From an uncultured Roseobacter sp. (lineage in GTDB: Bacteria > Pseudomonadota > Alphaproteobacteria > Rhodobacterales > Rhodobacteraceae), in the NCBI RefSeq assembly GCF_947493125.1, contig NZ_CANLQB010000003.1:124001-188000 (forward strand): a DNA stretch of 64,000 nucleotides. Reading direction: 5' to 3'. The notes beneath the pieces are model-generated. The model saw nothing but the letters and a program-made list of their open reading frames with translations, was not told the origin of the DNA and made no database searches. A program made the translations under genes and the position numbers. Each line of letters starts with the position of its first letter. Position 1 is the first letter of the stretch. Of this stretch, positions 1 through 64,000 are shown piece by piece.

Positions 1-1886
<1,886 letters not shown>

Positions 1887-1957
1887 TCACATTTTCACAT
1901 ATGGGCTGTCACGTCGAACGCGGCGTCACAAGGCCGCGCGAAGTGGGATGCAAGATC

Positions 1958-2416
1958 ATGATCAGATGGGCGAGGCCTGCGGATGCGGATGATTTGGGCG
2001 CGGTCTTCTTTGCAGCGGTCCGCGAGGGGCCAAGCCCCTACACCGAGGCGCAGCGCGCTGCGTGGTTGGAGGCGCCGCCGCAGGGCCAAAGCTGGGCTGA
2101 CCGGCTGGCGCCCTTGGATGTGGCGGTGGCAGAGGTGGAGGGGGCGGTCGTGGGCTTCATGAGCATCGAGCCGGGCGGCTACATCGATCTCGCCTTCATC
2201 CGGCCTGAACATAGGGGCCGTGGGCTGGTCCGGCAGCTGTTCGACCGGGTCGAGGCCCACGCGCGGGGCGCGGGTGAGGCGCGGCTCTGGACCCACGCGA
2301 GCCTTATGGCGCAACCGGCCTTTCGGGCGATGGGCTTTTCGACTATCCATCACGAGACGGTGGTGCGGAACGGCGAGAGCCTGCAGCGCGCCAAGATGGA
2401 GAAGACACTCGGATGA
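1958..2416 (+). CDS. GNAT family N-acetyltransferase
   Basis: A 152-residue single-domain acetyltransferase. The acetyl-CoA loop is visible as [13 protein letters not shown] around residues 85-97, after a strand containing YIDLAFI, and the C-terminal PAFRAMGF segment is typical of the fold. The reading frame is open upstream to 1826, but the conserved GNAT beta-1 strand ([12 protein letters not shown]) begins at the ATG at 1958, so the longer forms are unlikely. Its stop overlaps the rppH start (ATGA), which suggests co-transcription. The substrate cannot be told from sequence; small amines, amino acids or protein N-termini are all possible. Confidence 0.8.
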
Positions 2417-2901
2417 CCCCCGAAGAGATCGAAAAGCTGCCCTACCGGCCGTGCGTTGGTGTGATGCTGGTCAATCCAATGGGTCAGGTCTTTGTCGGAC
2501 AGCGCCGCGACAGCCCGATCAGCACACCGGCCTGGCAGATGCCGCAGGGCGGGATCGACAAAGGTGAAGCGCCGCGCGCCGCAGCGCTGCGCGAACTCTG
2601 GGAGGAGACCGGGGTGACTGCGGATCTGGTCGAGGTGGAGGCCGAGAGTGCGCAGTGGCTGCCCTATGAGCTGCCGCATGATCTGGTGCCGAAGCTTTGG
2701 AAGGGCCGCTATCGTGGGCAGGAGCAGAAGTGGTTTCTGATGCGGTTCCAGGGAGATGATAGTCAGATCAACATCGAAACGTCGCATCCGGAGTTCTCCG
2801 TCTGGCGCTGGCTGGACGCGGGCGCGCTGGTTGAGAACATCGTGCCGTTCAAGCGCGATGTATATGCGGCGGTGATGGCCGAATTTGGCGAGCGGCTCTA
2901 G
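2413..2901 (+). CDS. rppH: RNA 5'-pyrophosphohydrolase (Nudix)
   Basis: A 162-residue Nudix hydrolase of the usual RppH length. It opens with the family hallmark YRPCVGVML and has QMPQGGID leading into the Nudix box GGIDKGE...RELWEETG at about residues 45-67, whose glutamates bind the metal. WxxYxLP- and KWF-type segments further on are RppH features. The family converts 5'-triphosphate mRNA ends to monophosphate, which triggers RNase E decay; alphaproteobacterial members have also been studied as diadenosine polyphosphate hydrolases (IalA). It overlaps the upstream GNAT gene by 4 nt. Its stop overlaps that of the convergent GNAT gene by 4 nt. Confidence 0.92.
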
Positions 2902-3494
2902 GGCCGCAGCATCGGCACATGCGGCCCGGCCGTTTCCGGCAACACCCCCAGCAACCGGGGGTCGTCGGCAATCTCGATGGCTTGTTTCACCGGTTTGAAC
3001 CCGACATGCTGGTAGAATCCCAGCGCCTGCGGGCTGTCGATGGTGCAGGTGCGCAGGTGAAACCGGGAGATCGGCTTGGTCCAGGCGCGCTCAATCGCCT
3101 GATTGATCAGATAGCGGCCGGCGCCTGTTCCGATCAGCTCCGAGGCGAGGCCGAAGTATTCCAGTTCGCAGGCGCCGTCTTCGCGGAAGTCGAGCTCCAT
3201 CAAAGCGAGGTCCACCCCGTTGCGCGTGAGGGTATAGATCTCGACGCCCGGGTCGGCGAGGATGGCTTCGAGCGCGCTGTCCTCGAGCATCAGCCGCCCG
3301 AACCACAGCCAATCCATCCCGCCCACGCGGGTGAAAATGTCCCGATACCAATCCAGATCAGGCGTCACACGCCGAAACGCCACACCGTCCGGCAGTGCGC
3401 CCGCTTTCATGGCGGGCTTGGCGGTCATTTCCAGAAAGGTGACCACCACCGTAACCTTGCCCGCGGGCACGTCGTGAAACCCGTTTTCCAGCAT
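2898..3494 (-). CDS. GNAT family N-acetyltransferase
   Basis: A 198-residue protein from the ATG at 3494. The order of segments ([12 protein letters not shown], then [17 protein letters not shown], then [17 protein letters not shown], then [13 protein letters not shown]) is that of a GNAT domain, with the acetyl-CoA loop near residue 130. The frame is open upstream to 3773, but that stretch is the shadow of the kinase gene, so the ATG at 3494 is used. It starts 3 nt after the stop of the PfkB kinase and is probably the last gene of an nth-kinase-GNAT operon. The substrate is unknown. Confidence 0.78.
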
Positions 3495-3496
3495 GG

Positions 3497-4483
3497 TCAG
3501 GCGAGGCCTTCTTTTTCGAACACCTTCATCATGTCGGTCTGCGGGCGGGGGCCGACGTGGCTGATCACCTCCGCGGCACAGAGGTTGCCCATCTTGGCGC
3601 AGACCTCCAGATCGCGGTTCGTCGCGAGGCCGTAGAGGAACCCGGCCGCGAACTGGTCGCCCGCACCGGTGGCATCGACGGGTGTGACCTCCTGGACGGG
3701 CACATCGACCCGGCGCCCATCGCCAAGGACACTGACCCCATCCCCGGACCGGGTGGCGATGACCAGCGGGCAAATCTCGGTGGTTTTGGCCAGTGCCGTT
3801 TCGAAGTCGGTCTGGAAGAGCGACTCGATCTCATGCTGGTTGCCGATCACATAGTCGAGGTCGTTCTCGATCAGCGACAGGAAGTCGGCCCGGTGACGCT
3901 CCACGCAGAAGGGGTCGGAGATGGCGATACCCGCCATCCCGCCGCCTGCCTTAGTCGCGCGCGCGGCCTCGCGGAAGGCCGTCTTGCCCGCGTCATGGTC
4001 GAAGAGGTAGCCTTCGAGGAACATGATGCGCGCGTTGCCAGAGACGGCGGGCGGTACGTCCGCCGAGGTCAGGCCCGTTGAAATGCCGAGATAGGTGTTC
4101 ATCGAGCGCTCCCCATCGGGCGCCACGAAAATCATGCTGCGCGAGGTGGGGACGTCACCGTTCTCCACCGGAGGGTTGACGAAATCGATGCCATTGTCTG
4201 TCATCGCGCTGGCGTAGAAATGCCCTAGCGCATCGTCGCGCACGCGCCCGATGAAGGCCGTTTGCAGCCCCAGCGCACCCACACCGGCGACCGTGTTCGC
4301 GACAGCTCCGCCGGGCGTTTGCAACCGGTCGTTCATGGAGGCGTAGAGCGTCTCCGACCGGTCGCGATCTACCAGCTGCATGATGCCCTTCTCAATGCCC
4401 ATAAGGTCGAGAAAGCTGTCATCGGCATGGGTGATGACGTCGACAACGGCGTTTCCGATGCCGACAAGCTGGTAGTGTTTCAT
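3497..4483 (-). CDS. PfkB-family carbohydrate/adenosine kinase
   Basis: A 328-residue ribokinase-family enzyme. It starts with KHYQLVGIGNAVVDV, has the sugar-side signature TPGGAVANTVAGVGALG at about residues 53-69, and the PfkB C-terminal signature VDATGAGDQFAAGFLYG at about residues 275-291, with the catalytic Asp in GAGDQ. Related alphaproteobacterial proteins are annotated as adenosine kinase, a purine salvage role, but the family is broad and the substrate is inferred. The ATG at 4483 overlaps the nth stop (ATGA), so the two genes are translationally coupled. It also lies 3 nt before the downstream GNAT gene on the same strand. Confidence 0.85.
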   Translation of the reverse strand: MKHYQLVGIGNAVVDVITHADDSFLDLMGIEKGIMQLVDRDRSETLYASMNDRLQTPGGAVANTVAGVGALGLQTAFIGRVRDDALGHFYASAMTDNGIDFVNPPVENGDVPTSRSMIFVAPDGERSMNTYLGISTGLTSADVPPAVSGNARIMFLEGYLFDHDAGKTAFREAARATKAGGGMAGIAISDPFCVERHRADFLSLIENDLDYVIGNQHEIESLFQTDFETALAKTTEICPLVIATRSGDGVSVLGDGRRVDVPVQEVTPVDATGAGDQFAAGFLYGLATNRDLEVCAKMGNLCAAEVISHVGPRPQTDMMKVFEKEGLA

Positions 4484-5124
4484 TCTGTTTTGTCCTCGAA
4501 TGGGCAGAGATCGCGGATGATGCAGGTGGGGCACAGCGGCTTGCGCGCCTTGCAATGATAGCGCCCATGCAAAATCATCCAGTGGTGGGCGTGCAGTTGG
4601 AAATCGGCGGGGATGTTGTCTTCGATGGCGCGCTCGACCGCCTCGACGGTCTTGCCAGGCGCAATGCCGGTGCGGTTGCCCAGCCGGAAGATGTGGGTGT
4701 CGACGGCCTGCGCCGGGTGCTGCCACCACATGTTCAGCACCACATTCGCGGTTTTGCGCCCCACACCCGGCAGCCCCTGCAGCGCGGCGCGGCTGTTGGG
4801 CACCTCGCCGCCGTAATCATCGACGAGGATCTGGCTCAGCTTCATCACGTTCTTGGCCTTCTGGCGGTAGAGCCCGATGGTCTTGATGTGCTCCGTCAGC
4901 CCGTCGATACCCAGATCGAGCATTTTCTGCGGGGTGTCGGCGATCTGGAAGAGCGCGCGCGTGGCCTTGTTCACGCCCGCGTCTGTGGCTTGTGCGCTGA
5001 GCGCCACCGCCACGACGAGCGTGTAGACATTCACATGCTCAAGCTCACCCTTGGGTTCCGGATCGGCCTCCCGGAACCGCGTGAAGATCTGACGGATGGT
5101 GTGATAATCGAGCTGCTTTGCCAT
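4480..5124 (-). CDS. nth: Endonuclease III (DNA glycosylase/AP lyase)
   Basis: A 214-residue protein, the standard Nth length. The helix-hairpin-helix motif LPGVGRKTANVVL contains the catalytic Lys (about K124), and VDTHIFRL holds the catalytic Asp (about D142). The C-terminus carries the 4Fe-4S ligands in the C-X6-C-X2-C-X5-C spacing (about C191, C198, C201, C207). The enzyme removes oxidised pyrimidines in base excision repair. It is the first gene of a likely operon with the PfkB kinase and is divergent from the Hint-domain gene across 150 bp. Confidence 0.95.
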   Translation of the reverse strand: MAKQLDYHTIRQIFTRFREADPEPKGELEHVNVYTLVVAVALSAQATDAGVNKATRALFQIADTPQKMLDLGIDGLTEHIKTIGLYRQKAKNVMKLSQILVDDYGGEVPNSRAALQGLPGVGRKTANVVLNMWWQHPAQAVDTHIFRLGNRTGIAPGKTVEAVERAIEDNIPADFQLHAHHWMILHGRYHCKARKPLCPTCIIRDLCPFEDKTE

Positions 5125-5274
5125 CCGGACGGTATGCGGCCTTTCCCGCGCATGGGCAAGACCGCGGGCGGGCGATCCCTAAAATGCGTGTCAAAACCCG
5201 ACGTATTTTTCAGCAGTATCTTCACCCTGATCTGCGAGGGTGGCCGGGCAAATATTCTCACGCAGGTCTGTGCA

Positions 5275-6348
5275 ATGCCTACAAGTTCGTTTTACGGCTA
5301 CTCTTCGGAAGCACTGGTCTACAATGCCAGTAACGGGACCTTCACGCTTGATCCGAACTACGACTTCACGACCGATCGGGTGTTGTTCCAGATCACTGAT
5401 GATGATTCCTCGCTCGACGGTGACGAGCACAACAACGAGGTGGGGGAGGATGCCAATCAGACCGGTGTTGTGACCCGCCCAGACGGCACGCAGATCGGAT
5501 CGGGGCAAATCTATGGTGAGGAGTATGCCATCCTCCAGGCACCCGATGGATCTTATGTGACCATCGACCGGATCGAAATCGCGGGCGTCAAGATGGGGTA
5601 TGTGCCGTCCGAGCCCCTGACACCGGGTGTGACCTACACCTATGTGGGTGGCGACGACATCGACAACAGCCTGCAATCGCAGGGCGGTGCGGACACACGC
5701 CAGACCTACACCCAATACGAACAGCAGAGTGTGCCGTGTTTTGGGCCCGGCACGATGATTCGCACCCAGAACGGCGAGATACCGGTCGAGTGGCTCGAGA
5801 CGGGCGACATGGTTCTGACCCGCGATCACGGGTATCAGCCGATCATCTGGATTGGTCGGACCAAGCTGCCACCGACCTATTTTGCGCAGTATCCCGACGA
5901 GCGGCCAATCTGCATACCGGCAGGGGCGCTGGGGCCCAACGCACCGACGCATGATCTGCATGTAACGGGGGATCATCGCCTGCTGCTCAACTCGGCCGAG
6001 GCGCAGATGCTCTATTTCTCCAATGAGGTGCTCGCACCGGCCAAGGCTTGGGTCGATCGCGGGCGCGCGTTTCAGACGACGCCTCTGCAGCACTATACGC
6101 TCACACATATCGCCTGCGCGCATCATGAGGTGATCCTGGCACAGGGTGCGTGGGTCGAGACGATCTTCACCGGGCCGGAAACACAGCGCAGGCTATCGGC
6201 ATCGGATGCCGCGCGGCTGGCCGCCGCACTCGGACCTGACGGGTTCGACCAGTCGACCGCACGCCCCTGCCTCACGCGGACGGAAGCGCGGCTCCTCATA
6301 GATCGGGCTCCGGACATCTCGGACAATCTGCTGCTGAAAACGGCCTGA
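5275..6348 (+). CDS. Hint (hedgehog/intein) domain protein
   Basis: A 357-residue protein. Residues 1-150 are acidic and Thr/Gly-rich with no recognised fold (SLDGDEHNNEVGED). From about residue 155 a Hint domain starts with CFGPGTMIRT, followed by WLETGDMVLTRDHG and later VTGDHRLLL, as in the large Rhodobacteraceae family of Hint proteins. The Cys at the block A position could drive autoprocessing, but the protein runs well past the Hint core and no C-terminal Asn-nucleophile junction is evident. There is no signal peptide; such proteins are often near or fused to RTX-type secreted proteins. An upstream in-frame extension to 4555 lies antisense to nth and is rejected. Confidence 0.75.
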   Translation: MPTSSFYGYSSEALVYNASNGTFTLDPNYDFTTDRVLFQITDDDSSLDGDEHNNEVGEDANQTGVVTRPDGTQIGSGQIYGEEYAILQAPDGSYVTIDRIEIAGVKMGYVPSEPLTPGVTYTYVGGDDIDNSLQSQGGADTRQTYTQYEQQSVPCFGPGTMIRTQNGEIPVEWLETGDMVLTRDHGYQPIIWIGRTKLPPTYFAQYPDERPICIPAGALGPNAPTHDLHVTGDHRLLLNSAEAQMLYFSNEVLAPAKAWVDRGRAFQTTPLQHYTLTHIACAHHEVILAQGAWVETIFTGPETQRRLSASDAARLAAALGPDGFDQSTARPCLTRTEARLLIDRAPDISDNLLLKTA

Positions 6349-6418
6349 GGCGGGAACCCGGCCAAGATCCCGCAGGTTTCGGGTCGCGCGACGGAGCGAT
6401 AGCCCCTAATTTGCGGGT

Positions 6419-7285
6419 ATGACACAGCATCAGACCCTCCCGAACCAGACCGAGACCTCCTATCACTATCAGGTGGTGCGCCGCGCCATCGATCTCATCG
6501 ACCAGGCCGACGAGCCGCTGTCGCTGGATCAGATCGCCGACCAGATGGGGATGAGCGTCGCCCATTTCCAGAGGATATTTTCCCGCTGGGTCGGAATCTC
6601 GCCGAAACGGTATCAACAGTATCTGACCCTTGGTCATGCCAAGACCCTGTTGCGGGATCGGTTCACAACCCTCGAAGCTTCCCACGCGGTCGGTTTGTCG
6701 GGCAGCGGGCGTCTGCATGATCTGTTTGTGCGGTGGGAAGCGATGAGCCCGGGCGAATTCGCCCGCGGCGGCGCGGGGCTGACGATCTTCTGGGGCTGGT
6801 TCGAAAGCCCCTTTGGCCCCGCCGTCGTGATGGGCACGGAGAAAGGCATCTGCGGTATGGGATTCGCGGCGGAGATGGGGGAAGACGCCGCGCTGCGCGA
6901 CCTGCTCTCGCGTTGGCCGAAAGCGGAGTTCGTTGAGGACCCCATGATGCTGCGGCCTTGGGTGCTTCAGGCCTTCGGCGCGGGGGATGGCACGCTGGAG
7001 CGGGCGCCCCTGTTCCTCATTGGTGCCCCCTTCCAGATCAAGGTTTGGGAGGCGCTGTTGAGCATCCCCTCCGGTCATGTGACCACCTACTCCGAGATCG
7101 CGCAAGCCATTGGCAAGCCTGCGGCCGTTCGCGCAGTGGGGACGGCGGTCGGGCGAAATCCGATCAGTTGGCTGATCCCATGCCACCGCGCCTTGCGCAA
7201 ATCCGGTGGTTTGGGCGGTTATCACTGGGGGTTGCCGATGAAGCGCGCCATGCTGGCCTATGAAGCGGTACACGCGGAAAATTGA
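6419..7285 (+). CDS. AraC-type HTH fused to methylated-DNA-protein cysteine methyltransferase (Ada-like)
   Basis: A 288-residue two-domain protein. Residues 20-110 form an AraC helix-turn-helix pair (SLDQIADQMGMSVAHFQRIFSRW, shown here by position 38-60, then a second helix pair). Residues 125-285 are an O6-alkylguanine transferase: the MGMT helix AIGKPAAVRAVGTAVGRNP and the active-site PCHR, with the acceptor Cys at about 255. E. coli Ada also has an N-terminal zinc domain that senses methylphosphotriesters; that domain is absent here. It therefore probably repairs O6-methylguanine and may regulate through the HTH without phosphotriester sensing. It stands alone, 70 bp after the Hint gene. 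Confidence 0.88.
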   Translation: MTQHQTLPNQTETSYHYQVVRRAIDLIDQADEPLSLDQIADQMGMSVAHFQRIFSRWVGISPKRYQQYLTLGHAKTLLRDRFTTLEASHAVGLSGSGRLHDLFVRWEAMSPGEFARGGAGLTIFWGWFESPFGPAVVMGTEKGICGMGFAAEMGEDAALRDLLSRWPKAEFVEDPMMLRPWVLQAFGAGDGTLERAPLFLIGAPFQIKVWEALLSIPSGHVTTYSEIAQAIGKPAAVRAVGTAVGRNPISWLIPCHRALRKSGGLGGYHWGLPMKRAMLAYEAVHAEN

Positions 7286-7418
7286 TCCACCACAGCGGGC
7301 GGCGGGTTGCCGCCCAGCCTTTTTCCCCTTGGTTTGGGGTGGAACCCCCGCCATATATACTGCGTTCAACCAAGATGCCCCGCCCGAACGGGGCCGCAGC
7401 TATTGAAGGCAGACCGCT

Positions 7419-8081
7419 ATGACATTTCTGAAAACCCCGCTGATCGTGGCCGTTTCGGGCGCGCTTGTTCTGACCGCCTGTACGGACCCGAACCAGATCG
7501 GCGCCAATTCCAACAACCCCAAAGCCCAGCGCGGCGCGCTGATCGGCGCGGGCGCGGGCGCGCTTGCTGGCGCGCTGTCCAGAGGCGACGGCAACCGCGG
7601 GGACGGCGCGCTCGTCGGGGCCGTGATCGGCGGCGCCATTGGCGCGGGCATCGGATACAATCTCGATCAGCAGGAGGCCGAATTGCGGCGCCAGCTCGAC
7701 AACGATGTCGTCATCACCAACACGGGTGATCGCCTGATCCTCAATCTGCCGCAAAGCATTGTCTTTGCCACGGACAGTTTCTCCGTTCGGCCCGATCTGC
7801 AGGACGATCTCTTCTCGGTTGCCGCAAGCTTGAACAAGTACCCGCAGTCGACCGTTCAGGTCATCGGACATACCGACAGCGACGGTGACGCAGGTTATAA
7901 CCAGCAATTGTCCGAACGCCGGGCCACGGCTGTGGCCAACGTACTTCTGAACGCAGGTGTGCCCAGCGCCCGTGTGCGGACTTTCGGGCGCGGCGAGAAC
8001 CAGCCCATCGCCAGCAACCTGAACGCAGCCGGCAAGGCCCAGAACCGGCGGGTCGAGATCGTCATTCTGCCTACGGCCTGA
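7419..8081 (+). CDS. OmpA-family lipoprotein with glycine-zipper segment
   Basis: A 220-residue lipoprotein. The signal peptide ends in the lipobox LVLTAC, with Cys at about 21. Residues 38-85 form a glycine-zipper region (GAGAGALAGAL, then GAVIGGAIGAGIGYN). Residues 105-218 are an OmpA-like peptidoglycan-binding domain: IVFATDSFSVRP, VIGHTDSDGDAGYN, LSERRATAVA and the terminal AQNRRVEIVI. Such proteins anchor the outer membrane to peptidoglycan (YiaD type). It is monocistronic, with a strong terminator just downstream. Confidence 0.92.
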   Translation: MTFLKTPLIVAVSGALVLTACTDPNQIGANSNNPKAQRGALIGAGAGALAGALSRGDGNRGDGALVGAVIGGAIGAGIGYNLDQQEAELRRQLDNDVVITNTGDRLILNLPQSIVFATDSFSVRPDLQDDLFSVAASLNKYPQSTVQVIGHTDSDGDAGYNQQLSERRATAVANVLLNAGVPSARVRTFGRGENQPIASNLNAAGKAQNRRVEIVILPTA

Positions 8082-8102
8082 CGCATCACTCATTTATTGC
8101 CG

Positions 8103-8140
8103 CAAGAGCCCCGCATTTGCCGCCGGGGCTCTTGTTTTTT
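8103..8140 (+). terminator. Rho-independent terminator after the OmpA lipoprotein gene
   Basis: An 11-bp perfect stem (CAAGAGCCCCG at 8103-8113 and its complement at 8124-8134) with a 10-nt loop, followed by six T (8135-8140). It lies 22 nt after the stop codon. Confidence 0.93.
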
Positions 8141-8191
8141 CACAACGGGGCATCAGGGTAAGCCCAAACACTGGCTGAAGGGACATGGATC

Positions 8192-8734
8192 ATGGCGAAG
8201 TACACGGTTTTGGGGTTGTCAGGATCGCTGCGCAAGGCGTCGACCAACACGATGTTGCTGCGTGAGGCGGCGCGGCTATTTGGTGACTGTGAGTTTGAAC
8301 TCGCCGATCTGCGCCTGCCGCTCTACGACGGCGATGCCGAGGCCGCCGATGGTGTGCCTACCGCAGTGCAAACGCTCGCGGATGATATTGCTGCGGCTGA
8401 TGCGGTGATCATCTCCACGCCTGAGTACAACAAGGGCCCGTCCGGTGTGCTCAAGAATGCGCTGGATTGGGTGAGCCGCACCAAAGGCCGACCCTGGGAG
8501 GGCAAACCGGTGGCCGTCATGTCCGCCGCTGCGGGCCGAGCGGGCGGTGAGCGGGCTCAGATGGTATTGCGAGGGTTCATGGTGCCGTTTCGCCCCGTGA
8601 TACTGCAAGGGCCGGAGATTCATCTCGCCGACAGCAGCAATCAGTTCGATTCCGATGGGCGGCTGACCGGCGAGATCTATGTCCGGGAGCTCTCCGCTTT
8701 GATGCAGGCCCTGCGCGCCGAGGCGGATCGCTGA
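8192..8734 (+). CDS. NADPH-dependent FMN reductase
   Basis: A 180-residue flavodoxin-like reductase. The phosphate loop GSLRKASTNT follows the first strand (VLGLSG) and binds FMN. TPEYNKGPSGVLKNALDW at about residues 71-88 is the second conserved block. The family includes ChrR- and YieF-like quinone or chromate reductases and azoreductases that use FMN with NAD(P)H, and acts in the cytosol. The physiological acceptor is not visible. It is a single gene, flanked by the upstream terminator and a convergent FAD oxidoreductase gene. Confidence 0.87.
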   Translation: MAKYTVLGLSGSLRKASTNTMLLREAARLFGDCEFELADLRLPLYDGDAEAADGVPTAVQTLADDIAAADAVIISTPEYNKGPSGVLKNALDWVSRTKGRPWEGKPVAVMSAAAGRAGGERAQMVLRGFMVPFRPVILQGPEIHLADSSNQFDSDGRLTGEIYVRELSALMQALRAEADR

Positions 8735-8796
8735 GCGCTCGGAACCGGGTTGGTCGGCAAGTCGGACTGGCTCACGGCAGATGTGTCCCCGCTAGG

Positions 8797-9834
8797 TCAC
8801 AGCGATGCAGCGATACCGAACGCCTCGGGGATCTCGTTGATCCCGTCGAGAACCAGATTCGCCATCACATCCGCGACCTTTGGCGCCATGCCGAAACCGA
8901 TTTTGAACCCGCCATTGGCAATGAAATGGCCAGGTCTTCCGGGCCAAGGCCCAAGCATAGGTGCACGGCTGCGCGTGCGCGGGCGCACGCCAGCCCATCG
9001 CTCGAGCACCGGGGCCGAGGCGAGCACGGGCACGGCACCGCGGGCCTTCGCGATGACCGTGTCCAATTGCGCATCGGTGGCGGTGGGGTCGTCGTAGTCA
9101 CGCTCTGAGGTTGATCCGACTGCCACGGTTCCGTCCTGATGCGGGATAATGTGAACACCATCTGCAAAGATTTGCGGCGCACCACGAGCGTCGAATTCCA
9201 GCAGTGCGGCCTGGCCTTTCACGCCGTTGCCGATCTGGCGTGTGTGCCCTCGATTGAGGTCTGCCAGCCCAGCGACACCCGTGGCCCAAATGACCGCGCC
9301 TGCGGAGCTGCCGTATCGTTCGACCGTCACTCCTTTCGATGCGAGCGCGGCGCCCAGTGCGACGCAGGCGTGTCGCGGGTGCAGATGCGCGCTCAGCGTG
9401 TCGCGGATAAGCCATCCCGTGGTGGAGATCGGGCTCCAGCCTGCGTCCGGCGCGCGTTCCACTTGCCACCGGGCGTGATCGGCCCAGAGCTTGGTTGCGC
9501 TGTTGGCGCGTTGATGCGCCAATTCCAGGCTGCGTGCGTCTGAAATGGGTTGCAGGCGCCCCGTCCTTGCGTAGCCAGCGCTTACCCCCCCGGCGGCTTC
9601 AACGTCGGACCAGAAGGATTCGGCGCGCAACAGGCTGTCGAGCTGGAACGCCTTTTTGGCATTCCAGTTCTCCGGTACGTGCGGCGCCAAAGCACCAACA
9701 AGGCCGCCGCTGCTGCCTGCGCCAAGTCCATTCGGATCAATCACGGCAACACGCGCACCGCGCTGCAGGCAGGCCCAGGCAATCGACAGGCCGAAAATGC
9801 CCGCACCGCGGACGGTGATATCGGCCATTGCCAA
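8797..9834 (-). CDS. FAD-dependent oxidoreductase, possible stand-alone MnmC oxidase domain
   Basis: A 345-residue DAO-fold protein. It starts with ADITVRGAGIFGLSIAWACLQRG, seen as a dinucleotide-binding motif at residues 4-26, and ends with GHFIANGGFKIGFGMAP, the FAD-contacting C-terminal loop. It is divergent from mnmD across 57 bp. In gammaproteobacteria MnmC is one protein with an MnmD methyltransferase half and an FAD oxidase half that converts cmnm5s2U34 to nm5s2U34. In many alphaproteobacteria the halves are separate genes, so this protein could be the missing oxidase half. That is inference; a glycine or D-amino acid oxidase is the alternative. An ATG two codons downstream is an equally good start. 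Confidence 0.72.
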   Translation of the reverse strand: MAMADITVRGAGIFGLSIAWACLQRGARVAVIDPNGLGAGSSGGLVGALAPHVPENWNAKKAFQLDSLLRAESFWSDVEAAGGVSAGYARTGRLQPISDARSLELAHQRANSATKLWADHARWQVERAPDAGWSPISTTGWLIRDTLSAHLHPRHACVALGAALASKGVTVERYGSSAGAVIWATGVAGLADLNRGHTRQIGNGVKGQAALLEFDARGAPQIFADGVHIIPHQDGTVAVGSTSERDYDDPTATDAQLDTVIAKARGAVPVLASAPVLERWAGVRPRTRSRAPMLGPWPGRPGHFIANGGFKIGFGMAPKVADVMANLVLDGINEIPEAFGIAASL

Positions 9835-9891
9835 AGGTTCTGCTCTCCCTCAATGTCGCGGCAGTTTCCCGGTATGATATAAGGCGGATCC

Positions 9892-10569
9892 GTGCAGAAC
9901 CAGACGGCAGATGTGTCTTGGAGGGCAAATGGCGTTCCGGTCTCCGTGCGGTTTGATGATCCCTATTTCAGCCTGGACGACGGGTTGGCCGAGACGCGGC
10001 ACGTCTTTTTGCGCGGCAACCGGTTGCCCGAGCGGTTCGAGGACGGATTTCATATCGCCGAGCTGGGTTTCGGGACGGGGCTGAGTTTCCTCGTGACACT
10101 TCAGGCGTGGCGCTTGGCAGGTATTTCCGGCCACCTCATGTTCACCAGCTTCGAGGCGTTTCCGATGGGCAGGGATGACGTGAGCGCGGCACTTGGAGCG
10201 TTCAGCGATCTGGCAGATCTCCGCGAGCATTTGACCAATCACTGGCGGCCCGAAGGCGGCCGGTTCCAGATCGCGCCTGATGTGACTCTGGAGATTGTCG
10301 TTGGCGATGCCCGGCAAAGGCTGCCGAACTGGAACGGATGCGCCCATGCGTGGTATCTCGACGGTTTCTCGCCTGCGAAGAACCCGGAGCTTTGGGAGGC
10401 CGATCTGATGCGCGCGGTCGCCGCACATACTGCGCCGGGCGGGACGTTCGCCACCTACACGGCCGCCGGCTCGGTGCGCCGGGCGCTCGACGCGGCCGGG
10501 TTCGACGTGCAGCGGGTGCAGGGCTTTGGCCGCAAACGGCATATGAGTGTCGGCACGTTGCGGGCATGA
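9892..10569 (+). CDS. mnmD: tRNA 5-methylaminomethyl-2-thiouridine(34) methyltransferase
   Basis: A 225-residue protein of the stand-alone MnmD type, starting with GTG. The SAM-binding region contains FHIAELGFGTGLSFL (about residues 45-59). AWYLDGFSPAKNPELW (about residues 151-166) is the family hallmark DGF-P-KNP. It methylates nm5s2U34 in the anticodon wobble position of tRNAs for Glu, Lys and Gln. No FAD domain is fused, unlike E. coli MnmC; the divergent neighbour may supply it. Its stop overlaps the start of the DMT transporter (ATGA). Confidence 0.92.
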   Translation: MQNQTADVSWRANGVPVSVRFDDPYFSLDDGLAETRHVFLRGNRLPERFEDGFHIAELGFGTGLSFLVTLQAWRLAGISGHLMFTSFEAFPMGRDDVSAALGAFSDLADLREHLTNHWRPEGGRFQIAPDVTLEIVVGDARQRLPNWNGCAHAWYLDGFSPAKNPELWEADLMRAVAAHTAPGGTFATYTAAGSVRRALDAAGFDVQRVQGFGRKRHMSVGTLRA

Positions 10570-11435
10570 CACAATCCAGCAATACCCGGCTTGGCGTCGC
10601 ACTGATGTTGGCGACGACCTTTGTCTTCGCGCTGCAGGATGGCATCTCGCGGCATTTGGCTGATGCCTACAATGTCTACATGGTGGTGATGATCCGCTAT
10701 TGGTTTTTTGCTGCTTTTGTGATCGCCGTTGCTGCGCGACAGGCGGGCGGGGTGCGTGTGGCGGCGCAGACCCGCCAACCAGGTTTGCAAGCGGCTCGGG
10801 GTGTCCTTTTGGCGTTGGAGGTCTGCGTGATGGTCACCGGTTTCACGCTGCTGGGGCTGGTCGAGAGCCATGCGGTGTTTGCCTGCTACCCCTTGCTTGT
10901 CGCGGCGCTGTCCGGTCCCGTCCTCGGTGAGGCCGTGGGTTGGCGGCGGTGGGCCGCGATCGGCGTTGGCTTTGTCGGCGTGATGATCATCCTCCAGCCG
11001 GGGGTTTCTGTGTTCAACCCGTACGCGATTGTGCCGCTCGCAGCGGCTTTCATGTTTGCGCTCTATGGATTGCTGACGCGCTATGCGGCGCGTCAAGACA
11101 GCACGGCCACAAGCTTCTTTTGGACCGGGACTGCCGGGGCCGCGACCATGTCGGTGATCGGCATCTGGTTCTGGGAGCCGATGTCAGGGGGCGATTGGGC
11201 TTGGATGGCCCTGCTTTGCGTCACAGGTGCGGCGGGGCATTGGCTGTTGATCCGTTGCTACGAGGTGGCGGAAGCCAGTGCCGTCCAGCCGTTTGCCTAC
11301 TTTCAGCTGGTCTTTGCCGCGGCCATTGGCATCTCTGTCTTCGGCGAGAGCATCCGCCCGAATGTTGCGCTTGGCGTCGTTGTGATTGTCAGTGCGGGGC
11401 TATTCACCCTTTGGCGCGAACGCCAGCAGCGTTGA
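10566..11435 (+). CDS. DMT-superfamily (EamA) transporter
   Basis: A 289-residue integral membrane protein with about ten hydrophobic helices arranged as two EamA repeats. The first begins LGVALMLATTFVFALQD; the second, around residue 150, begins AIVPLAAAFMFALYGL. The family exports metabolites or amino acids, and the substrate is not visible. The ATG at 10566 overlaps the mnmD stop, so it is probably co-transcribed. A longer frame reaching 10338 is out-of-frame reading inside mnmD. Its last 36 nt overlap the end of the convergent lytic transglycosylase gene. Confidence 0.85.
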   Translation: MTQSSNTRLGVALMLATTFVFALQDGISRHLADAYNVYMVVMIRYWFFAAFVIAVAARQAGGVRVAAQTRQPGLQAARGVLLALEVCVMVTGFTLLGLVESHAVFACYPLLVAALSGPVLGEAVGWRRWAAIGVGFVGVMIILQPGVSVFNPYAIVPLAAAFMFALYGLLTRYAARQDSTATSFFWTGTAGAATMSVIGIWFWEPMSGGDWAWMALLCVTGAAGHWLLIRCYEVAEASAVQPFAYFQLVFAAAIGISVFGESIRPNVALGVVVIVSAGLFTLWRERQQR

Positions 11436-13367
11436 GCCTTCCAATTCTTCGAGGAAGGGCACCGGCAGCGGGTCTTTGCCAAGTCGCGCGCGGTAGATCG
11501 GCAGGCTTTCGGTGACGCGCATCACATAGTTTCGGGTTTCGCGAAACGGGATGTGCTCGATCCAGTCGATCATATCGACATCGCTTCTCCGCGGGTCACC
11601 ATAGGTGATCATCCAGCGGTCTGGCCTGCTTGGACCGGCATTGTAGCCTGCGGACATCATCACCACATTGCCGCGGAAACGTCCGGCAAGGCCCGCCAGA
11701 TAGGCGGCGCCGAGCTCAGCGTTGTAAACCGGATCATTGATCAGCCGCTCGGTGCTGTGACCACTGCTGCGCCCAAGAGCTGCGGCGACCTCGCGCCCGG
11801 TTGCAGGCATGATTTGCATCAGCCCACGCGCGCCGACACCGCTTTGAACCCCGGGGTCGAATTCGCTCTCACGACGGGCGATGGCCAGCAGCATCTCGGG
11901 TGCCATCGGCAGGCTCCGATCCGCGAGAGGATGCAATGGATAATACCCACGTGGGACAACGACCGCCCGGCGTGCCGTACGCTTGCCGATCATGACAGCC
12001 AGATGAGGTTGGTCCATGTCCAACGCGGCCTCAGCGAGCAAGGCTGCGGTGTCACGGTCGAGCGATTCCGCCAGATGGGTCCAGAACCGTTCGGCAAGAT
12101 TGAGCTGGCCGGAGGCCTGCAAAAGCATCCCGGCGATGAAGACAGGGTCATCGGCCAGCGGAGATGTGCGCCATTCGCCCGCGACCGTCTCAGCTGCCAG
12201 CGCATCATCGAACGGCAGATCGGCCCGCTCTGCAGCCAGTAAACCGTAAAAGGATGTCTGGTATTGCGCCGCATCGGTGTAGGCCTGATCGGCGGCGGCG
12301 ACATCGCCCATGGCTTCCAGGGCGCGCCCGCGCCAGTATCCGGACCTGCCCTTGGAAATAGGCGAGCGGACGGCGGCATCGTGATTTCGGAAATGCTGCA
12401 ACGCCGTTTCAGGCTCGTTCAGTTTGCGCAGCGCGATATACCCGGCCAACCATTCCAGATCGGCGTAAGAGGACCCGGAGGTCAGAAAATGCCGCGCTGC
12501 AAGCTCATAGGCCCGCTCGGCCGAGCCGTCCCGCATTTCATCCCGTGCCATGGAGCGTCGGCGGTTGGCCCAGGCTTCAGGCTCGCCCAAAGCCTCGGCA
12601 CTGGTCGATGTCGCCCGCAAAAGGGCCTTTGCATCGTCCCACCGACCCTTACGCGCGCGCCAGACAAACCGCTCATACTGGAGCCCGGGGGTGTTGGCAT
12701 GGCTTGCCGGGACTTGGGCGATCAGCGCATCGACCCCGTTGGCCCGACCCCGGAGTGCGATCCGTGCCTTGGCCACCGCCACATCGGCCTTCGAGACGAG
12801 ATCGTACATGCGGCGCGCGTTCTCGAATGCGCCGTCCCACAGCATCGTGTCGAGCCGGGTGCTGTGGTGGGGTTTCAGCAATGTCGCATGGCTTGCAAGA
12901 TAGAGCGCCTGCGCGGTGCTGCCCATTGGCATGTTCTGCCAGGCTCCTACCACAAGCGCGTCGGCGTCGGCCTGCGCCCCCGAACGCGCGAGCGCTTCTG
13001 CATGGCGTAACACACCCTCTGGTGTTTGTGCGGGGACCGTATCGAAGAAGGCGATGACCTCCGAATCCGGGCGCGCAATCACCACCCGTTCGGATTGCTT
13101 GCGCAGGTAAGGCTCACCCGGCCAATCGGGTCTGCGCGCAAGAAATGCAGTAACATCCTGGTATGATCCGCGCCCTGCCCGCAGCCGGTTCCACTCGATG
13201 ATATCCGCTGCGACGGCACCATCGCGCGCGGCGATTTTTGCGGCTGTCGCCCAATCGCCATCGCGCATGGCGTCCATCGCGTGCGCCAGGGGACGGGGGC
13301 GATCCGCGGCCGCCGCGGCCGCCATGGAGAAAATCAAAATTAGCGTCGTCAGCCACAGTCTGATCAC
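11400..13367 (-). CDS. Soluble lytic murein transglycosylase
   Basis: About 655 residues. A signal peptide (hydrophobic stretch ending AAAAAADR) leads into a long alpha-superhelical domain, then a C-terminal SLT domain at about residues 490-620. The catalytic Glu is in ARRESEFDP, followed by GARGLMQIMPATG, NAELGAAYLAGL and SAGYNAGP. The enzyme cleaves peptidoglycan glycan strands in the periplasm. I chose the GTG at 13367 because GGGA lies 7 nt upstream; a TTG at 13373 would give two extra residues with no such spacing. It is divergent from dapA. Confidence 0.9.
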   Translation of the reverse strand: MIRLWLTTLILIFSMAAAAAADRPRPLAHAMDAMRDGDWATAAKIAARDGAVAADIIEWNRLRAGRGSYQDVTAFLARRPDWPGEPYLRKQSERVVIARPDSEVIAFFDTVPAQTPEGVLRHAEALARSGAQADADALVVGAWQNMPMGSTAQALYLASHATLLKPHHSTRLDTMLWDGAFENARRMYDLVSKADVAVAKARIALRGRANGVDALIAQVPASHANTPGLQYERFVWRARKGRWDDAKALLRATSTSAEALGEPEAWANRRRSMARDEMRDGSAERAYELAARHFLTSGSSYADLEWLAGYIALRKLNEPETALQHFRNHDAAVRSPISKGRSGYWRGRALEAMGDVAAADQAYTDAAQYQTSFYGLLAAERADLPFDDALAAETVAGEWRTSPLADDPVFIAGMLLQASGQLNLAERFWTHLAESLDRDTAALLAEAALDMDQPHLAVMIGKRTARRAVVVPRGYYPLHPLADRSLPMAPEMLLAIARRESEFDPGVQSGVGARGLMQIMPATGREVAAALGRSSGHSTERLINDPVYNAELGAAYLAGLAGRFRGNVVMMSAGYNAGPSRPDRWMITYGDPRRSDVDMIDWIEHIPFRETRNYVMRVTESLPIYRARLGKDPLPVPFLEELEGSTLLAFAPKGE

Positions 13368-13503
13368 TTGCAATTCCCAGCGTTTGAGGGCTAGAGCCTC
13401 TGATACATAGAAGCGCGGTTCTGTGCGATCAAATCACGATTGTGCTGAATCAACGGTTAATCTCAGGCCATTTGCCGGCCAAAAAAGAAAAAGGAGCGTG
13501 CAC

Positions 13504-14379
13504 ATGTTCAAAGGCTCACTGCCTGCCCTCGTCACGCCGTTCAGGAACGGCGAGCTGGATCTTGAGACATTGAAAAAACTGGTGGAATGGCACATTGGTG
13601 AAGGCTCGAATGGGCTCGTTCCGGTGGGCACAACCGGCGAAAGCCCGACGCTGACCCACGGCGAACATGAGATTGTGGTCGAAGAAGTTGTTAAGGCCGC
13701 CGCCGGTCGCGTGCCGGTGATTGCGGGCGCCGGTTCCAACAACACCGTCGAAGCAATGCGGCTCGTGCGCCACGCGGAAGAGGTTGGGGCCGATGCGGCG
13801 CTTGTCGTGACGCCTTACTACAACAAGCCGACGCAATCGGGGCTGCTGGCGCATTTCACGGCGCTGCATGATTGCGCCGAGCTGCCGATTATCATCTACA
13901 ACATTCCAGGGCGCTCGGTCGTGGATATGTCGCCGGAGACGATGGGCGAGCTTGCCAAGCTGCCAAGGATCGTCGGTGTGAAAGACGCCACCGGTGATCT
14001 GGCCCGTGTGAGCGACCAGCGGATGACCTGCGGGCCCGATTTCGTCCAGCTTTCGGGTGAGGATGCCACGGCTCATGGGTTCAATGCCCAGGGTGGCGTC
14101 GGTTGTATCTCGGTCACCGCCAATGTGGCGCCGAAGCTTCTGAGTGAGATGCAAGCCGCTTGCCTGGCGGGCGACTATGCCACGGCACTTGGCATCCAGG
14201 ATCGGTTGATGCCGCTGCACAAGGCCATCTTCACAGAGCCGGGGCTGGTGGGCGTGAAATACGCGATGTCGCAGCTGCGGCTTTGCTCGGATGAGGTGCG
14301 CTTGCCGCTTGTGGGGCTGTCCGATGCCACCCGCGCGCTGGTCGACGACGGGCTGCGCCATGCGGGGCTTCTGAACTGA
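13504..14379 (+). CDS. dapA: 4-hydroxy-tetrahydrodipicolinate synthase
   Basis: A 291-residue TIM-barrel aldolase, the normal DapA length. Visible: the pyruvate-binding GTTGESPTL (about 42-50), PYYNKPTQ (about 104-111), the catalytic Tyr in IIYNIPGR (about 132) and the Schiff-base Lys in GVKDATGD (about 160). It condenses pyruvate with aspartate semialdehyde in lysine and diaminopimelate synthesis. The ATG at 13504 follows a GGAGCG Shine-Dalgarno sequence; the frame extends upstream without conserved sequence. A strong terminator follows. Confidence 0.95.
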
Positions 14380-14400
14380 GCGCTGGGTTCAGCGAAACGC

Positions 14401-14436
14401 AAACGGGCGTGGATATCTCCACGCCCGTTTTGTTTT
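14401..14436 (+). terminator. Rho-independent terminator after dapA
   Basis: A 13-bp perfect stem (14401-14413 with 14418-14430) with a TATC loop, followed by a T-rich run interrupted by one G. It sits between the convergent dapA and soeC genes, so it may stop transcription from both sides. Confidence 0.93.
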
Positions 14437-14450
14437 GCGCCGAGTTGCGT

Positions 14451-15323
14451 TTAGCGCTTGCCGTAATAGAGGCCGACCACATGCTCGGCTTCCGCGAAGA
14501 AGAGCCAGCGCGCGGTGAGGACCCCGGCGATGTGGCTGAGGATCGCGAGCACTCCGAGAACATGTGAAAACGGCAGGGCCAGAAGGATGATGGGCGCGAT
14601 TGTCATCAGGCCAAGTGCAATCACTCGCAGCTTCTGGCTGTGTTTGCGGCCGATCACATGCACGAACTCCTTAAGCAGGTAATTCGTGCCGGTGTGCGGC
14701 GGCTCGAAAGCGCGGACATGGCCGATGTTTCCCAACCCGGTCGCTGTCGCCATATTGGTGCCCGACGCGTTGAGTGCCTTGTCCCCCTCGACCCAGGTGT
14801 AAAGCTGCACAAGCCCCGCGATCACCAGCAAAACAAGGGCGATGGAGACCTGCCCGGCCAAGAGCGCGCCGCCCGCCAGTGACAGCGAGAGAAACTTCAC
14901 AGGCGTCAGCTTCATGTTCCAGCGCGGGATGGTTTTGAGCTGGGTGTAGATCATCGACGTGGTGAAGACCGTGGCCATGGAAAAGAGTGCGCCGAGGAGC
15001 CCGAGCACGGTCCAGCGGGCGTCGAAGAACACGAGGCCGAGGCCATAGAGCCCCATCAGCACCAGCGCGCCGACGGCGCACCAGGCCTCGCGGCTGAGCC
15101 AGCTGGAGCGCCACTGGGTAAAGGCCTTGATCGCCCGTTCGGGGCGGCCGAGGTGGAAGGTGGAGGCCATGAGGCCACCCACCGCCATCAGGTAGGCGAT
15201 TGCGAAAAAGGCAAAGGCCGTCCAGCCTGTCACGCCAGGGAACCCAAGGCCGAGGAAGAACAAGAGGCCAAAGCCCAAACCACTGAAAGTCGTAAAGAAA
15301 ATGACGGAAGGGGCGGGGTGCAT
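14451..15323 (-). CDS. soeC: SoeC/DmsC-type membrane anchor of sulfite dehydrogenase
   Basis: A 290-residue membrane protein with about eight hydrophobic helices and the DmsC-type features FHLGRPERA (about 57-65) and WRSSWLSREA (about 72-81). In SoeABC this subunit anchors the enzyme in the inner membrane and passes electrons from sulfite to quinone. The ATG overlaps the soeB stop (ATGA), so the pair is translationally coupled. The sulfite role rests on linkage to xsc-pta, as in taurine-degrading roseobacters; on sequence alone it could be a DMSO-reductase anchor. Confidence 0.82.
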   Translation of the reverse strand: MHPAPSVIFFTTFSGLGFGLLFFLGLGFPGVTGWTAFAFFAIAYLMAVGGLMASTFHLGRPERAIKAFTQWRSSWLSREAWCAVGALVLMGLYGLGLVFFDARWTVLGLLGALFSMATVFTTSMIYTQLKTIPRWNMKLTPVKFLSLSLAGGALLAGQVSIALVLLVIAGLVQLYTWVEGDKALNASGTNMATATGLGNIGHVRAFEPPHTGTNYLLKEFVHVIGRKHSQKLRVIALGLMTIAPIILLALPFSHVLGVLAILSHIAGVLTARWLFFAEAEHVVGLYYGKR

Positions 15324-16072
15324 CAGAGTTTCTCCAGGGTCTTGTCAAGCCAGCCTAGGAAGCCTTTGGGTTCCTCTGCGACAGGCTCGAGGAAGGGGGC
15401 GAGCACGTCGAATTCGGGCATCTCGTCCTTGGGGCGCGGGGGCAGGTATTTGTTCACCGGTTTGGTGCCCTGTTCGGGCATCAGGTCCATACCGCCGCGC
15501 TCAGCGACGAGTTTGCTGACATCGCTGTTTTCATCGCCCAAGTCGCCGAAATGGCGCGCGCCGGCGGGGCAGGTGCGGACGCAGGCAGGCTGGCGATCTT
15601 CTTCGGGAAGGTTCTCGTTGTAGATCCGGTCCACGCAGAGGGTGCATTTCTTCATCACACCCTCGGCCTGGTCGAGCTCGCGCGCGCCGTAGGGGCAGGC
15701 CCAGGCGCAGAGGCCGCAGCCGATGCAGTTGGATTCGTTGACCAAAACGATGCCGTCTTCGACACGTTTGTAGCTGGCGCCGGTGGGGCAGACGGTGACG
15801 CAGGGCGCGTCTTCGCAGTGCAGGCAGGACTTGGGGAAGTGGATGAGTTGGGCGGCGGCATCGCCCGGCGGTTGCACCTCGTAGGAGTGAACGCGGTTGA
15901 GGAAGGTGCCGGAGTTGTCAGCGCCATAGGCGTTCTGATCGGAGAGCGGCGCGCCGTAGTTTTCGGTGTTCCACCCTTTGCAGGAGATCACGCAGGCGTG
16001 GCAGCCGACGCAGGTATCGAGATCGATGACGAGCCCCAGTTTCTTGTCGGTTTTGGCTGGCAGAGTGGTCAT
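15323..16072 (-). CDS. soeB: SoeB, four-cluster ferredoxin subunit of sulfite dehydrogenase
   Basis: A 249-residue DmsB/NrfC-type protein with four Cys clusters: CVGCHACVISCKGWN (about 17-31), CLHCEDAPCVTVCPTGA (about 83-99), CIGCGLCAWACPYGARELD (about 116-134) and a fourth set with CTLCVDR and CVRTCPAGARHFGD. It carries electrons from the molybdopterin subunit to the anchor. No signal peptide is present, in keeping with the cytoplasmic SoeAB module. The 184-nt gap to soeA upstream is unusually long for this operon and contains repeats and a hairpin. Confidence 0.87.
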   Translation of the reverse strand: MTTLPAKTDKKLGLVIDLDTCVGCHACVISCKGWNTENYGAPLSDQNAYGADNSGTFLNRVHSYEVQPPGDAAAQLIHFPKSCLHCEDAPCVTVCPTGASYKRVEDGIVLVNESNCIGCGLCAWACPYGARELDQAEGVMKKCTLCVDRIYNENLPEEDRQPACVRTCPAGARHFGDLGDENSDVSKLVAERGGMDLMPEQGTKPVNKYLPPRPKDEMPEFDVLAPFLEPVAEEPKGFLGWLDKTLEKL

Positions 16073-16092
16073 GTGCGGCCCCCTGAATTGGT

Positions 16093-16147
16093 CGTCGGTG
16101 TGGCGTCGGTATCGCGTCGGTAAAACGTCGGTATTACGTCGGTGCGC
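16093..16147. repeat. Five 11-bp direct repeats upstream of soeB
   Basis: CGTCGGT occurs at 16093, 16104, 16115, 16126 and 16137, exactly 11 bp apart, with variable 4-nt spacers (TGTG, ATCG, AAAA-like, ATTA-like). The array lies 21-75 nt upstream of the soeB start, inside the soeA-soeB gap. The period is close to one helical turn and not a multiple of three, so it does not look like coding repeats. Role unknown. Confidence 0.9.
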
Positions 16148-16201
16148 GGCGTGCGTTGGCGTAGGAGAGCGTTAGAGTCTTTTATGAGGGGGCTCCGCCC
16201 C

Positions 16202-16224
16202 GCCGCGGGCCCGTGGCCCGCGGC
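16202..16224. other. GC-rich hairpin in the soeA-soeB gap
   Basis: A 10-bp perfect inverted repeat (16202-16211 and 16215-16224) with a CGT loop. It is flanked by the motif GGAGTATTTGGGG, which resembles a short sequence I recall as common in Rhodobacteraceae intergenic regions. Read in the direction of the operon it is 33 nt after the soeA stop and has no clean T run. It could act as an mRNA stabiliser or partial terminator between soeA and soeB. Confidence 0.6.
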
Positions 16225-16256
16225 CCCCGGAGTATTTGGGGAAAAATGAAGGCCGG

Positions 16257-19070
16257 TCATGTGCCGACCTTCCAGGTCAGGTCTTTCGGGCCCTGGCCGA
16301 CAGGGGATTTGATCGGGGCGAAGCCGGGTTGGGATTCGGCGGGGGCTGCGGCTTTTTCGATGCGGACCTTGAGGTCGAACCAGGCGGCCTGGCCGGTGAT
16401 CGGATCGGAGTTGGCCCAGCGCAGCCCGTCGCCCTTGGGCGGCAGCAGCTCGTGGATGAGGTGATTGAGCAGGAAGCCGCGGGTGGCTTCGGGCGCGTTT
16501 TCTTCCAGCGCCCAGGCGCCCTTGCGTTTGCCGATGGCGTTCCAGGTCCAGATCGTGTTGTCGTTGAGGGCGGCCATCTCCAGCACCGGCACGGTAATCT
16601 CGCCGTGGGGGGACGTCACTTTGGCCCAGTCGCCGTCGCTGAGGTTGTTTTCGCGCATCAGCCTGGTGGGGACGTAGAGCGGGTTGTGCCCGTGCAGCTG
16701 GCGCAGCCAGGCGTTTTGCGAGCCCCAGGAGTGGTACATGGCCATCGGACGCTGGGTTAGGGCTGTCACGGGGTAGTCGGCGGCGTGGTTGTCCTCCTCC
16801 GAGGAATACCAGATCGGCAGCGGGGACATGGTGTCTTTGATGCGCGCGCGCAGGTGGTCGGGCGGTTGCCGGTCGCCATGACCCTCGGCCGCGAGCTGGA
16901 ACTTGCGCAGGGGCTCCACGTAGAGCGAGAAGAGGTAAGGCGTGGGCTTGTCGTAGATCCCGATGTTCACTGCCCAGTCCTGATAGGCCATGTTCCACGG
17001 CTTGTAGTAGTTCGATCCGGCGGGGATGTGTTCGACGAAGAAGCCGCCGTTCGCGATGTATTGGTCGAGCTGCTTGGGGTTCACGGCCCCGCGCCCGGCC
17101 TGATCGCCGTTTTCGCCGCGAAAGCCGGCCAACGGCCCGATGCCGGGGCGGCGTTCGTGGTTCACGATGTAATCGCCGTAATCGGCGTATTTCTGGCTGC
17201 CGTCTTCTTTCACGAAACCGGGCAGGTTAAGTTTCGCGCCCAGCTCGCAGAGCATGGACTGGAAGCCCTTCACGTCGCGATCCGGCTCGATCACCGGCCA
17301 GCGGATGGCGTCGGCGGCGGCATCGGCCTCGCAGATCGGACGGTCGAGCAGCGAAATGCAGTCGTGGCGTTCCAGATAGGTGGTGTCGGGCAGGATCAGG
17401 TCGGAGTAGGCGACCATCTCGGAACTATACGCATCCGAATAGATAATCTTGGGGATCACGTAGTCGCCGTTTTCGTCCTTGTCGGTCAGCATGTCGATCA
17501 CGCCACGGGTGTTCATGGTCGAGTTCCACGACATGTTCGCCATATACATGAAGAGAACGTCGATCTTGTAGGGATCGCCCGCGTAGGCGTTGGAGATCAC
17601 CATATGCATGAGCCCGTGGCTCGACATCGGGTTTTCCCAGGTGAAGGCCTTGTCGATGCGGGCGGGGGTGCCGTCCTCCTTCAGCGCGAGGTCTTCGGGG
17701 CCATGGGTGAAGCCCAGATGCGGGCCGTTGAGCGGTGCGCCCGGGGTCAGGCCCACGTGGGGTTTGGGGTGGGCGGTGGCGGGTTTCGGGTAGGGCGGCT
17801 TGAAACGGAAGCCTCCGGGCACCTCGACGGTGCCGAGGAGGATTTGCAGCGTGTGCAGCGCGCGGCAGGTCTGGAAGCCGTTGGCGTGAGCGGAGATGCC
17901 GCGCATGGAGTGGAAGGAGACGGGGCGGCCGATCATTTGCGCGTGCTTTTCGCCGCGGAAGTCGGTCCATTCGTGGTCGAGGGTGAAGGCTTCCTCGAAG
18001 GCGACGCGGGCCAGTTCTGCGGCGATGGCGCGGATGCGTTTCGCGGGGATGCCGCAGCGGTCGGCGACGTTTTCCGGCGTGTATTGTTCGTCGAGATACA
18101 TCTCGGCCATCTGGTGGAAGACCGGGCGGTGGGTCTGGCCGTCTTTCTCATAGGTGGCGGCAAGATCGGGCTTTACTCCGGGCTGGTCGAAGGGGGTGAG
18201 CTTGCCCGTGGCGCGGTCGATGACCAACTCCTTGCCGTTTTCGTCGCGCATTAGCAGACCGTGGTCGGCGCCGCCGGGGTTGTTGATCACCAGCACCGGG
18301 GCGTTAGTGTACTGGGCGAGGTAGTGCAGGTCAATCTTGCCGGCTTTCATCAGGCAGTGGATCATCGCGAGGATAAACAGACCATCGGTGCCGGGCGTGA
18401 TGCCGACCCAGTCGTCGGCCACGGCGTTATAGCCTGTGCGGATCGGGTTCACGCCAATGACCCGCGCACCGCGCGCCTTGATCTTGCCGATCCCCATCTT
18501 GATCGGGTTGCTGTCGTGATCCTCGGCGACGCCGAAGAGCATGAAGAGCTTGGTGTGGTCCCAATCGGGCTGGCCGAACTCCCAGAAGGCGCCGCCCATG
18601 GTGTAGATGCCCGCCGCGGCCATATTCACAGAGCAGAAGCCGCCGTGGGCCGCGTAGTTGGGCGTGCCGAAGTTTTGCGCCCAGAAGGAGGTAAAAGACT
18701 GAGACTGGTCGCGCCCGGTGAAGAAGGCGAGCTTTTCGGGGTTGCTCTGGCGCACAGGCTCCAGCCAGTCGGCGGCGATTTGCAGCGCCTCGTCCCATTC
18801 GATTTCCTCGAATTCGCCTGAGCCGCGTTCGCCCACGCGTTTCAGCGGCTTGCGCAGACGGGACGGCGCGTTGACCTGCATGATGCCCGCGGAGCCCTTG
18901 GCGCAGAGCACGCCCCGGTTCACCGGGTGATCCTTGTTGCCTTCGATATAGGCGACTTTCCCGTCCTTCATGTGCACGTTGATGCCGCAGCGGCAGGCAC
19001 ACATGTAGCAGGTGGTCTTGCGCACCTCGTCGGAGACTTTCGGGCTCAGGTCGATGACGGGCTGATTCAT
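16257..19070 (-). CDS. soeA: SoeA, molybdopterin catalytic subunit of cytoplasmic sulfite dehydrogenase
   Basis: A 937-residue DMSO-reductase-family protein. An N-terminal 4Fe-4S site uses Cys at about 21, 24, 28 and 56 (CYMCACRC, then GVLCAKGS). The probable Mo ligand is the Cys of GGFCSVN at about 146. There is no twin-arginine signal, so the enzyme is cytoplasmic, as reported for SoeABC. The family oxidises sulfite to sulfate with quinone as acceptor. Upstream pta and xsc produce the sulfite, and the pta stop overlaps this start by ATGA. Polysulfide/thiosulfate reductase relatives are the alternatives if context is ignored. Confidence 0.86.
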
Positions 19071-20086
19071 GGGAAAGCTCCTGATGGTTGGCGGGCGACC
19101 TGAAGGGTGGTCACTGCGATCATATTGGCGACATCCTCGGCGGTGCAGCCGCGCGAGAGGTCGTTGGCGGGTTTGGCGAGGCCTTGCAGGGTCGGGCCGA
19201 TGGCCTCGGCCCCGCCGATGCGCTGGGCGATCTTGTAGCCGATGTTGCCCGCGTCGAGGGTGGGGAAGATCATCACATTGGCCTGGCCTGCGGTGGGAGA
19301 GCCGGGGGCTTTGCTGGCGGCGACTTGAGGCACGAAGGCCGCGTCGAATTGCAGCTCGCCGTCGGCCTTGAGGTCGGGGTGGTTGGCCTTGAGCAGGGCG
19401 GCGGCCTCGGCGACCTTGTCAACGGCCGGGTGTTTGGCAGAGCCCATGGTGGAGAAGGACAGGAGTGCGACCTGCGGCTCCACGTCCAGAAGCTGGCGGC
19501 AGGATTGGGCCGAGGCGACGGCGATGGCGGCGAGTTCGTCGGCTGTGGGGTCGATGACCAGCCCGCAGTCGCCGAAGATCATCGCGTCACGGCCCGAGGG
19601 ATGGTTTTCGGGCAGGGCCATGAGGAAGAAGCTGGAGACAAGCGGTGCATCCTTGGCCTTGCCGATGACCTGCAGCGCGGCGCGCACGGTGTCGGAGGTG
19701 GTGTGGATGGCGCCGCCGACGGTGCCGTCTGCGTGGCCCTCGCGGACCATCATCGCGGCAAAGACGAGCGGGTTTTGCACCTGGGTCTCCGCGATCTCGG
19801 GGGTGACCCCTTTGTGCTTGCGGAGCGCGTGGAAGGCGGCGGCCAGATCGGCGGTGAGCGCCGAGGTCGCAGGGTCTTCGAGGGTGATATTGGGATGGTT
19901 GGGCATGCCTGCCGCGACAAGCTGGGCGGCGATGTCATCCTTGGGGCCGACGAGGGTGATCCGGGCGGTCCCGGCAGTGACGGCGGCAATGGCGCCGGCC
20001 ACGATCCGGGGATCGTGGCCTTCGCTCATCACGATATGGGCAGGCCGGGCGGCGGCGCGTTCGGTCAGTTCGCGCAGCACGCTCAT
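19067..20086 (-). CDS. pta: Phosphate acetyltransferase
   Basis: A 339-residue short-form Pta without the regulatory N-terminal domains of the long enterobacterial enzyme. Typical blocks are seen: [13 protein letters not shown] (about 112-124), [10 protein letters not shown], and near the C-terminus [14 protein letters not shown] and [14 protein letters not shown]. It converts the acetyl phosphate made by Xsc into acetyl-CoA. It lies 43 nt downstream of xsc and overlaps soeA. The ATG at 20086 aligns with the family start; an in-frame extension to 20173 is not conserved. Confidence 0.93.
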
Positions 20087-20129
20087 GGCCTGAGCCCTTC
20101 TTCTATGCGGATGCTGGATGGCACCCGGA

Positions 20130-21908
20130 TCAGACGGTCTGCGGACGCATGTCGTCTTTGCTGATGCCAGCAACTTCGACGGGCTTCTTCATGGCATCCC
20201 GGCGGAACGGATCGCCCAGCTCCTGGTTGATCATGGCTTCAATGAGCGTGGTCACACCGTTCTCCATCTGGTCCTTGATGGCCTGGTTCAACGCGGCGGT
20301 CAGCTCTTCCTGTGTGCGGGCGACCACACCTTTCAGACCGCAGGCATTGGCGATCCCGGCGTAGGAGACCTGCTCGTCCAGCTCAGTGCCGACGAAGTTG
20401 TCGTCGAACCAGAGTGTGGAGTTCCGCTTTTCCGCGCCCCACTGGTAGTTGCGGAAAACGATTTGTGTGATCGCAGGCCATTCGCCGCGGCCGATGGCTG
20501 TGAGTTCGTTGACCGCGATGCCGAAGGCGCCGTCACCGGCAAAGCCCACAACCGGCACATCCGGCTGGCCGATTTTCGCACCCACAATCGCAGGCAGGCC
20601 GTAGCCGCAGGGGCCGAAGAGGCCGGGGGCCAGATACTTGCGGCCCTCCTCGAAGGACGGATACGCGTTGCCGATGGCGCAGTTGTTGCCGATGTCGGAC
20701 GAGATGATCGCCTCGACCGGAAGGGCTGCCTGGATGGCGCGCCATGCCATGCGGGGGCTCATCCAGTCGGGTTTGGCCTTGCGGGCCCGCACGTTCCAGT
20801 CGGTGCCGGGATCGTCCTGCTCGTGGGTGAGCGAGGTCAGCTCCTGCGCCCAGGCGGATTTGGTCTGGGCGATGTGGGCCTTGCGCTCGGCACGGCCTTC
20901 GTCACCGGCGGTGTCGCTCAGCTGTGCGAGGATGCCCTTGGCCACTTTGGCCGCGTCACCGACGATGCCGACGGTGACCTTCTTGGTCAGGCCAATGCGG
21001 TCTGGGTTGATGTCGACCTGGATGATCTTGGCATCTGCGGGCCAGTACTCGATGCCATAGCCGGGCAGGGTCGAGAACGGGTTCAGGCGGGTGCCGAGGC
21101 AGAGCACCACGTCAGCCTCCTTGATCAGCTGCATGCCTGCCTTGGAGCCGTTGTAGCCCAGCGGGCCGGCAAAGAGCGGGTGGTTGCCCGGGAAGGCGTC
21201 ATTGTGCTGGTAGCCTACGCAGACCGGCGCTTCGAGCTGCTCGGCCAGTTTCTTCGACGCCTCGATGCCGCCTTTGGAGAGGACCACGCCGGCACCGTTC
21301 AGGATGACGGGGTTTTTCGCGTTGGACAGCAGCTCAGCCGCTTTGGCGACAGAGGTTTCGCCGCCCGGGGAGGCTTCGAACTCGATGGGATCGGGGATCT
21401 CGATGTCGACCACCTGGGTCCAGAAGTCGCGGGGGATGTTGATCTGCGCGGGGCCGGAGAGGCGCTTGGCCTTGGCGATCACGCGGGTCAGCACTTCGGC
21501 GACGCGGGTCGGGTCGCGGACCTCTTCCTGATAGGCGACCATGTCCTCGAAGAGCTTCATCTGCTCGACTTCCTGGAAGCCGCCCTGACCGATGGTCTTG
21601 TTGGCGGCCTGCGGGGTGACCAGCAGCAGCGGCGTGTGGTTCCAGTAGGCGGTTTTCACAGCCGTGACGAAGTTGGTGATGCCGGGGCCGTTCTGCGCGA
21701 TCATCATCGAGACCTTGCCGGTGGCGCGGGTGTAACCATCGGCCATCATGCCGGCGGAGCCCTCATGCGCGCAGTCCCAGAAGGTGATGCCGGCATCGGG
21801 GAAGATGTCGGAGATCGGCATCATGGCGGAGCCGATGATCCCGAAGGCATGTTCGATGCCATGCGCTTGCAGCGTTTTGACGAAGGCTTCTTCAGTGGTC
21901 ATTTTCAT
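20130..21908 (-). CDS. xsc: Sulfoacetaldehyde acetyltransferase
   Basis: A 592-residue thiamine-diphosphate enzyme, matching the usual Xsc length. The N-terminal ThDP domain contains [13 protein letters not shown] and the catalytic Glu in [17 protein letters not shown] (about 46-62). The C-terminal ThDP motif is [12 protein letters not shown]...FRN at about 460-490. IGSAMMP and WDCAHEG distinguish Xsc from acetolactate synthase. It converts sulfoacetaldehyde plus phosphate to acetyl phosphate and sulfite, the desulfonating step. It sits in the order tauR-xsc-pta-soeABC. Confidence 0.95.
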
Positions 21909-21979
21909 GCGGTAGGATCCTTGATTGAACAGTGGTGATTCTGGCTTGTGGGTTACTTAGAGGGTTGCGGCTGGCGTCG

Positions 21980-23476
21980 TTAGGGCCAGTTGATGGCTTC
22001 GCTTAAGCCCAGATGGGCCATATCGCGGATTTCATTGGCGACAATGTCGATGCCCTTTGCAATCCGGGTCGCGGGGATCGAGGAATAGGCGAGGCGATAG
22101 TATGTCTTGGGGCGGGCGGGGCCGGAAAAGAAGGCGTGGCCGGGCTCGATCAGCACGCCCTTGGCCTGCAGGCGGCGGGCGAGCTCCTGCGTGTCGACAG
22201 CCTCGGGCGCGCGCATCCAGAAGGAGGAGCCGCCATAGGCGCCCTGGCCCGCGATCTGCAGGCCGTGCGCGGTGAGCGCCTTGGCCATGACCTCGCGCCG
22301 GTCGTGCAGGGCGGCCCCCATGCGACGAATGAGCGCGTCGTGGTGCCCGAGCGACAGGAAATAGGCCGCGGTGCGCTGCACGTGGCCGGGCGGGTGACGC
22401 AGCACGGAGGCGCGCAGCGCGCGGGCCTCGCGGATGAAGGGTTCCGAGCCCACCAGGTAGCCCAGCCGCAGCCCTGGAAAGAGCGATTTCGAGAAGCTGC
22501 CCACATAGATCACGCGGCCTTCGGTATCGAGGCTTTTCAGCGCAGGCGAGGGGCTTTTGAGAAAGGACATCTCGAATTCATAGTCATCCTCGACGATCAG
22601 CGCGTCCATATCGGCGGCGCGTTCGAGCAAATCGTGCCGGCGGTGCATGGGCATGGTGCCCGTGGTCGGGCACTGGTGGCTGGGGGTGGTGAAGATGACA
22701 TCGGTGTCGGGCGGGATCGCGTCGGGGGGCATGCCATCGGCGTCCACGCGGACCGGCGTCATGTGACAGCGGGATTGGCTCAGGATGTCTCTAAGCGCGT
22801 GATAACAGGGGTCTTCCAGTGCCGCGCGGCGGCGTTGGGTGAGCAGCACCTGCGTCGTCAGCCAGAGCGCGTTCTGCGCGCCCAGGGTGATCAGGATCTG
22901 TTCGGGCCGGGCAGCGATGCCGCGCCGGGGCAGGGTGTGCCGCGCGATGAACTCGATGAGCTGCGGGTCGTCCTGGTCATAGTAATCGGTGGTGAGCGCG
23001 GTGAAATCCTTCTGCCCCAGCGCCTTCAGGGCACAGAGCCGCCAGTTGGCGTGATCGAAGAGTGCGGGGTCGGCCTGGCCGTAGATGAAGGGATATCGGT
23101 AGCTGCCCCAGTCGGGCGGCTTGCGCACTGTGTCCCCGCCCGAGAACTTCTGGCCGATCGCGCGGGTCCAGTCGACCGCATCGGGGCCCACTTCGCTGGG
23201 CGCGAAGGCGGGCGGCACCGGCGCGTTGTCAGAGACGAAATAGCCCGAGCGCCCGCGCGATGTCAGATAATCATTGGCGAGCAGTTCGGTATAGGCGATG
23301 GTGACGGTGATCCGGCTGACGCCGAGGTGGGTGGCGAGCTTGCGTGTCGAGGGCAGTTTTTCCCCGCGCTGGAAGCGGCCCGAGAGGATGCCCTGTGCGA
23401 TCATCTGCTGGATCTGCGATTGCAGCGTTCCCTGCGCCTCGGGATGCAGAAAGAATGTCTCGACGGGCAGCGCCAT
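21980..23476 (-). CDS. tauR: MocR-type (GntR-aminotransferase) regulator, TauR
   Basis: A 498-residue MocR regulator. Residues 15-80 form a GntR winged helix (FQRGEKLPSTRKLATHLGVS, residues 36-55). Residues 120-495 are a fold-type I aminotransferase-like domain with the PLP Lys in YVGSFSKSLFPGLRLGY (about 325-341). TauR of Rhodobacter capsulatus activates taurine genes in the presence of taurine. It lies 71 nt upstream of xsc on the same strand. Direct repeats close to the motif I recall for TauR (CTGGACTTAA) occur just upstream and near tpa. Confidence 0.88.
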   Translation of the reverse strand: MALPVETFFLHPEAQGTLQSQIQQMIAQGILSGRFQRGEKLPSTRKLATHLGVSRITVTIAYTELLANDYLTSRGRSGYFVSDNAPVPPAFAPSEVGPDAVDWTRAIGQKFSGGDTVRKPPDWGSYRYPFIYGQADPALFDHANWRLCALKALGQKDFTALTTDYYDQDDPQLIEFIARHTLPRRGIAARPEQILITLGAQNALWLTTQVLLTQRRRAALEDPCYHALRDILSQSRCHMTPVRVDADGMPPDAIPPDTDVIFTTPSHQCPTTGTMPMHRRHDLLERAADMDALIVEDDYEFEMSFLKSPSPALKSLDTEGRVIYVGSFSKSLFPGLRLGYLVGSEPFIREARALRASVLRHPPGHVQRTAAYFLSLGHHDALIRRMGAALHDRREVMAKALTAHGLQIAGQGAYGGSSFWMRAPEAVDTQELARRLQAKGVLIEPGHAFFSGPARPKTYYRLAYSSIPATRIAKGIDIVANEIRDMAHLGLSEAINWP

Positions 23477-23826
23477 GCGGTGAGCCTATACTGGATATAG
23501 ACTGATCGCAATCTGGCCTTAATCAGGCGCGAAATGCCTGATCACTCCTCCCATATGCCCAGTCTGTTTTTTGACCAATTCAACGATTAATGAAACCGTG
23601 GGTATCATTAATGCGCATCTATTGCAAGCGCTGTCATGCGGTATGGGGTCTGTCGTGCGTCGGTCTCGTGTCGTTCCACATCGGTGCGCCGCGCAGGGAG
23701 GGGTAAGCATCTGTTTTTGCTCTGCGGGCGGGGTCTGCGTGATTCCGATGCTGGCTTTGATCCATGTCAGAGACAACGGCGTTTTGAGGGCGCAGACAAC
23801 CCACGCTCCAACAGAAGGATATTGTT
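23477..23826. promoter_or_regulatory. Divergent tauR/ppk2 control region
   Basis: A 350-nt gap with no convincing gene. Three elements are visible. Two direct repeats, CTGGATATAG (23491-23500) and CTGGCCTTAA (23513-23522), resemble the TauR site. A 7-bp inverted repeat ATCAGGC/GCCTGAT lies at 23522-23542. An 8-bp inverted repeat ATTAATGA-N11-TCATTAAT lies at 23586-23612. Short frames in this gap (for example 23571-23885 plus) lack a coding look. The ppk2 ribosome site AAGGATATTGTT is close to its ATG. Confidence 0.6.
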
Positions 23827-24717
23827 ATGAAAGATACGGTACTGGACAAACCAGCCCCGGATCCCGCCGCCACTGCGGGGTTTGAGCAGGACGACTACCC
23901 CTATGACAAGAAGATGGATCGCGGCTGTTACGAGGCTGAAAAGGCTGCGCTGCAGGTTGAGTTGCTGAAGGTGCAGCACTGGCTGCATGAAACCGGGCAG
24001 AAGGTGGTGATGCTGTTCGAGGGGCGCGATGCCGCTGGCAAGGGCGGCACCATCAAGCGCTTCATGGAGCACCTCAACCCCCGCCAGGCGCGCGTCGTAG
24101 CGCTGAATAAGCCCACGGACGAAGAACGCGGCCAGTGGTTTTTTCAGCGCTACATCAAGCATCTGCCCACGGACGGCGAGATCGTGCTCTACGACCGCAG
24201 CTGGTACAACCGGGCGGGCGTGGAACGGGTGATGGATTTCTGCGCGCCGGGCGACTATCTGGAGTTCATGCGCCAGACGCCGGAATTCGAGCGGATGCTG
24301 ACAAGGTCGCGCATTCATCTCTTCAAATACTGGTTTTCGGTCACCCGCGACGAACAGCGGGCGCGGTTTGCATCGCGCGAGACGGACCCGCTCAAGCAGT
24401 GGAAGCTGTCACCCATCGACCGCGCAAGCCTCGACAAGTGGGATGACTATACCGAGGCGAAGGAGGCGATGTTCTTTTATACGGACACCGCCGACGCGCC
24501 CTGGACGGTGATCCGCTCGAACGACAAGAAGCGGGCGCGGCTGAACTGCATGAAGCACTTCCTGTGCAGTTTCGACTATCCGGGCCGCGATGAGAAAATC
24601 GAGGTGACGCCCGATCCGCTGATCGTGCGGACGGCGAGCAATGTGGTCCATTCGGCGGATCACATTCTGGCGTCCTCACTGCACCCGAAGGCGCGCCGCA
24701 AGACGGCATCCGTTTGA
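23827..24717 (+). CDS. ppk2: Polyphosphate kinase 2
   Basis: A 296-residue P-loop kinase. Walker A is FEGRDAAGKGGTIKRF (about 67-82), and the lid/Walker B region is VLYDRSWYNRAGVERVM (about 121-137). SRETDPLKQWKLSPID and TVIRSNDKKRARLN are PPK2 signatures. The family transfers phosphate between polyphosphate and nucleotides (GDP/ADP). Class I single-domain length fits. It is followed 18 nt later by a DUF465 gene. It lies inside the taurine island but has no obvious biochemical link to it. Confidence 0.93.
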   Translation: MKDTVLDKPAPDPAATAGFEQDDYPYDKKMDRGCYEAEKAALQVELLKVQHWLHETGQKVVMLFEGRDAAGKGGTIKRFMEHLNPRQARVVALNKPTDEERGQWFFQRYIKHLPTDGEIVLYDRSWYNRAGVERVMDFCAPGDYLEFMRQTPEFERMLTRSRIHLFKYWFSVTRDEQRARFASRETDPLKQWKLSPIDRASLDKWDDYTEAKEAMFFYTDTADAPWTVIRSNDKKRARLNCMKHFLCSFDYPGRDEKIEVTPDPLIVRTASNVVHSADHILASSLHPKARRKTASV

Positions 24718-24735
24718 AACAGGAAGGAGATCACC

Positions 24736-24975
24736 ATGTCGCATACACCGCATGAATTGGCCGAGGAGTTTCCGGAGCATGTGCAGGCGATGAGCCTGCT
24801 GAAGACCAACGACGCGCGGTTTGCCAAGCTGTCGGAAGCCTATCACGAGATCAACCGGGCAATCCACAGGGCGGAGACCAATGTGGAGCCGACCGATGAC
24901 TTTCACTTTGCGGAGATGCGCAAGGAGCGGTTGCGTCTGAAAGACGAGATCGCTGGCCTACTGACGCAGGCCTAG
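24736..24975 (+). CDS. DUF465 (YdcH-like) small protein
   Basis: A 79-residue, highly charged, helical protein. The pattern HELAEEFPEHVQAMSLLK, then FAKLSEAYHEINRAIHRAE, then RKERLRLKDEIAGLL is that of the DUF465/YdcH family. Function is unknown. It has a GGAAGGAG ribosome site and follows ppk2 by 18 nt, so it is likely co-transcribed with it. Confidence 0.85.
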   Translation: MSHTPHELAEEFPEHVQAMSLLKTNDARFAKLSEAYHEINRAIHRAETNVEPTDDFHFAEMRKERLRLKDEIAGLLTQA

Positions 24976-24989
24976 CGGAGCAGGGGGGA

Positions 24990-25035
24990 GCCCGCAGGCG
25001 GGGCCGGGGCTTTGGCCCCGGCCCCGCCTGCGGGC
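24990..25035. terminator. 21-bp perfect hairpin between convergent genes
   Basis: The left arm 24990-25010 and right arm 25015-25035 are perfect complements with a TTTG loop. The stem is nearly all G/C. No T run follows on either strand, so it is not a canonical intrinsic terminator, but its position between the convergent DUF465 and lipoprotein genes suggests a bidirectional stop. Confidence 0.7.
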
Positions 25036-25041
25036 GCCGCC

Positions 25042-25305
25042 TCAGGGGCAGGCCGCCGTATAGCGGGAGCCGTCCGGGTTCTGGTAGATACAGTTGCGGC
25101 TGCCGGGGCTGGTCGGACGGACCAGCTGGTTGCCGGCGATCGCGCCTGCCGCGGCGCCAACCAGGGCGCCCCGGCCACGGTCGTTGTCATCCAGGGCATA
25201 GCCCACCGCAGCACCGCCGAGGGTGCCCGCGATGGTATTCTGATCCTGCGTGGCGCAGGCCGAGACTGCCGCAATCAGGGGCAGTGTGATAACAAACTTA
25301 CGCAT
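25042..25305 (-). CDS. Small glycine-zipper lipoprotein
   Basis: An 87-residue protein. The signal peptide ends in a lipobox (AVSACA, Cys at about 17). Residues 25-60 form glycine-zipper stretches (AGTLGGAAVGYALDD, then GALVGAAAGAIAGNQL). The C-terminal YQNPDGSRYTAACP has a free Cys. It resembles the small YMGG/glycine-zipper 2TM lipoproteins common in Rhodobacteraceae. It probably sits in the outer membrane; function is unknown. Confidence 0.82.
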   Translation of the reverse strand: MRKFVITLPLIAAVSACATQDQNTIAGTLGGAAVGYALDDNDRGRGALVGAAAGAIAGNQLVRPTSPGSRNCIYQNPDGSRYTAACP

Positions 25306-25482
25306 GAACTTACTCCTTTTCGTATCCTCATAACGCTCAGGCGCGGGCGTGGGTTCCGAGCCGAGAAGCCTGCAGCTCTTTCGCGCGCGGAAAGCCGCCG
25401 AGCCGTTGCCTGTACGATTTGCTTTTGGTCCTTGGGCCCCGCTGTGGCAGGCTGAGCCGGATGAGGCTCAATTGGGGGTGTG

Positions 25483-26823
25483 ATGTCGCGTCATTTGTCG
25501 TTCTGGATCGGGTTTTTTGCCGCGGCCCTCGTGATCGTCCCTGTGGCCGTCGGCGCCTGGGGCGTTACGCAGGGGTTTGCCCGCGACTGGGCTGCAACCT
25601 TCTTCATTGTCATATGCACCATTGTTGGCCTCTTGGTGATCGGTCTGCTGTTTCGCGGGGTGATCCTGCGGCGGCTCACGGGGCGGGCTGAGGCGACGGT
25701 GGAAGACATCTCGTCCACGCTGATTTCGGGCGTGTCGGCAGCGGTTGCGCAGGACCGGGCAACGGCGGAGCGCGAGGCGGACAAGCTCGCCCGCGTGGTG
25801 CTGGGCTGGTACGCCTGGTCGAACTTCTACCGCTGGGTGATTGGCACGGCACTGGCGTTGCTGCTGGCCTTTGCGTCTTTCACGGGGACCGTGCTGCTGT
25901 TCGAGCAGATTGCGAAGCTGGAGGATCAGACCCGCGTGATGCAGGCCCAGCAGGAGCTGATGGACGCGCAGACGCGGTTCATGGAGAGCCAGACGCTGCG
26001 GTTGCAGGAGCAGACCGAAGCGGCGGCGATGCAGAATGAGATCATGACGCTGAGCCTGGTGAACCAGCTGCGCGATCAGATGCTGGCGTCGATCGAGACC
26101 CAACCCTTGGGGGACTGGCTACGGTCATTCGGGTTGGCGGGCGTGGATGAGCCGATTGTGAGCTATGTGACGGAGCGCGAGGCCTGCGGGCTCGGGTTCA
26201 ATCAGGATCACTTGCTGCACTCGCAACCCAGCACGGCGACGCTGGGTGCTATCATTGAGCTGACAAAGAGCGATGCCTTAGGCGGGCGGGTCATCGACGC
26301 ATTGCGGCTATTGACGCAGGATCGGAACGGGGGTGTGGTCTTGGGCGCGCTACTCATTCTGGATAAGATCGGCCAGCCTTATCTGGAGAGTGAAGTGCAT
26401 CTGCGCAGCGTGATGATCACCGATCCTGTGTTTCTGAGCGATCAGGCGTATCGACTCGTATTTCAGGCCTCGTATGTGCCAGCTCTGTTCTGCGGGGCGT
26501 GCCATGTCCATGTCGGAACGTCGGTCTTTTTCAAACGCAGACAACATTCGCTGTCGGGTTTCGGGAACGTCGCTACCCGCCCGGACCCGGAAAAACCTCT
26601 GAATGGGATAACTGTGCTACACCGCGCCGATGGCATCCCACCAGACTGGACCGGTGTTCGACTAAACAAAGGCCCCCATCTTTCTGATGATTTCAGCGCA
26701 TGGCTCACACAGCAAGAGCCTGGACCGGTTTGCCAAGAACTCGTGTCATTAGCTCGGATCAACCCTTTGATAATACCGATGGCGCCGGGTGCGTCCCCCG
26801 CGCAGGGCGCGGAGGACAGATAG
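25483..26823 (+). CDS. Membrane protein of unknown function with coiled coil
   Basis: A 446-residue protein from the ATG at 25483 (a GTG directly before it is possible). Hydrophobic helices lie at about residues 6-26, 38-58 and 120-142. A Gln/Glu-rich coiled coil follows at about 145-190 (QAQQELMDAQTRFMESQT). N-terminal halves like this are found in membrane proteins that carry pentapeptide repeats; here the C-terminal 230 residues show no such repeats. The C-terminal part (26460-26800) is visibly less G+C-rich than its neighbours. It contains FCGACHVHVG, a Cys/His cluster. Its stop lies 2 nt before the convergent tpa stop. I do not recognise the family. Confidence 0.65.
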   Translation: MSRHLSFWIGFFAAALVIVPVAVGAWGVTQGFARDWAATFFIVICTIVGLLVIGLLFRGVILRRLTGRAEATVEDISSTLISGVSAAVAQDRATAEREADKLARVVLGWYAWSNFYRWVIGTALALLLAFASFTGTVLLFEQIAKLEDQTRVMQAQQELMDAQTRFMESQTLRLQEQTEAAAMQNEIMTLSLVNQLRDQMLASIETQPLGDWLRSFGLAGVDEPIVSYVTEREACGLGFNQDHLLHSQPSTATLGAIIELTKSDALGGRVIDALRLLTQDRNGGVVLGALLILDKIGQPYLESEVHLRSVMITDPVFLSDQAYRLVFQASYVPALFCGACHVHVGTSVFFKRRQHSLSGFGNVATRPDPEKPLNGITVLHRADGIPPDWTGVRLNKGPHLSDDFSAWLTQQEPGPVCQELVSLARINPLIIPMAPGASPAQGAEDR

Positions 26824-26824
26824 C

Positions 26825-28219
26825 TTAGCCGAAGACGCGGGTCAGGGCACTGTCGACCGCAGCACAGATCTGGTCGATGTCGTCCTTGGTGGCGATGAGC
26901 GCGGGCGAGAAGCACAGCGTGTTGTTCTTGCCGGGCAGGGAGCGGTTGGTGGCACCGATGATCACCGCCTGGCTCATGCAGTCCTTGACCACCGCCTGTA
27001 CCATCTTCTCATCCGCCGGGTCGCGGCTGTCGCGGTCTTTCACCAACTCGGCGCCGAGGAAGAGGCCCTTGCCGCGCACGTCGCCGATGACGGCGTGCTT
27101 GTCTTTCAGCTCGCCCAGCTTGCCCAGCATGTAGTCGCCCATGGCGGTGGTGTTGCCGAGCAGGTCCTCGTCCTCGATGATGCGCATGTTCTCGAGTGCT
27201 GCCGCCGGGCCTGCGGTGCAGCCCCCGAAGGTGGAGATGTCGCGGAAGTAGTTCATGTGATCACTGGCGTCGTCCTTGAACATGTCGAAGACGGCGTTGG
27301 TGGTCGCGAGGCAGGAGATCGCCGCGTAGCCCGAGGCCACGCCCTTGGCCATGGTGACCATGTCGGGCTGGATGCCGTAGTGCTGGTAGCCGAACCATTC
27401 GCCGGTGCGGCCCACGCCGCAGACGACCTCGTCGATGTGCAGCAGGATGTCGTACTTGCGGCAGATCTCCTGCACGCGCTCCCAATAGCCTTCGGGCGGG
27501 ACGATCACGCCGCCGCCTGCAGTGACCGGCTCGAGGCAGAGCGCGCCCACGGTGTCGGGGCCTTCGCGCAGGATGACCTCTTCGATCTGGTTCGCGGCCC
27601 ATTCGCCGTAGTTCTGATCGGGCGCGCCGTCTTGTTCGTGCTTGCGATACTCCAGGCAGTGCGGCACGCGCACGAAGCCCGGCGTGTAGGGCCCGTATTG
27701 CGCGTTGCGCTCGTCCTGACCGCCCGCGCTGAGGCAGGCGATGGTGGTGCCGTGGTAGTCGCGATCCCGATACAGGATCTTGTGCTTCTTGCCGCCATAG
27801 CGCTTGTGAGCGATCTGGCGGACCATCTTGAAGGCTTTCTCGTTCGCCTCGGAACCGGAGTTGGCGTAGTAGATCCGGTCGAGCCCGGGCATCTTCGTCA
27901 GCAGCTTCTCGGCAAAGAGCGCGCCTGGGATCGAGCCCACGGTGCCGCCGAAGAAGTTCATCTTCACGATCGCATCGCGCACGGCGTCGCCCATGCTCTC
28001 GCGACCGTAGCCCACGTTCACGGTCCAGACCCCGCCGGAGACCGCGTCGATATGTTCGATGCCTTTCTGGTCCCAGACGCGCAGGCCCTTGCCCTCGATG
28101 ATGATCTTGGGGTCGGCGCCGGTGAAGAAGGGCTGGTGCTGGATCAGGTGGTGCCAGACATTCGCGCGGTCCGCTTCGACGACGCGGCTGAGGTCGTTCT
28201 CGTTGAAATTGCCGTCCAT
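26825..28219 (-). CDS. tpa: Taurine-pyruvate aminotransferase
   Basis: A 464-residue class III omega-aminotransferase. Features: IYYANSGSEANEKAFKM (about 116-132), DYHGTT (about 155-160), IDEVVCGVGRTGEWFG (about 243-258) and the PLP Lys in TMAKGVASGYAAIS (about 273-286). It moves the amino group of taurine to pyruvate, giving sulfoacetaldehyde and alanine, the step before Xsc. Location beside tauABC and in the same island as xsc supports the taurine assignment over other omega-transaminases. It is divergent from the FAD oxidoreductase. Confidence 0.92.
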   Translation of the reverse strand: MDGNFNENDLSRVVEADRANVWHHLIQHQPFFTGADPKIIIEGKGLRVWDQKGIEHIDAVSGGVWTVNVGYGRESMGDAVRDAIVKMNFFGGTVGSIPGALFAEKLLTKMPGLDRIYYANSGSEANEKAFKMVRQIAHKRYGGKKHKILYRDRDYHGTTIACLSAGGQDERNAQYGPYTPGFVRVPHCLEYRKHEQDGAPDQNYGEWAANQIEEVILREGPDTVGALCLEPVTAGGGVIVPPEGYWERVQEICRKYDILLHIDEVVCGVGRTGEWFGYQHYGIQPDMVTMAKGVASGYAAISCLATTNAVFDMFKDDASDHMNYFRDISTFGGCTAGPAAALENMRIIEDEDLLGNTTAMGDYMLGKLGELKDKHAVIGDVRGKGLFLGAELVKDRDSRDPADEKMVQAVVKDCMSQAVIIGATNRSLPGKNNTLCFSPALIATKDDIDQICAAVDSALTRVFG

Positions 28220-28312
28220 GGGTCAGGCCTTTCCTTAAAGCGTAGAATCAGGTGAAATCGGGCGGGATACGCTCCGGATTTGACTGACATGACTGTTTTT
28301 CGGGCATCCGCA

Positions 28313-28345
28313 GTAGGGCCAGACGCTGTGCAACGATAGAGCCAG
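28313..28345 (-). promoter_or_regulatory. Candidate TauR direct repeats upstream of tpa
   Basis: On the minus strand CTGGCTCTAT (28345-28336) and CTGGCCCTAC (28322-28313) form direct repeats with a 23-bp period, about 95-125 nt upstream of tpa. They resemble the CTGGACTTAA element that I recall for TauR. No -10 or -35 was assigned. Confidence 0.45.
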
Positions 28346-28474
28346 ATTGAAAGGTATTTCAAGCGAGATCGGTCCATCGCCCTGTTATTGTGGGCCAATT
28401 GACCCTGCGCCGTCAAATCGGGGGCCTGCGTGGCGGCATTGACCGCTGCCGCAATTGTGAGCAACGGATAGCCC

Positions 28475-29764
28475 ATGCAGATCCCTGACGCGCTTTGGCG
28501 GGTGACCGCTCCCGATGCTGCCCCGGCCGAGAGGCTGGAAGGCGATCTGGCCGTGGATGTGGCCATCGTGGGGGGCGGGTTCACCGGGCTGCGCGCAGCG
28601 CTGGGCCTTGCCGAGGCGGGCAGCACGGTTGCCGTCTTCGAGGCGGGCGATGTGGGCTTTGGCGCCTCGGGGCGCAATGGCGGGCAGGTCAACCCGATGC
28701 TGCCGGTGGCGGAGCCGGATGATCTGCATCGGGCAGTGGGGCCGAAGTATTTCGAGCGGATGGCCGAGACCTCGCTGCGGTCCGCAGATGATCTCTTTGA
28801 TCTGATCCGGGCCTACCAGATCCAGTGCGACGCGCGGCAGAAGGGGTGGATCCGGGTGGATCATTGCGCCGCTGCGCGGGACGTCTCGCGGCGGAATGCC
28901 AAGCTGTGGAACAGCCACGGCGCGGATTTCGAGTTTCTGGACCGCGAGGATGTGCAGCGGCTGACCGGGGCGCAGGGCTATGCCACCGGCACGCTCTCGG
29001 CGCGCGGGGGCGCGGTGCAGCCGATGGCGCTGGTGCGCGGGCTCGACCGGGTGGCGCGGGCGGCGGGCGCGCAGGTTTATAGTTTTGCACCCGTGAAGGA
29101 CATGCGACGGCGCGACGGGCGCTGGCATCTGGATGTGGCGGGCCATGCGGTCACCGCCGAGACCGTGATCGTGGCGACGAATGGCTATTCCGATGGCCTG
29201 GTGAAGGGGCTGAAAGGCTCCGTGCTGCCGCTCTATTCGACGCAGATGGCGACCGACCCGCTGGAGGACAGCGAGATCGGGCCGATCCTGCCGCAGGGGC
29301 ATACGATCTCGGACACGCGGCGGCTGATCATGTATGCGCGGCGCGAGCCCGGTGGGCAGATGTGTTTCGGCGGCATCGGGTTCAACGATCTGCGCGGTGG
29401 CGTTGGCGGCTTTGGCTGGATCCAGAAGGATGCGCCCGAGACCTTCCCGAGCCTCAAAGGCGTCACCTGGCGGTACAAGTGGAGCGGGCACATCGCGCTG
29501 ACCGAAGACCGGGTGCCGCATCTGCACGAACCCGCGCCGGGTCTGATCTGCGGGTTGGGGTACAACGGGCGCGGTGTGGCGATGAGCCATGTGATGGGGC
29601 GCGAACTGGCACGGCGGGCGCTTGGGACGCCGGCGGAGGACTTGCCGTTCCCGGTGACGAAGATCCCCGCTTACAAATTCCGAACGCCTCAGGTGCTGGG
29701 CGCAGGGCTCGCCATGGCCGCGCTGCGCTTGCGCGACCAGATGGAATGGAAAAGCGACGCGTGA
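28475..29764 (+). CDS. FAD-dependent oxidoreductase of the DAO family in the taurine island
   Basis: A 429-residue flavoprotein with the motif VAIVGGGFTGLRAALGLAEAG (residues 28-48, dinucleotide binding), GFGASGRNGGQVN (about 60-72) and the C-terminal CGLGYNGRGVAMSH (about 350-363). It resembles gamma-glutamylputrescine oxidase/PuuB and glycine oxidase-like proteins that oxidise amines. It is divergent from tpa and just upstream of tauABC. In this context it could oxidise taurine or N-methyltaurine, as the large subunit of taurine dehydrogenase (TauY) does, but no TauX-like small subunit is next to it. Substrate uncertain. Confidence 0.8.
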   Translation: MQIPDALWRVTAPDAAPAERLEGDLAVDVAIVGGGFTGLRAALGLAEAGSTVAVFEAGDVGFGASGRNGGQVNPMLPVAEPDDLHRAVGPKYFERMAETSLRSADDLFDLIRAYQIQCDARQKGWIRVDHCAAARDVSRRNAKLWNSHGADFEFLDREDVQRLTGAQGYATGTLSARGGAVQPMALVRGLDRVARAAGAQVYSFAPVKDMRRRDGRWHLDVAGHAVTAETVIVATNGYSDGLVKGLKGSVLPLYSTQMATDPLEDSEIGPILPQGHTISDTRRLIMYARREPGGQMCFGGIGFNDLRGGVGGFGWIQKDAPETFPSLKGVTWRYKWSGHIALTEDRVPHLHEPAPGLICGLGYNGRGVAMSHVMGRELARRALGTPAEDLPFPVTKIPAYKFRTPQVLGAGLAMAALRLRDQMEWKSDA

Positions 29765-30106
29765 GGCAAAACTGGACTCATTGAGCAGGTCAAAGTGGAC
29801 ATTTGATCCTGGACGGCTCTGGCCACTATGCGCGGCGGGATCGGTCAGAAGGCCGTCTGACTTCAGGGTTTTGCAATCGGGATTTTCAGGTTTTTGCAAA
29901 GTCCCGCAGGACGAGAAGAGAGGGGCGCATTTTTCGGGCAGTCTCATCTGCGTGACGGTTTTGTATCAATAATGCCCTTGCAGGCAGTGCAATTCTGACA
30001 TTGGATGACGACGTGCAATGCATGACGAACAAGCGGCGGCAAGCCGCGTCGCACCAAATGAAGGCCGACCTGGGACGGGTCGGCGTATGATCAACGGGAG
30101 AACGAA
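29765..30106. promoter_or_regulatory. Control region upstream of tauABC
   Basis: A 342-nt gap with no gene. CTGGACTCAT (29772-29781) and GTGGACATTT (29795-29804) repeat with a 23-bp period, the same period as the pair upstream of tpa. Two more CTGG elements follow (CTGGACGGCT at 29809, CTGGCCACTA at 29819). They are about 300 nt before tauA, so either the promoter is far upstream or these are coincidental. GGGAG lies 8 nt before the tauA ATG as ribosome site. Confidence 0.5.
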
Positions 30107-31099
30107 ATGATCAAGAAGACGACATGTGCTTTTGTGGCGGGCGCCGTGATGGCGATCAGCGCGCAGAGCGCGGCAGCGGAAGAACTCACCGTCGCCTATT
30201 TCCTCGAGTGGCCGATGCCGATGATGGCGGCCAAGGCGTCGGGCGCTTATGATGAAGCGCTTGGGATGAAGGTCAACTGGGTGTCCTTCGAGACCGGCAC
30301 GGCGATGTCCGCGGCAATGGCCTCGGGCGACGTGCAGATCGCGCTGAGCCAGGGTGTGCCGCCCTTCGTGGTGGCCGCGTCGGGCGGTCAGGACATTCAG
30401 GTTGTCGACGTGGCGGTGAGCTATTCCGACAATGACAACTGTGTCGTGCATGCCGATCTGGAGATCGACAAGGAAACCGCGGGTGAACTGGCAGGCAAGA
30501 AAGTGGCCGTGCCGCTGGGCACTGCGGCGCACTATGGCTTCCTGCGTCAGATGAACCACTTCGGGATCGACGTGGCAAGCCTGCAGGTTGTCGACATGGC
30601 GCCGCCGGAGGGCGCCGCTGCGCTGAGCCAGAAGGCAGTGGATTTCGCCTGTGGCTACGGCGGCGGTCTGGCGCGCATGAAGGAATACGGCAACGTGTTG
30701 CTGACCGGGGATGAGAAGGAAGAGCTGGGCATTCTGGTCTTCGACGTGACCTCCTCGCCCGCGTCTTTCATCGCGGAGAACGGCGACATCGTGTCCAAGT
30801 TCCTCAAGGTGACGGCGGATGCCAATGCGGAGTGGAACGCCAACCCCAGCGACGAGATGCTGGCGGTGATCGCCGAGCAGGCCGGTATGGACCTTGATGC
30901 GGCCAAGGCGGCGATTGAGACCATGAAGTTCCCCAGCGTGGAAGACCAGCTGTCGGACGGCTGGCTGGGCGCCAATGCGGCGACCTTCATGAAAGGTGTT
31001 GCGGATGTCTTTGTCGAGGCGGGGTCCATCGACTCGGCGCTCGACAGCTATGAGGACGCGGTGAACATCGGGCCGCTGCAAGCTGCCAGCGAAATGTAA
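30107..31099 (+). CDS. tauA: Taurine ABC transporter substrate-binding protein
   Basis: A 330-residue periplasmic protein with a cleavable signal peptide (to about AAAEE, residue 24). It has the NMT1/SsuA-TauA fold. Segments such as YFLEWPMPMM, GDVQIALSQGVPPF and VAVSYSDNDNCVV are close to TauA-type binding proteins. It delivers taurine to TauBC. It is followed by tauB after about 110 nt and shares the operon with tauBC. Confidence 0.9.
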   Translation: MIKKTTCAFVAGAVMAISAQSAAAEELTVAYFLEWPMPMMAAKASGAYDEALGMKVNWVSFETGTAMSAAMASGDVQIALSQGVPPFVVAASGGQDIQVVDVAVSYSDNDNCVVHADLEIDKETAGELAGKKVAVPLGTAAHYGFLRQMNHFGIDVASLQVVDMAPPEGAAALSQKAVDFACGYGGGLARMKEYGNVLLTGDEKEELGILVFDVTSSPASFIAENGDIVSKFLKVTADANAEWNANPSDEMLAVIAEQAGMDLDAAKAAIETMKFPSVEDQLSDGWLGANAATFMKGVADVFVEAGSIDSALDSYEDAVNIGPLQAASEM

Positions 31100-31207
31100 G
31101 ACGGCCAGGCGGCGCGGGACACCCCCGCGCCGCTTTGCATCAAGACCAGAGGCGGGGCGAACCCCGCTCAGCCACCCGCCCTCGTGCGGACAACAGGTGG
31201 GGACCTC

Positions 31208-32014
31208 ATGACGGGATTATCCATAGAGAATTTATCGATGCGCTTTGAGTTGCCCAACGGCGACCATGTGCAGGCGTTGCAGGATGTGTCGCTTGATCTC
31301 AAGGCGGGCGAGCTTCTGAGCGTGCTGGGCCCGTCGGGCTGTGGCAAGACCACCCTGCTCAACATCGTTGCGGGCTTTCTGGCGCCGACCTCGGGCAAGC
31401 TGATTCTGAACGGTCACGAGATCAAAGGGCCCGATGCGGAGCGGGGCATGGTGTTCCAGCAGGGCGCGTTGTTCGAGTGGATGTCGGTGCGCGAGAATGT
31501 GGGTTTTGGGCCTTCGATGAAGGGCACGCCCAAGGCCGAGAAGGACGAGACGGTCAATCATCTGCTGGATGTGGTGGGCCTGCAGGACTTCAAGGAGAAG
31601 GCCGTCTATGAGCTCTCGGGCGGCATGCAGCAGCGGGTGGCGCTGGCGCGGTGCCTGGCCAATGATCCGGACGTGATCCTGATGGACGAGCCGCTGGGCG
31701 CGCTCGATGCGCTAACGCGGGAGAAGATGCAGAGCCTCGTGCTCAAGCTCTGGAAGGAGACCGGCAAGACCATCATCCTGATCACCCACTCGGTCGAAGA
31801 GGCGCTGCTGCTGGGCGAGCGCCTGATCGTGATGGCGCCGCGCCCCGGGCGCATCCACACCGAATACCGGCTGCCCTTTGCGGATCTCGGCGTCGATGCC
31901 GATCTGCGCGAGGTCAAGAAACACCCCGACTTCGGGCCCAAGCGCGAAGAGATCCTGAACATGATCTGGGACATGGAAGAAGAAATTATGGGCGGTAAGG
32001 AGGACGCGGCATGA
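31208..32014 (+). CDS. tauB: Taurine ABC transporter ATP-binding protein
   Basis: A 268-residue ATPase. Walker A is GPSGCGKTTLL (about 41-51), the signature is LSGGMQQRVALARCLA (about 136-151), and Walker B is VILMDEPLGALDAL. The family member energises sulfonate/nitrate-type importers. I chose the ATG at 31208, with AGGTGGGG upstream, over a GTG at 31184, because the family begins at LSIENLSM. It overlaps tauC by ATGA. Confidence 0.93.
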   Translation: MTGLSIENLSMRFELPNGDHVQALQDVSLDLKAGELLSVLGPSGCGKTTLLNIVAGFLAPTSGKLILNGHEIKGPDAERGMVFQQGALFEWMSVRENVGFGPSMKGTPKAEKDETVNHLLDVVGLQDFKEKAVYELSGGMQQRVALARCLANDPDVILMDEPLGALDALTREKMQSLVLKLWKETGKTIILITHSVEEALLLGERLIVMAPRPGRIHTEYRLPFADLGVDADLREVKKHPDFGPKREEILNMIWDMEEEIMGGKEDAA

Positions 32015-33279
32015 TCCCTCTGCTGATTTACGTTGCGATTTTCATCGCCGCCTTCTTCATCGTGACCAAGGTGGTGCAGGGCGCGGGGCTGAGCGACTAT
32101 ACCTCGCTGAAGACGGTGACCTTTGGCGACGAAAGTGCGGTGCGGCCGAACCGGGCGGCGGGCATTATCTCGATCCTGACGATCTTCCTGATGTGGGGGA
32201 TCTTCACCGGATCCAACCTGTTGCCGGGGTTCCTGCACGCGCCGGGACCGTTTGAGGGCACCACGAGCTTCACCTACACGGCGCAGGTCGAGGGCGGCGA
32301 GACGGATGACGCGACGGTCACCGTGGTCGTGCATCCGCGCGAGGTCGACACCGAGGCGCCTGAGGTCGACCCCGGTGACGGCTTTGCCAAGAACGATGCG
32401 GCGGCGATTGCGCAGTGGCGCTCGGGGCTCATTCGGGTGGACCGCAACGACGAGTTGGGCCGCGATGCGGGGGCCACGGTTGTGGCGATCAACGGAGAGT
32501 CGATTGCGCCGGGGGAGACCGTTGCGGTTGACGGCGGCACGGTCACGCTGAGCGACCGGGGCACGCCGAACTTCGAGCCCACGAAGGGCTGGCAGATGGA
32601 GCCGCTCTATCTGCCCGCGCCCGAGGCGGTCTGGACCCGCTCGCTGGAGGTGGTGAGCTCCGGCTTTCGGAACTTCACGCTGCTGGAGCACCTGGGCTAT
32701 TCGCTGTTCCGTGTGATCGTAGGCTTTGTGATCGGTGCTCTGGTGGGGATCCCGCTGGGCTATGCCATGGGCCTGAGCGACTGGTTCCGCGGCTGGTTCG
32801 ACCCGATTGTGGAGTTCATGCGTCCGGTGCCGCCGCTGGCGCTGATCCCGCTGGTGATCATCTGGGCAGGCATCGGCGAGGCGGGCAAGATCATCCTGCT
32901 GTTCCTGGCCGCGCTATGGATCATGGCGATTGCGGCAAGGTCGGGGGTATCCGGTGTGAAAATCTCCAAGGTGCACGCGGCCTATTCGCTGGGCGCCAGC
33001 AAGTGGCAGATCATGCGCCATGTGATCGTCCCCAACTCGCTGCCCGAGATCTTCACCGGCGCGCGGGTCGCGATGGGTGTGTGCTGGGGCACGGTTGTTG
33101 CCGCAGAACTGGTGGCGGCCGAGCAGGGGGCAGGCATGATGATCATGACCGCGTCCAAGTTCCAGAACACCGATATCGTGATCATGGGGATCATCCTGAT
33201 CGGCGTCATCGGCTTCGGCATCGACATGCTGATGCGATGGGCCGAACGCATCCTCGTGCCCTGGAAGGGCAAGGGCTGA
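32011..33279 (+). CDS. tauC: Taurine ABC transporter permease with large periplasmic insert
   Basis: A 422-residue permease, against about 275-280 for E. coli TauC. The C-terminal 200 residues are the normal BPD domain (EAA loop SLGASKWQIMRHVIVPNSLP near 335). Residues 1-75 hold two extra hydrophobic helices, and residues 80-205 form a hydrophilic, probably periplasmic stretch of beta-rich sequence (TVTVVVHPREVD, TVVAINGESIAPGE). The insert could be an extra substrate-interacting or structural domain. The rest of the assignment follows from tauAB. Confidence 0.9.
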   Translation: MIPLLIYVAIFIAAFFIVTKVVQGAGLSDYTSLKTVTFGDESAVRPNRAAGIISILTIFLMWGIFTGSNLLPGFLHAPGPFEGTTSFTYTAQVEGGETDDATVTVVVHPREVDTEAPEVDPGDGFAKNDAAAIAQWRSGLIRVDRNDELGRDAGATVVAINGESIAPGETVAVDGGTVTLSDRGTPNFEPTKGWQMEPLYLPAPEAVWTRSLEVVSSGFRNFTLLEHLGYSLFRVIVGFVIGALVGIPLGYAMGLSDWFRGWFDPIVEFMRPVPPLALIPLVIIWAGIGEAGKIILLFLAALWIMAIAARSGVSGVKISKVHAAYSLGASKWQIMRHVIVPNSLPEIFTGARVAMGVCWGTVVAAELVAAEQGAGMMIMTASKFQNTDIVIMGIILIGVIGFGIDMLMRWAERILVPWKGKG

Positions 33280-33309
33280 TCCGGGCGCAGACGGACCTGA
33301 GATCGGCAA

Positions 33310-33339
33310 AAGAAGGCTCCGCTGGGAGCCTTCTTTTTT
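33310..33339 (+). terminator. Rho-independent terminator after tauC
   Basis: An 11-bp perfect stem (33310-33320 with 33325-33335) with a GCTG loop and a T run that overlaps the right arm (to 33339). It lies 30 nt after the tauC stop. Confidence 0.93.
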
Positions 33340-33367
33340 CGTGTCATCCGCGGATCGCGCGGCGGTC

Positions 33368-36300
33368 CTATTCGGCGGCGACGGGGTAGCCTTCGTCGTC
33401 CGGCGTCTTGGGGCGCGCCGTCCCGTTTTTCGCGCTTGCGGCCTCTGCGGAGCCTCCTTCGCTGCGCCGTTCCTTGCGCAGATAGGTGTGGTAGATCGCC
33501 GGGATGCCGATGAGCGTCAGGACGGAGGCGAAGCCGAGGCCCGCCATGATCGCCACTGCCATGGAGGCGAAAAAGGCGTCGGAGAGCAGCGGGATCATCC
33601 CCAGGATCGTGGTTGCAGCCGCGAGGATCACCGGGCGCAACCGGGTGACGGAGGCGGCGACGATGGCGTCGCTCTGTGCCAGGCCCGCCTCGCTTTTCTG
33701 GGTGTCGATCTCCTCGACCAGAACGATGGCATTCTTGATCAGCATGCCCGAGAGGCTGAGCAGGCCGAGCAGGGCGGTGAAGCTGAAGGGCAGGCTGGTG
33801 AACAGCAGCCCGAGACCCACGCCGGTGACGGCCATGGGCACCACCGTCCAGATCACCAGCGTCTGGCGCAGCTTGCCGAAGAGCAGCAGCGTGATCAGGA
33901 ACATCGCACCGAAGGCCAGCGGCATTTGCCGCCCCAGGCTGGCCTGGGCGGTCGAGGCGCTTTCGAACTCGCCGCCCCATTCCATGCGGTAGCCCGGTGG
34001 CAGCGGCATCGCCTCAATGGCGCCGCGCACCTCGGCAAAGGCCTCGGGCGGCAGCACGTCGGGCACGGTGAAGGCCTGGACGCTGACCGTCGGCACCCGG
34101 TCGCGCCGCTGGATCACCACGTCGCGGGTGAGCACGTCGAACCCGTCGACGACCTGCGACACCGTGGTGAAGCTGCCGGCGGCGGGCGCGTAGATCGGCT
34201 GGTCGATCAGCTGCGCGCCGGCGAGCTGTTCCTCTCTGGGGGTGCGGACGATGATCGGGATCAGCCGGTCGGCCTCGCGGAGAACGCCCGCCTGCACCCC
34301 GTCGGTTGCCAGAGCGATGGCCTGGGCAAGATCGCCGCGGCTGATCCCGAGGGTCTGGCCGCGCTCGGCGGCGAAGCGGGGCCGGGAGACCAGTTCCGGC
34401 TCGCGCCAGTCGGTGCGTTCGACGGTCAGAAGGTCGGTCTCGGTTTCGAAGATGTGTTGCGCCTCGGCGGCGAGGCGGCGCAGCACATCGGCATCGGGCC
34501 CGCTGAGGCGGACCTCGACATCGGCGCCGACGGGCGGGCCGTAGATGATCTGTTGCACCCGCGTTTCGGCCCAGGGCAGCAGATCGCGCGCGGCTGTCGT
34601 GGCCGCGTCACGCAGCAGCGGGATGTCGGTGTGGTCCCGCAGGCGGATGACGATCTGTCCATAGGCCGGGTCCGGGTCTTCGGGCGTGTAGGTCAGCATG
34701 AAACGGGTCATGCTGGCGCCGACCGTGGTGGTGACCGCCGTGACCTCCGGGCGGTCCATCAGCCAGCGTTCCATCAGCGCCAGATCGTCGGAGGCGGCGT
34801 GGATCGTCGTGCCCTGTGCGGCATGGTAGTTCAGGTAGACGAGCGGTGTCGTGGCGGGGGGGAAGAACTGCTGCTTGACGAAGCCCATGGCGCCGACGCC
34901 TGCGACCGTAGCGCCGATCAGCGAGACGATGACCAGCCAGCGCAGCCGCAGGGCGCCCCGCACGAGGGCACCGTAGCCGCGGAAGAAGGCGGTGTCGTAG
35001 GGATCTGCGGCGTGCGCCTGATCTGCGGTGCGGAAGAAATAGCTGGCCAGCAGGGGCGTGACCGTGACGGCGAGCAGCCAGGACAGCATCAGCGAGATGC
35101 CGATCACCGCGAAGAGCGAGAACAGGAACTCGCCCGAGCTGTCGGGGCTGAGCCCGATGCCGGCGAAGGCGAGGATGCCGATCACAGTGGCGCCGAGCAG
35201 CGGGAGCTGGGTGCGGCGCGCGACCTCGGCGGCGGCCTCAACGGCCTTGCGTCCGCGGCGCATCTGCACCTGCATGCCTTCGGCCACGACGATGGCGTTG
35301 TCCACCAGCATCCCCATGGCGATGATCAGCGCGCCGAGGCTGATCCGCTCCACCTTGATGTCGAAGAGGTGCATGAAGAAGAAGGTGAAGCAGACGGTGA
35401 GCAGCAGCGAGCCGCCGACCACGATGGCCGCGCGCCAGCCCATGAAGAGCGCCAGCACGCCGATGACCACGGCGACGGAGGTGGCCAGGCTGAGCAGGAA
35501 AGCGTCGTTGGCCGCCGCCACCACGCGGTGCTGTTCGTAGACCGGCGTCACGGTGACCCCGGCGGGCAGCAGCGGCGTGATCTCGTCCAGCCGGTCTTCG
35601 ACGGCGGCACCGACGGTGACGATGTTCTCCGAGGTCAGGCCCGCGACACCCAGGGTGAAGGCCTCTACCCCGTTGTGCCGGATGATCTGGCGCGGCGCTT
35701 CGACCCGCGCGCGCGTCACGGACGCCACATCGCGCAGGTTCAGAACCTCGCCCTGATAGCCGAAGGTCAGCCCGGAGATCGCCTGTGCACTGTCATCGGC
35801 GAGGGGGCTTTCGGTGCGCAGATCGGTCCGGCCCTGACCCAGAGCCCCGGTTGGCGTGATGGTGTCGGCAGCGCCGATGGCCCCCAGCAGAACATCGGGC
35901 GGGATGCCGAGTTCGGTGAGGGTCGGGCTGGAGGGTTCGACGAAGATCGCCTCCTCGGGCAGGCCCAGTACCTCGGCATTGGCGACGCCGGTCACGGACA
36001 GAAGTTCGCGCCGCAGGAAGGTGGCGATGTCCCAGATGTCCGCATCGCTGTAGCCCGGCGCGGAGACCGCGTAGAGCAGGCCGAAGACATCCCCGAAGCC
36101 GTCATTGACCTGCGGTGCCAGGGCGCCGGGCGGCAGGTCGGGCCGGGCGTCGGCGATCCGGTCGCGCAGATCATCCCAGACCTGGGGCAGCTCGGTGCCG
36201 TCATAGGTGTCCTTGATGGCAACCTCGATCACCGACAGGCCGGGCCGGTTGGCCGAGGTGATGACGTCCACCTCATCCATCTGCTGCAGCTCCGCCGCGA

Positions 36301-36499
36301 GCACCTCGGAGACTTCGCTGGCGACCTCATGGGCCGTCGCGCCCGGGTAGGGGGTGATCACCAGTGCGGATTTGAGCGTGAAGACCGGATCTTCGAGCTT
36401 GCCGACGCTCAGGTACCCCGCGGCGCCGCCGAAGAGACAGAAGAGGATCAGCAGCCACGTATAGAGGGGCTTTTCGATGGACAGGCGGGCGATCTGCAT
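33368..36499 (-). CDS. RND efflux transporter permease
   Basis: A 1043-residue RND pump with the expected twelve helices and two large periplasmic loops. The start at the ATG (36499) gives the canonical MQIARLSIEKPLYTWLL. The motif GMLVDNAIVVAEG near residue 400 is the TM4 proton-relay region with its Asp. It belongs to the HAE-type efflux group that exports drugs, dyes or metabolites with proton antiport. It is co-transcribed with the adaptor gene 4 nt upstream; no outer-membrane channel gene is adjacent. An earlier in-frame ATG to 36664 runs into the adaptor gene and is rejected. Confidence 0.92.
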   Translation of the reverse strand: MQIARLSIEKPLYTWLLILFCLFGGAAGYLSVGKLEDPVFTLKSALVITPYPGATAHEVASEVSEVLAAELQQMDEVDVITSANRPGLSVIEVAIKDTYDGTELPQVWDDLRDRIADARPDLPPGALAPQVNDGFGDVFGLLYAVSAPGYSDADIWDIATFLRRELLSVTGVANAEVLGLPEEAIFVEPSSPTLTELGIPPDVLLGAIGAADTITPTGALGQGRTDLRTESPLADDSAQAISGLTFGYQGEVLNLRDVASVTRARVEAPRQIIRHNGVEAFTLGVAGLTSENIVTVGAAVEDRLDEITPLLPAGVTVTPVYEQHRVVAAANDAFLLSLATSVAVVIGVLALFMGWRAAIVVGGSLLLTVCFTFFFMHLFDIKVERISLGALIIAMGMLVDNAIVVAEGMQVQMRRGRKAVEAAAEVARRTQLPLLGATVIGILAFAGIGLSPDSSGEFLFSLFAVIGISLMLSWLLAVTVTPLLASYFFRTADQAHAADPYDTAFFRGYGALVRGALRLRWLVIVSLIGATVAGVGAMGFVKQQFFPPATTPLVYLNYHAAQGTTIHAASDDLALMERWLMDRPEVTAVTTTVGASMTRFMLTYTPEDPDPAYGQIVIRLRDHTDIPLLRDAATTAARDLLPWAETRVQQIIYGPPVGADVEVRLSGPDADVLRRLAAEAQHIFETETDLLTVERTDWREPELVSRPRFAAERGQTLGISRGDLAQAIALATDGVQAGVLREADRLIPIIVRTPREEQLAGAQLIDQPIYAPAAGSFTTVSQVVDGFDVLTRDVVIQRRDRVPTVSVQAFTVPDVLPPEAFAEVRGAIEAMPLPPGYRMEWGGEFESASTAQASLGRQMPLAFGAMFLITLLLFGKLRQTLVIWTVVPMAVTGVGLGLLFTSLPFSFTALLGLLSLSGMLIKNAIVLVEEIDTQKSEAGLAQSDAIVAASVTRLRPVILAAATTILGMIPLLSDAFFASMAVAIMAGLGFASVLTLIGIPAIYHTYLRKERRSEGGSAEAASAKNGTARPKTPDDEGYPVAAE

Positions 36500-36503
36500 G
36501 GGC

Positions 36504-37574
36504 TCAGCCGTCGCCGCGCGTGAGACCGGTATAGCGGCTGACAGAGGCGCCATTGGGCACGGCATGGGCGCCGACGGCCACGAGTTCGGTGCCCGGGTCC
36601 AGAGGGGTTGTGACAAAGCCGGCGCCGGTGGGTGCCGTGACCGAGACCGGGTGGTGCCGTGCAAGCAGACCGCTCTCGCTGTCGTCGATCACCACCACGT
36701 AGCGTTCGCCATCGGGTGTTGTGGCGATGGCGCTGGCTGGCAGGGCGGTGCCGGGCATGGGCGCGTCGATGGTGGCGCGGACGATCAGGCTCTGCCCCGG
36801 TCGGAGGTGCCGGGCCCTCTCGCCCACGATTGCGAGCGAGATGACATAGCTCTGGCCGATCTCGCCGGTTTCGGCCCGGAACTCCCGGAACGCCAGCGGC
36901 AGACGGGCCGTCTCGCCCGGCAAGTGCCCGTCGAAGCGGACGGTCTCGACGTCGCCGAGATGGCGCAGCAGGCGTTCGGGCAGGTCGAATTGCACCCGCG
37001 TTTCCGAGAGATCATGCAGGCGCAGGATGGGCTGGCCCGGGTCGACCACGGCGTGCGGCGAGGCGATGCGATCGGCCACCTGCGCATCGAAAGGTGCGGT
37101 GATCTGCGCATCGGCAAGTGCGGCGCGCGCGTCCCGCAGCTCCACTTCGGCCAGATCGAACGCGGTCTGGGCATCTTCCGCCCGCACCTGCGAGGCAGCG
37201 TTGCGGTCGGCGAGCGCCAGCGCACGGGTCCGAGCGCGGTCGGCCTGCTGCAGTGCCAATTCGGCGCGCTCGACCCGTCGTTCGAACGGGCCGGGGTCGA
37301 GCCGCGCCAGCAGTGTGCCCGCCGGGAGGATCGCCCCTTCGGGCGCATCCAGCATCTCGATCTGGCCGCTGACCTCGAAGGCGAGATCGACAGTATCGCG
37401 CGCGATGACACGGCCAAAGAACTGGCGTTGCATCACTGGATCGGGCGCGGGAACGGTCATCGTGCGCACCGGGATCGGCTGAGCCATCGGCGCCGCGGTC
37501 TGGGCAGGCACCTGTATCGGCAGCAAAACAAGCGATGTGGCTACCAGCAGGCTGTATGTATGGTATTTCCACAT
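36504..37574 (-). CDS. RND efflux periplasmic adaptor (membrane fusion protein)
   Basis: A 356-residue adaptor with a signal peptide cleaved after VPAQ, followed by a biotinyl-lipoyl-like half (FEVSGQIEML), a helical hairpin (VERAELALQQADRARTRALA), the second lipoyl half (ADAQITAPFDAQV) and a beta-barrel. It lies 4 nt upstream of the RND pump gene and is divergent from the TetR gene. Such adaptors couple the pump to a TolC-like channel. Confidence 0.92.
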   Translation of the reverse strand: MWKYHTYSLLVATSLVLLPIQVPAQTAAPMAQPIPVRTMTVPAPDPVMQRQFFGRVIARDTVDLAFEVSGQIEMLDAPEGAILPAGTLLARLDPGPFERRVERAELALQQADRARTRALALADRNAASQVRAEDAQTAFDLAEVELRDARAALADAQITAPFDAQVADRIASPHAVVDPGQPILRLHDLSETRVQFDLPERLLRHLGDVETVRFDGHLPGETARLPLAFREFRAETGEIGQSYVISLAIVGERARHLRPGQSLIVRATIDAPMPGTALPASAIATTPDGERYVVVIDDSESGLLARHHPVSVTAPTGAGFVTTPLDPGTELVAVGAHAVPNGASVSRYTGLTRGDG

Positions 37575-37602
37575 AAGGGGTCCTATCTCTCACAGCATAT
37601 CA

Positions 37603-37616
37603 ACCGACCGTTCGGT
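37603..37616. promoter_or_regulatory. Candidate TetR operator
   Basis: ACCGACCGTTCGGT (37603-37616) is an imperfect palindrome (ACCGA/TCGGT arms) in the 78-nt gap between the divergent adaptor and TetR genes. Similar ACCGA...TCGGT sequences are common operators for TetR regulators of RND pumps. Binding is inferred. Confidence 0.6.
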
Positions 37617-37652
37617 AGGGTAGCTAGGGACAGCCAGGAAAAGGTCAAGAGG

Positions 37653-38270
37653 ATGGCGCGGGAAAACATGACAAAGGACCGTCGGGCGGAAATCGTTGAG
37701 GTGACGACTGGCCTTTTTCTCGACAGCGGGTTTGCGGGCACGTCGATGAGTGCGGTGGCCAGGGCCTGCGGGATCACGAAGGCCACGCTTTATCATCACT
37801 TTCCGGGCAAGGATGATCTCTTCGCCGCCTGCGTGACCCACGGCTATGCCGAGGCGCTGGACCGGGTGCAGGAGATCGCCGCCTCGGACCGCGGTCCGGA
37901 GGACAAGCTGCGCGAGGCGATGGAGGTGCTCTATGACGTCACGATCTGCTCGCCGGTGGGGCGGATGTCGCCGCTGATTGCGGAGGTGGCGCAGGCGTTT
38001 CCGAATGTGGCGCGCTCCTTTCACGACGGTTATGTGGCGCCGCAGCAGGCGCTGATCGCGCGGATCGTCGAGGACGGCGTGGCGCGGGGCACCTTCAGGG
38101 AGATCGACCACAAGCTCTTGTCGCATGTGCTGATGGGCCCCATCGTGACCCTGTCTCTGTCGCGGGAAATGTTCGTCGACTTTAAAGACCTCGACGATCA
38201 CTTCCCCATAGAGCCGCTGAAGCAGGGGCATGTGGAGATGCTGCTGCAGGCGTTGAGACCACCTGGCTAG
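37653..38270 (+). CDS. TetR-family regulator of the RND pump
   Basis: A 205-residue regulator. The N-terminal HTH (FLDSGFAGTSMSAVARAC, about 19-36, then KATLYHHFPGKDDLFAACV) is classical TetR. The C-terminal ligand domain is not diagnostic, but it resembles the AcrR-type C-terminal domain. It is divergent from the pump operon over a candidate operator, so it probably represses the pump. The longer frame from 36477 is antisense to the adaptor gene and is rejected. Confidence 0.9.
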   Translation: MARENMTKDRRAEIVEVTTGLFLDSGFAGTSMSAVARACGITKATLYHHFPGKDDLFAACVTHGYAEALDRVQEIAASDRGPEDKLREAMEVLYDVTICSPVGRMSPLIAEVAQAFPNVARSFHDGYVAPQQALIARIVEDGVARGTFREIDHKLLSHVLMGPIVTLSLSREMFVDFKDLDDHFPIEPLKQGHVEMLLQALRPPG

Positions 38271-38553
38271 GCGGGAGCTTGTCAGGCGCGGCGATTGCGC
38301 CGGAATCCGCCGAGGCCGGGCGGGGGAACGGCGCGTCTCCCGCCGCTTCGTGCGCCGAACCTGTCACCCCCTTTTCGTGACCGGTGCGATGGGCTGTAGT
38401 GATCGCACACGTATGTCGAAGACATCATTTTGGGGTCATTGTGCACGACGCTTTTCCTGCGGCAGGTTTTGCTAAGGTTTTCTCCACGCATGGTTTTCCC
38501 GATGTCCCGGATGCTGTCAGGCGGACCGGGCGTTTCGCCCGGCGGGCGCCTTT
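38271..38553. other. Gap before the type I exporter genes
   Basis: 283 nt without a supported gene. TGTGCACGA at 38439 and an AT-richer stretch around 38405-38490 may hold the promoter of the exporter operon. No clear terminator for the TetR gene was seen. Confidence 0.4.
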
Positions 38554-40242
38554 GTGAGCGCCGCGACGCAGGACCGGGAGACGGCGGAGCAGCCGCGAAT
38601 GGTGCCGCTGTCGTGGTTCGGCAAGACGCTGTGGAAGTTTACGCCGCTCTACGTGGAGCTGGTGTTTCTGGCGATCTGCATTCGCCTGCTGGGGCTGGTG
38701 GAGCCCTTTATCTTTCAGGTCATCATCGACCGCATTCTGCCCTTCGAGCGAGAGGCGACGCTGATCGTGGTGATGGCGGTCTTTGCCGCGGTCAGCGTGT
38801 TTCACATCGGCTTCAACATCCTGTCGAGCCTTTTGGGTATGCTGACCGCCAATCGGGTGACGCGCGAGCTTGGCAGCCGCATTTTTGAACATCTGTTCCG
38901 GCTGCCCTATAGCCATTTCCGCAAATGGCCCATCGGCGAGACAATCGCCCGGGTGAGCGAGACCGACACCATCCGGGCGTTTCTGGTCGGCACCACGACG
39001 GGTGTGTTTCTGGACCTGCTGTTCGTGGTCATCTACATCGGCGTGCTCTTCACGCTGTCGCCGCTGCTGACGACCATTGTGTTGATTTCCCTGCCGCTGC
39101 AGGGGTTTGTCTATTTCATCTTCGGGCCATTCCTGCGCCGTCGCCTGCGGGTGCAGTTCGATGCCGGCGCGCGGCACCAGTCCCGCATGGTCGAGAGCAT
39201 CGGCGGGATCGCCTCGGTCAAGGCGCTGAGTGCGGAGGACAAGATGCTCGGCGGGTTGCGCGAGACCCTGGGTGCCAATCTGGATGCGGGGCTGCGGGTC
39301 GGCAAGCTGCGCATCGCCAGCACCAATCTGATCTATGCGTTGAGCCAGACGCTGACCATCACGATCATCTTCATGGGCGCGCGCGAGGTCTTTGCGGGGG
39401 AGTTGACGCTGGGCCAGCTCATCGCGTTTCACCTGATCGCGGAGAAGGTCGCCTCGCCGATCAGCAATTTTTCGGGCCTCTGGGAGAAGTGGCAGAACAT
39501 CAAGATCTCGCGCCAGAGGCTGGGGGATATTCTGCTTTCGGAGCCGGAACCCTTTGAGGCGCTGCCGCGATTGCCCCACCGGATCGAGCCCGAGTTGCGG
39601 TTCGAGCATGTGGATTTCGCCTATCAGCCGGGCACGCCGATCCTGAAGGATTTCTCCTTCACTGCGCAGGCGCGCAGCCTGTCGCTGGTGGTGGGGCCGT
39701 CCGGGATCGGCAAGAGCACCTTCGGGCGGCTGGCCTCGGGGATCGAGAGGCCCACGGGCGGCGTGATCACGCTGGGTGGCCATGACATCGCGGAGCGCGA
39801 GCCGCATGATGTGCGCACCAAGATCGCCTATGTGCCGCAGGAGCCGTATCTCTTCTCAGGCACGGTGCGGGAAAACCTGTCTCTGAACGTCGAGGAGGAG
39901 GACGCGGTGAGCGACGCGGTGATCATCGATGCGCTGCGCGTGGCGGCGGCGGATACGATGGTCCAGCGCCTGCCGATGGGGCTGGACACGCAGGTGGGCG
40001 AGCGCGGGGCGGCCCTGTCGGGCGGGCAGCGCCAGCGGATCGCCATGGCGCGCTCGCTCCTGAACAGCCCGCGGGTGCTGATCCTCGATGAGCCGACGAG
40101 TGCGCTCGACGGGGCGGCGCAGACCCAGATGGTCACGGAGATCGAACGGCTGAAGGAGACGATGACGGTCATCGTGATCACCCACCGCCCGGATGTCTTT
40201 GCAGCACCCGATCAGGTCGTCGATTTCGAGGCGCTGACATGA
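38554..40242 (+). CDS. Type I secretion ABC exporter (no C39 peptidase domain)
   Basis: A 562-residue fused exporter with a GTG start. Residues 20-310 are the six-helix ABC membrane domain, and residues 340-560 the ATPase: Walker A GPSGIGKST (about 383-391), signature LSGGQRQRIAMARSLL (about 486-501), Walker B VLILDEPTSALDG. It is HlyB/PrtD-like but has no N-terminal C39 peptidase or C39-like domain. It overlaps the HlyD gene by 4 nt. A substrate is not encoded on the same strand; the neighbouring small peptide gene is a candidate. Confidence 0.9.
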   Translation: MSAATQDRETAEQPRMVPLSWFGKTLWKFTPLYVELVFLAICIRLLGLVEPFIFQVIIDRILPFEREATLIVVMAVFAAVSVFHIGFNILSSLLGMLTANRVTRELGSRIFEHLFRLPYSHFRKWPIGETIARVSETDTIRAFLVGTTTGVFLDLLFVVIYIGVLFTLSPLLTTIVLISLPLQGFVYFIFGPFLRRRLRVQFDAGARHQSRMVESIGGIASVKALSAEDKMLGGLRETLGANLDAGLRVGKLRIASTNLIYALSQTLTITIIFMGAREVFAGELTLGQLIAFHLIAEKVASPISNFSGLWEKWQNIKISRQRLGDILLSEPEPFEALPRLPHRIEPELRFEHVDFAYQPGTPILKDFSFTAQARSLSLVVGPSGIGKSTFGRLASGIERPTGGVITLGGHDIAEREPHDVRTKIAYVPQEPYLFSGTVRENLSLNVEEEDAVSDAVIIDALRVAAADTMVQRLPMGLDTQVGERGAALSGGQRQRIAMARSLLNSPRVLILDEPTSALDGAAQTQMVTEIERLKETMTVIVITHRPDVFAAPDQVVDFEALT

Positions 40243-41567
40243 GGCGCGGGGCCGGCGGTCTGGGGGTCGGGTCGCCGACGCTGCACGCGACCGTGCTGTT
40301 CACGCTCTCAGTCTTTGTGGCGATTCTGGTGATGTCCTATGTGCTGAAGGTTGAGATCGTGGCCAAGGGCACGGGCAAGGTGGTGCCGCTGGGGCGCGTG
40401 CAGGTGGTGCAGCCGGAGTTTGCCGGGCAGCTGCGCGCCATTCACGTGCGCGACGGGATACGGGTGCAGAAGGGCGACGTGGTGATCGAGCTGGACCCGA
40501 CCAAGGCGCAGTCGGAGCTGAACACGCTGCAGGCCGAGCGGAAGCGGCTCGAGATCGAGCGGCTGCGGATCGAGACGGTGCTTGCCGCGCTGCCGGCGCG
40601 CGATCACCTGGAGGATGCGGCGATCGCAGCGCATGTAGCGCGGTTTCAGACCCATGCCCCGGAGGCGCAGTCGAGCTTCTTTCGGGAGCAGAGTGATCTG
40701 TTGCGGGCCGAGCTGGTGGAGCTGCGGGACGCGCTGGCGCAGGTCGAGACGCGCCTTGAGGCCAACGCCAAGTCGAAGGCGGTGACCCGCGCCGGGATCG
40801 GGCGGATCGACGCGGCGCTGGAGACCCAGGAAGAGCGGCTGGAGACGGTGCAGAGCCTTCTGGAGAAGGGCACCGCGAGCCGCGCGAACTATCTCGATGT
40901 GTTGGACGGGTTCAACCGGCTGGAGAGCGAGCGCGAGGTGTTCTTCCGCGAACTTGATCAGAAGACGGCGCTCGATGCCTCCTATCTGGCGGAGCGCGCC
41001 GGCATCGTCTCGGCCTTGCGCAGCCGGTTGCAGACGCGGCGGGCCGAGCTCGAGGCGCGCAGCGCGGCGCTCTCCGAAGAGCTGGTGATCAGCCAGCGGC
41101 AGTTGGCCAACACCCGGCTGATCGCGCCGGCGACGGGGGTGATCGACCAGCTGTCGGTCTTCACCATCGGGGGCATCGTGGAGGCTGGTCAGGAGCTTCT
41201 GCGCATCGTTCCCGAAGATCGGGCCTTTGAGGTGGAGGCGATCTTTCCCAATATCGACGTGGGCTTTCTGGAGGTCGGGCAGGCGGCCAATATCAAGCTC
41301 GATGCCTACCCGTCGGAGCGGTTCGGCGCGCTGAAGGGGTGGGTGTCCAACGTGTCGGCGGATTCGATCGAGGTGGGCGAGGGTGCCTTTGGCTTCGTGG
41401 TGCGCATCAAGCCCGAAAGTGCCACGCTGGAGACTGCAGGTGCGAGCCATGCGGTGCAGCCAGGGATGACGGCGGTGGTGGATGTGATCACCGGAGACAG
41501 GCGGCTGATCAGCTATTTCTTTGCGCCGGTTGTGAAGGTCGTCGAGGAGAGTCTGGGGGAGCGATAG
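40239..41567 (+). CDS. HlyD-family type I secretion adaptor
   Basis: A 442-residue adaptor. One N-terminal TM helix (about 17-37) is followed by VEIVAKGTGKVVPLGRVQVVQPEFAG, read here as the first lipoyl half at about 40-65. A long coiled coil spans about 95-290, and the second lipoyl half includes LIAPATGVIDQLSVFTIGG (about 298-316). The C-terminal beta domain ends near residue 435. With the upstream ABC exporter it forms the inner-membrane part of a type I secretion system; the TolC-like channel must be elsewhere. Confidence 0.9.
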   Translation: MRRGAGGLGVGSPTLHATVLFTLSVFVAILVMSYVLKVEIVAKGTGKVVPLGRVQVVQPEFAGQLRAIHVRDGIRVQKGDVVIELDPTKAQSELNTLQAERKRLEIERLRIETVLAALPARDHLEDAAIAAHVARFQTHAPEAQSSFFREQSDLLRAELVELRDALAQVETRLEANAKSKAVTRAGIGRIDAALETQEERLETVQSLLEKGTASRANYLDVLDGFNRLESEREVFFRELDQKTALDASYLAERAGIVSALRSRLQTRRAELEARSAALSEELVISQRQLANTRLIAPATGVIDQLSVFTIGGIVEAGQELLRIVPEDRAFEVEAIFPNIDVGFLEVGQAANIKLDAYPSERFGALKGWVSNVSADSIEVGEGAFGFVVRIKPESATLETAGASHAVQPGMTAVVDVITGDRRLISYFFAPVVKVVEESLGER

Positions 41568-41616
41568 CGGCGCGGGGCGATCCGCGCGCACCGCCTGTCG
41601 GGCGCTCGTCGCGGCT

Positions 41617-42474
41617 CTAGGAGGAGATCTCCCAGGCCCAGCAGCGGGGATCGGCGTAGGCGCCCAGTTTTGGCGCGCGGGTTTCGGCTGCCGCGAGCAG
41701 CGCGTCGAAGTCCGATGTCAGATGCGCGCGCATCTGGGCCATCTTGTGCAGGCCGGAGGTCGACGGGCCGAGCAGCAGTTCCAGCAGGACGATGTCGACC
41801 GTGCAAAATCCGATGGGGTTGTTGTGAAACCACTGCGCGTAGTCGGTGTTGCGCAGGTCCTCGCCCAGCAGGGAGATGATTTCGCGGCTGTCCACGTCGG
41901 AGGCGCGCAGGATGGACTGCAGCAGTTCTTCGGAGAGGATGGAGCGGGCGACATCGCCGGGCATGTCCGCCACGGAGGTGGCGAAAACGAATTCCCGGTG
42001 GCCGGGGCCGGGCAGGCTGACCGAGAGGCCAAGCGCCCAGTCCGGGAACATGGCGTCGGGGTTCGGAGGGGTGCTGCCCACGATGCCGGCGACCAGATCC
42101 AGCAGATCGGCCTGGGCAGGCCGTGCGCCCTGCAACACGTAGAACGTGGTCTTGTCCGCGGGACAATCGGCCAGATCGTCGACCTCGATCTGCCGCCAGT
42201 CGAGGCCGAAGGCCTCGGAGAGGTCAGAGATCAGCATGCTGGCCGGCACCCCGGCGGCGGTGTCCTGCTGGATGCAGAAGGTCTCAGTTCCGGTGCGGAC
42301 GCGCAGGATCGGATCGCTGATCTGCTCGGTCACTTTCGAGGCGAAGGCCCCGTCGAAGATCCGCTCTGCCTGACTGGAGATGTCATCGCGGGCCAGAAGC
42401 GTGCTGGCCAGGGCTGCGAGGCCGCCACAGAGAAGGGCGGCGAGGGTCATGATTTTGAGATGGGATGCCCGCAT
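41617..42474 (-). CDS. Exported protein of unknown family in the peptide-export locus
   Basis: A 285-residue protein with an N-terminal signal or anchor helix (IMTLAALLCGGLAALASTLLA, about 8-28). The C-terminal half has LSEELLQSILRASDVD and VDIVLLELLLGPSTSGLHKM, which faintly recall DUF2927-type proteins (predicted peptidase-like family), but I cannot confirm this. Four Cys in the mature part could form disulfides. It follows the small peptide gene by 60 nt on the same strand. The start at 42474 is preferred because GAGG lies upstream and the hydrophobic helix follows at once. Confidence 0.6.
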   Translation of the reverse strand: MRASHLKIMTLAALLCGGLAALASTLLARDDISSQAERIFDGAFASKVTEQISDPILRVRTGTETFCIQQDTAAGVPASMLISDLSEAFGLDWRQIEVDDLADCPADKTTFYVLQGARPAQADLLDLVAGIVGSTPPNPDAMFPDWALGLSVSLPGPGHREFVFATSVADMPGDVARSILSEELLQSILRASDVDSREIISLLGEDLRNTDYAQWFHNNPIGFCTVDIVLLELLLGPSTSGLHKMAQMRAHLTSDFDALLAAAETRAPKLGAYADPRCWAWEISS

Positions 42475-42534
42475 CGGCGCGCCTCGTTCCTGGGGGTGGG
42501 AGGGGCGTTGCACGCCCCTGCCCGTGACGGTCGA

Positions 42535-42831
42535 TCAGTAGTGCGTGTCGTAGGCGCCCTGGTGGCAGCCGGTACAGCCGCCGATGCTGCCTGTGGGGCT
42601 GTCGGGCCAACCGTTGGCCGCACGGTTCACCTCCTGTGCGGCATGGGCGCGCGTGTCCATTTCCGACCACGCATTTTCGTTGCCGAGCGCATTGTCCAGC
42701 GCCTGTTGTGTGGCGGAGTTGTCGCGGTCCATCTTCTGCGTGATGGCGTCGGGGCCGTCACTGCCGCCGCCGCTGCTGCCACCGCCGCCACAGAAGCTGA
42801 CCGGTGCGTCGAGACCATCGAGATCAAACAT
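42535..42831 (-). CDS. 98-residue glycine-rich peptide with C-terminal CXXCH
   Basis: A 98-residue protein with a good ribosome site (AGGA 8 nt before the ATG). It starts MFDLDGLDAPVSFC, followed by GGGGSSGGGSDGP (residues 15-27), an acidic, Gln/Asn-rich middle (about 32-70), and a terminal block GGCTGCHQGAYDTHY (84-98). Only three Cys are present (14, 86, 89). There is no signal peptide, so if secreted it would use the type I exporter next door. CTGCH is a haem-c-type motif but the protein is far too short and unlike cytochrome c otherwise. It could be a precursor peptide modified or cleaved near its C-terminus. No family is recognised. Confidence 0.6.
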   Translation of the reverse strand: MFDLDGLDAPVSFCGGGGSSGGGSDGPDAITQKMDRDNSATQQALDNALGNENAWSEMDTRAHAAQEVNRAANGWPDSPTGSIGGCTGCHQGAYDTHY

Positions 42832-43029
42832 AGTTCATTTCCTATTCTTCGGGCGGTCCGTCATATATACACCACCCATTGCTGTTTGCCGGACGCGTTG
42901 TCCGGCGGCTCAATCGGCGGGTGGGGAGGCACCCCCGCCCGCCAACTCTCCGGCCTCAGGGGCCGAACTCTCTCACCCGAATGACGGCCGCGGGCAGGGG
43001 TATGCTTTTTTGACGGACAGCGGCGGGGA
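42832..43029. other. Gap between the peptidase and peptide genes
   Basis: 198 nt with no supported gene; frames in it are shadows. It probably holds the promoter for the peptide gene, since ATATATAC at 42865 is the AT-richest stretch. No terminator was recognised. Confidence 0.4.
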
Positions 43030-43869
43030 TCATGCGGCGCAGGCCTCCAGGCCCAGCGCGTGGACGTCTCGGTTGAGCTGGCGCCCGCCCTCGGCGCCGG
43101 CGCGGTAGAGCGCACAGAGGACCTTTGGCGTGCCCTGCGCCATCAGATCGGCGGCGCGCCGGCGGGCGAGCGGATAGTTCCAGTCATATCGGTAGGGCGT
43201 GCGGGCGCCTTGCAGCGCGTGCTGGAGCCGGAGCCTGTCGGCACCGAAATACACGGCGGTGTCCGCGGCGTGGGCTGCGCTCAAGTCGGAGCGTCCGGCG
43301 CTGCAGTGCCGGATCAGAGCCAGCTCGGCCAGAAAGGCGCAGCATTCCCGGGCGATGGGCGGCATTTGTCCCGTCCTGAGCGGCGCGCTCGCCACGATCT
43401 GCAGGGCATGGCCGAATTCATGCGCCATGACCAGCAGATCCCGCGGGCGGTCCCGGTAGTGCAGGCTGACGAAGGGCAACCTGTCATGGCCGAGATTGTA
43501 GGTGAAGGCTTTGGGATGCTTGTCCGCGCGAGGCTGCACGCATTTTGGGGTTTGCGCCTCGGTGCGGTTGACCTCCTCCGCGAGGCCGGGAAAGGCCCTG
43601 CGCATCGCATGGGCGCAGAGTGCCCAGGCGGCCTCGGCTGACAGGCCGTTGTGGCGGTGTCCGGGCCCTGTTTGCGGGACGGGGGGTGGCGCAATCCGGG
43701 CGAGGTGCCGAAGCACCGTGCTGCGGGTCAGGTCGTTCAGGGTGAGCCAGTCGGACGGGCCTGGTTCGGGGCGAGAGGGCGCTTCTCTGACCCGCGGCGG
43801 CGCTGTCGCCTCACCAAGCAATATCTGCAAACCCAATGGCCACACGTCATAAAATCCTGATACCCGCAC
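43030..43869 (-). CDS. Small M3-like zinc metallopeptidase
   Basis: A 279-residue protein with a GTG start. The zinc motif is HEFGH (about 150-154), and the likely third ligand is the Glu of ARECCAF about 24 residues later (about 175). The preceding strand (FTYNLGHDRLPFVSLHY) matches the M3 pattern seen in PepF/oligoendopeptidase F, where a strand runs up to an AHE-GHA-H helix. It is about half the size of typical M3 enzymes. There is no signal peptide. It is on the same strand and just upstream of the 98-residue peptide gene, so it could mature that peptide. Confidence 0.7.
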   Translation of the reverse strand: MRVSGFYDVWPLGLQILLGEATAPPRVREAPSRPEPGPSDWLTLNDLTRSTVLRHLARIAPPPVPQTGPGHRHNGLSAEAAWALCAHAMRRAFPGLAEEVNRTEAQTPKCVQPRADKHPKAFTYNLGHDRLPFVSLHYRDRPRDLLVMAHEFGHALQIVASAPLRTGQMPPIARECCAFLAELALIRHCSAGRSDLSAAHAADTAVYFGADRLRLQHALQGARTPYRYDWNYPLARRRAADLMAQGTPKVLCALYRAGAEGGRQLNRDVHALGLEACAA

Positions 43870-43985
43870 TGTGCCCAGACGCTACGGGCTGCCCTCTTTT
43901 AGTCAACGGATCTTGATCGCGCCCGATTTGGCCCGCGGATTAGCGCCAGTCGGGTGATGTTCTCTGCCGGTCTGCGTCCCGCGGT

Positions 43986-44654
43986 TTGGAACGTGTCTTT
44001 GGGGCGGCGGGTTTTCGCCTTGGATTCGCAGTGATTGTGCAGCCGGTCGCCGAAACGCGCGCGGGCGCTGCGCAGGATGGACAGCGGCGCGGCGTTTTTG
44101 CTGACCTGGCGCGCAGATGGAGCCTGTGGCCGGGGCGCGTGTCCCGGCTCGGGGCCGTTGCCTTTTCGCAGGAGCCTGTGGTGCAGAAGACCTCCGAAAT
44201 CGGCTTTCGTGCCAGCCAGGAGCACGACGTGGATGTCGTGCTCGGCAACCTTGCGGCGCGGACGCTGCGGGAGATGGACCGCTACCTGCGGCATCATCCG
44301 CCGGGCGCCCGGATCGGATTTCTGCGCGAGCACGTCAGCGCGTCGATTGTCGCGGCGCGGTCGGATACGTTTCTGCTGGGGGATGCGCCGGTGGGGATCG
44401 TGACCCATACGCCGGAGCGGGATTACCATTACACCACGGCACTGCCCACGGAGCGGTGTTTCCAGCGGGATTTCCTGCGCATCTCCCGCCGCTATAACCG
44501 GGATCTGGCGGCCAGGTTGGGCACGGCGCTGCGCGCTTACAGCCGTTCCGATCATGCGAAGGTGGCCGCGTGGTTTGCACTCATGGGCTTCCGGTTCGCC
44601 GGGTGGGACGGCGACGCGCGGGTGTTCATCTACGATGCGGTGGGGGCGGCCTAG
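43986..44654 (+). CDS. Putative GNAT-like protein divergent from the M3-like peptidase
   Basis: About 222 residues from a TTG at 43986; in-frame GTGs at 44031 and 44037 are equally plausible starts. The C-terminal part ends HAKVAAWFALMGFRFAG (residue 190-206), a GNAT-type helix leading to the conserved (Y/F)xxxGF loop. The middle (FLREHVSASIVAARSDTFLLG) resembles a beta-hairpin of that fold. It may acylate the peptide of the locus or a host target, but this is inference, and HlyC-type acyltransferases are another possibility. Divergent from the peptidase across about 115 bp. Confidence 0.5.
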   Translation: MERVFGAAGFRLGFAVIVQPVAETRAGAAQDGQRRGVFADLARRWSLWPGRVSRLGAVAFSQEPVVQKTSEIGFRASQEHDVDVVLGNLAARTLREMDRYLRHHPPGARIGFLREHVSASIVAARSDTFLLGDAPVGIVTHTPERDYHYTTALPTERCFQRDFLRISRRYNRDLAARLGTALRAYSRSDHAKVAAWFALMGFRFAGWDGDARVFIYDAVGAA

Positions 44655-44655
44655 G

Positions 44656-45384
44656 TTATCCGGCGGCGTCGAGATGCTGGCGCAGGAGCGGGACAAAGGC
44701 GTCGGGGTTTTCGAGATGCACGGCATGGGCGCAGCGCGGGACGACGGCGAGATGCGTGGTCGGAATGCGCTGCCACAGGGTTTCGATCTGGCGCCAGGGG
44801 TAGGTGCGATCCTGATCGCCCCAGATGATCAGCGTGTCCTGCTGCAGCTTTGGAAGTGCGGCCTCGCCCGACCAATGCTGCATGGCGTCGAGCCCCGCGT
44901 CGATGGCATCGGGGGCGGCGCTCTCGGCGATGGCGGCGCAGCCTTCGTAGGCGGGACAGGCCGTCCCCTCCCGGAACCAGGTCGCGGCGATGCGTCGGGC
45001 GGTCGCGCGCGCTCCGTCAGCCCGGGCGCGTGCCTTGCTTTCTGCGATGGTCTCGAACCGACCGGGCAGCACGCCAATGGCGCCGGTGGCGTAGAGCACC
45101 AGCTGCCGGACCCGAGTGGGTGCCCGGTGGGCCACCTCCTGTACGATCATTCCACCCATCGAATGGCCGAGAAGGTGAAACGCCTCGACGCCGCGGGCCT
45201 GCAGATCGGCGAGCACCCACTCCGCGAAGCCCACGATCGAGGCGATGGGCGGCAGGTGGGCGTTGGCGCCGAAGCCCGGCAGGTCGAGCGCGATGATCGG
45301 GCGCGTGCCCGAGAGCGCTGCGATCTCTGCCTCCCATTGCGCGCTGCCGCCCATGAACCCATGGACCAGCACCAGCGGTGTCAC
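44656..45384 (-). CDS. Alpha/beta hydrolase
   Basis: A 242-residue hydrolase that starts with GTG overlapping the permease stop (GTGA). VHGFMGGSAQW is the oxyanion region, LLGHSMGG the nucleophile elbow (Ser at about 92), and a C-terminal His in RCAHAVHLENP is likely catalytic. A Asp candidate lies in WGDQDRTYPW. The family hydrolyses esters or related bonds; substrate unknown. It is the last gene of an operon with a glycine-betaine-type ABC transporter and a CuyA-type gene. A longer frame to 45627 is antisense to the permease and is rejected. Confidence 0.8.
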   Translation of the reverse strand: MTPLVLVHGFMGGSAQWEAEIAALSGTRPIIALDLPGFGANAHLPPIASIVGFAEWVLADLQARGVEAFHLLGHSMGGMIVQEVAHRAPTRVRQLVLYATGAIGVLPGRFETIAESKARARADGARATARRIAATWFREGTACPAYEGCAAIAESAAPDAIDAGLDAMQHWSGEAALPKLQQDTLIIWGDQDRTYPWRQIETLWQRIPTTHLAVVPRCAHAVHLENPDAFVPLLRQHLDAAG

Positions 45385-46922
45385 TTGCGCTGGCCCTGCA
45401 CGATGCGGTCGAGGATCATGGCGCAGAAGAGGATCGCGAAGCCTGCGAGGATGCCCTGGCCCACATTGGCGTATTGCAGCGCTTCGAGCACGTCTTCCCC
45501 AAGACCCTTGGCGCCGATCAGCGAGGCCACCACGACCATGGCCAGCGAGAGCATGATGGTCTGGTTGATCCCGGCGCGGATCGACGGGCTGGCGAGCGGC
45601 AGATCGACCCGGGTGAGCAGGTACCACTTGTTGGCCCCGAAGGAGATCGCCGCCTCGCGCACGCTTTCCGGCACGCCACGCAGGCCCAGCACGGTCAGGC
45701 GCACCACAGGGGTGCCGCCGAAGATCATGGTGGTCACGACCGCCGCGGGTTTGCCGGTGCCGAAGAAGGCGATCACCGGGATCATGAAGACGAAGGCGGG
45801 CATGGTCTGCATGAAGTCCATGATCGGCTGGATCGCGGCGTAGAATCGCGGCCGTCGCGCGGCAAACATGCCCAGCGGAATGCCGATGAGGATCGACAGG
45901 CAGGCCGCGGTGCCGAGCAGCGCGAGCGTGGTCATCGCCTTTTCCCAGAAGCCGAGCAGGCCCATGTAGGCCAGAAACGCGCTGGAATAGATCGCCATCC
46001 GCACACCGGCGGTGAGCCAGGTCAGCAGGATGATCAGAGCGGCGATCACGATCCAGGGTGTGCTGACGAAAACGATCTCGAGCGCGTCGAGCACGAGGCG
46101 GATCACCAGCGTGATGCCGTCGAAGAGGGCCTCGCCGTTCAGGACGGCCCAGTTGAAGAAGTTCTCGACCCAGTCGATGCTGGTCAGGCGGATGCCGGGA
46201 TCGGTCGGGAAATTGCTGAGCAGATCGAAGCGGCCCGGCAAGCTGTAGTGCAGCATCGCCGCCAGGACGATGAGCCCCATGAAGACCGCGCTGAACACGA
46301 TCTGCGACATGGGCATGCCGGAGCGGATCGAGCGGTCGGACAGCCAGTCGGAAAACCGCGCCTCCAGCACCCAGTTGGCCACGGTGGCCTGGGCGGCTTT
46401 GGCCAGCAGCAGGATGGCGAGGCCAATGAAGGCGATCCAGGGGCCCTGGGCGGCCAGGGCTGCGGCTTCGTCGCGGATGCCGCCGATGTTGGCCTCGAGC
46501 CCTTCCACGGCGCGGCGGAAGGCATCGACCCGGTCGGAGCCGCTCTCGATGGCCGCGGCCAGTTGCTGGCGCCGCAGCTCCAGCGTGCCTTCGATGGAGG
46601 CAATCCGCTCCATGGCGTCGGCGGCCAGATCACCGAAGAGGCCGCGGGCGATCTGCACCAGCGCCAGCGCCTCGAGGATCAGGAACGGCAGCGCCCAGGA
46701 CCACAGGCCGCGCGCGCCGAACCAGATGGGGCCAAACAGCCCGGCCATGAGGTTGAACGTCGGTGTGAAGCGGGCGGAGGCGCCGATCTTGTCGAATTTG
46801 CGGATGTAGTACTCCGGACTGGTGCGCACGAAGGTGCGGATGTTGTCGTGCCGCTCCTTGGCGTAGGCGATGGCGGCGGCGCTTTCGGGATCATCGAGCG
46901 GGTTTACGGTGTCGTCCTTCAT
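45381..46922 (-). CDS. Glycine-betaine-type ABC permease with N-terminal extension
   Basis: A 513-residue permease. The C-terminal 300 residues are the ProW/OpuAB-type domain, with EAA loop FGANKWYLLTRVDLPLASP near 440 and FMQTMPAFVFMIPVIAFFGTG before it. The N-terminal 200 residues hold two helices separated by a coiled-coil-like segment (MERIASIEGTLELRRQQLAAAIES). ProW itself has about 350 residues, so the extension is notable. It overlaps the hydrolase and is 1 nt from the ATPase gene stop. Confidence 0.88.
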   Translation of the reverse strand: MKDDTVNPLDDPESAAAIAYAKERHDNIRTFVRTSPEYYIRKFDKIGASARFTPTFNLMAGLFGPIWFGARGLWSWALPFLILEALALVQIARGLFGDLAADAMERIASIEGTLELRRQQLAAAIESGSDRVDAFRRAVEGLEANIGGIRDEAAALAAQGPWIAFIGLAILLLAKAAQATVANWVLEARFSDWLSDRSIRSGMPMSQIVFSAVFMGLIVLAAMLHYSLPGRFDLLSNFPTDPGIRLTSIDWVENFFNWAVLNGEALFDGITLVIRLVLDALEIVFVSTPWIVIAALIILLTWLTAGVRMAIYSSAFLAYMGLLGFWEKAMTTLALLGTAACLSILIGIPLGMFAARRPRFYAAIQPIMDFMQTMPAFVFMIPVIAFFGTGKPAAVVTTMIFGGTPVVRLTVLGLRGVPESVREAAISFGANKWYLLTRVDLPLASPSIRAGINQTIMLSLAMVVVASLIGAKGLGEDVLEALQYANVGQGILAGFAILFCAMILDRIVQGQRK

Positions 46923-47980
46923 GATACCTCCGTGCCTTCAATGACGGTGCGCAACAGGTCTTCGCGGGTGATGACGCCGACGTCGCTGCCCTGGTCCTGC
47001 ACGAGGATCGGGTTGGCGTCGTCGATGGCGAGGTTGATCAGGTTGCTGAGGGTTTCATCGCCGTCGACGCGTGGTGCGCTGGCGGGCACCGGGCCGTGGT
47101 TTCCCACATAGGCGTCGACAGGCTGCATGACCGCATGCGCGTGCACGACCTTGAGCCGGGAGATGCCGGCCACGAAGTCGGCGACGTAGTCATCGGCGGG
47201 GTGCATCACGATGTCCTCGGCGGTGCCGATCTGCACGACCTTGCCGTCGCGCATGATCGCGATGCGGTCGCCGATGCGGACCGCCTCATCGAGGTCGTGT
47301 GTGATGAAGATCGTGGTTTTCTTGAGGATCTTGGAGAGCCGGATGAATTCCTCCTGCAACTGCCGGCGGATCAGCGGGTCGAGCGCGGAGAAAGGCTCGT
47401 CCATCAGCAGCACATCGGGGTTGGCGGCGAGCGCGCGGGCGAGGCCGACCCGCTGTTGCATGCCGCCTGAAAGCTCATGGGCGAACTTGGAACCCCAGGC
47501 GCCAAGCTCGACGATGTCGAGGATGGCGGCGGCCTGGCGCATGCGTTCGTTCTTGGCCACCTGGCGGATTTCGAGCGGCATGGCCACGTTGTCCAGCACC
47601 GACCGGTGCGGCATGAGCGCGAAGTTCTGGAAGACCATGCCGATCTTGCGGTTGCGGAAGGTCTGCAGCTCTTGCGGCCCGAGCGCCATGACGTCGGTGC
47701 CTTCGATTTCGATCTTGCCGGCGGTGGGTTCGAGCAGCCGGTTGAAGTGGCGCACGAGGGTGGATTTGCCACTGCCCGAGAGGCCCATGACGCAGAAGAT
47801 TTCGCCGCGATTGACCGAGAGGCTGACATCGGCGACGCCGACGACGGAATTGAACTCGGCCAGCACCTCCGCCTTGGTCAGCCCGCGGTCCCGGATGGCC
47901 TGCAGGGCCTGCTCCGGTTTGGCGCCGAAGATCTTCCAGACGTTGGAGATTTCAATGACGCAATCGTGGTTGTCCTTCAT
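46919..47980 (-). CDS. Glycine-betaine-type ABC ATP-binding protein (ProV-like)
   Basis: A 353-residue ATPase. Walker A is GLSGSGKSTLVRHF (about 65-78), the signature is LSGGMQQRVGLARALA (about 165-180), and Walker B is VLLMDEPFSALDPL. A C-terminal CBS-like region follows (residues 270-350, ending TREDLLRTVIEG). The N-terminal insert KPEQALQAIRDRGLTKAEVL is typical of the ProV/OpuAA group. The start at 47980 is the family start; a longer frame is not conserved. The next gene upstream is the binding protein, so this is a canonical importer. Confidence 0.92.
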   Translation of the reverse strand: MKDNHDCVIEISNVWKIFGAKPEQALQAIRDRGLTKAEVLAEFNSVVGVADVSLSVNRGEIFCVMGLSGSGKSTLVRHFNRLLEPTAGKIEIEGTDVMALGPQELQTFRNRKIGMVFQNFALMPHRSVLDNVAMPLEIRQVAKNERMRQAAAILDIVELGAWGSKFAHELSGGMQQRVGLARALAANPDVLLMDEPFSALDPLIRRQLQEEFIRLSKILKKTTIFITHDLDEAVRIGDRIAIMRDGKVVQIGTAEDIVMHPADDYVADFVAGISRLKVVHAHAVMQPVDAYVGNHGPVPASAPRVDGDETLSNLINLAIDDANPILVQDQGSDVGVITREDLLRTVIEGTEVS

Positions 47981-48048
47981 GGCGCCCCCCGGCTTTGGAC
48001 GCATCGGCACCGCATCGCCGTGCCGATGCTGACAAACGCGTGCCGGGA

Positions 48049-49008
48049 TCAGAGCCCCAGCATCGTATCCACGCGATCCGAGTTCGCCTCGACCCATTCC
48101 TTGGCGGCCTCGGCCGGTTCGCGACCCTGCGCGCTGATTTCGAACGCGAGGCCGCTGACGTCATCGGCGGTCAGGGAGAAGTTCGCGAAGAACTCGGCGA
48201 TGGCGGGCGACCGGTCTGCAAGCGAGTTCGACCAGGCGATCTGGACCTGCTTGAGGTCGTCCTTCGTGGCCACCATGGACTTGTCATACCAGTCGGCGTC
48301 GTCGGAGGGCTGCACCATCACGTATTTCTCGGGGTCGAAGGCCGGTTCTGTCAGCATGACCACGTCGAACATGTACCAGACGGCATGCGGCTCATAGCAG
48401 TAGAAGGCGTAGCCCTCGCCCTTGGCGATGCTGTCCTTGATCCGCGCCGTTTTCACCGCTTCTTCCGCGCGGATGGGCTCGACGAAGTCGAGCAGGCCAT
48501 AGTCGCGCACCTTGACTTCGTTCACATTGGCGGAGGCCCAGCCGGGGGCGCCGATCCACATCTCTCCAAGGCCGTTGCCGTCACTGTCCATCAGAGCGGC
48601 GACGTCGGGGCGGCCCAGATCTGTGATGTCGGTGATGTCATTGGCTTCGGCGAAGTCCTTGGAGACACAGAAGCCCTGGTTGCCCTCATAGGGGTTCGAC
48701 GACAAGGTGACGGTGCCTGCACCATCCACATATTCCTTGGTGAAGCTTTCCTGGTTCGGCAGCCACACATCCGGATGCACGTCGATGTCGCCCTCGCCCT
48801 GGTCCATGGCCTGGAAGATCGTGGCGTTGTTGCCGGGCACGTATTCGACGCTGCCGCCGATCCGCGAGGTGACGATTTCACCCAGAACATAGGCAATGGC
48901 CTGCGCCCCGGTCCAGGTCGGCACGCCGATCTTGACCTCTTCCGCCAGGACCGGGGCACCGATGCCACTGACCAGCGCAGCCGCCATCAAGCTTGTTTTC
49001 AATTTCAT
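48049..49008 (-). CDS. Glycine-betaine-type ABC substrate-binding protein
   Basis: A 319-residue ProX/OpuAC-type protein with a signal peptide (to about VLAEE). Features include GVPTWTGAQAIAYVLGEIV, GDIDVHPDVWLPNQE and MWIGAPGWAS, consistent with the family's aromatic-cage architecture, though the ligand is not certain. It is upstream of the ATPase by 68 nt and downstream of the CuyA-type gene. The ligand may be a sulfonated or betaine-like amino acid given the neighbours; betaine is the default. Confidence 0.88.
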   Translation of the reverse strand: MKLKTSLMAAALVSGIGAPVLAEEVKIGVPTWTGAQAIAYVLGEIVTSRIGGSVEYVPGNNATIFQAMDQGEGDIDVHPDVWLPNQESFTKEYVDGAGTVTLSSNPYEGNQGFCVSKDFAEANDITDITDLGRPDVAALMDSDGNGLGEMWIGAPGWASANVNEVKVRDYGLLDFVEPIRAEEAVKTARIKDSIAKGEGYAFYCYEPHAVWYMFDVVMLTEPAFDPEKYVMVQPSDDADWYDKSMVATKDDLKQVQIAWSNSLADRSPAIAEFFANFSLTADDVSGLAFEISAQGREPAEAAKEWVEANSDRVDTMLGL

Positions 49009-49042
49009 TGGTTGATCTCCTTGTTGGTCGTTTTTTTACTGT

Positions 49043-50119
49043 TTATGAGGTGTATCCGGGCAGTCCGAAAGTCTCTGGATAGCCAAAAAGCGCAGCACTT
49101 CCGCCGGTGTGCAGAAAAACGACGTTTTGCATGCCGTCAAAATAGCCTTTCTGGATCAGATCAATCAGCCCATCGAGGCCCTTGCCGGAATAGACCGGAT
49201 CGAAGAGCAGGCCTTCGGTCTGCGCCAGAAGCTTGAGTGCTGCGATCATGCCATCGGTGGGCAGGCCATAGCCGGCCCCGACGTAATCGCAGTTGGCGCG
49301 CACGGCGCTGCGGTCGATGCTGCCCGGCAGGCCGAGGTGATCGGCGGTGCGCTGTGCCAGATCGTGCACCATGCTCTCCTGCTTGTCCTGCGGTGCCCGC
49401 ACGCCGATGCCGAGCAGGTGGACATCACTCTGGATCGCGGCCAGACCGGCCACCAGACCGGCCTGGGTGCCGGAGCTGCCGGTGGCATGCACGAAGGCGT
49501 CGATCTTCAGGCCCATGGCATCGGCCTGTTCGGACAGCTCGCGCGCGCAGTTGACATAGCCGAGGGCACCAATGGGGTTGGAGCCGCCGCCGGGGATGAT
49601 GTAGGGGCGCTTGCCCTGCTGGTGCAGCGTCTCGGCCAGGTTTGCCATTTCGGCATTCATGTCGGTGCCGCCGCCGCGCTTGGACACCGTGGCGCCGTGC
49701 AGCCGGTCGAGCAGGACGTTGCCGTTGAGGACGTAATTCTCGTCGTTCGAGCCGGTCCGGTCTTCGAGCAGGATATGGCAGGCCATCCCCAGTTTGGCCG
49801 CTGCCGCAGCGGTCTGGCGCGCGTGGTTCGACTGTGTGGCGCCCTGGGTGATGATCGTGTCGGCGCCCTGCTGCCGGGCGTCGGCCATCAGAAATTCCAG
49901 CTTCCGGGTCTTGTTGCCACCCGAGGAGAGGCCCGTGCAGTCGTCCCGTTTCACCCAGAGGCGCGGGCCACCGAGCTTTTCGCTCAGCCGATCCATCGGC
50001 TCCAGCGGTGTCGGCAGATGCCCGAGGGCCACCCGCGGAAACTTGGCCAGGCGGATGGCAAGATCCTTGCACCGGCTGGCGCTCAGGTCGGCAGAGCTCT
50101 CTGCGTCGTGTTCTGTCAT
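49043..50119 (-). CDS. cuyA: L-cysteate sulfo-lyase / D-cysteine desulfhydrase family PLP enzyme
   Basis: A 358-residue tryptophan-synthase-beta-fold PLP enzyme. PLP Lys is in [12 protein letters not shown] (about 70-81), with [19 protein letters not shown] (about 92-110), [18 protein letters not shown], and the C-terminal [16 protein letters not shown]. These blocks fit CuyA of Ruegeria pomeroyi and DcyD/ACC-deaminase relatives. CuyA cleaves L-cysteate to pyruvate, sulfite and ammonia. The island-linked SoeABC and the betaine-type importer fit a sulfonate role but do not prove it. The ATG at 50119 is preferred; an extension to 50167 is possible. Confidence 0.7.
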
Positions 50120-50250
50120 CTGATCCGTTATCGTCACGGCACGTCTCCCAAGCATAGCGCGACTCAAAGTTTTGTCTGGAGCCAGCCAAAAAACCAGTGC
50201 TTTTTCCTATGGCTGCTCATACATTTTCTTTGGGTGAAGAGAGGTCTCAC

Positions 50251-51156
50251 ATGCAGTTGCAATGGTTGAACGATGTTCTTGTCCTGCTGGAAGAGGGCAA
50301 TATGAGCCGGGCCGCGGCGCGCCGAAACATCACGCAGCCTGCGTTTTCCCGGCGAATCCGGGGGTTTGAGGATTGGTTGGGCGTGACGATCCTGGACCGG
50401 CGCACCAACCGGGTCGAGATCAGCGAGGCGCTGTCCTCCAACGAGGACGAGATCCGCGCGCTGATCAGGCGGCTGGGCGAGCTGCGCACAAAAATTGCGC
50501 AGTTCGCGCCGACGCGGACGACGGTCGAGATCGCCGCGCAGCACGCGCCCATTTTCTCAACCTTCCCGGATATGGCGCTGCGCGCGCGGCGGGCCTTTCC
50601 CGGGCTGCAGTTTCGCATACGAGCCGGCAATCTGAACGATTGCGTGTCTATGTTCCTGCGGGGCGATACCGGCATGCTGCTCTGCTATGAGGCGGAGCGT
50701 GTGGGGCCGCTTGCCTTTGGTCCGGACGTCCGGCGCGGCCGCTGGGGGACGGACTATCTCATCCCGGTGATCGGCGGCGCGCTGCGCTATACGGTGCGGG
50801 ACACCGGAGACATCCCCGCCGATACACCCGCGATCGTCTATCCGGAGGACAGCTATTTCGGGCAGGTGCTCAGCAGGAATGAACGGGCTTTCGGCACCTC
50901 CGGGTTCAGTGCCAATCCGTTCAGCGTCACGGCCTTCTCGAGCGGGTTGCGGGAACTGGCACTCAAGGGGCTGGGCGTCGGGTGGTTGCCGTTCAGCATG
51001 GCGCATCGGGAGATCGAGAGCGGGGCGCTGATTTCGCTGGCCCATCGCTATGGGCAAGAGCCGCTGGAGGTGGCGATCTATGCCGACAGGCGGGCGGAGA
51101 TGACGCAGACGCTGATGACGCTTTGGGCTGCTGAGGGCGGCGGGCAGCCGGGCTAG
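50251..51156 (+). CDS. LysR-type regulator divergent from the CuyA-type gene
   Basis: A 301-residue LTTR. The HTH is at about residues 3-60 (LNDVLVLLEEGNMSRAA, then NITQPAFSRRIRGFEDWLG). The effector domain follows. The ATG at 50251 follows GAGAGGTCTC; an upstream frame lacks conserved sequence. It is divergent from the CuyA-type gene and probably regulates it and the transporter. Its last 4 nt overlap the stop of the convergent oppF gene. Confidence 0.92.
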   Translation: MQLQWLNDVLVLLEEGNMSRAAARRNITQPAFSRRIRGFEDWLGVTILDRRTNRVEISEALSSNEDEIRALIRRLGELRTKIAQFAPTRTTVEIAAQHAPIFSTFPDMALRARRAFPGLQFRIRAGNLNDCVSMFLRGDTGMLLCYEAERVGPLAFGPDVRRGRWGTDYLIPVIGGALRYTVRDTGDIPADTPAIVYPEDSYFGQVLSRNERAFGTSGFSANPFSVTAFSSGLRELALKGLGVGWLPFSMAHREIESGALISLAHRYGQEPLEVAIYADRRAEMTQTLMTLWAAEGGGQPG

Positions 51157-52142
51157 GGTTCTGCATGATGGGGGCAGGCCACGAGATGGTCCTGCCCGAG
51201 GTCTGTCAGGGGCGGCGACGCCTCGGCGCAGTCCGGCTGTGCGATGGGGCAGCGTGTGCGGAAGACGCAACCCGAGGGCGGGGCCATCGGCGAGGGCAAT
51301 TCGCCCTGGAGGACCGGGCGGGGCCGGGCGCGTTCGGCCTTGGGCGACGGGATCGGGACCGAGGCGATCAGGGCGCGTGTGTAGGGGTGGCGCGGGTTCG
51401 TGATCAGCTCTGCCGCCCCCGCTGTCTCGACGATGCGGCCCAGGTACATCACGGCAATGCGATGGGAGATGTGGCGCACCACGCTGAGATCGTGGGCGAT
51501 GAACATGAGCGCCAGACCCATCTCGCGCTGCAGATCCTGCAGCAGGTTCACCACCTGGGCCTGGACCGAGACATCGAGCGCGCTGACCGGCTCGTCGCAG
51601 ACCACAAGCTCAGGCTCGGTGATCAGGGCGCGGGCAATGCCGATGCGCTGGCACTGGCCGCCCGAGAATTCGTGCGGGTAGCGGTTGACCAGCGCGGGCA
51701 GCAGGCCCACCCGCTCCATCATGGCGCCCACCTTCGTGCGGACCTGCGCCTTGGAGAGGTCTGGCATATGTGTCAGCAGCGGTTCGGCCACGATCTGGCC
51801 CACGGTCATGCGCGGGTTGAGTGCGTCGAGCGGGTCCTGGAAGACCATCTGCACGTGCCGTCCGTGGGCGCGTCTCTCGGAGGCGTCCATCTGGGCGATG
51901 TCCGCGCCCCGCCAGAGCACGCGGCCCGCGCTTACGGGGACGGTGCCGACGATGGCGCGTGCCAGCGTCGATTTGCCCGAGCCGCTTTCGCCCACGAGCC
52001 CGAGCGTCCGGCCGGGCTCCAGCAGGATCGACGCTTGTTTGACCGCCTGCAACTTGTGCGGTTCGGTCCAGGGCCAGCTGCCGCGGTGGGCCACATCAAA
52101 GGTGACGCTGAGGTCCTGCACCTGCAGCAGCGGGCCGCTCAT
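51153..52142 (-). CDS. oppF: Oligopeptide/dipeptide ABC ATP-binding protein (second)
   Basis: A 329-residue ATPase with Walker A GESGSGKSTLARAI (about 51-64), signature FSGGQCQRIGIARALI (about 158-173, with a Cys where many have Arg), Walker B LVVCDEPVSALDVS, and the Opp/Dpp C-terminal box with SGCVFRTRCPIAQPDC. It overlaps the oppD stop by 4 nt. Confidence 0.93.
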   Translation of the reverse strand: MSGPLLQVQDLSVTFDVAHRGSWPWTEPHKLQAVKQASILLEPGRTLGLVGESGSGKSTLARAIVGTVPVSAGRVLWRGADIAQMDASERRAHGRHVQMVFQDPLDALNPRMTVGQIVAEPLLTHMPDLSKAQVRTKVGAMMERVGLLPALVNRYPHEFSGGQCQRIGIARALITEPELVVCDEPVSALDVSVQAQVVNLLQDLQREMGLALMFIAHDLSVVRHISHRIAVMYLGRIVETAGAAELITNPRHPYTRALIASVPIPSPKAERARPRPVLQGELPSPMAPPSGCVFRTRCPIAQPDCAEASPPLTDLGQDHLVACPHHAEP

Positions 52143-53107
52143 GTGATGGCCTCGCGGGCGGCGTGGCAGGCGCGGAGCCGGCCTGACCCGAACCCTTCCA
52201 GCGGGGGCATCAGGCTGCTGCAGGGATCGTGGCTGGCCGGGCAGCGCGGGCTGAAGGGGCAGCCGGAGGGCAGGGCGGTCAGGTCCGGCGGATCCCCTGG
52301 GATGGTGCGCAGTGTCTCCTGCGGGACATCGAGGCGCGGGACGGCGTTCAGCAGACCCCGGGTGTAGGGGTGTGAGGGGGCCTCGAACAGATCATCGGTG
52401 GGGCCGGTTTCCATCACACGACCGCCGTACATCACCAGCGTTCTGCGGCACGACCCGGCGACGATGGCCAGGTCGTGGGTGATGAGGATCAGTGCGGTGC
52501 CGAAGTCGCGTTGGATATCGGCCATCAACTGCATGATCTGGTTCTGCACCGTGACGTCGAGGGCCGTGGTCGGCTCGTCCGCGATCAGCAACCTGGGGCG
52601 GCACAGCAGCGCCATGGCGATCATGATGCGCTGCCGCATGCCACCCGAGAACTCATGGGGGTACATGCCGAGCCGCGCCTGTGCATCGGGGATCCGCACC
52701 GCGTCCAGCATCCGTGCGCTTTCGGTCAGCGCGTCCCGCCGTGACGCACCCTTGTGCAGCATCAGCACCTCGGTCATCTGCTCGCCCACGCGCAGGTAGG
52801 GATTGAGCGAGGTCATCGGATCCTGGAAGATCATGGCGATTTCATTGGCGCGGATCGCGTTGAGTTTGTCCTCGGGCAGGTTCAGGATGTCCTGCCCGTC
52901 GAACCGGACCGAGCCCCCGGCGCGCCCGTTCCTCGCCAGAAGGCCCAGCGTGGCGAAGGCCAGTTGTGTCTTGCCCGAACCGCTCTCGCCCACGATGGCG
53001 AGGCTGTCGCCTGCGTCGAGTGCGAGCGTCATGCCATTCACGGCCTTCACCACCCCGTCGGGGGTGTCGAAGCTGACCGTGAGGTCGGTGATCTCCAACA
53101 ACGCCAT
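52139..53107 (-). CDS. oppD: Oligopeptide/dipeptide ABC ATP-binding protein (first)
   Basis: A 322-residue ATPase with Walker A GESGSGKTQLAFATL (about 39-53), signature FSGGMRQRIMIAMALL, Walker B LLIADEPTTALDVT, and the C-terminal Opp box SGCPFSPRCPASHDPC. It drives peptide import with OppF. Downstream of oppC by 3 nt. Confidence 0.93.
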   Translation of the reverse strand: MALLEITDLTVSFDTPDGVVKAVNGMTLALDAGDSLAIVGESGSGKTQLAFATLGLLARNGRAGGSVRFDGQDILNLPEDKLNAIRANEIAMIFQDPMTSLNPYLRVGEQMTEVLMLHKGASRRDALTESARMLDAVRIPDAQARLGMYPHEFSGGMRQRIMIAMALLCRPRLLIADEPTTALDVTVQNQIMQLMADIQRDFGTALILITHDLAIVAGSCRRTLVMYGGRVMETGPTDDLFEAPSHPYTRGLLNAVPRLDVPQETLRTIPGDPPDLTALPSGCPFSPRCPASHDPCSSLMPPLEGFGSGRLRACHAAREAIT

Positions 53108-53110
53108 GGT

Positions 53111-54028
53111 TCAGCGGTCCTTCGGGTCGAGCGCGTCGCGCAGCCCGTCGCCCACGAAGAAGAAGCCGAAGAGCGTGATGACGAAGAAAAACAGCGGCCA
53201 GGTCAGCATCCAGAGCGTGCCGTTGGTCATCTCCGCCGCCCCGTCGTTGATCAGCGCCCCCCAGCTGGTCAGCGGTTCCTGCACGCCGAGGCCCAGAAAG
53301 CTGATGAAGCTTTCGTAGATGATCATCGAAGGTACCAGCAGCGTGGCATAGACGATCACCACGCCCAGCAGGTTGGGGATGATGTGGCGCAGGATGATGG
53401 TGAAGGGCCGCACTCCCGTGGCGCGCGCGGCCTCGATATAGGCCTTGCCCTTGAGCGTCAGCGTCTGGCCGCGGGCGATACGCGCCATGTCGAGCCAGCT
53501 GATGAGGCCAATGCCCACGAAGAGCATGAAGAGCGAGCGGCCGAAGACCACCAAGAGCAGGATCAGCACGAACATGTAGGGAATGGACATCAGCACATCG
53601 ACGATGCGCATCATCACATTGTCGATGCGCCCGCCGAAATAGCCCGCCACCGCGCCATAGAGCGTCCCGACAATGACCGAGATCAGCGCGCCGACGATGC
53701 CCACCAGCAGCGAGATCTGCGTGCCCTGCACCGTGCGGGCAAAAAGGTCGCGCCCCAGCGCGTCGGTGCCGAACCAGTGGCCTGTCTCGAGCGACGGGCG
53801 CCCGCCTTCCGCCACGTTGCCAAGCACGTTCCAGTCGATGTCCTCGTTGTTCCAGGGCGCGATGAAGGGACCGATCACAGCAAAAGCGGCGACCGCGATC
53901 AGCACGATCAGCCCGGCCACGGCGGCGCGGTTGCGGAAGAACCGCGCGCGCGCGTCGGCCCAGAGCGAGCGGCCCTTGATCGGAGCGCTGCCGGCCAGAT
54001 CGTCGGCCACGGATTTGGTTGCGAACAT
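53111..54028 (-). CDS. oppC: Oligopeptide ABC permease OppC
   Basis: A 305-residue permease. The N-terminal NRAAVAGLIVLIAVAAF helix and the segment HWFGTDALGRDLFARTVQG (residues 81-99, periplasmic) are OppC/DppC hallmarks. The EAA loop AARATGVRPFTIILRHIIPN lies near 205. It is 4 nt from oppB and 3 nt from oppD. Confidence 0.93.
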   Translation of the reverse strand: MFATKSVADDLAGSAPIKGRSLWADARARFFRNRAAVAGLIVLIAVAAFAVIGPFIAPWNNEDIDWNVLGNVAEGGRPSLETGHWFGTDALGRDLFARTVQGTQISLLVGIVGALISVIVGTLYGAVAGYFGGRIDNVMMRIVDVLMSIPYMFVLILLLVVFGRSLFMLFVGIGLISWLDMARIARGQTLTLKGKAYIEAARATGVRPFTIILRHIIPNLLGVVIVYATLLVPSMIIYESFISFLGLGVQEPLTSWGALINDGAAEMTNGTLWMLTWPLFFFVITLFGFFFVGDGLRDALDPKDR

Positions 54029-54032
54029 GGGC

Positions 54033-54956
54033 CTAATACCTGATTTTCGGGTCGATCCATGCGTAGAGCACGTCGACCAGCAGGTTGAAGAAAATGGTGA
54101 GCGCGCCGAGCAGGATGGTGATGCCCATCATCACGCCGTAGTCGCGGTTGAGCGCGGAGGCGACAAAGAACTGCCCGATGCCACCGGTGGAGAAATAGAT
54201 GTCGATCACGACCGAGCCGGTGATCATGCCCACGAAGGCGGGCCCCAGGTAGGAGATCACCGGGAGCAGCGCCGGTTTCAGCGCGTGGCGCAGGATCACC
54301 CTTCGTGCGGACAGGCCCTTGGCGCGGGCGGTGCGGATATAGTTGGAGGTCAGAACCTCGAGCATCGAGGCACGCGCGATCCGCGCAATGGACGCCATGT
54401 AGCTGGTGGAGAGCGCGATCACCGGCAGGATCACGAATTGCCACTGCCCGCCCTGCCAGCCACCGCCCGGCAGCCAGCCGAGCCACAGCGTGAAGGTCAG
54501 AACGAGGATCGGCGCCAGCACGAAATTCGGCAGCACCTGCGCGCCGATTGAGATGCCAACAGCCAGGTAGTCCAGCCAGGTGTTGTGACGGACAGCAGCC
54601 AGGATGCCGAGCGCGCCGCCCACGATGACCGCGACGAGAAAGCTCCAGAAGCCGTAGGTGAGCGTCACCGGAAAGCCCTGGGCGATCAGGCTGTTCACGT
54701 CCTGATCGCGGTAGATGAAGGAGGGGCCGAAGTCGAACTCGGTCACCAGCGCCACGATGTACCGCCAGATCTGCATATGGAAGGGCTGGTCGAGCCCGTA
54801 TTGCGCCTGAAGGTTGGCCAGCACCGCAGGCGGCACGCCGCGTTCGCTGGCAAAGGGGCTGCCGGGGGCGGCATACATGAGCACAAAGGTGAAGACGATC
54901 AGGATCAGCAGAACCGGGATCGCGACCAGCAGGCGCTTGAGGATATAGACGGACAT
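54033..54956 (-). CDS. oppB: Oligopeptide ABC permease OppB
   Basis: A 307-residue permease. The N-terminal helix KRLLVAIPVLLILIVFTFVL is typical of OppB/DppB. The EAA loop TARAKGLSARRVILRHALKP lies near 205. A periplasmic region with DQPFHMQIWRYI follows the first helix. With OppC it forms the channel of the oligopeptide importer. Confidence 0.93.
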   Translation of the reverse strand: MSVYILKRLLVAIPVLLILIVFTFVLMYAAPGSPFASERGVPPAVLANLQAQYGLDQPFHMQIWRYIVALVTEFDFGPSFIYRDQDVNSLIAQGFPVTLTYGFWSFLVAVIVGGALGILAAVRHNTWLDYLAVGISIGAQVLPNFVLAPILVLTFTLWLGWLPGGGWQGGQWQFVILPVIALSTSYMASIARIARASMLEVLTSNYIRTARAKGLSARRVILRHALKPALLPVISYLGPAFVGMITGSVVIDIYFSTGGIGQFFVASALNRDYGVMMGITILLGALTIFFNLLVDVLYAWIDPKIRY

Positions 54957-55005
54957 GAGACCAGCGTCGCGGCGGAGCGGGCGCTGTCACCCGCTCCGCT
55001 GCGTC

Positions 55006-56631
55006 TTAATCGGCTGCGACGCGGTAGATGTCGCGCACGTACCAGTTGTTCTCGACGTTCTCGGTCGGCCAGTTTCGGATGGTCGGATCCAGCACGAAAT
55101 TCTGGGTGTAGTGATAGATCGGCAGGATCGCCATGTCCTCGGCCAGGATCTGTTCGACCTGGCTGTAGGTGGGTTGCGGGTCGGACATGGTCACGCTCTC
55201 GGCCATCAGCCGGTCGACCTCTGGATTCGAGTATTTGCCATCGTTGTTGGCGTTCCGGGTGGTGAGCAGATCGAGGAAGGTCGAGGCCTCGTTATAGTCA
55301 CCGCACCAGGCGGACCGAGCGATATCGAAGTTCTGGTTGCCCCGGATTTCCAGATAAGATTGCCATTCGAAGTTGCTGAGCTTGGTGGTCACCCCCAGGG
55401 GTCGCCACATCTGGCTGATCACCGTGGCGATCTGTTTGTGATTTTCAGAGGTGTTGTAGATCAGGTCGAGCTCAATGGGATTGTCGGGCCCGTAGCCCGC
55501 CTCTTGCATCAGCGCCATGGCTTTCTCCATGCGCTCTTCCTGGCTCCAGAGGGAATACTCGATCTCCGGCAGCTCAAAATCAGCCGTGGCCCAGTGGGTG
55601 AAGCTGTAGGCCGGGGCCTGACCGGCCTTCAGCACCTGATCGGTGATCACATCTCGGTTGATCATGTAGCTGAGTGCCGTGCGCACGCGCGCATCCTGCA
55701 GCGCCTCATGGCCGCTCTCGGACTGGTTCACGGTGTAGTAGTAGGAGCAGAGCCGCGGCACGGAATGCGCCACATCGGGCATTTCCGCCTCCAGCCGTGG
55801 ATAGCTGCCCGCGGGCAGGTCGTCCATCATGTCAAATTCGCCAGCCTGAAAGCGGGTCAGCGCCTGATTGGCGTCGTTGATCACATAGCCGGTGATCTCG
55901 GTGATGATCACATCTTCGGCGCCCCAATACTCCGGGTTCTGGCCCAGGCGGATAAACTCATTCACCGCCATGTCCTCCAGCACATAGGCGCCGTTGGAAA
56001 CGATGTTGTCCGGGTTGGTCCAGGCGGCGCTATGCGCCTCAATCGTGGGCTGATGCGTGGGCATAAAGGTGTAATGCACCGTCATCTGCGGAAAATAGGG
56101 CAGGGGCTGCGCCAGCGTCACCTCCAGCGTGCGCTCGTCGACCGCCCGCACGCCAAGCTCGGAGGGCTCCGCCTCACCCGCGATGACCGCTGCGGCATTG
56201 GTGATCTGGCTGAGCTCTACATACCAGGCGTATTCCGATGCCGTGCCCGGATCCGCTGCCCGCTGCCAGGCAAAGACGAAATCCTGCGCCGTGACCGGAT
56301 CGCCGTTGGACCACCGCGCGTCCTCGCGCAGCGTGAAGGTCCAGGTCTGGTTGTCCTCGGAGGACCACGCCTCGGCCACGCCCTCCCGCAGGGTGCCATC
56401 GGCGTTCTGTGTCAGAAGCCCTTCGAAGAGTTGCCGGGCCAGGTGGCCGCCGACGGTCTCTTCGATCAATTGCGGGTCGATCGAGGGGAACTGGTCCAGC
56501 ATGCGGTATTGAAAGGTCTGGTCAGCGGCGAGCGGCTCGCCCGTCACGGGGTGCGTGTCTTGCGCCCAGGCCGCCGGGCCGAGCGCGAGTGCCGCCAGGG
56601 CCGAACCGGCCAGAAGTCGATGCGTGATCAT
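55006..56631 (-). CDS. oppA: Oligopeptide ABC substrate-binding protein
   Basis: A 541-residue SBP_bac_5 protein with a signal peptide ending AAWAQD. LARQLFEGLLTQNADGTLREGVAEAW (about residues 62-87 as block) and WTFTLREDARWSNGDPVTAQDFVFAW (block at about 93-118) are the OppA signatures. It is 49 nt upstream of oppB on the same strand and supplies the importer with peptides. A Family C Opp/Mpp relative is expected; ligand unknown. Confidence 0.93.
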   Translation of the reverse strand: MITHRLLAGSALAALALGPAAWAQDTHPVTGEPLAADQTFQYRMLDQFPSIDPQLIEETVGGHLARQLFEGLLTQNADGTLREGVAEAWSSEDNQTWTFTLREDARWSNGDPVTAQDFVFAWQRAADPGTASEYAWYVELSQITNAAAVIAGEAEPSELGVRAVDERTLEVTLAQPLPYFPQMTVHYTFMPTHQPTIEAHSAAWTNPDNIVSNGAYVLEDMAVNEFIRLGQNPEYWGAEDVIITEITGYVINDANQALTRFQAGEFDMMDDLPAGSYPRLEAEMPDVAHSVPRLCSYYYTVNQSESGHEALQDARVRTALSYMINRDVITDQVLKAGQAPAYSFTHWATADFELPEIEYSLWSQEERMEKAMALMQEAGYGPDNPIELDLIYNTSENHKQIATVISQMWRPLGVTTKLSNFEWQSYLEIRGNQNFDIARSAWCGDYNEASTFLDLLTTRNANNDGKYSNPEVDRLMAESVTMSDPQPTYSQVEQILAEDMAILPIYHYTQNFVLDPTIRNWPTENVENNWYVRDIYRVAAD

Positions 56632-56885
56632 TGTCTTTGTCTCCCTTGTTTTTGTTTTTCGACGTCCGGCGGCTGCATCGCCGGGATCGCCATATGACTA
56701 CAACGTGCGGTAGAACTGCGCGCATTGTACACCAACAACTTTGAAATCGAGCAAAAGATCGGCGACAAAATTCCTATGTTGCCGGGATTTGCAGAGATTT
56801 TCACAGTATGTGATGAGAGGATGTGCGGCCAACGTGGCGAGGGGGTTTGGGCGCCGCTGCGATTGATTTCAGGAAGGCGATTGAG

Positions 56886-57512
56886 ATGAGATTTTTCCTA
56901 ATGGCGTTCTGCGCCGCGGTTTTGAGCGGCCTGTCCGGCATGGCGAGCGCGCAGGGATCGACCTACGATTCGCTGCTGAACTTTTCGCTGATGGAGCAGA
57001 GCCGGTGTAGCGGGAGAGGCGGCAGTTGGACCGGTATGACCTGTTCGGGTGGATCCGCTGGATCGGGTGGTTTCACCCGCGAGGATCTGGAGGCGATACA
57101 GAATGCGATTGGCGCCTGGCATCAGAGCGAGATGCGCAAGGCGACCTGTCTGATGATCGTGGATGTCGAGCGCACGCCGGCGCTTATGAGCCAGGCGCTG
57201 AGCGCTCATGTGGCAGATTTCAGACCGCGCGAGATCCATATCTTTCGGGAAGTGAACAACCGGTACCATCGGGATGGGACCGGTCCGCTGGTGTTGACCC
57301 ACGGCTATACGCGCATGTTGATCGGCCATTCCCTGCAGCAGCGCATTCGCCGCGGCGAGATCCCACGGACGGCGTCATGCAAGAATATCGACTATGCCGA
57401 AAAATACTTCAAGCTGGTGGCAAGCGGGGTCCAGACGGGCGGGGCGGGACAGCCCGTGCGGTATGAGTTGACCGGAGACCCCGGTCTGATCGCCGCGCTC
57501 GTGAGCCGGTGA
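56886..57512 (+). CDS. Exported protein of unknown function
   Basis: A 208-residue protein from the ATG at 56886 with a signal peptide (FFLMAFCAAVLSGLSGMASAQ). Mature residues 35-65 are Ser/Gly-rich with two Cys (QSRCSGRGGSWTGMTC). The rest is basic with a repeated-His/Arg segment (HIFREVNNRYHRDGTG) and a third Cys (about 163). I do not recognise a family. It stands alone, divergent from oppA. Confidence 0.65.
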   Translation: MRFFLMAFCAAVLSGLSGMASAQGSTYDSLLNFSLMEQSRCSGRGGSWTGMTCSGGSAGSGGFTREDLEAIQNAIGAWHQSEMRKATCLMIVDVERTPALMSQALSAHVADFRPREIHIFREVNNRYHRDGTGPLVLTHGYTRMLIGHSLQQRIRRGEIPRTASCKNIDYAEKYFKLVASGVQTGGAGQPVRYELTGDPGLIAALVSR

Positions 57513-57825
57513 CTGGCAGCGGCGGGTCGTTTGGATGCCGGAGCTGTGCGGGTCGGGGTGTTTTCCGGCAACGCACAGGGGCCAGCGGCCGACGTTTGGT
57601 GCGACCCGCTTCAGCCACTGTACCCTGCTGGGACAGTGGCTGTTCGGCGCCTTGGCGCTCTGCGCGTCAGATCTGACCCGCCCGAACAATGGACTTTTTG
57701 TTAGGCGTGGCTTGATTGGCGACCTGCAATGGTCAGTCTCGGGGCGCGAGGGGGGACCGGCTTGGCAGGACGTCTCCTTTCAAAACGAACCGCTTTTGGT
57801 GCCGGGATCCTGGCCGATGACCTGC
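57513..57825. other. Gap with an inverted repeat
   Basis: 313 nt with no supported gene. CAGCCACTGT (57612-57621) and its complement (57633-57642) form a 10-bp stem with an 11-nt loop and no T run. Short open frames here are shadows or non-coding. Confidence 0.4.
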
Positions 57826-58848
57826 TCAGGCGAGCCATTCGAACACATATCCAGCCGCCAGAGACCCCGAAACCGCCAGCGCAAGATAGAGCAGAAACGG
57901 CTTCAGCTTCAGCACCGGCGCTATGGCCATCGCACCCCAGATGCTGACCACACCCCCTGAGATCAGAAACGCCATCGCAGCTCCTTGGGACATTCCGTTG
58001 TCGATCAGTGCGCGCGTCAGCGGGAGGGCGGCGTAGCCATCAATGTAGGCCGGTGCACCCACAAAAACTGCTGCGGGTATTGCCCACCACTGGTCCTTGC
58101 CGACGTAAGCGGCAAGAGACCCCGGTGTCAGGGTGGCGTTGAGTGCGTATTCCGCAGCAAAGGCTGGAATGAGGCAGATCAGGATCAGCCGCGAGGTCGC
58201 CATGAACTGGCGCCGAAACACGGCCCGGCGCCGTTCGCTCCGCCAGACCCGAGGCTGAAATGGCACGTCGTCTCCGCAGCGCTGTGTGATCAGCTTCCTG
58301 GCCAGACCGGTATCGCGCAGTGCACTGAGTGCCCAAGGGCGCCGCGAAAAAAACGCAGTCACCGCGCCGCCAAACACACCGATCCCAAAGGCGCCGAGGG
58401 TCTTCCCGAGGGCAAAGGCCCAGCCCAAGGTGGCGGCGGTTGTCGCCAGCATCGCGGGATCCGTGATCGGAGAGGACAGCCAGAACGCCATGATGGGCGC
58501 AAGCGGCACGCCCGCTGCCAGCAAGCCCACCATCATCGGCAGAACGGTTACGCCGCAGACGGGTGTAACGGCGCCGATCACCGATGCTGCCAATACAGAA
58601 GGACCGAGCCGGCCTTCGAAGGCTCCCGCGATCCGCCCGTCCGCGCCGCTGGCGACGATCCAGGCGGCCAGCACGATGCCCGGGATGACGATCGGCGCGA
58701 CGGAAACAAGACCCCAGATCACGAACGCAGCCGTGCTGACTGCATGTGACGGCCAGAGCGCGGCACTTGCTCCCACCAGAACCACGATGCCCCACCAGAG
58801 CCTCGATGGTCCCGATTTTTCTGCGAGTGAACTGCTGTGGTCTGTCAT
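57826..58848 (-). CDS. Permease of the UPF0718 type
   Basis: A 340-residue membrane protein with about eight hydrophobic helices, in two halves. TPVCGVTVLPMMVGLLAAG (about 107-125) carries a Cys that occurs in related permeases linked to arsenite or other thiolate-binding ions, and FVGAPAYIDGYAALPL (about 272-287) is the second-half counterpart. Substrate is not certain. The ATG at 58848 is used; an upstream extension is not conserved. It is divergent from a LysR pseudogene. Confidence 0.8.
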   Translation of the reverse strand: MTDHSSSLAEKSGPSRLWWGIVVLVGASAALWPSHAVSTAAFVIWGLVSVAPIVIPGIVLAAWIVASGADGRIAGAFEGRLGPSVLAASVIGAVTPVCGVTVLPMMVGLLAAGVPLAPIMAFWLSSPITDPAMLATTAATLGWAFALGKTLGAFGIGVFGGAVTAFFSRRPWALSALRDTGLARKLITQRCGDDVPFQPRVWRSERRRAVFRRQFMATSRLILICLIPAFAAEYALNATLTPGSLAAYVGKDQWWAIPAAVFVGAPAYIDGYAALPLTRALIDNGMSQGAAMAFLISGGVVSIWGAMAIAPVLKLKPFLLYLALAVSGSLAAGYVFEWLA

Positions 58849-58932
58849 AAGGGCCTCCCAGGCCTGTAGACTAGATCGGCACTGCAGCATATATGAAGCG
58901 CATAGTTCTTATATCAGCTATCGGTTTTGTGA

Positions 58933-59787
58933 ATGGAAAATCTTGAAAGCGATCTGCTCCGCACCTTTGTGGCCGTCGCACAGGCGGGAAGTGTCACCGA
59001 TGGCGCGGCGCGCATTTGCCGATCTCAATCCGCCACCAGCATTCAGATCAAGCGCCTTGAGGCTGTCTTGGGGCGGCCTGTCTTTTAACGCCACGGGCGA
59101 GGTGTGATTCTGACAGAGACGGGGCGCCGTCTGTTGCCCGTTGCGATGGATGTGACCGCGCGCCTTGACGCAACGCTTCGGAGCATCGCCAATCCTCCGG
59201 TCGAGGGAAAATTGAGCCTTGGCATTCCTGACGATCATGGCCGTGAGAAACTGGCGCAGATCGTGGCCGACTTCAGCCGCGACCAACCCGGGATCGAACT
59301 GAACGTGACCTGCAGCCTCAGCGCCGGTTTCCCCGAGGCGCTGCGGCGCGGGGCACTTGATCTGGCGATTTACGAAGTCGAGGCGGTGTCACCTTCCGAG
59401 GAGCTCCTCATCGAAGATCCGACTTGTTGGGTGTCATCAGCGGAGCGCGACTTCACAGATGTCGAACCTTTGCCTGTGGCCTTGTTTGATGAAGCCTGCT
59501 GGTGGCGGGATGCGGCGATTGCATCGCTGGAGGCGCAGGGGCGGCCGTACCGCATCGTCTATTCAAGCCAGAGTGTCCTGGGTGTGCTCGCTGCTGTTCG
59601 GGCCGGTATGGCCATCGGCCTCTTGGGGCGCTCATCCTTGGATGCAGGGCTTCTGGTCCTGACCGACGCGATGTCGTTTGGCCCGACACCGACGTCAAAG
59701 CTCGTGATGAAGAGCAAGGGCGCGGCCCGGACTGACGCCATCGACGCGATGCGGCAGACCATTCGGCGCGCATTCCATGCGGCGTAG
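58933..59787 (+). pseudogene. LysR-type regulator interrupted by an in-frame stop
   Basis: Translation from the ATG at 58933 gives a LysR HTH (LLRTFVAVAQAGSVTDGA, then SQSATSIQIKRLEAVLG) up to residue 51. TAA at 59086-59088 interrupts the reading frame; after it the same frame continues without change through RHGRGVILTETGRRLLP and a complete effector domain to 59787. The frame is otherwise intact, so one substitution (for example GAA to TAA) explains it. It may be a recent pseudogene or a sequencing error. It lies divergent from the permease, which it probably controlled. Confidence 0.8.
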
Positions 59788-59947
59788 GAAGACAGTCTGC
59801 GCATTCTGACGGATACCCACGACAAGCTGGATCTTGGCTCTGCGCGCACGGGTTCGGCACCCGCCACAATCGGGTTGGTCCGTCTGGCAACAGGGGTCGA
59901 AAAACTAGCCAGTGAGGCCACACAATTTGACGCTGGATGTGGAGCGA

Positions 59948-60023
59948 TGGTGGAGCCTAGCGGGATCGAACCGCTGACCTCCTGCATGCCATGCAGGCGC
60001 TCTCCCAGCTGAGCTAAGGCCCC
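59948..60023 (-). tRNA. tRNA-Ala (anticodon GGC)
   Basis: A 76-nt cloverleaf read on the minus strand: acceptor GGGGCCT pairing with AGGCTCC, TTCGATCC T-loop, D-loop CAGCTGGGAG, anticodon stem CCTGC/GCAGG around loop ATGGCAT with anticodon GGC, and an encoded CCA end. This fits tRNA-Ala. It lies between the LysR pseudogene and TIGR02300. Confidence 0.95.
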
Positions 60024-60117
60024 ATCAGTGGATGTGACATCCGGTGCGCCGCTGAATAGGCGCAACGCGGGGCGGGATCAAGCGGAAAAACCGCCCGCCC
60101 CACGCGTTTTCGACAGA

Positions 60118-60450
60118 TCAGCTGTCGTCGTCTTCCGAGGCGACATCCGCGATCTCTTCCAAGGGCACGTTGTCGTCATCGTCTTCGTCGTCGTCGAGCA
60201 GATCATCGCCCAGATCGACATCGACATCGTCCTCATCGTCCTCGAGCACCACATCGTCCTCTTCGGTCGAGGCCTTGGCCTTGGCCGAGGCGGCGTCTTC
60301 GGCATCCGCGGCGATCATGCGGGATTTCGACAAGTCGATCTCGACCACTTCGCCGGTGTAGGGGCTGACGATCGGATTCTTGTTCAGATCGTAGAAGCGT
60401 TTGCCTGTGGTGGGGCAAAGACGCTTCGTTCCCCATTCTTCCTTGGGCAT
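60118..60450 (-). CDS. TIGR02300 (FYDLN-acid) protein
   Basis: A 110-residue protein of the alphaproteobacterial TIGR02300 family. It opens with KEEWGTKRLCPTTGKRFYDLNKNP and continues IVSPYTGEVVEI (the conserved head, residues 4-39). The rest is Asp/Glu-rich (VVLEDDEDDVDVDLGDD and so on). Single Cys in the head. Function unknown; the acidic tail may bind cations or nucleic-acid-binding partners. Start chosen at the ATG at 60450. Confidence 0.88.
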   Translation of the reverse strand: MPKEEWGTKRLCPTTGKRFYDLNKNPIVSPYTGEVVEIDLSKSRMIAADAEDAASAKAKASTEEDDVVLEDDEDDVDVDLGDDLLDDDEDDDDNVPLEEIADVASEDDDS

Positions 60451-60564
60451 GAAAAACCCTCTTTGTGATTGCGACTCTTCGTGTAGATGATTCCGGCGAA
60501 GTGCCATATGACGCGAGGGCTGTAAAGGGCTGCTGCGTGCAGGCCCGTATTCGGAGATCCGCCC

Positions 60565-61263
60565 ATGTCCGAGTTGATCCTTGCCGGTGATCCCCCCATT
60601 CCGCTGGTCCTGCGGCGTTCGGGGCGTGCGCGGCGGATCTCGCTGCGCATTTCACAGCTCGATGGGCGGGTGACGCTGACACTGCCCAAGGGCATGCCGG
60701 AGCGCGAGGCGCTGGGGTTTGCCCGCGAGAAGGAGCTCTGGATTCGCAAGCACCTGGCGGCACGGGCAGCAGATGTGAGCGTAGGGCTCGGCGCGGAGTT
60801 GCCCGTGGGCGGGCAGGTGCACGAGGTTGTGCCGGGCACCGGGCGCAGGGTGGTCTTTGAGGAGGGGCGCGTGGCGGTGCCGGGCCCGCCCGAGCGTGTG
60901 GGCCGGCGGCTGGCGGGGCATCTCAAGGAGCTGGCGCGAGCGCGGCTGGCGGAGGCCTCGGACAACTACGCGGCGCGGCTGGGGCGCTCTTACAGCGCCA
61001 TCACCTTGCGCGACACGCGGTCGCGTTGGGGCTCCTGCACGGCGGAGGGACGGCTGATGTATTCCTGGCGGCTGATCCTCGCGCCGCCGGAGGTGCTGGA
61101 CTATGTGGCCGCCCATGAGGTGGCGCATCTGGCCGAGATGAACCATTCCGGCGCCTTCTGGACCGAGGTCACGCGTATCTATGGCGATTATGCCGGGCCG
61201 CGCAATTGGTTGCGCACCCATGGAGGCGATCTGCACCGCTACAGGTTCGACAGCGCCGCGTGA
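60565..61263 (+). CDS. YgjP-like M48-type metallopeptidase
   Basis: A 232-residue protein (DUF45/YgjP). RSRWGSCTAEGRLMYSWRLILAP (around 151-173) leads into the zinc motif AAHEVAHLAEMNHSGAFW (about 181-198). The HEVAH motif plus a downstream His/Glu would bind Zn. The N-terminal region (SGRARRISLRISQLDG) is typical of the family. Cytosolic; function not established. Confidence 0.88.
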   Translation: MSELILAGDPPIPLVLRRSGRARRISLRISQLDGRVTLTLPKGMPEREALGFAREKELWIRKHLAARAADVSVGLGAELPVGGQVHEVVPGTGRRVVFEEGRVAVPGPPERVGRRLAGHLKELARARLAEASDNYAARLGRSYSAITLRDTRSRWGSCTAEGRLMYSWRLILAPPEVLDYVAAHEVAHLAEMNHSGAFWTEVTRIYGDYAGPRNWLRTHGGDLHRYRFDSAA

Positions 61264-61280
61264 CTTGACCGATCTGCATT

Positions 61281-61290
61281 TGTGATCACA
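61281..61290. promoter_or_regulatory. Palindromic candidate operator before the GntR gene
   Basis: TGTGATCACA (61281-61290) is a perfect 10-bp palindrome 9 nt before the chosen ATG. FadR-type GntR regulators bind sites of this general form, so autoregulation is possible. Confidence 0.5.
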
Positions 61291-61299
61291 TATGCGCCC

Positions 61300-61950
61300 A
61301 TGATCCTGAACCCGCGCCCCGTCGATGCCACCACCGCCGCGCATGACCGTGTCTATCGCGCGCTGCGCGGACGGATCATGCAGGGCGATCTGCCGCCCGG
61401 CGAGGGGCTGACGCTGCGCGGGATCGGCCGGGCGTATGACGTTTCGATGACCCCGGCGCGCGAGGCGGTGCGGCGGCTGGTGGCAGAAGGGGCGCTGACC
61501 ATGTCCAGCTCGGGCCGCGTCTCGACGCCCGAGCTCAGCAACGAGCGGATCGAGGAACTGGCCGCTCTGCGCGCGCTCATCGAGGTGGAACTGGCCAGCC
61601 GGGCGTTGCCGCGGGCGCATATGGCGCTGATCGAGCGGATGCAGACCATCAACGCCAGTATCGCCGAGGCCGTCGCGCACCGCGATGCGGCCCGCTACAT
61701 CCGCACCAACCTCGAATTCCATCGGACGCTCTACCTGCGTGCGCAGGCGCCTGCGATGCTCGCCATGGCCGAGACGGTCTGGTTGCAGATGGGGCCGACG
61801 ATGCGTGCCCTCTACGGACGGCTGCGCAAGACAGAACCGCCGCAGTTCCACCGGCACATCATCGCGGCGCTGCGGGCGGGGGACGAGCCGGGCTTGCGCC
61901 TGGCAGTCCGGTCGGACGTGACGCAAGGTCTTCGCATGCTGGCCAGCTGA
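61300..61950 (+). CDS. GntR-family (FCD-type) regulator
   Basis: A 216-residue regulator from the ATG at 61300 (a GTG at 61282 is also in frame). N-terminal winged helix: DLPPGEGLTLRGIGRAYD, then MTPAREAVRRLVAEGAL. C-terminal all-helical FCD domain, residues 78-210, with possible metal ligands (RTNLEFHRTLY, FHRHIIAALRAGD). The regulated gene is not certain; the divergent or downstream genes are not an obvious pathway. Confidence 0.88.
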   Translation: MILNPRPVDATTAAHDRVYRALRGRIMQGDLPPGEGLTLRGIGRAYDVSMTPAREAVRRLVAEGALTMSSSGRVSTPELSNERIEELAALRALIEVELASRALPRAHMALIERMQTINASIAEAVAHRDAARYIRTNLEFHRTLYLRAQAPAMLAMAETVWLQMGPTMRALYGRLRKTEPPQFHRHIIAALRAGDEPGLRLAVRSDVTQGLRMLAS

Positions 61951-61984
61951 ATCTTTACCATAGAACCAAAGCACCATTGAATTT

Positions 61985-62001
61985 TTCTACTTTATGTAGA
62001 A
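61985..62001. promoter_or_regulatory. AT-rich inverted repeat upstream of the GNAT gene
   Basis: TTCTAC-TTTAT-GTAGAA (61985-62001) lies in an AT-rich island (about 61950-62030) in the gap between the GntR and GNAT genes. It is a candidate operator or promoter element; no factor is known. Confidence 0.45.
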
Positions 62002-62091
62002 TTTTATCGAAATTCGACCCGTCAGGCGGCATTGTTTCGTCGTCCACGTGGGTCGAGCCCACTGGGTAAAGGGGGATGCGTGTTCTAGTAA

Positions 62092-62583
62092 ATGGTTCAG
62101 ATTGAAATGAAACATCCTGTTTTTAGTGGAAAGGTCCGCGCTGCGGGCCACGATGATCTTGCGACCGTGTTGGACATGGTCGCCCAGCTTGCGGCTTATC
62201 ATGGCGATGTCGCCACCGTGACCCCCGATCAATTGATGCGCTACATGGAGGGGCCCGAGCCCTGGGTGCGCCTGCTGCTGGCCGAAGAGCGCGGTCGGGC
62301 GCTGGGATATGCGGCGCTGACGCCCTGGTCACAGATGCAATTCGGTGTCCGCGGCATGGACATGCATCACCTTTTTGTTGTGCCGGAGGCGCGTGAGCGG
62401 GGTGTGGGCGGGGCGTTGATTGCAGCCAGCGAGCGCATCGCGCGGCAAGGGGGATGCCACTATTTGTCCGTGGGCACCCACCCGGACAACGCGCGGGCGC
62501 AGGAGATCTATCGCGGCATGGGCTTCGAAGAGCTCGATCCGCCGGGGCCGCGGTTCCGGATCAGGCTTGCGGCGGCGTCCTGA
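62092..62583 (+). CDS. GNAT family N-acetyltransferase
   Basis: A 163-residue acetyltransferase. MDMHHLFVVPEARERGVGGAL holds the acetyl-CoA loop (PEARERGVGG, about 97-106). NARAQEIYRGMGFEEL is the C-terminal signature. The start ATG (62092) follows no strong ribosome site. Substrate unknown. Its stop lies 2 nt before the convergent accA stop. Confidence 0.82.
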   Translation: MVQIEMKHPVFSGKVRAAGHDDLATVLDMVAQLAAYHGDVATVTPDQLMRYMEGPEPWVRLLLAEERGRALGYAALTPWSQMQFGVRGMDMHHLFVVPEARERGVGGALIAASERIARQGGCHYLSVGTHPDNARAQEIYRGMGFEELDPPGPRFRIRLAAAS

Positions 62584-62585
62584 GA

Positions 62586-63548
62586 TCAGGCCGCCAGTCC
62601 GATCCCCCCGATTTCGATGAATTTGGCGCGGCGGTCCGCGATCAGTGTCTGCGCATCCTTACCGTCGAGATCCTCGAGCATGCCGTCGAGCGCGCGGCCC
62701 ACGGCGGCGATGGCGGCGGTGGAATCACGATGCGCGCCGCCCATAGGCTCGGCGATGATCCGGTCGATGACGCCGAGCTGCTTGAGATCCTCTGCGGTGA
62801 GCCGCAACGCCTCGGCGGCCTCGCGCATTTTCTCGGCGTCCTTCCAGAGGATCGACGCGCAGCCTTCGGGGCTGATCACCGAATAGACGGAGTGCTCGAG
62901 CATGGCCACGCGGTTGGCGGTGGCAAAGGCGACAGCACCGCCCGAGCCGCCTTCGCCGATGATCGCCGAGACCAGTGGCACGCCGATCTGCAGGCATTTT
63001 TCGGTGGCGCGCGCGATGGCCTCGGACTGGCCACGCTCTTCGGCACCCTTGCCGGGATAGGCGCCGGGTGTGTCGACGAGCGTTATCACCGGCAGCTTGA
63101 AGCGGTGCGCCAGGTCCATCAGGCGGATCGCCTTGCGGTAGCCTTCGGGGCGCGCCATGCCGAAATTGCGCTCGATCCGGGATTTGGTGTCATTGCCCTT
63201 CTCATGGCCGATCACCATCACCGGGCGGTCGTTCAGCCGTGCGAGCCCACCCATGACCGCGTGGTCATCGGCGAAGTTCCGGTCCCCTGCAAGCGGCGTG
63301 TAATCGGTAAACAGCGCGTCGATATAATCCTGACAGTGGGGCCGTTCGGGGTGCCGCGCGACCTGGCATTTGCGCCAGGGGGTCAGCGATTTGTAGAGCT
63401 CCTCGAGCATCGCCTTGGCCTTGACGTCGAGGGCGGCCGCCTCTTCGGTGACGTCCATCTCTTCATTCGCCCGGGCGAGCGCGCGCAACTCCTCCGCCTT
63501 GCCCTCGATCTCGGCCAGCGGTTTTTCGAAATCCATGTATTGGGTCAT
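62586..63548 (-). CDS. accA: Acetyl-CoA carboxylase carboxyltransferase alpha subunit
   Basis: A 320-residue AccA with [19 protein letters not shown] at the start, [34 protein letters not shown], and [41 protein letters not shown] (block at about 205-245). It forms the carboxyltransferase with AccD (not adjacent), catalysing the second half of malonyl-CoA formation. Start at the ATG at 63548. Confidence 0.95.
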
Positions 63549-63623
63549 GGGAGACCTTCTGTTTGTTGTCTCCCGTTATATGACGGGCCTTGCAGGGCAA
63601 TGCAACGCCGCGTCACAGGTGGG

Positions 63624-64000
63624 TCACGCGGGCCAAAGCACCGGGTAGAGCGAGGCGATGAGCAGCGCGGCCATGGTCCAGTTGAAGATGGCGAGCCGCC
63701 GCGGGTTGGTCAGCACGCGCGCGAGCTGCTGGCCCAGCACGGTCCAGGCGGTGATCGCGGGCAGGTTCACGGTGGCGAAGACGACCGCGACGACCGTGAA
63801 GGCGGCGAGCGTCTGGCTGGGCGCGTAGACCGAGAGCGCTGTCAAGGCCATCGCCCAGGCCTTGGATTCACCCATTGGAAGGCCGCGGCCTGCAGGAAGG
63901 TCATGGGCCGACCCTCGGCTGCCGTGCTGTCGATGGGCGCGGCGGTCGCGATCTTCCACGCGAGGTAGCTGAGGTAAAGCACCGAGAGGAGCTTCAGGAT
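63624..64000 (-). pseudogene. LysE-family exporter gene with a frameshift, cut by window edge
   Basis: From the window edge the minus strand reads a LysE-type segment (VLYLSYLAWKIATAAP, then FLQAAAFQWVNP) that hits a stop soon after. The next frame continues KAWAMALTALSVYAP to the C-terminus (stop 63624). In LysE proteins these blocks join as QWVNPKAWAMALTA. The join fails by one nucleotide near 63863-63865 (CTTGGATT on the plus strand), so a base is missing. It is either a pseudogene or an assembly error; the N-terminus lies outside the window. Confidence 0.8.

Follow-up and report, generated by a model that had tools for sequence, protein, structure and literature searches.

A recurrent set of exporter, miniature M3-like peptidase and glycine-rich peptide genes with a structured RNA leader in an uncultured Roseobacter sp.

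The window analysed here, a 64,000-nucleotide stretch from an uncultured Roseobacter sp. (contig NZ_CANLQB010000003.1, positions 124,001 to 188,000), contains a unit of six genes encoding an ABC exporter, an HlyD-type adaptor, an exported protein with four cysteines, a glycine-rich peptide, an M3-like peptidase and a divergently encoded product. All ORFs listed in an earlier note on this DNA were found where it had placed them. On the plus strand, the type I secretion ABC exporter (38554..40242; 562 aa) comprises ABC membrane and ATPase domains (PF00664, 2.8e-39; PF00005, 2.1e-29) and matched the NCBIfam HlyB model TIGR01846 with 434 bits, starting at model position 116 of 694. No C39 family was present among its Pfam matches and it lacks a C39-like domain, in agreement with its original description as peptidase-less; PADLOC returned ATPase-type matches only. 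The periplasmic adaptor (40239..41567, plus strand; 442 aa) had likewise been correctly assigned to the HlyD type, scoring 304.8 bits against TIGR01843 (cut-off 208.65). In another genome of the same genus (locus L075) the exporter is 90 % and the adaptor 81 % identical, and exporters in genomes G063 and G220 share 69 % identity with that of the window.

On the minus strand, a 98-aa precursor peptide (42535..42831) comprises an N-terminal MFDLDGLDAPVSF, a glycine-rich stretch, a conserved core and a C-terminal GGCTGCHQGAYDTHY, and terminates in CTGCHQGAYDTHY. It is 88 % identical to its L075 counterpart. Of the codon changes between the two, 35 are synonymous and 12 non-synonymous, which shows that the small frame is a real, translated gene. 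Alignment to G063 gave 46 of 86 residues identical, with identities by codon position of 0.60/0.72/0.40. The exported protein (41617..42474, minus strand, in a frame opening with GTG at 42513) displays a hydrophobic N-terminus (stretch at residue 8, KD 1.98) and, from alignment and cysteine positions, four conserved cysteines and a degenerate EExxQ motif. Already noted as an exported Cys-containing protein, it is conserved in L075 (68 % identity) and matched no Pfam, NCBIfam or PHROG family. Its assignment to DUF2927 was not significant (probability 0.7 %); another exported protein, at 11166-12020 of L035, does belong to DUF2927 (4.9e-9).

M3 peptidases, which include Dcp, are proteins of about 550-700 aa with a thimet or PepF-type fold and the zinc motif HExxH. 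The window's miniature M3-like zinc peptidase (43030..43869, minus strand) has 279 aa and the motif HEFGH, and M3 models matched it only around this motif, at residues 110-158 (TIGR02290, E 1.2e-7). Profile comparison with the PDB also pointed to an oligopeptidase (3ahm, E 3.8e-4). The motif and the surrounding 40-50 residues thus resemble PepF/oligopeptidase with no full-length match, so the small M3-like zinc peptidase of the earlier note is probably a short M3 relative and not a full M3 enzyme. It is 50 % identical between the window and L075. Peptidase matches at E ≤1e-4 occurred in 257 of 295 family genomes; among the matches listed, all but those in its own genome, G025, G038 and G063 (≤2.2e-24) were at 1.5e-7 or weaker, nearly all being partial matches inside long open frames. 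A reading of the window peptidase as an ordinary PepF was rejected.

The divergent gene (44139..44654, plus strand; 171 aa) is read from a GTG at 44139 in a frame open from 43986, although its start may be either the TTG at 43986 or this GTG. It is conserved at the same place in L075 (62 % identity; 68 % over 44139-44654), which upholds the earlier claim of a divergent gene, but its proposed GNAT nature found only sub-threshold matches (DUF1999, which we take to be a GNAT-fold family, E 0.12; phrog_308, E 0.1). No NCBIfam family or credible PDB match was found, and an HlyC identity was rejected (no PF02794 match; hhalign probability 0.3 %). It is a possible acyltransferase. For the exported protein and the divergent gene product alike, the AlphaFold model was too poor to use (pLDDT 37.6 and 35.8).

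The peptide gene is preceded by a structured 5′ RNA leader (about 42832..42943, minus strand), a feature absent from the earlier note. It contains two covarying hairpins, followed by a third in the single-sequence fold, and has a fold z of -4.37; R1 matched at 42875-42942 with 63 bits (E 2.6e-10), against 19.1 bits for the next match in the genome. A two-hairpin leader with covariation lies ahead of 11/11 peptide genes, and an RNA model built from eight leaders found the leader at three unseen peptides (52.0-58.9 bits, E ≤7.5e-10). Applied with stricter filters to 299 genomes of the phylum, the RNA model recovered only its own genome. Rfam at gathering scores gave no match to the leader in the eight plus three loci, and a known riboswitch was discounted, window positions 36000-46000 yielding just two sub-threshold matches away from the leader. 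The leader offers a handle for finding precursors with little protein sequence in common.

Searches with the M3-like protein identified 11 loci in 10 genomes. ABC and HlyD genes were present on the fetched stretch in ten of these, the exception being L076 (none within the 14 kb fetched), and nine held peptides of the window kind, 11 peptides in total. L075 repeats the six window genes in order, and rearranged versions of the set occur in Tropicibacter, two MAGs and a gammaproteobacterium; the grouping drawn in the earlier note therefore travels together, in a patchy distribution across a few other bacteria. Three loci found via the peptidase alone each held, as predicted, a motif-bearing peptide behind the RNA leader. 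It is very improbable that these genes are neighbours by chance, with an exporter that serves some other substrate and minus-strand genes that have no relation to it: the genes do lie on both strands, facing each other, and L044 has an RTX-like gene, a common kind of type I substrate, near its copy of the set, but the six-gene order of L075, the rearranged recurrences and the conserved leader before each of 11 peptides all speak against it.

Further searches delimited the set. The window peptidase alone gave no new locus on genome contigs, nor did viral contigs; the L045 fusion matched only its own genome among 385 genomes of the class and nothing among plasmids. An exporter search of 394 family genomes, which scored three candidates per genome and can miss some, matched its own genome, G063 and G220. 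A peptidase match in G089 was dropped (two stops, and by eye among ATP synthase-like genes). Rhizobial, Azospirillum and Bradyrhizobium plasmids carry related exporters, and HlyC genes were seen in Acaryochloris and Roseibium, none of which could be established as members. S. meliloti pSymB carries ABC, HlyD and lysine-acyltransferase genes, but a motif-bearing peptide was not found there. No clear homologue of the peptide turned up without the neighbouring genes in the genomes that were searched, two weak matches (G083, E 0.002; G092, E 0.009) being taken as chance since gene calls show no relevant neighbours. The earlier impression that this is not a described system also holds: the set corresponds to no known annotation, the peptides fall into no curated family, and the open-access literature, among the matches listed, does not describe it.

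The 11 peptides, from nine loci, range from 94 to 117 aa and all carry an N-terminal [LF]-x4-SF-Gly-rich motif. In an alignment of the first eight, L7, S12, F13, G15, G17 and G84 are invariant; the L075 peptide has F at the place of L7. Pfam matched only the L042 peptide, at best a below-cut-off glycine zipper (PF13488, 2.4e-4), NCBIfam gave weak matches to L042 only among the eight of 11 searched, and PHROGs, searched with the window peptide alone, gave none. Hydrophobic stretches are present in the L043 peptide (KD 1.64) and the first L044 peptide (1.96) and absent from the window peptide (0.42), the second of L044 (0.54) and that of L045 (0.49). A partner gene seems, by eye, to come after each of the 11. 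Short ORFs adjoin the L042, L043, L044 and L045 peptides, and all seven tested reach KD 1.60-2.71 over 19 residues. Some hydrophobic or glycine-zipper-like peptides are thus accompanied by short membrane-type ORFs in the manner of bacteriocin-immunity pairs.

An HlyC-type enzyme lies beside or fused to the peptidase in 7/9 peptide loci, and in seven relatives the peptidase runs into HlyC-like sequence; in L042 and L043 the M3-like and HlyC parts form one 529-aa protein. PF02794 was above cut-off in all five tested (L035, L042, L044, L076 and L077; 88.2-94.7 bits against 25), the identity in L043 and L045 being assigned by alignment. An alignment of five members matched the profile of ApxC structure 4whn (E 3.6e-18); an hhalign comparison of alignments A6 and A9 was left uncounted as circular, two A6 rows containing the HlyC domain. 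There is no HlyC among the window's six genes. Because seven relatives carry such enzymes, acyltransferase-type modification of the peptide gains support. Lysine is absent from the core of four of the eight peptides counted, so an HlyC-type target is not obvious there.

Five of the 11 peptides (window, L075, the first of L035, the second of L044, and L077) form a CxxCH branch in which C86, T87, C89, H90 and D95 are invariant. Relatives of the 4-Cys protein, recognised by eye and with alignment A14 and not by exhaustive search, directly follow the peptide in 5/5 of these cases and 0/6 others. The 4-Cys protein is perhaps an immunity protein, or otherwise a partner, of the CxxCH peptide. The window's branch is the least understood part of the system. 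It is possible, though rather unlikely, that these peptides are secreted metal- or haem-binding products and not antimicrobials, with the CTxCH[QN] end binding the ligand and the 4-Cys protein handling it in the periplasm. The five invariant residues and the confinement of the partner to this branch fit that idea, as does conservation between the window and L075 (peptide 88 %, exported partner 68 %, M3-like protein 50 %) unlike that of a fast-changing toxin. Against it, the same motif and leader accompany hydrophobic bacteriocin-like peptides, no siderophore, haem or copper genes were recognised by eye in the loci, and c-type haem is attached in the periplasm, which type I exporters bypass.

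Taken as a whole, the set resembles antimicrobial-peptide systems, of which it appears to be an undescribed relative. We give roughly an even chance to the reading that these genes make up a type I secretion system for small peptides, of the microcin or bacteriocin kind and with putative killing activity, which has the M3-like protein in the place of C39 and an acyltransferase for modifying the precursor. The 98-aa precursor would be made behind its RNA leader, and the miniature zinc protein would recognise the [LF]-x4-SF motif and glycine-rich stretch, standing in for C39 to remove the leader near SF|Gly, or at least to bind it. The precursor would be modified by a dedicated acyltransferase, HlyC-type in seven relatives and perhaps the divergent gene product in the window, and export would fall to the ABC/HlyD pair lacking C39, together with an outer-membrane channel supplied from elsewhere. 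The earlier note's proposals that the peptide is the exported product and that the M3-like protein trims it thus stand as predictions. The 4-Cys protein beside CxxCH peptides and short membrane-type proteins beside others would be immunity or handling partners. Counting against the microcin or bacteriocin reading, the CxxCH peptides (5/11) do not, by their sequences, look like membrane-active bacteriocins.

Comparison with known systems showed partial likenesses. The contact-dependent Cdz bacteriocins of Caulobacter (CdzABCD, CdzI), glycine-zipper proteins on a type I system, share small proteins with an ABC/HlyD pair, small membrane proteins as immunity candidates and a patchy distribution; Cdz-like leaders end G[G/A/S], and Cdz required no modification enzymes (PMC5380434), whereas here SF precedes the glycine-rich run and the set includes an M3-like protein and an acyltransferase. 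The ABC protein here also differs in lacking C39. Cdz-like systems are defined by ABC/HlyD with a 60-151 aa glycine-zipper protein, and by killing of sensitive cells from which an immunity gene gives protection, whereas the present peptides are 94-117 aa and glycine-rich, the sole zipper match (L042) falling below cut-off. Class II microcins (MccE492, MccH47, MccM and Serratia clusters) likewise export a small precursor by a type I system, but are recognised by a double-glycine leader and C39 in the exporter; here there is no C39 family and the N-terminal region ends SF. Sections of the microcin literature describe an HlyC-family maturation protein (MceI/MchD, PF02794; PMC3281104), a Serratia cluster with lysine-acyltransferase and Dcp near microcins (PMC13101503) and, as differences, a SelO-like MceJ/MchC partner placing siderophore on a Ser/Gly-rich C-terminus (PMC3281104, PMC7472721) and export by a peptidase-bearing transporter (PMC13101503, PMC8277102). 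In place of the IIb pair MceI/MchD and MceJ/MchC, seven relatives have an HlyC-type enzyme with an M3-like partner; on inspection of the loci, no SelO-like or siderophore gene was recognised. RTX toxin operons (HlyC-HlyB-HlyD) also combine an HlyC-type acyltransferase with an HlyB/HlyD-like exporter, but here the peptides are of about 100 aa, the exporter lacks a C39-like domain and HlyC is beside or fused to a peptidase. RiPPs are ribosomal peptides modified by enzymes, and enzymes of a modifying type are present in the relatives. Selidamides are GNAT-modified lipopeptide RiPPs; acylation of a ribosomal precursor by a GNAT-type enzyme would be akin to the earlier note's idea that the GNAT-like protein modifies the peptide, the window gene being at most a candidate GNAT.

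M3-like relatives also lie beside giant acidic repeat proteins in L036 and L037, so the occurrence of the peptidase does not depend on a small peptide. These ([DN]Ex)n proteins (1065 and 946 aa; 307 and 270 triplets making up about 90 % of the core) are near a 2OG-oxygenase-like gene (TIGR02466, 2.6e-72 for L036) and another ABC/HlyD pair, and the G025 leader LDAPISF matches LDAPVSF of the window, with 0/3000 shuffles as good. Such observations, and the surface aggregates that Cdz bacteriocins themselves form (PMC5380434), would suit a product that serves at the cell surface or as structural material, being adhesive or prone to aggregate and not a weapon, with the M3-like protein processing type I substrates in general. 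We consider this unlikely, given peptides of only 94-117 aa, the apparent partner gene after each (a toxin/immunity pattern, judged by eye) and the short membrane-type ORFs adjoining four of them.

If the microcin- or bacteriocin-type reading is true, it adds a peptide export route in which an exporter lacking C39 works with a miniature M3-like protein, itself next to or fused with an HlyC-type acyltransferase, and suggests that acyltransferases of the toxin-activating kind may act on small peptides as well, beyond the MceIJ/siderophore route. A bolder and quite doubtful proposal is that these ribosomal peptides are lipidated, leave by type I export and form a new class. Here a bifunctional M3-HlyC enzyme would bind the [LF]-x4-SF leader, attach an acyl group to it (at Lys6 in most HlyC loci) or to the residue that cleavage at SF|Gly exposes, and hand the product to the C39-less exporter, with an undescribed two-hairpin RNA controlling each precursor; the window's CxxCH branch would have swapped HlyC for another transferase and may mimic apocytochrome c or bind metal. 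A near-invariant cytochrome-like motif is puzzling in a peptide that would be secreted. Outside L044, the other loci of the set showed no RTX-like repeats by repeat pattern, one frame with two matches (window 60652-61986) lying far off; in L044 an RTX-like gene (3914-6064, four repeat matches) stands 3 kb or more from the set, and the L044 exporter could serve its product.

The six-gene unit lies on contig C3 of the window's own genome (G000; window positions 38554-44654). It opens on the plus strand with the ABC exporter and HlyD adaptor genes and is closed by a divergent plus-strand gene ending at 44654. Between them lies a minus-strand group whose first gene, in the direction of transcription, encodes a miniature M3-like peptidase, the second the 98-aa peptide and the third an exported Cys protein. 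The peptidase matched M3 models and M3 structures solely around its HEFGH motif. The divergent gene had been described in an earlier note as GNAT-like, a nature that could not be shown; comparison of the exported protein with DUF2927 established no tie, and structure prediction yielded no usable model for either protein. The genome also encodes a second, weak relative of the exported four-Cys protein (L067, contig C2, 14310-14642; E 3.7e-5). All six genes recur in identical order in L075, a locus of genome G1039 from the same genus, with 35 synonymous and 12 non-synonymous codon changes between the two peptide genes. The peptide of locus L035 (genome G063) is identical to that of the window at 46 of 86 aligned residues, 25 of which use a different codon. 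These codon changes, together with conservation in G063, establish that the 98-aa frame is a gene. Among 295 family genomes, peptide matches at E <= 0.01 were found in four, namely its own, G063 (1.7e-17) and two more (0.002 and 0.009) that were taken as chance.

The M3-like protein as query identified 11 loci in 10 genomes: the window, L035, L036/L041 (G025, Pseudoponticoccus marisrubri, of the same family as the window genome), L037 (G038), L042 and L043 (both MAGs), L044 (Tropicibacter naphthalenivorans), L045 (the gammaproteobacterium Vreelandella zhaodongensis), L075 and L076 (both G1039) and L077 (G1046). Ten of these carry ABC and HlyD genes on the fetched stretch (the L036 and L037 pairs by Pfam); the pair is absent from the 14 kb of L076 and present in L075 of the same genome. 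The system is rare, occurring in 4/295 and 6/291 genomes of two overlapping samples, and a more distant query of 385 genomes of the class matched the window's genome alone.

At nine of the loci there are peptide genes, 11 in total, whose products measure 94-117 aa and share an N-terminal [LF]-x4-SF motif followed by a Gly-rich stretch. The first motif residue is L in ten peptides and F in L075, and the automated motif cut placed L077 at an earlier SF. The C-terminal parts differ, with CTxCH[QN] conserved near the C-terminal end of five peptides (window, L075, L077, the first peptide of L035 and the second of L044; hereafter L035p1, L044p2 and so on). Behind each of the five sits a gene for an exported-type protein containing four Cys and a degenerate zinc motif, which takes the form EExxQ or EExxH (QELFH in L044); an N-terminal hydrophobic stretch is present in four of these proteins, not in L077 as read from the called start. 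The L035p2 and L076 peptides have different exported-type proteins behind them, bearing EELGH and HELYH, whilst short ORFs follow the peptides of L042, L043, L044p1 and L045, all seven tested having a 19-residue stretch with KD hydropathy >= 1.60. Such a one-peptide-one-partner pattern resembles that of bacteriocin-immunity pairs, and by analogy the partner proteins here may confer immunity. Hydrophobic stretches are present in the L043 and L044p1 peptides, and that of L042 gave a glycine-zipper match below cut-off; no such stretch was found in the peptides of the window, L044p2 or L045. That the CxxCH peptides are unlike pore formers counts against a bacteriocin.

A two-hairpin RNA leader (42832-42943, minus strand) precedes the window peptide gene and is also found 5' of 10 other peptide genes. 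It was recognised upstream of the first eight as two conserved hairpins linked by GATTGAGCCGC-like sequence. In these eight leaders 92.2 % of cells pair, against a shuffled mean of 83.1 (0/500 as high) and <= 51.1 % in slid controls, with both-side changes in 10 of 18 pairs; further pair types were within chance (55/500). In the window's genome a covariance model of the eight had one strong hit (63 bits; next 19.1 bits), and it also scored upstream of all three unseen peptides (58.9, 53.3 and 52.0 bits), whose loci lay outside model training and where weaker opposite-strand matches overlap the hairpins. An alignment of all 11 leaders, fitted to the model, has 93.8 % of its cells paired and shows covariation at 11 pairs; for further pair types it is again within chance (121/500). 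Folding MAFFT-aligned leaders regained both hairpins, and 9 of the 16 pairs in that fold covary; a third hairpin, seen by eye in seven of eight single-sequence folds, is missing from the consensus. For seven of eight leader stretches no shuffle folds as well (z -2.97 to -5.16); the exception is the L035p1 stretch, cut inside hairpin 1 (z +0.53). Rfam searches gave no family at gathering score in any locus, and a permissive search of the window returned nothing overlapping the leader. Candidate roles are attenuator, translational control or ligand sensing.

At seven loci (L035, L042, L043, L044, L045, L076 and L077) the M3-like protein runs on into HlyC-like sequence and a HlyC-type acyltransferase comes next; in L042 and L043 a single protein of 529 aa combines the M3-like and HlyC-type parts. 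All five HlyC-type parts scanned passed the PF02794 cut-off, and those of L043 and L045 were placed by alignment with these five. This alignment finds a match in the structure of ApxC. For the extra HlyC-like half the Pfam evidence is weak (E 0.061 in L035 and 0.048 in L077; no match in L045 and L076). A Cupin_8/JmjC-type gene is present in L044 (8.7e-28) and L077 (2.7e-28), weakly in L035 (0.029) and by eye only in L076; L035 also has an aspartyl/asparaginyl hydroxylase (8.5e-18). Two exported-type M16-like genes lie 5' of the ABC gene in L042, L043 and L045 (Pfam for L045 only) and, by eye, in the G220 fragment L054. Also by eye, the MAG peptide loci sit behind phage-tail-like genes (L042 32-772, L043 2-2514), a position that may mark the border of a gene transfer agent or prophage cluster. 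The kit genes of the window and L075 include the divergent gene instead of a HlyC gene, an absence that for the window refers to the kit genes, controls of the own-genome HlyC search having given no match either. A leader Lys at position 6 occurs in 7/9 peptides of HlyC loci and 0/2 of HlyC-less loci, a suggestive association only, given related sequences and small numbers. Because L035p2 contains no Lys and the L043, L044p1, L044p2 and L076 peptides have none outside the leader, the likelier modification target in these would be a leader lysine or the freed N-terminus.

The arrangement reads best as a microcin- or bacteriocin-like type I secreted peptide system. The M3-like protein would cleave or recognise the leader at the SF-Gly junction in place of C39, and the precursor would be acylated and the product exported. 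The kit would work like Cdz and class II microcins, although the latter are defined by a C39-bearing exporter and that of the window carries no C39 or C39-like domain. MceI/MchD offer a precedent for HlyC-type enzymes alongside small bacteriocins (PMC3281104), and in the open-access literature searched the nearest printed mention is of a lysine-acyltransferase and Dcp near microcins in Serratia (PMC13101503). A possible competing substrate is encoded near the Tropicibacter kit, where an RTX-like gene with four repeat matches (L044 3914-6064, minus strand) could be a second candidate for the exporter, which counts against the microcin-like reading.

The peptidase-leader link is supported by two giant proteins encoded beside M3-like genes, in L036 (10622-13819; 1065 aa, 307 triplets) and L037 (6042-8882; 946 aa, 270 triplets), in which [DN]Ex triplets make up nearly the whole length. 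Their N-termini carry SF-type motifs (LDAPISF or LAGISF), and none of 3000 shuffles resembled the window's LDAPVSF as closely as LDAPISF did. Besides the small M3-like gene, the surroundings of each giant gene include an ABC/HlyD pair and a gene resembling 2OG-Fe(II) oxygenases (TIGR02466 for L036); we know of no system of this make-up. In Sinorhizobium meliloti pSymB (L047 6790-7125 and 7269-10786), ABC and HlyD genes accompany an annotated toxin-activating lysine-acyltransferase, with two short frames nearby, one Gly-rich (55 aa) and one hydrophobic (54 aa). This locus, which has no SF-Gly motif, may be a distant relative of the kit.
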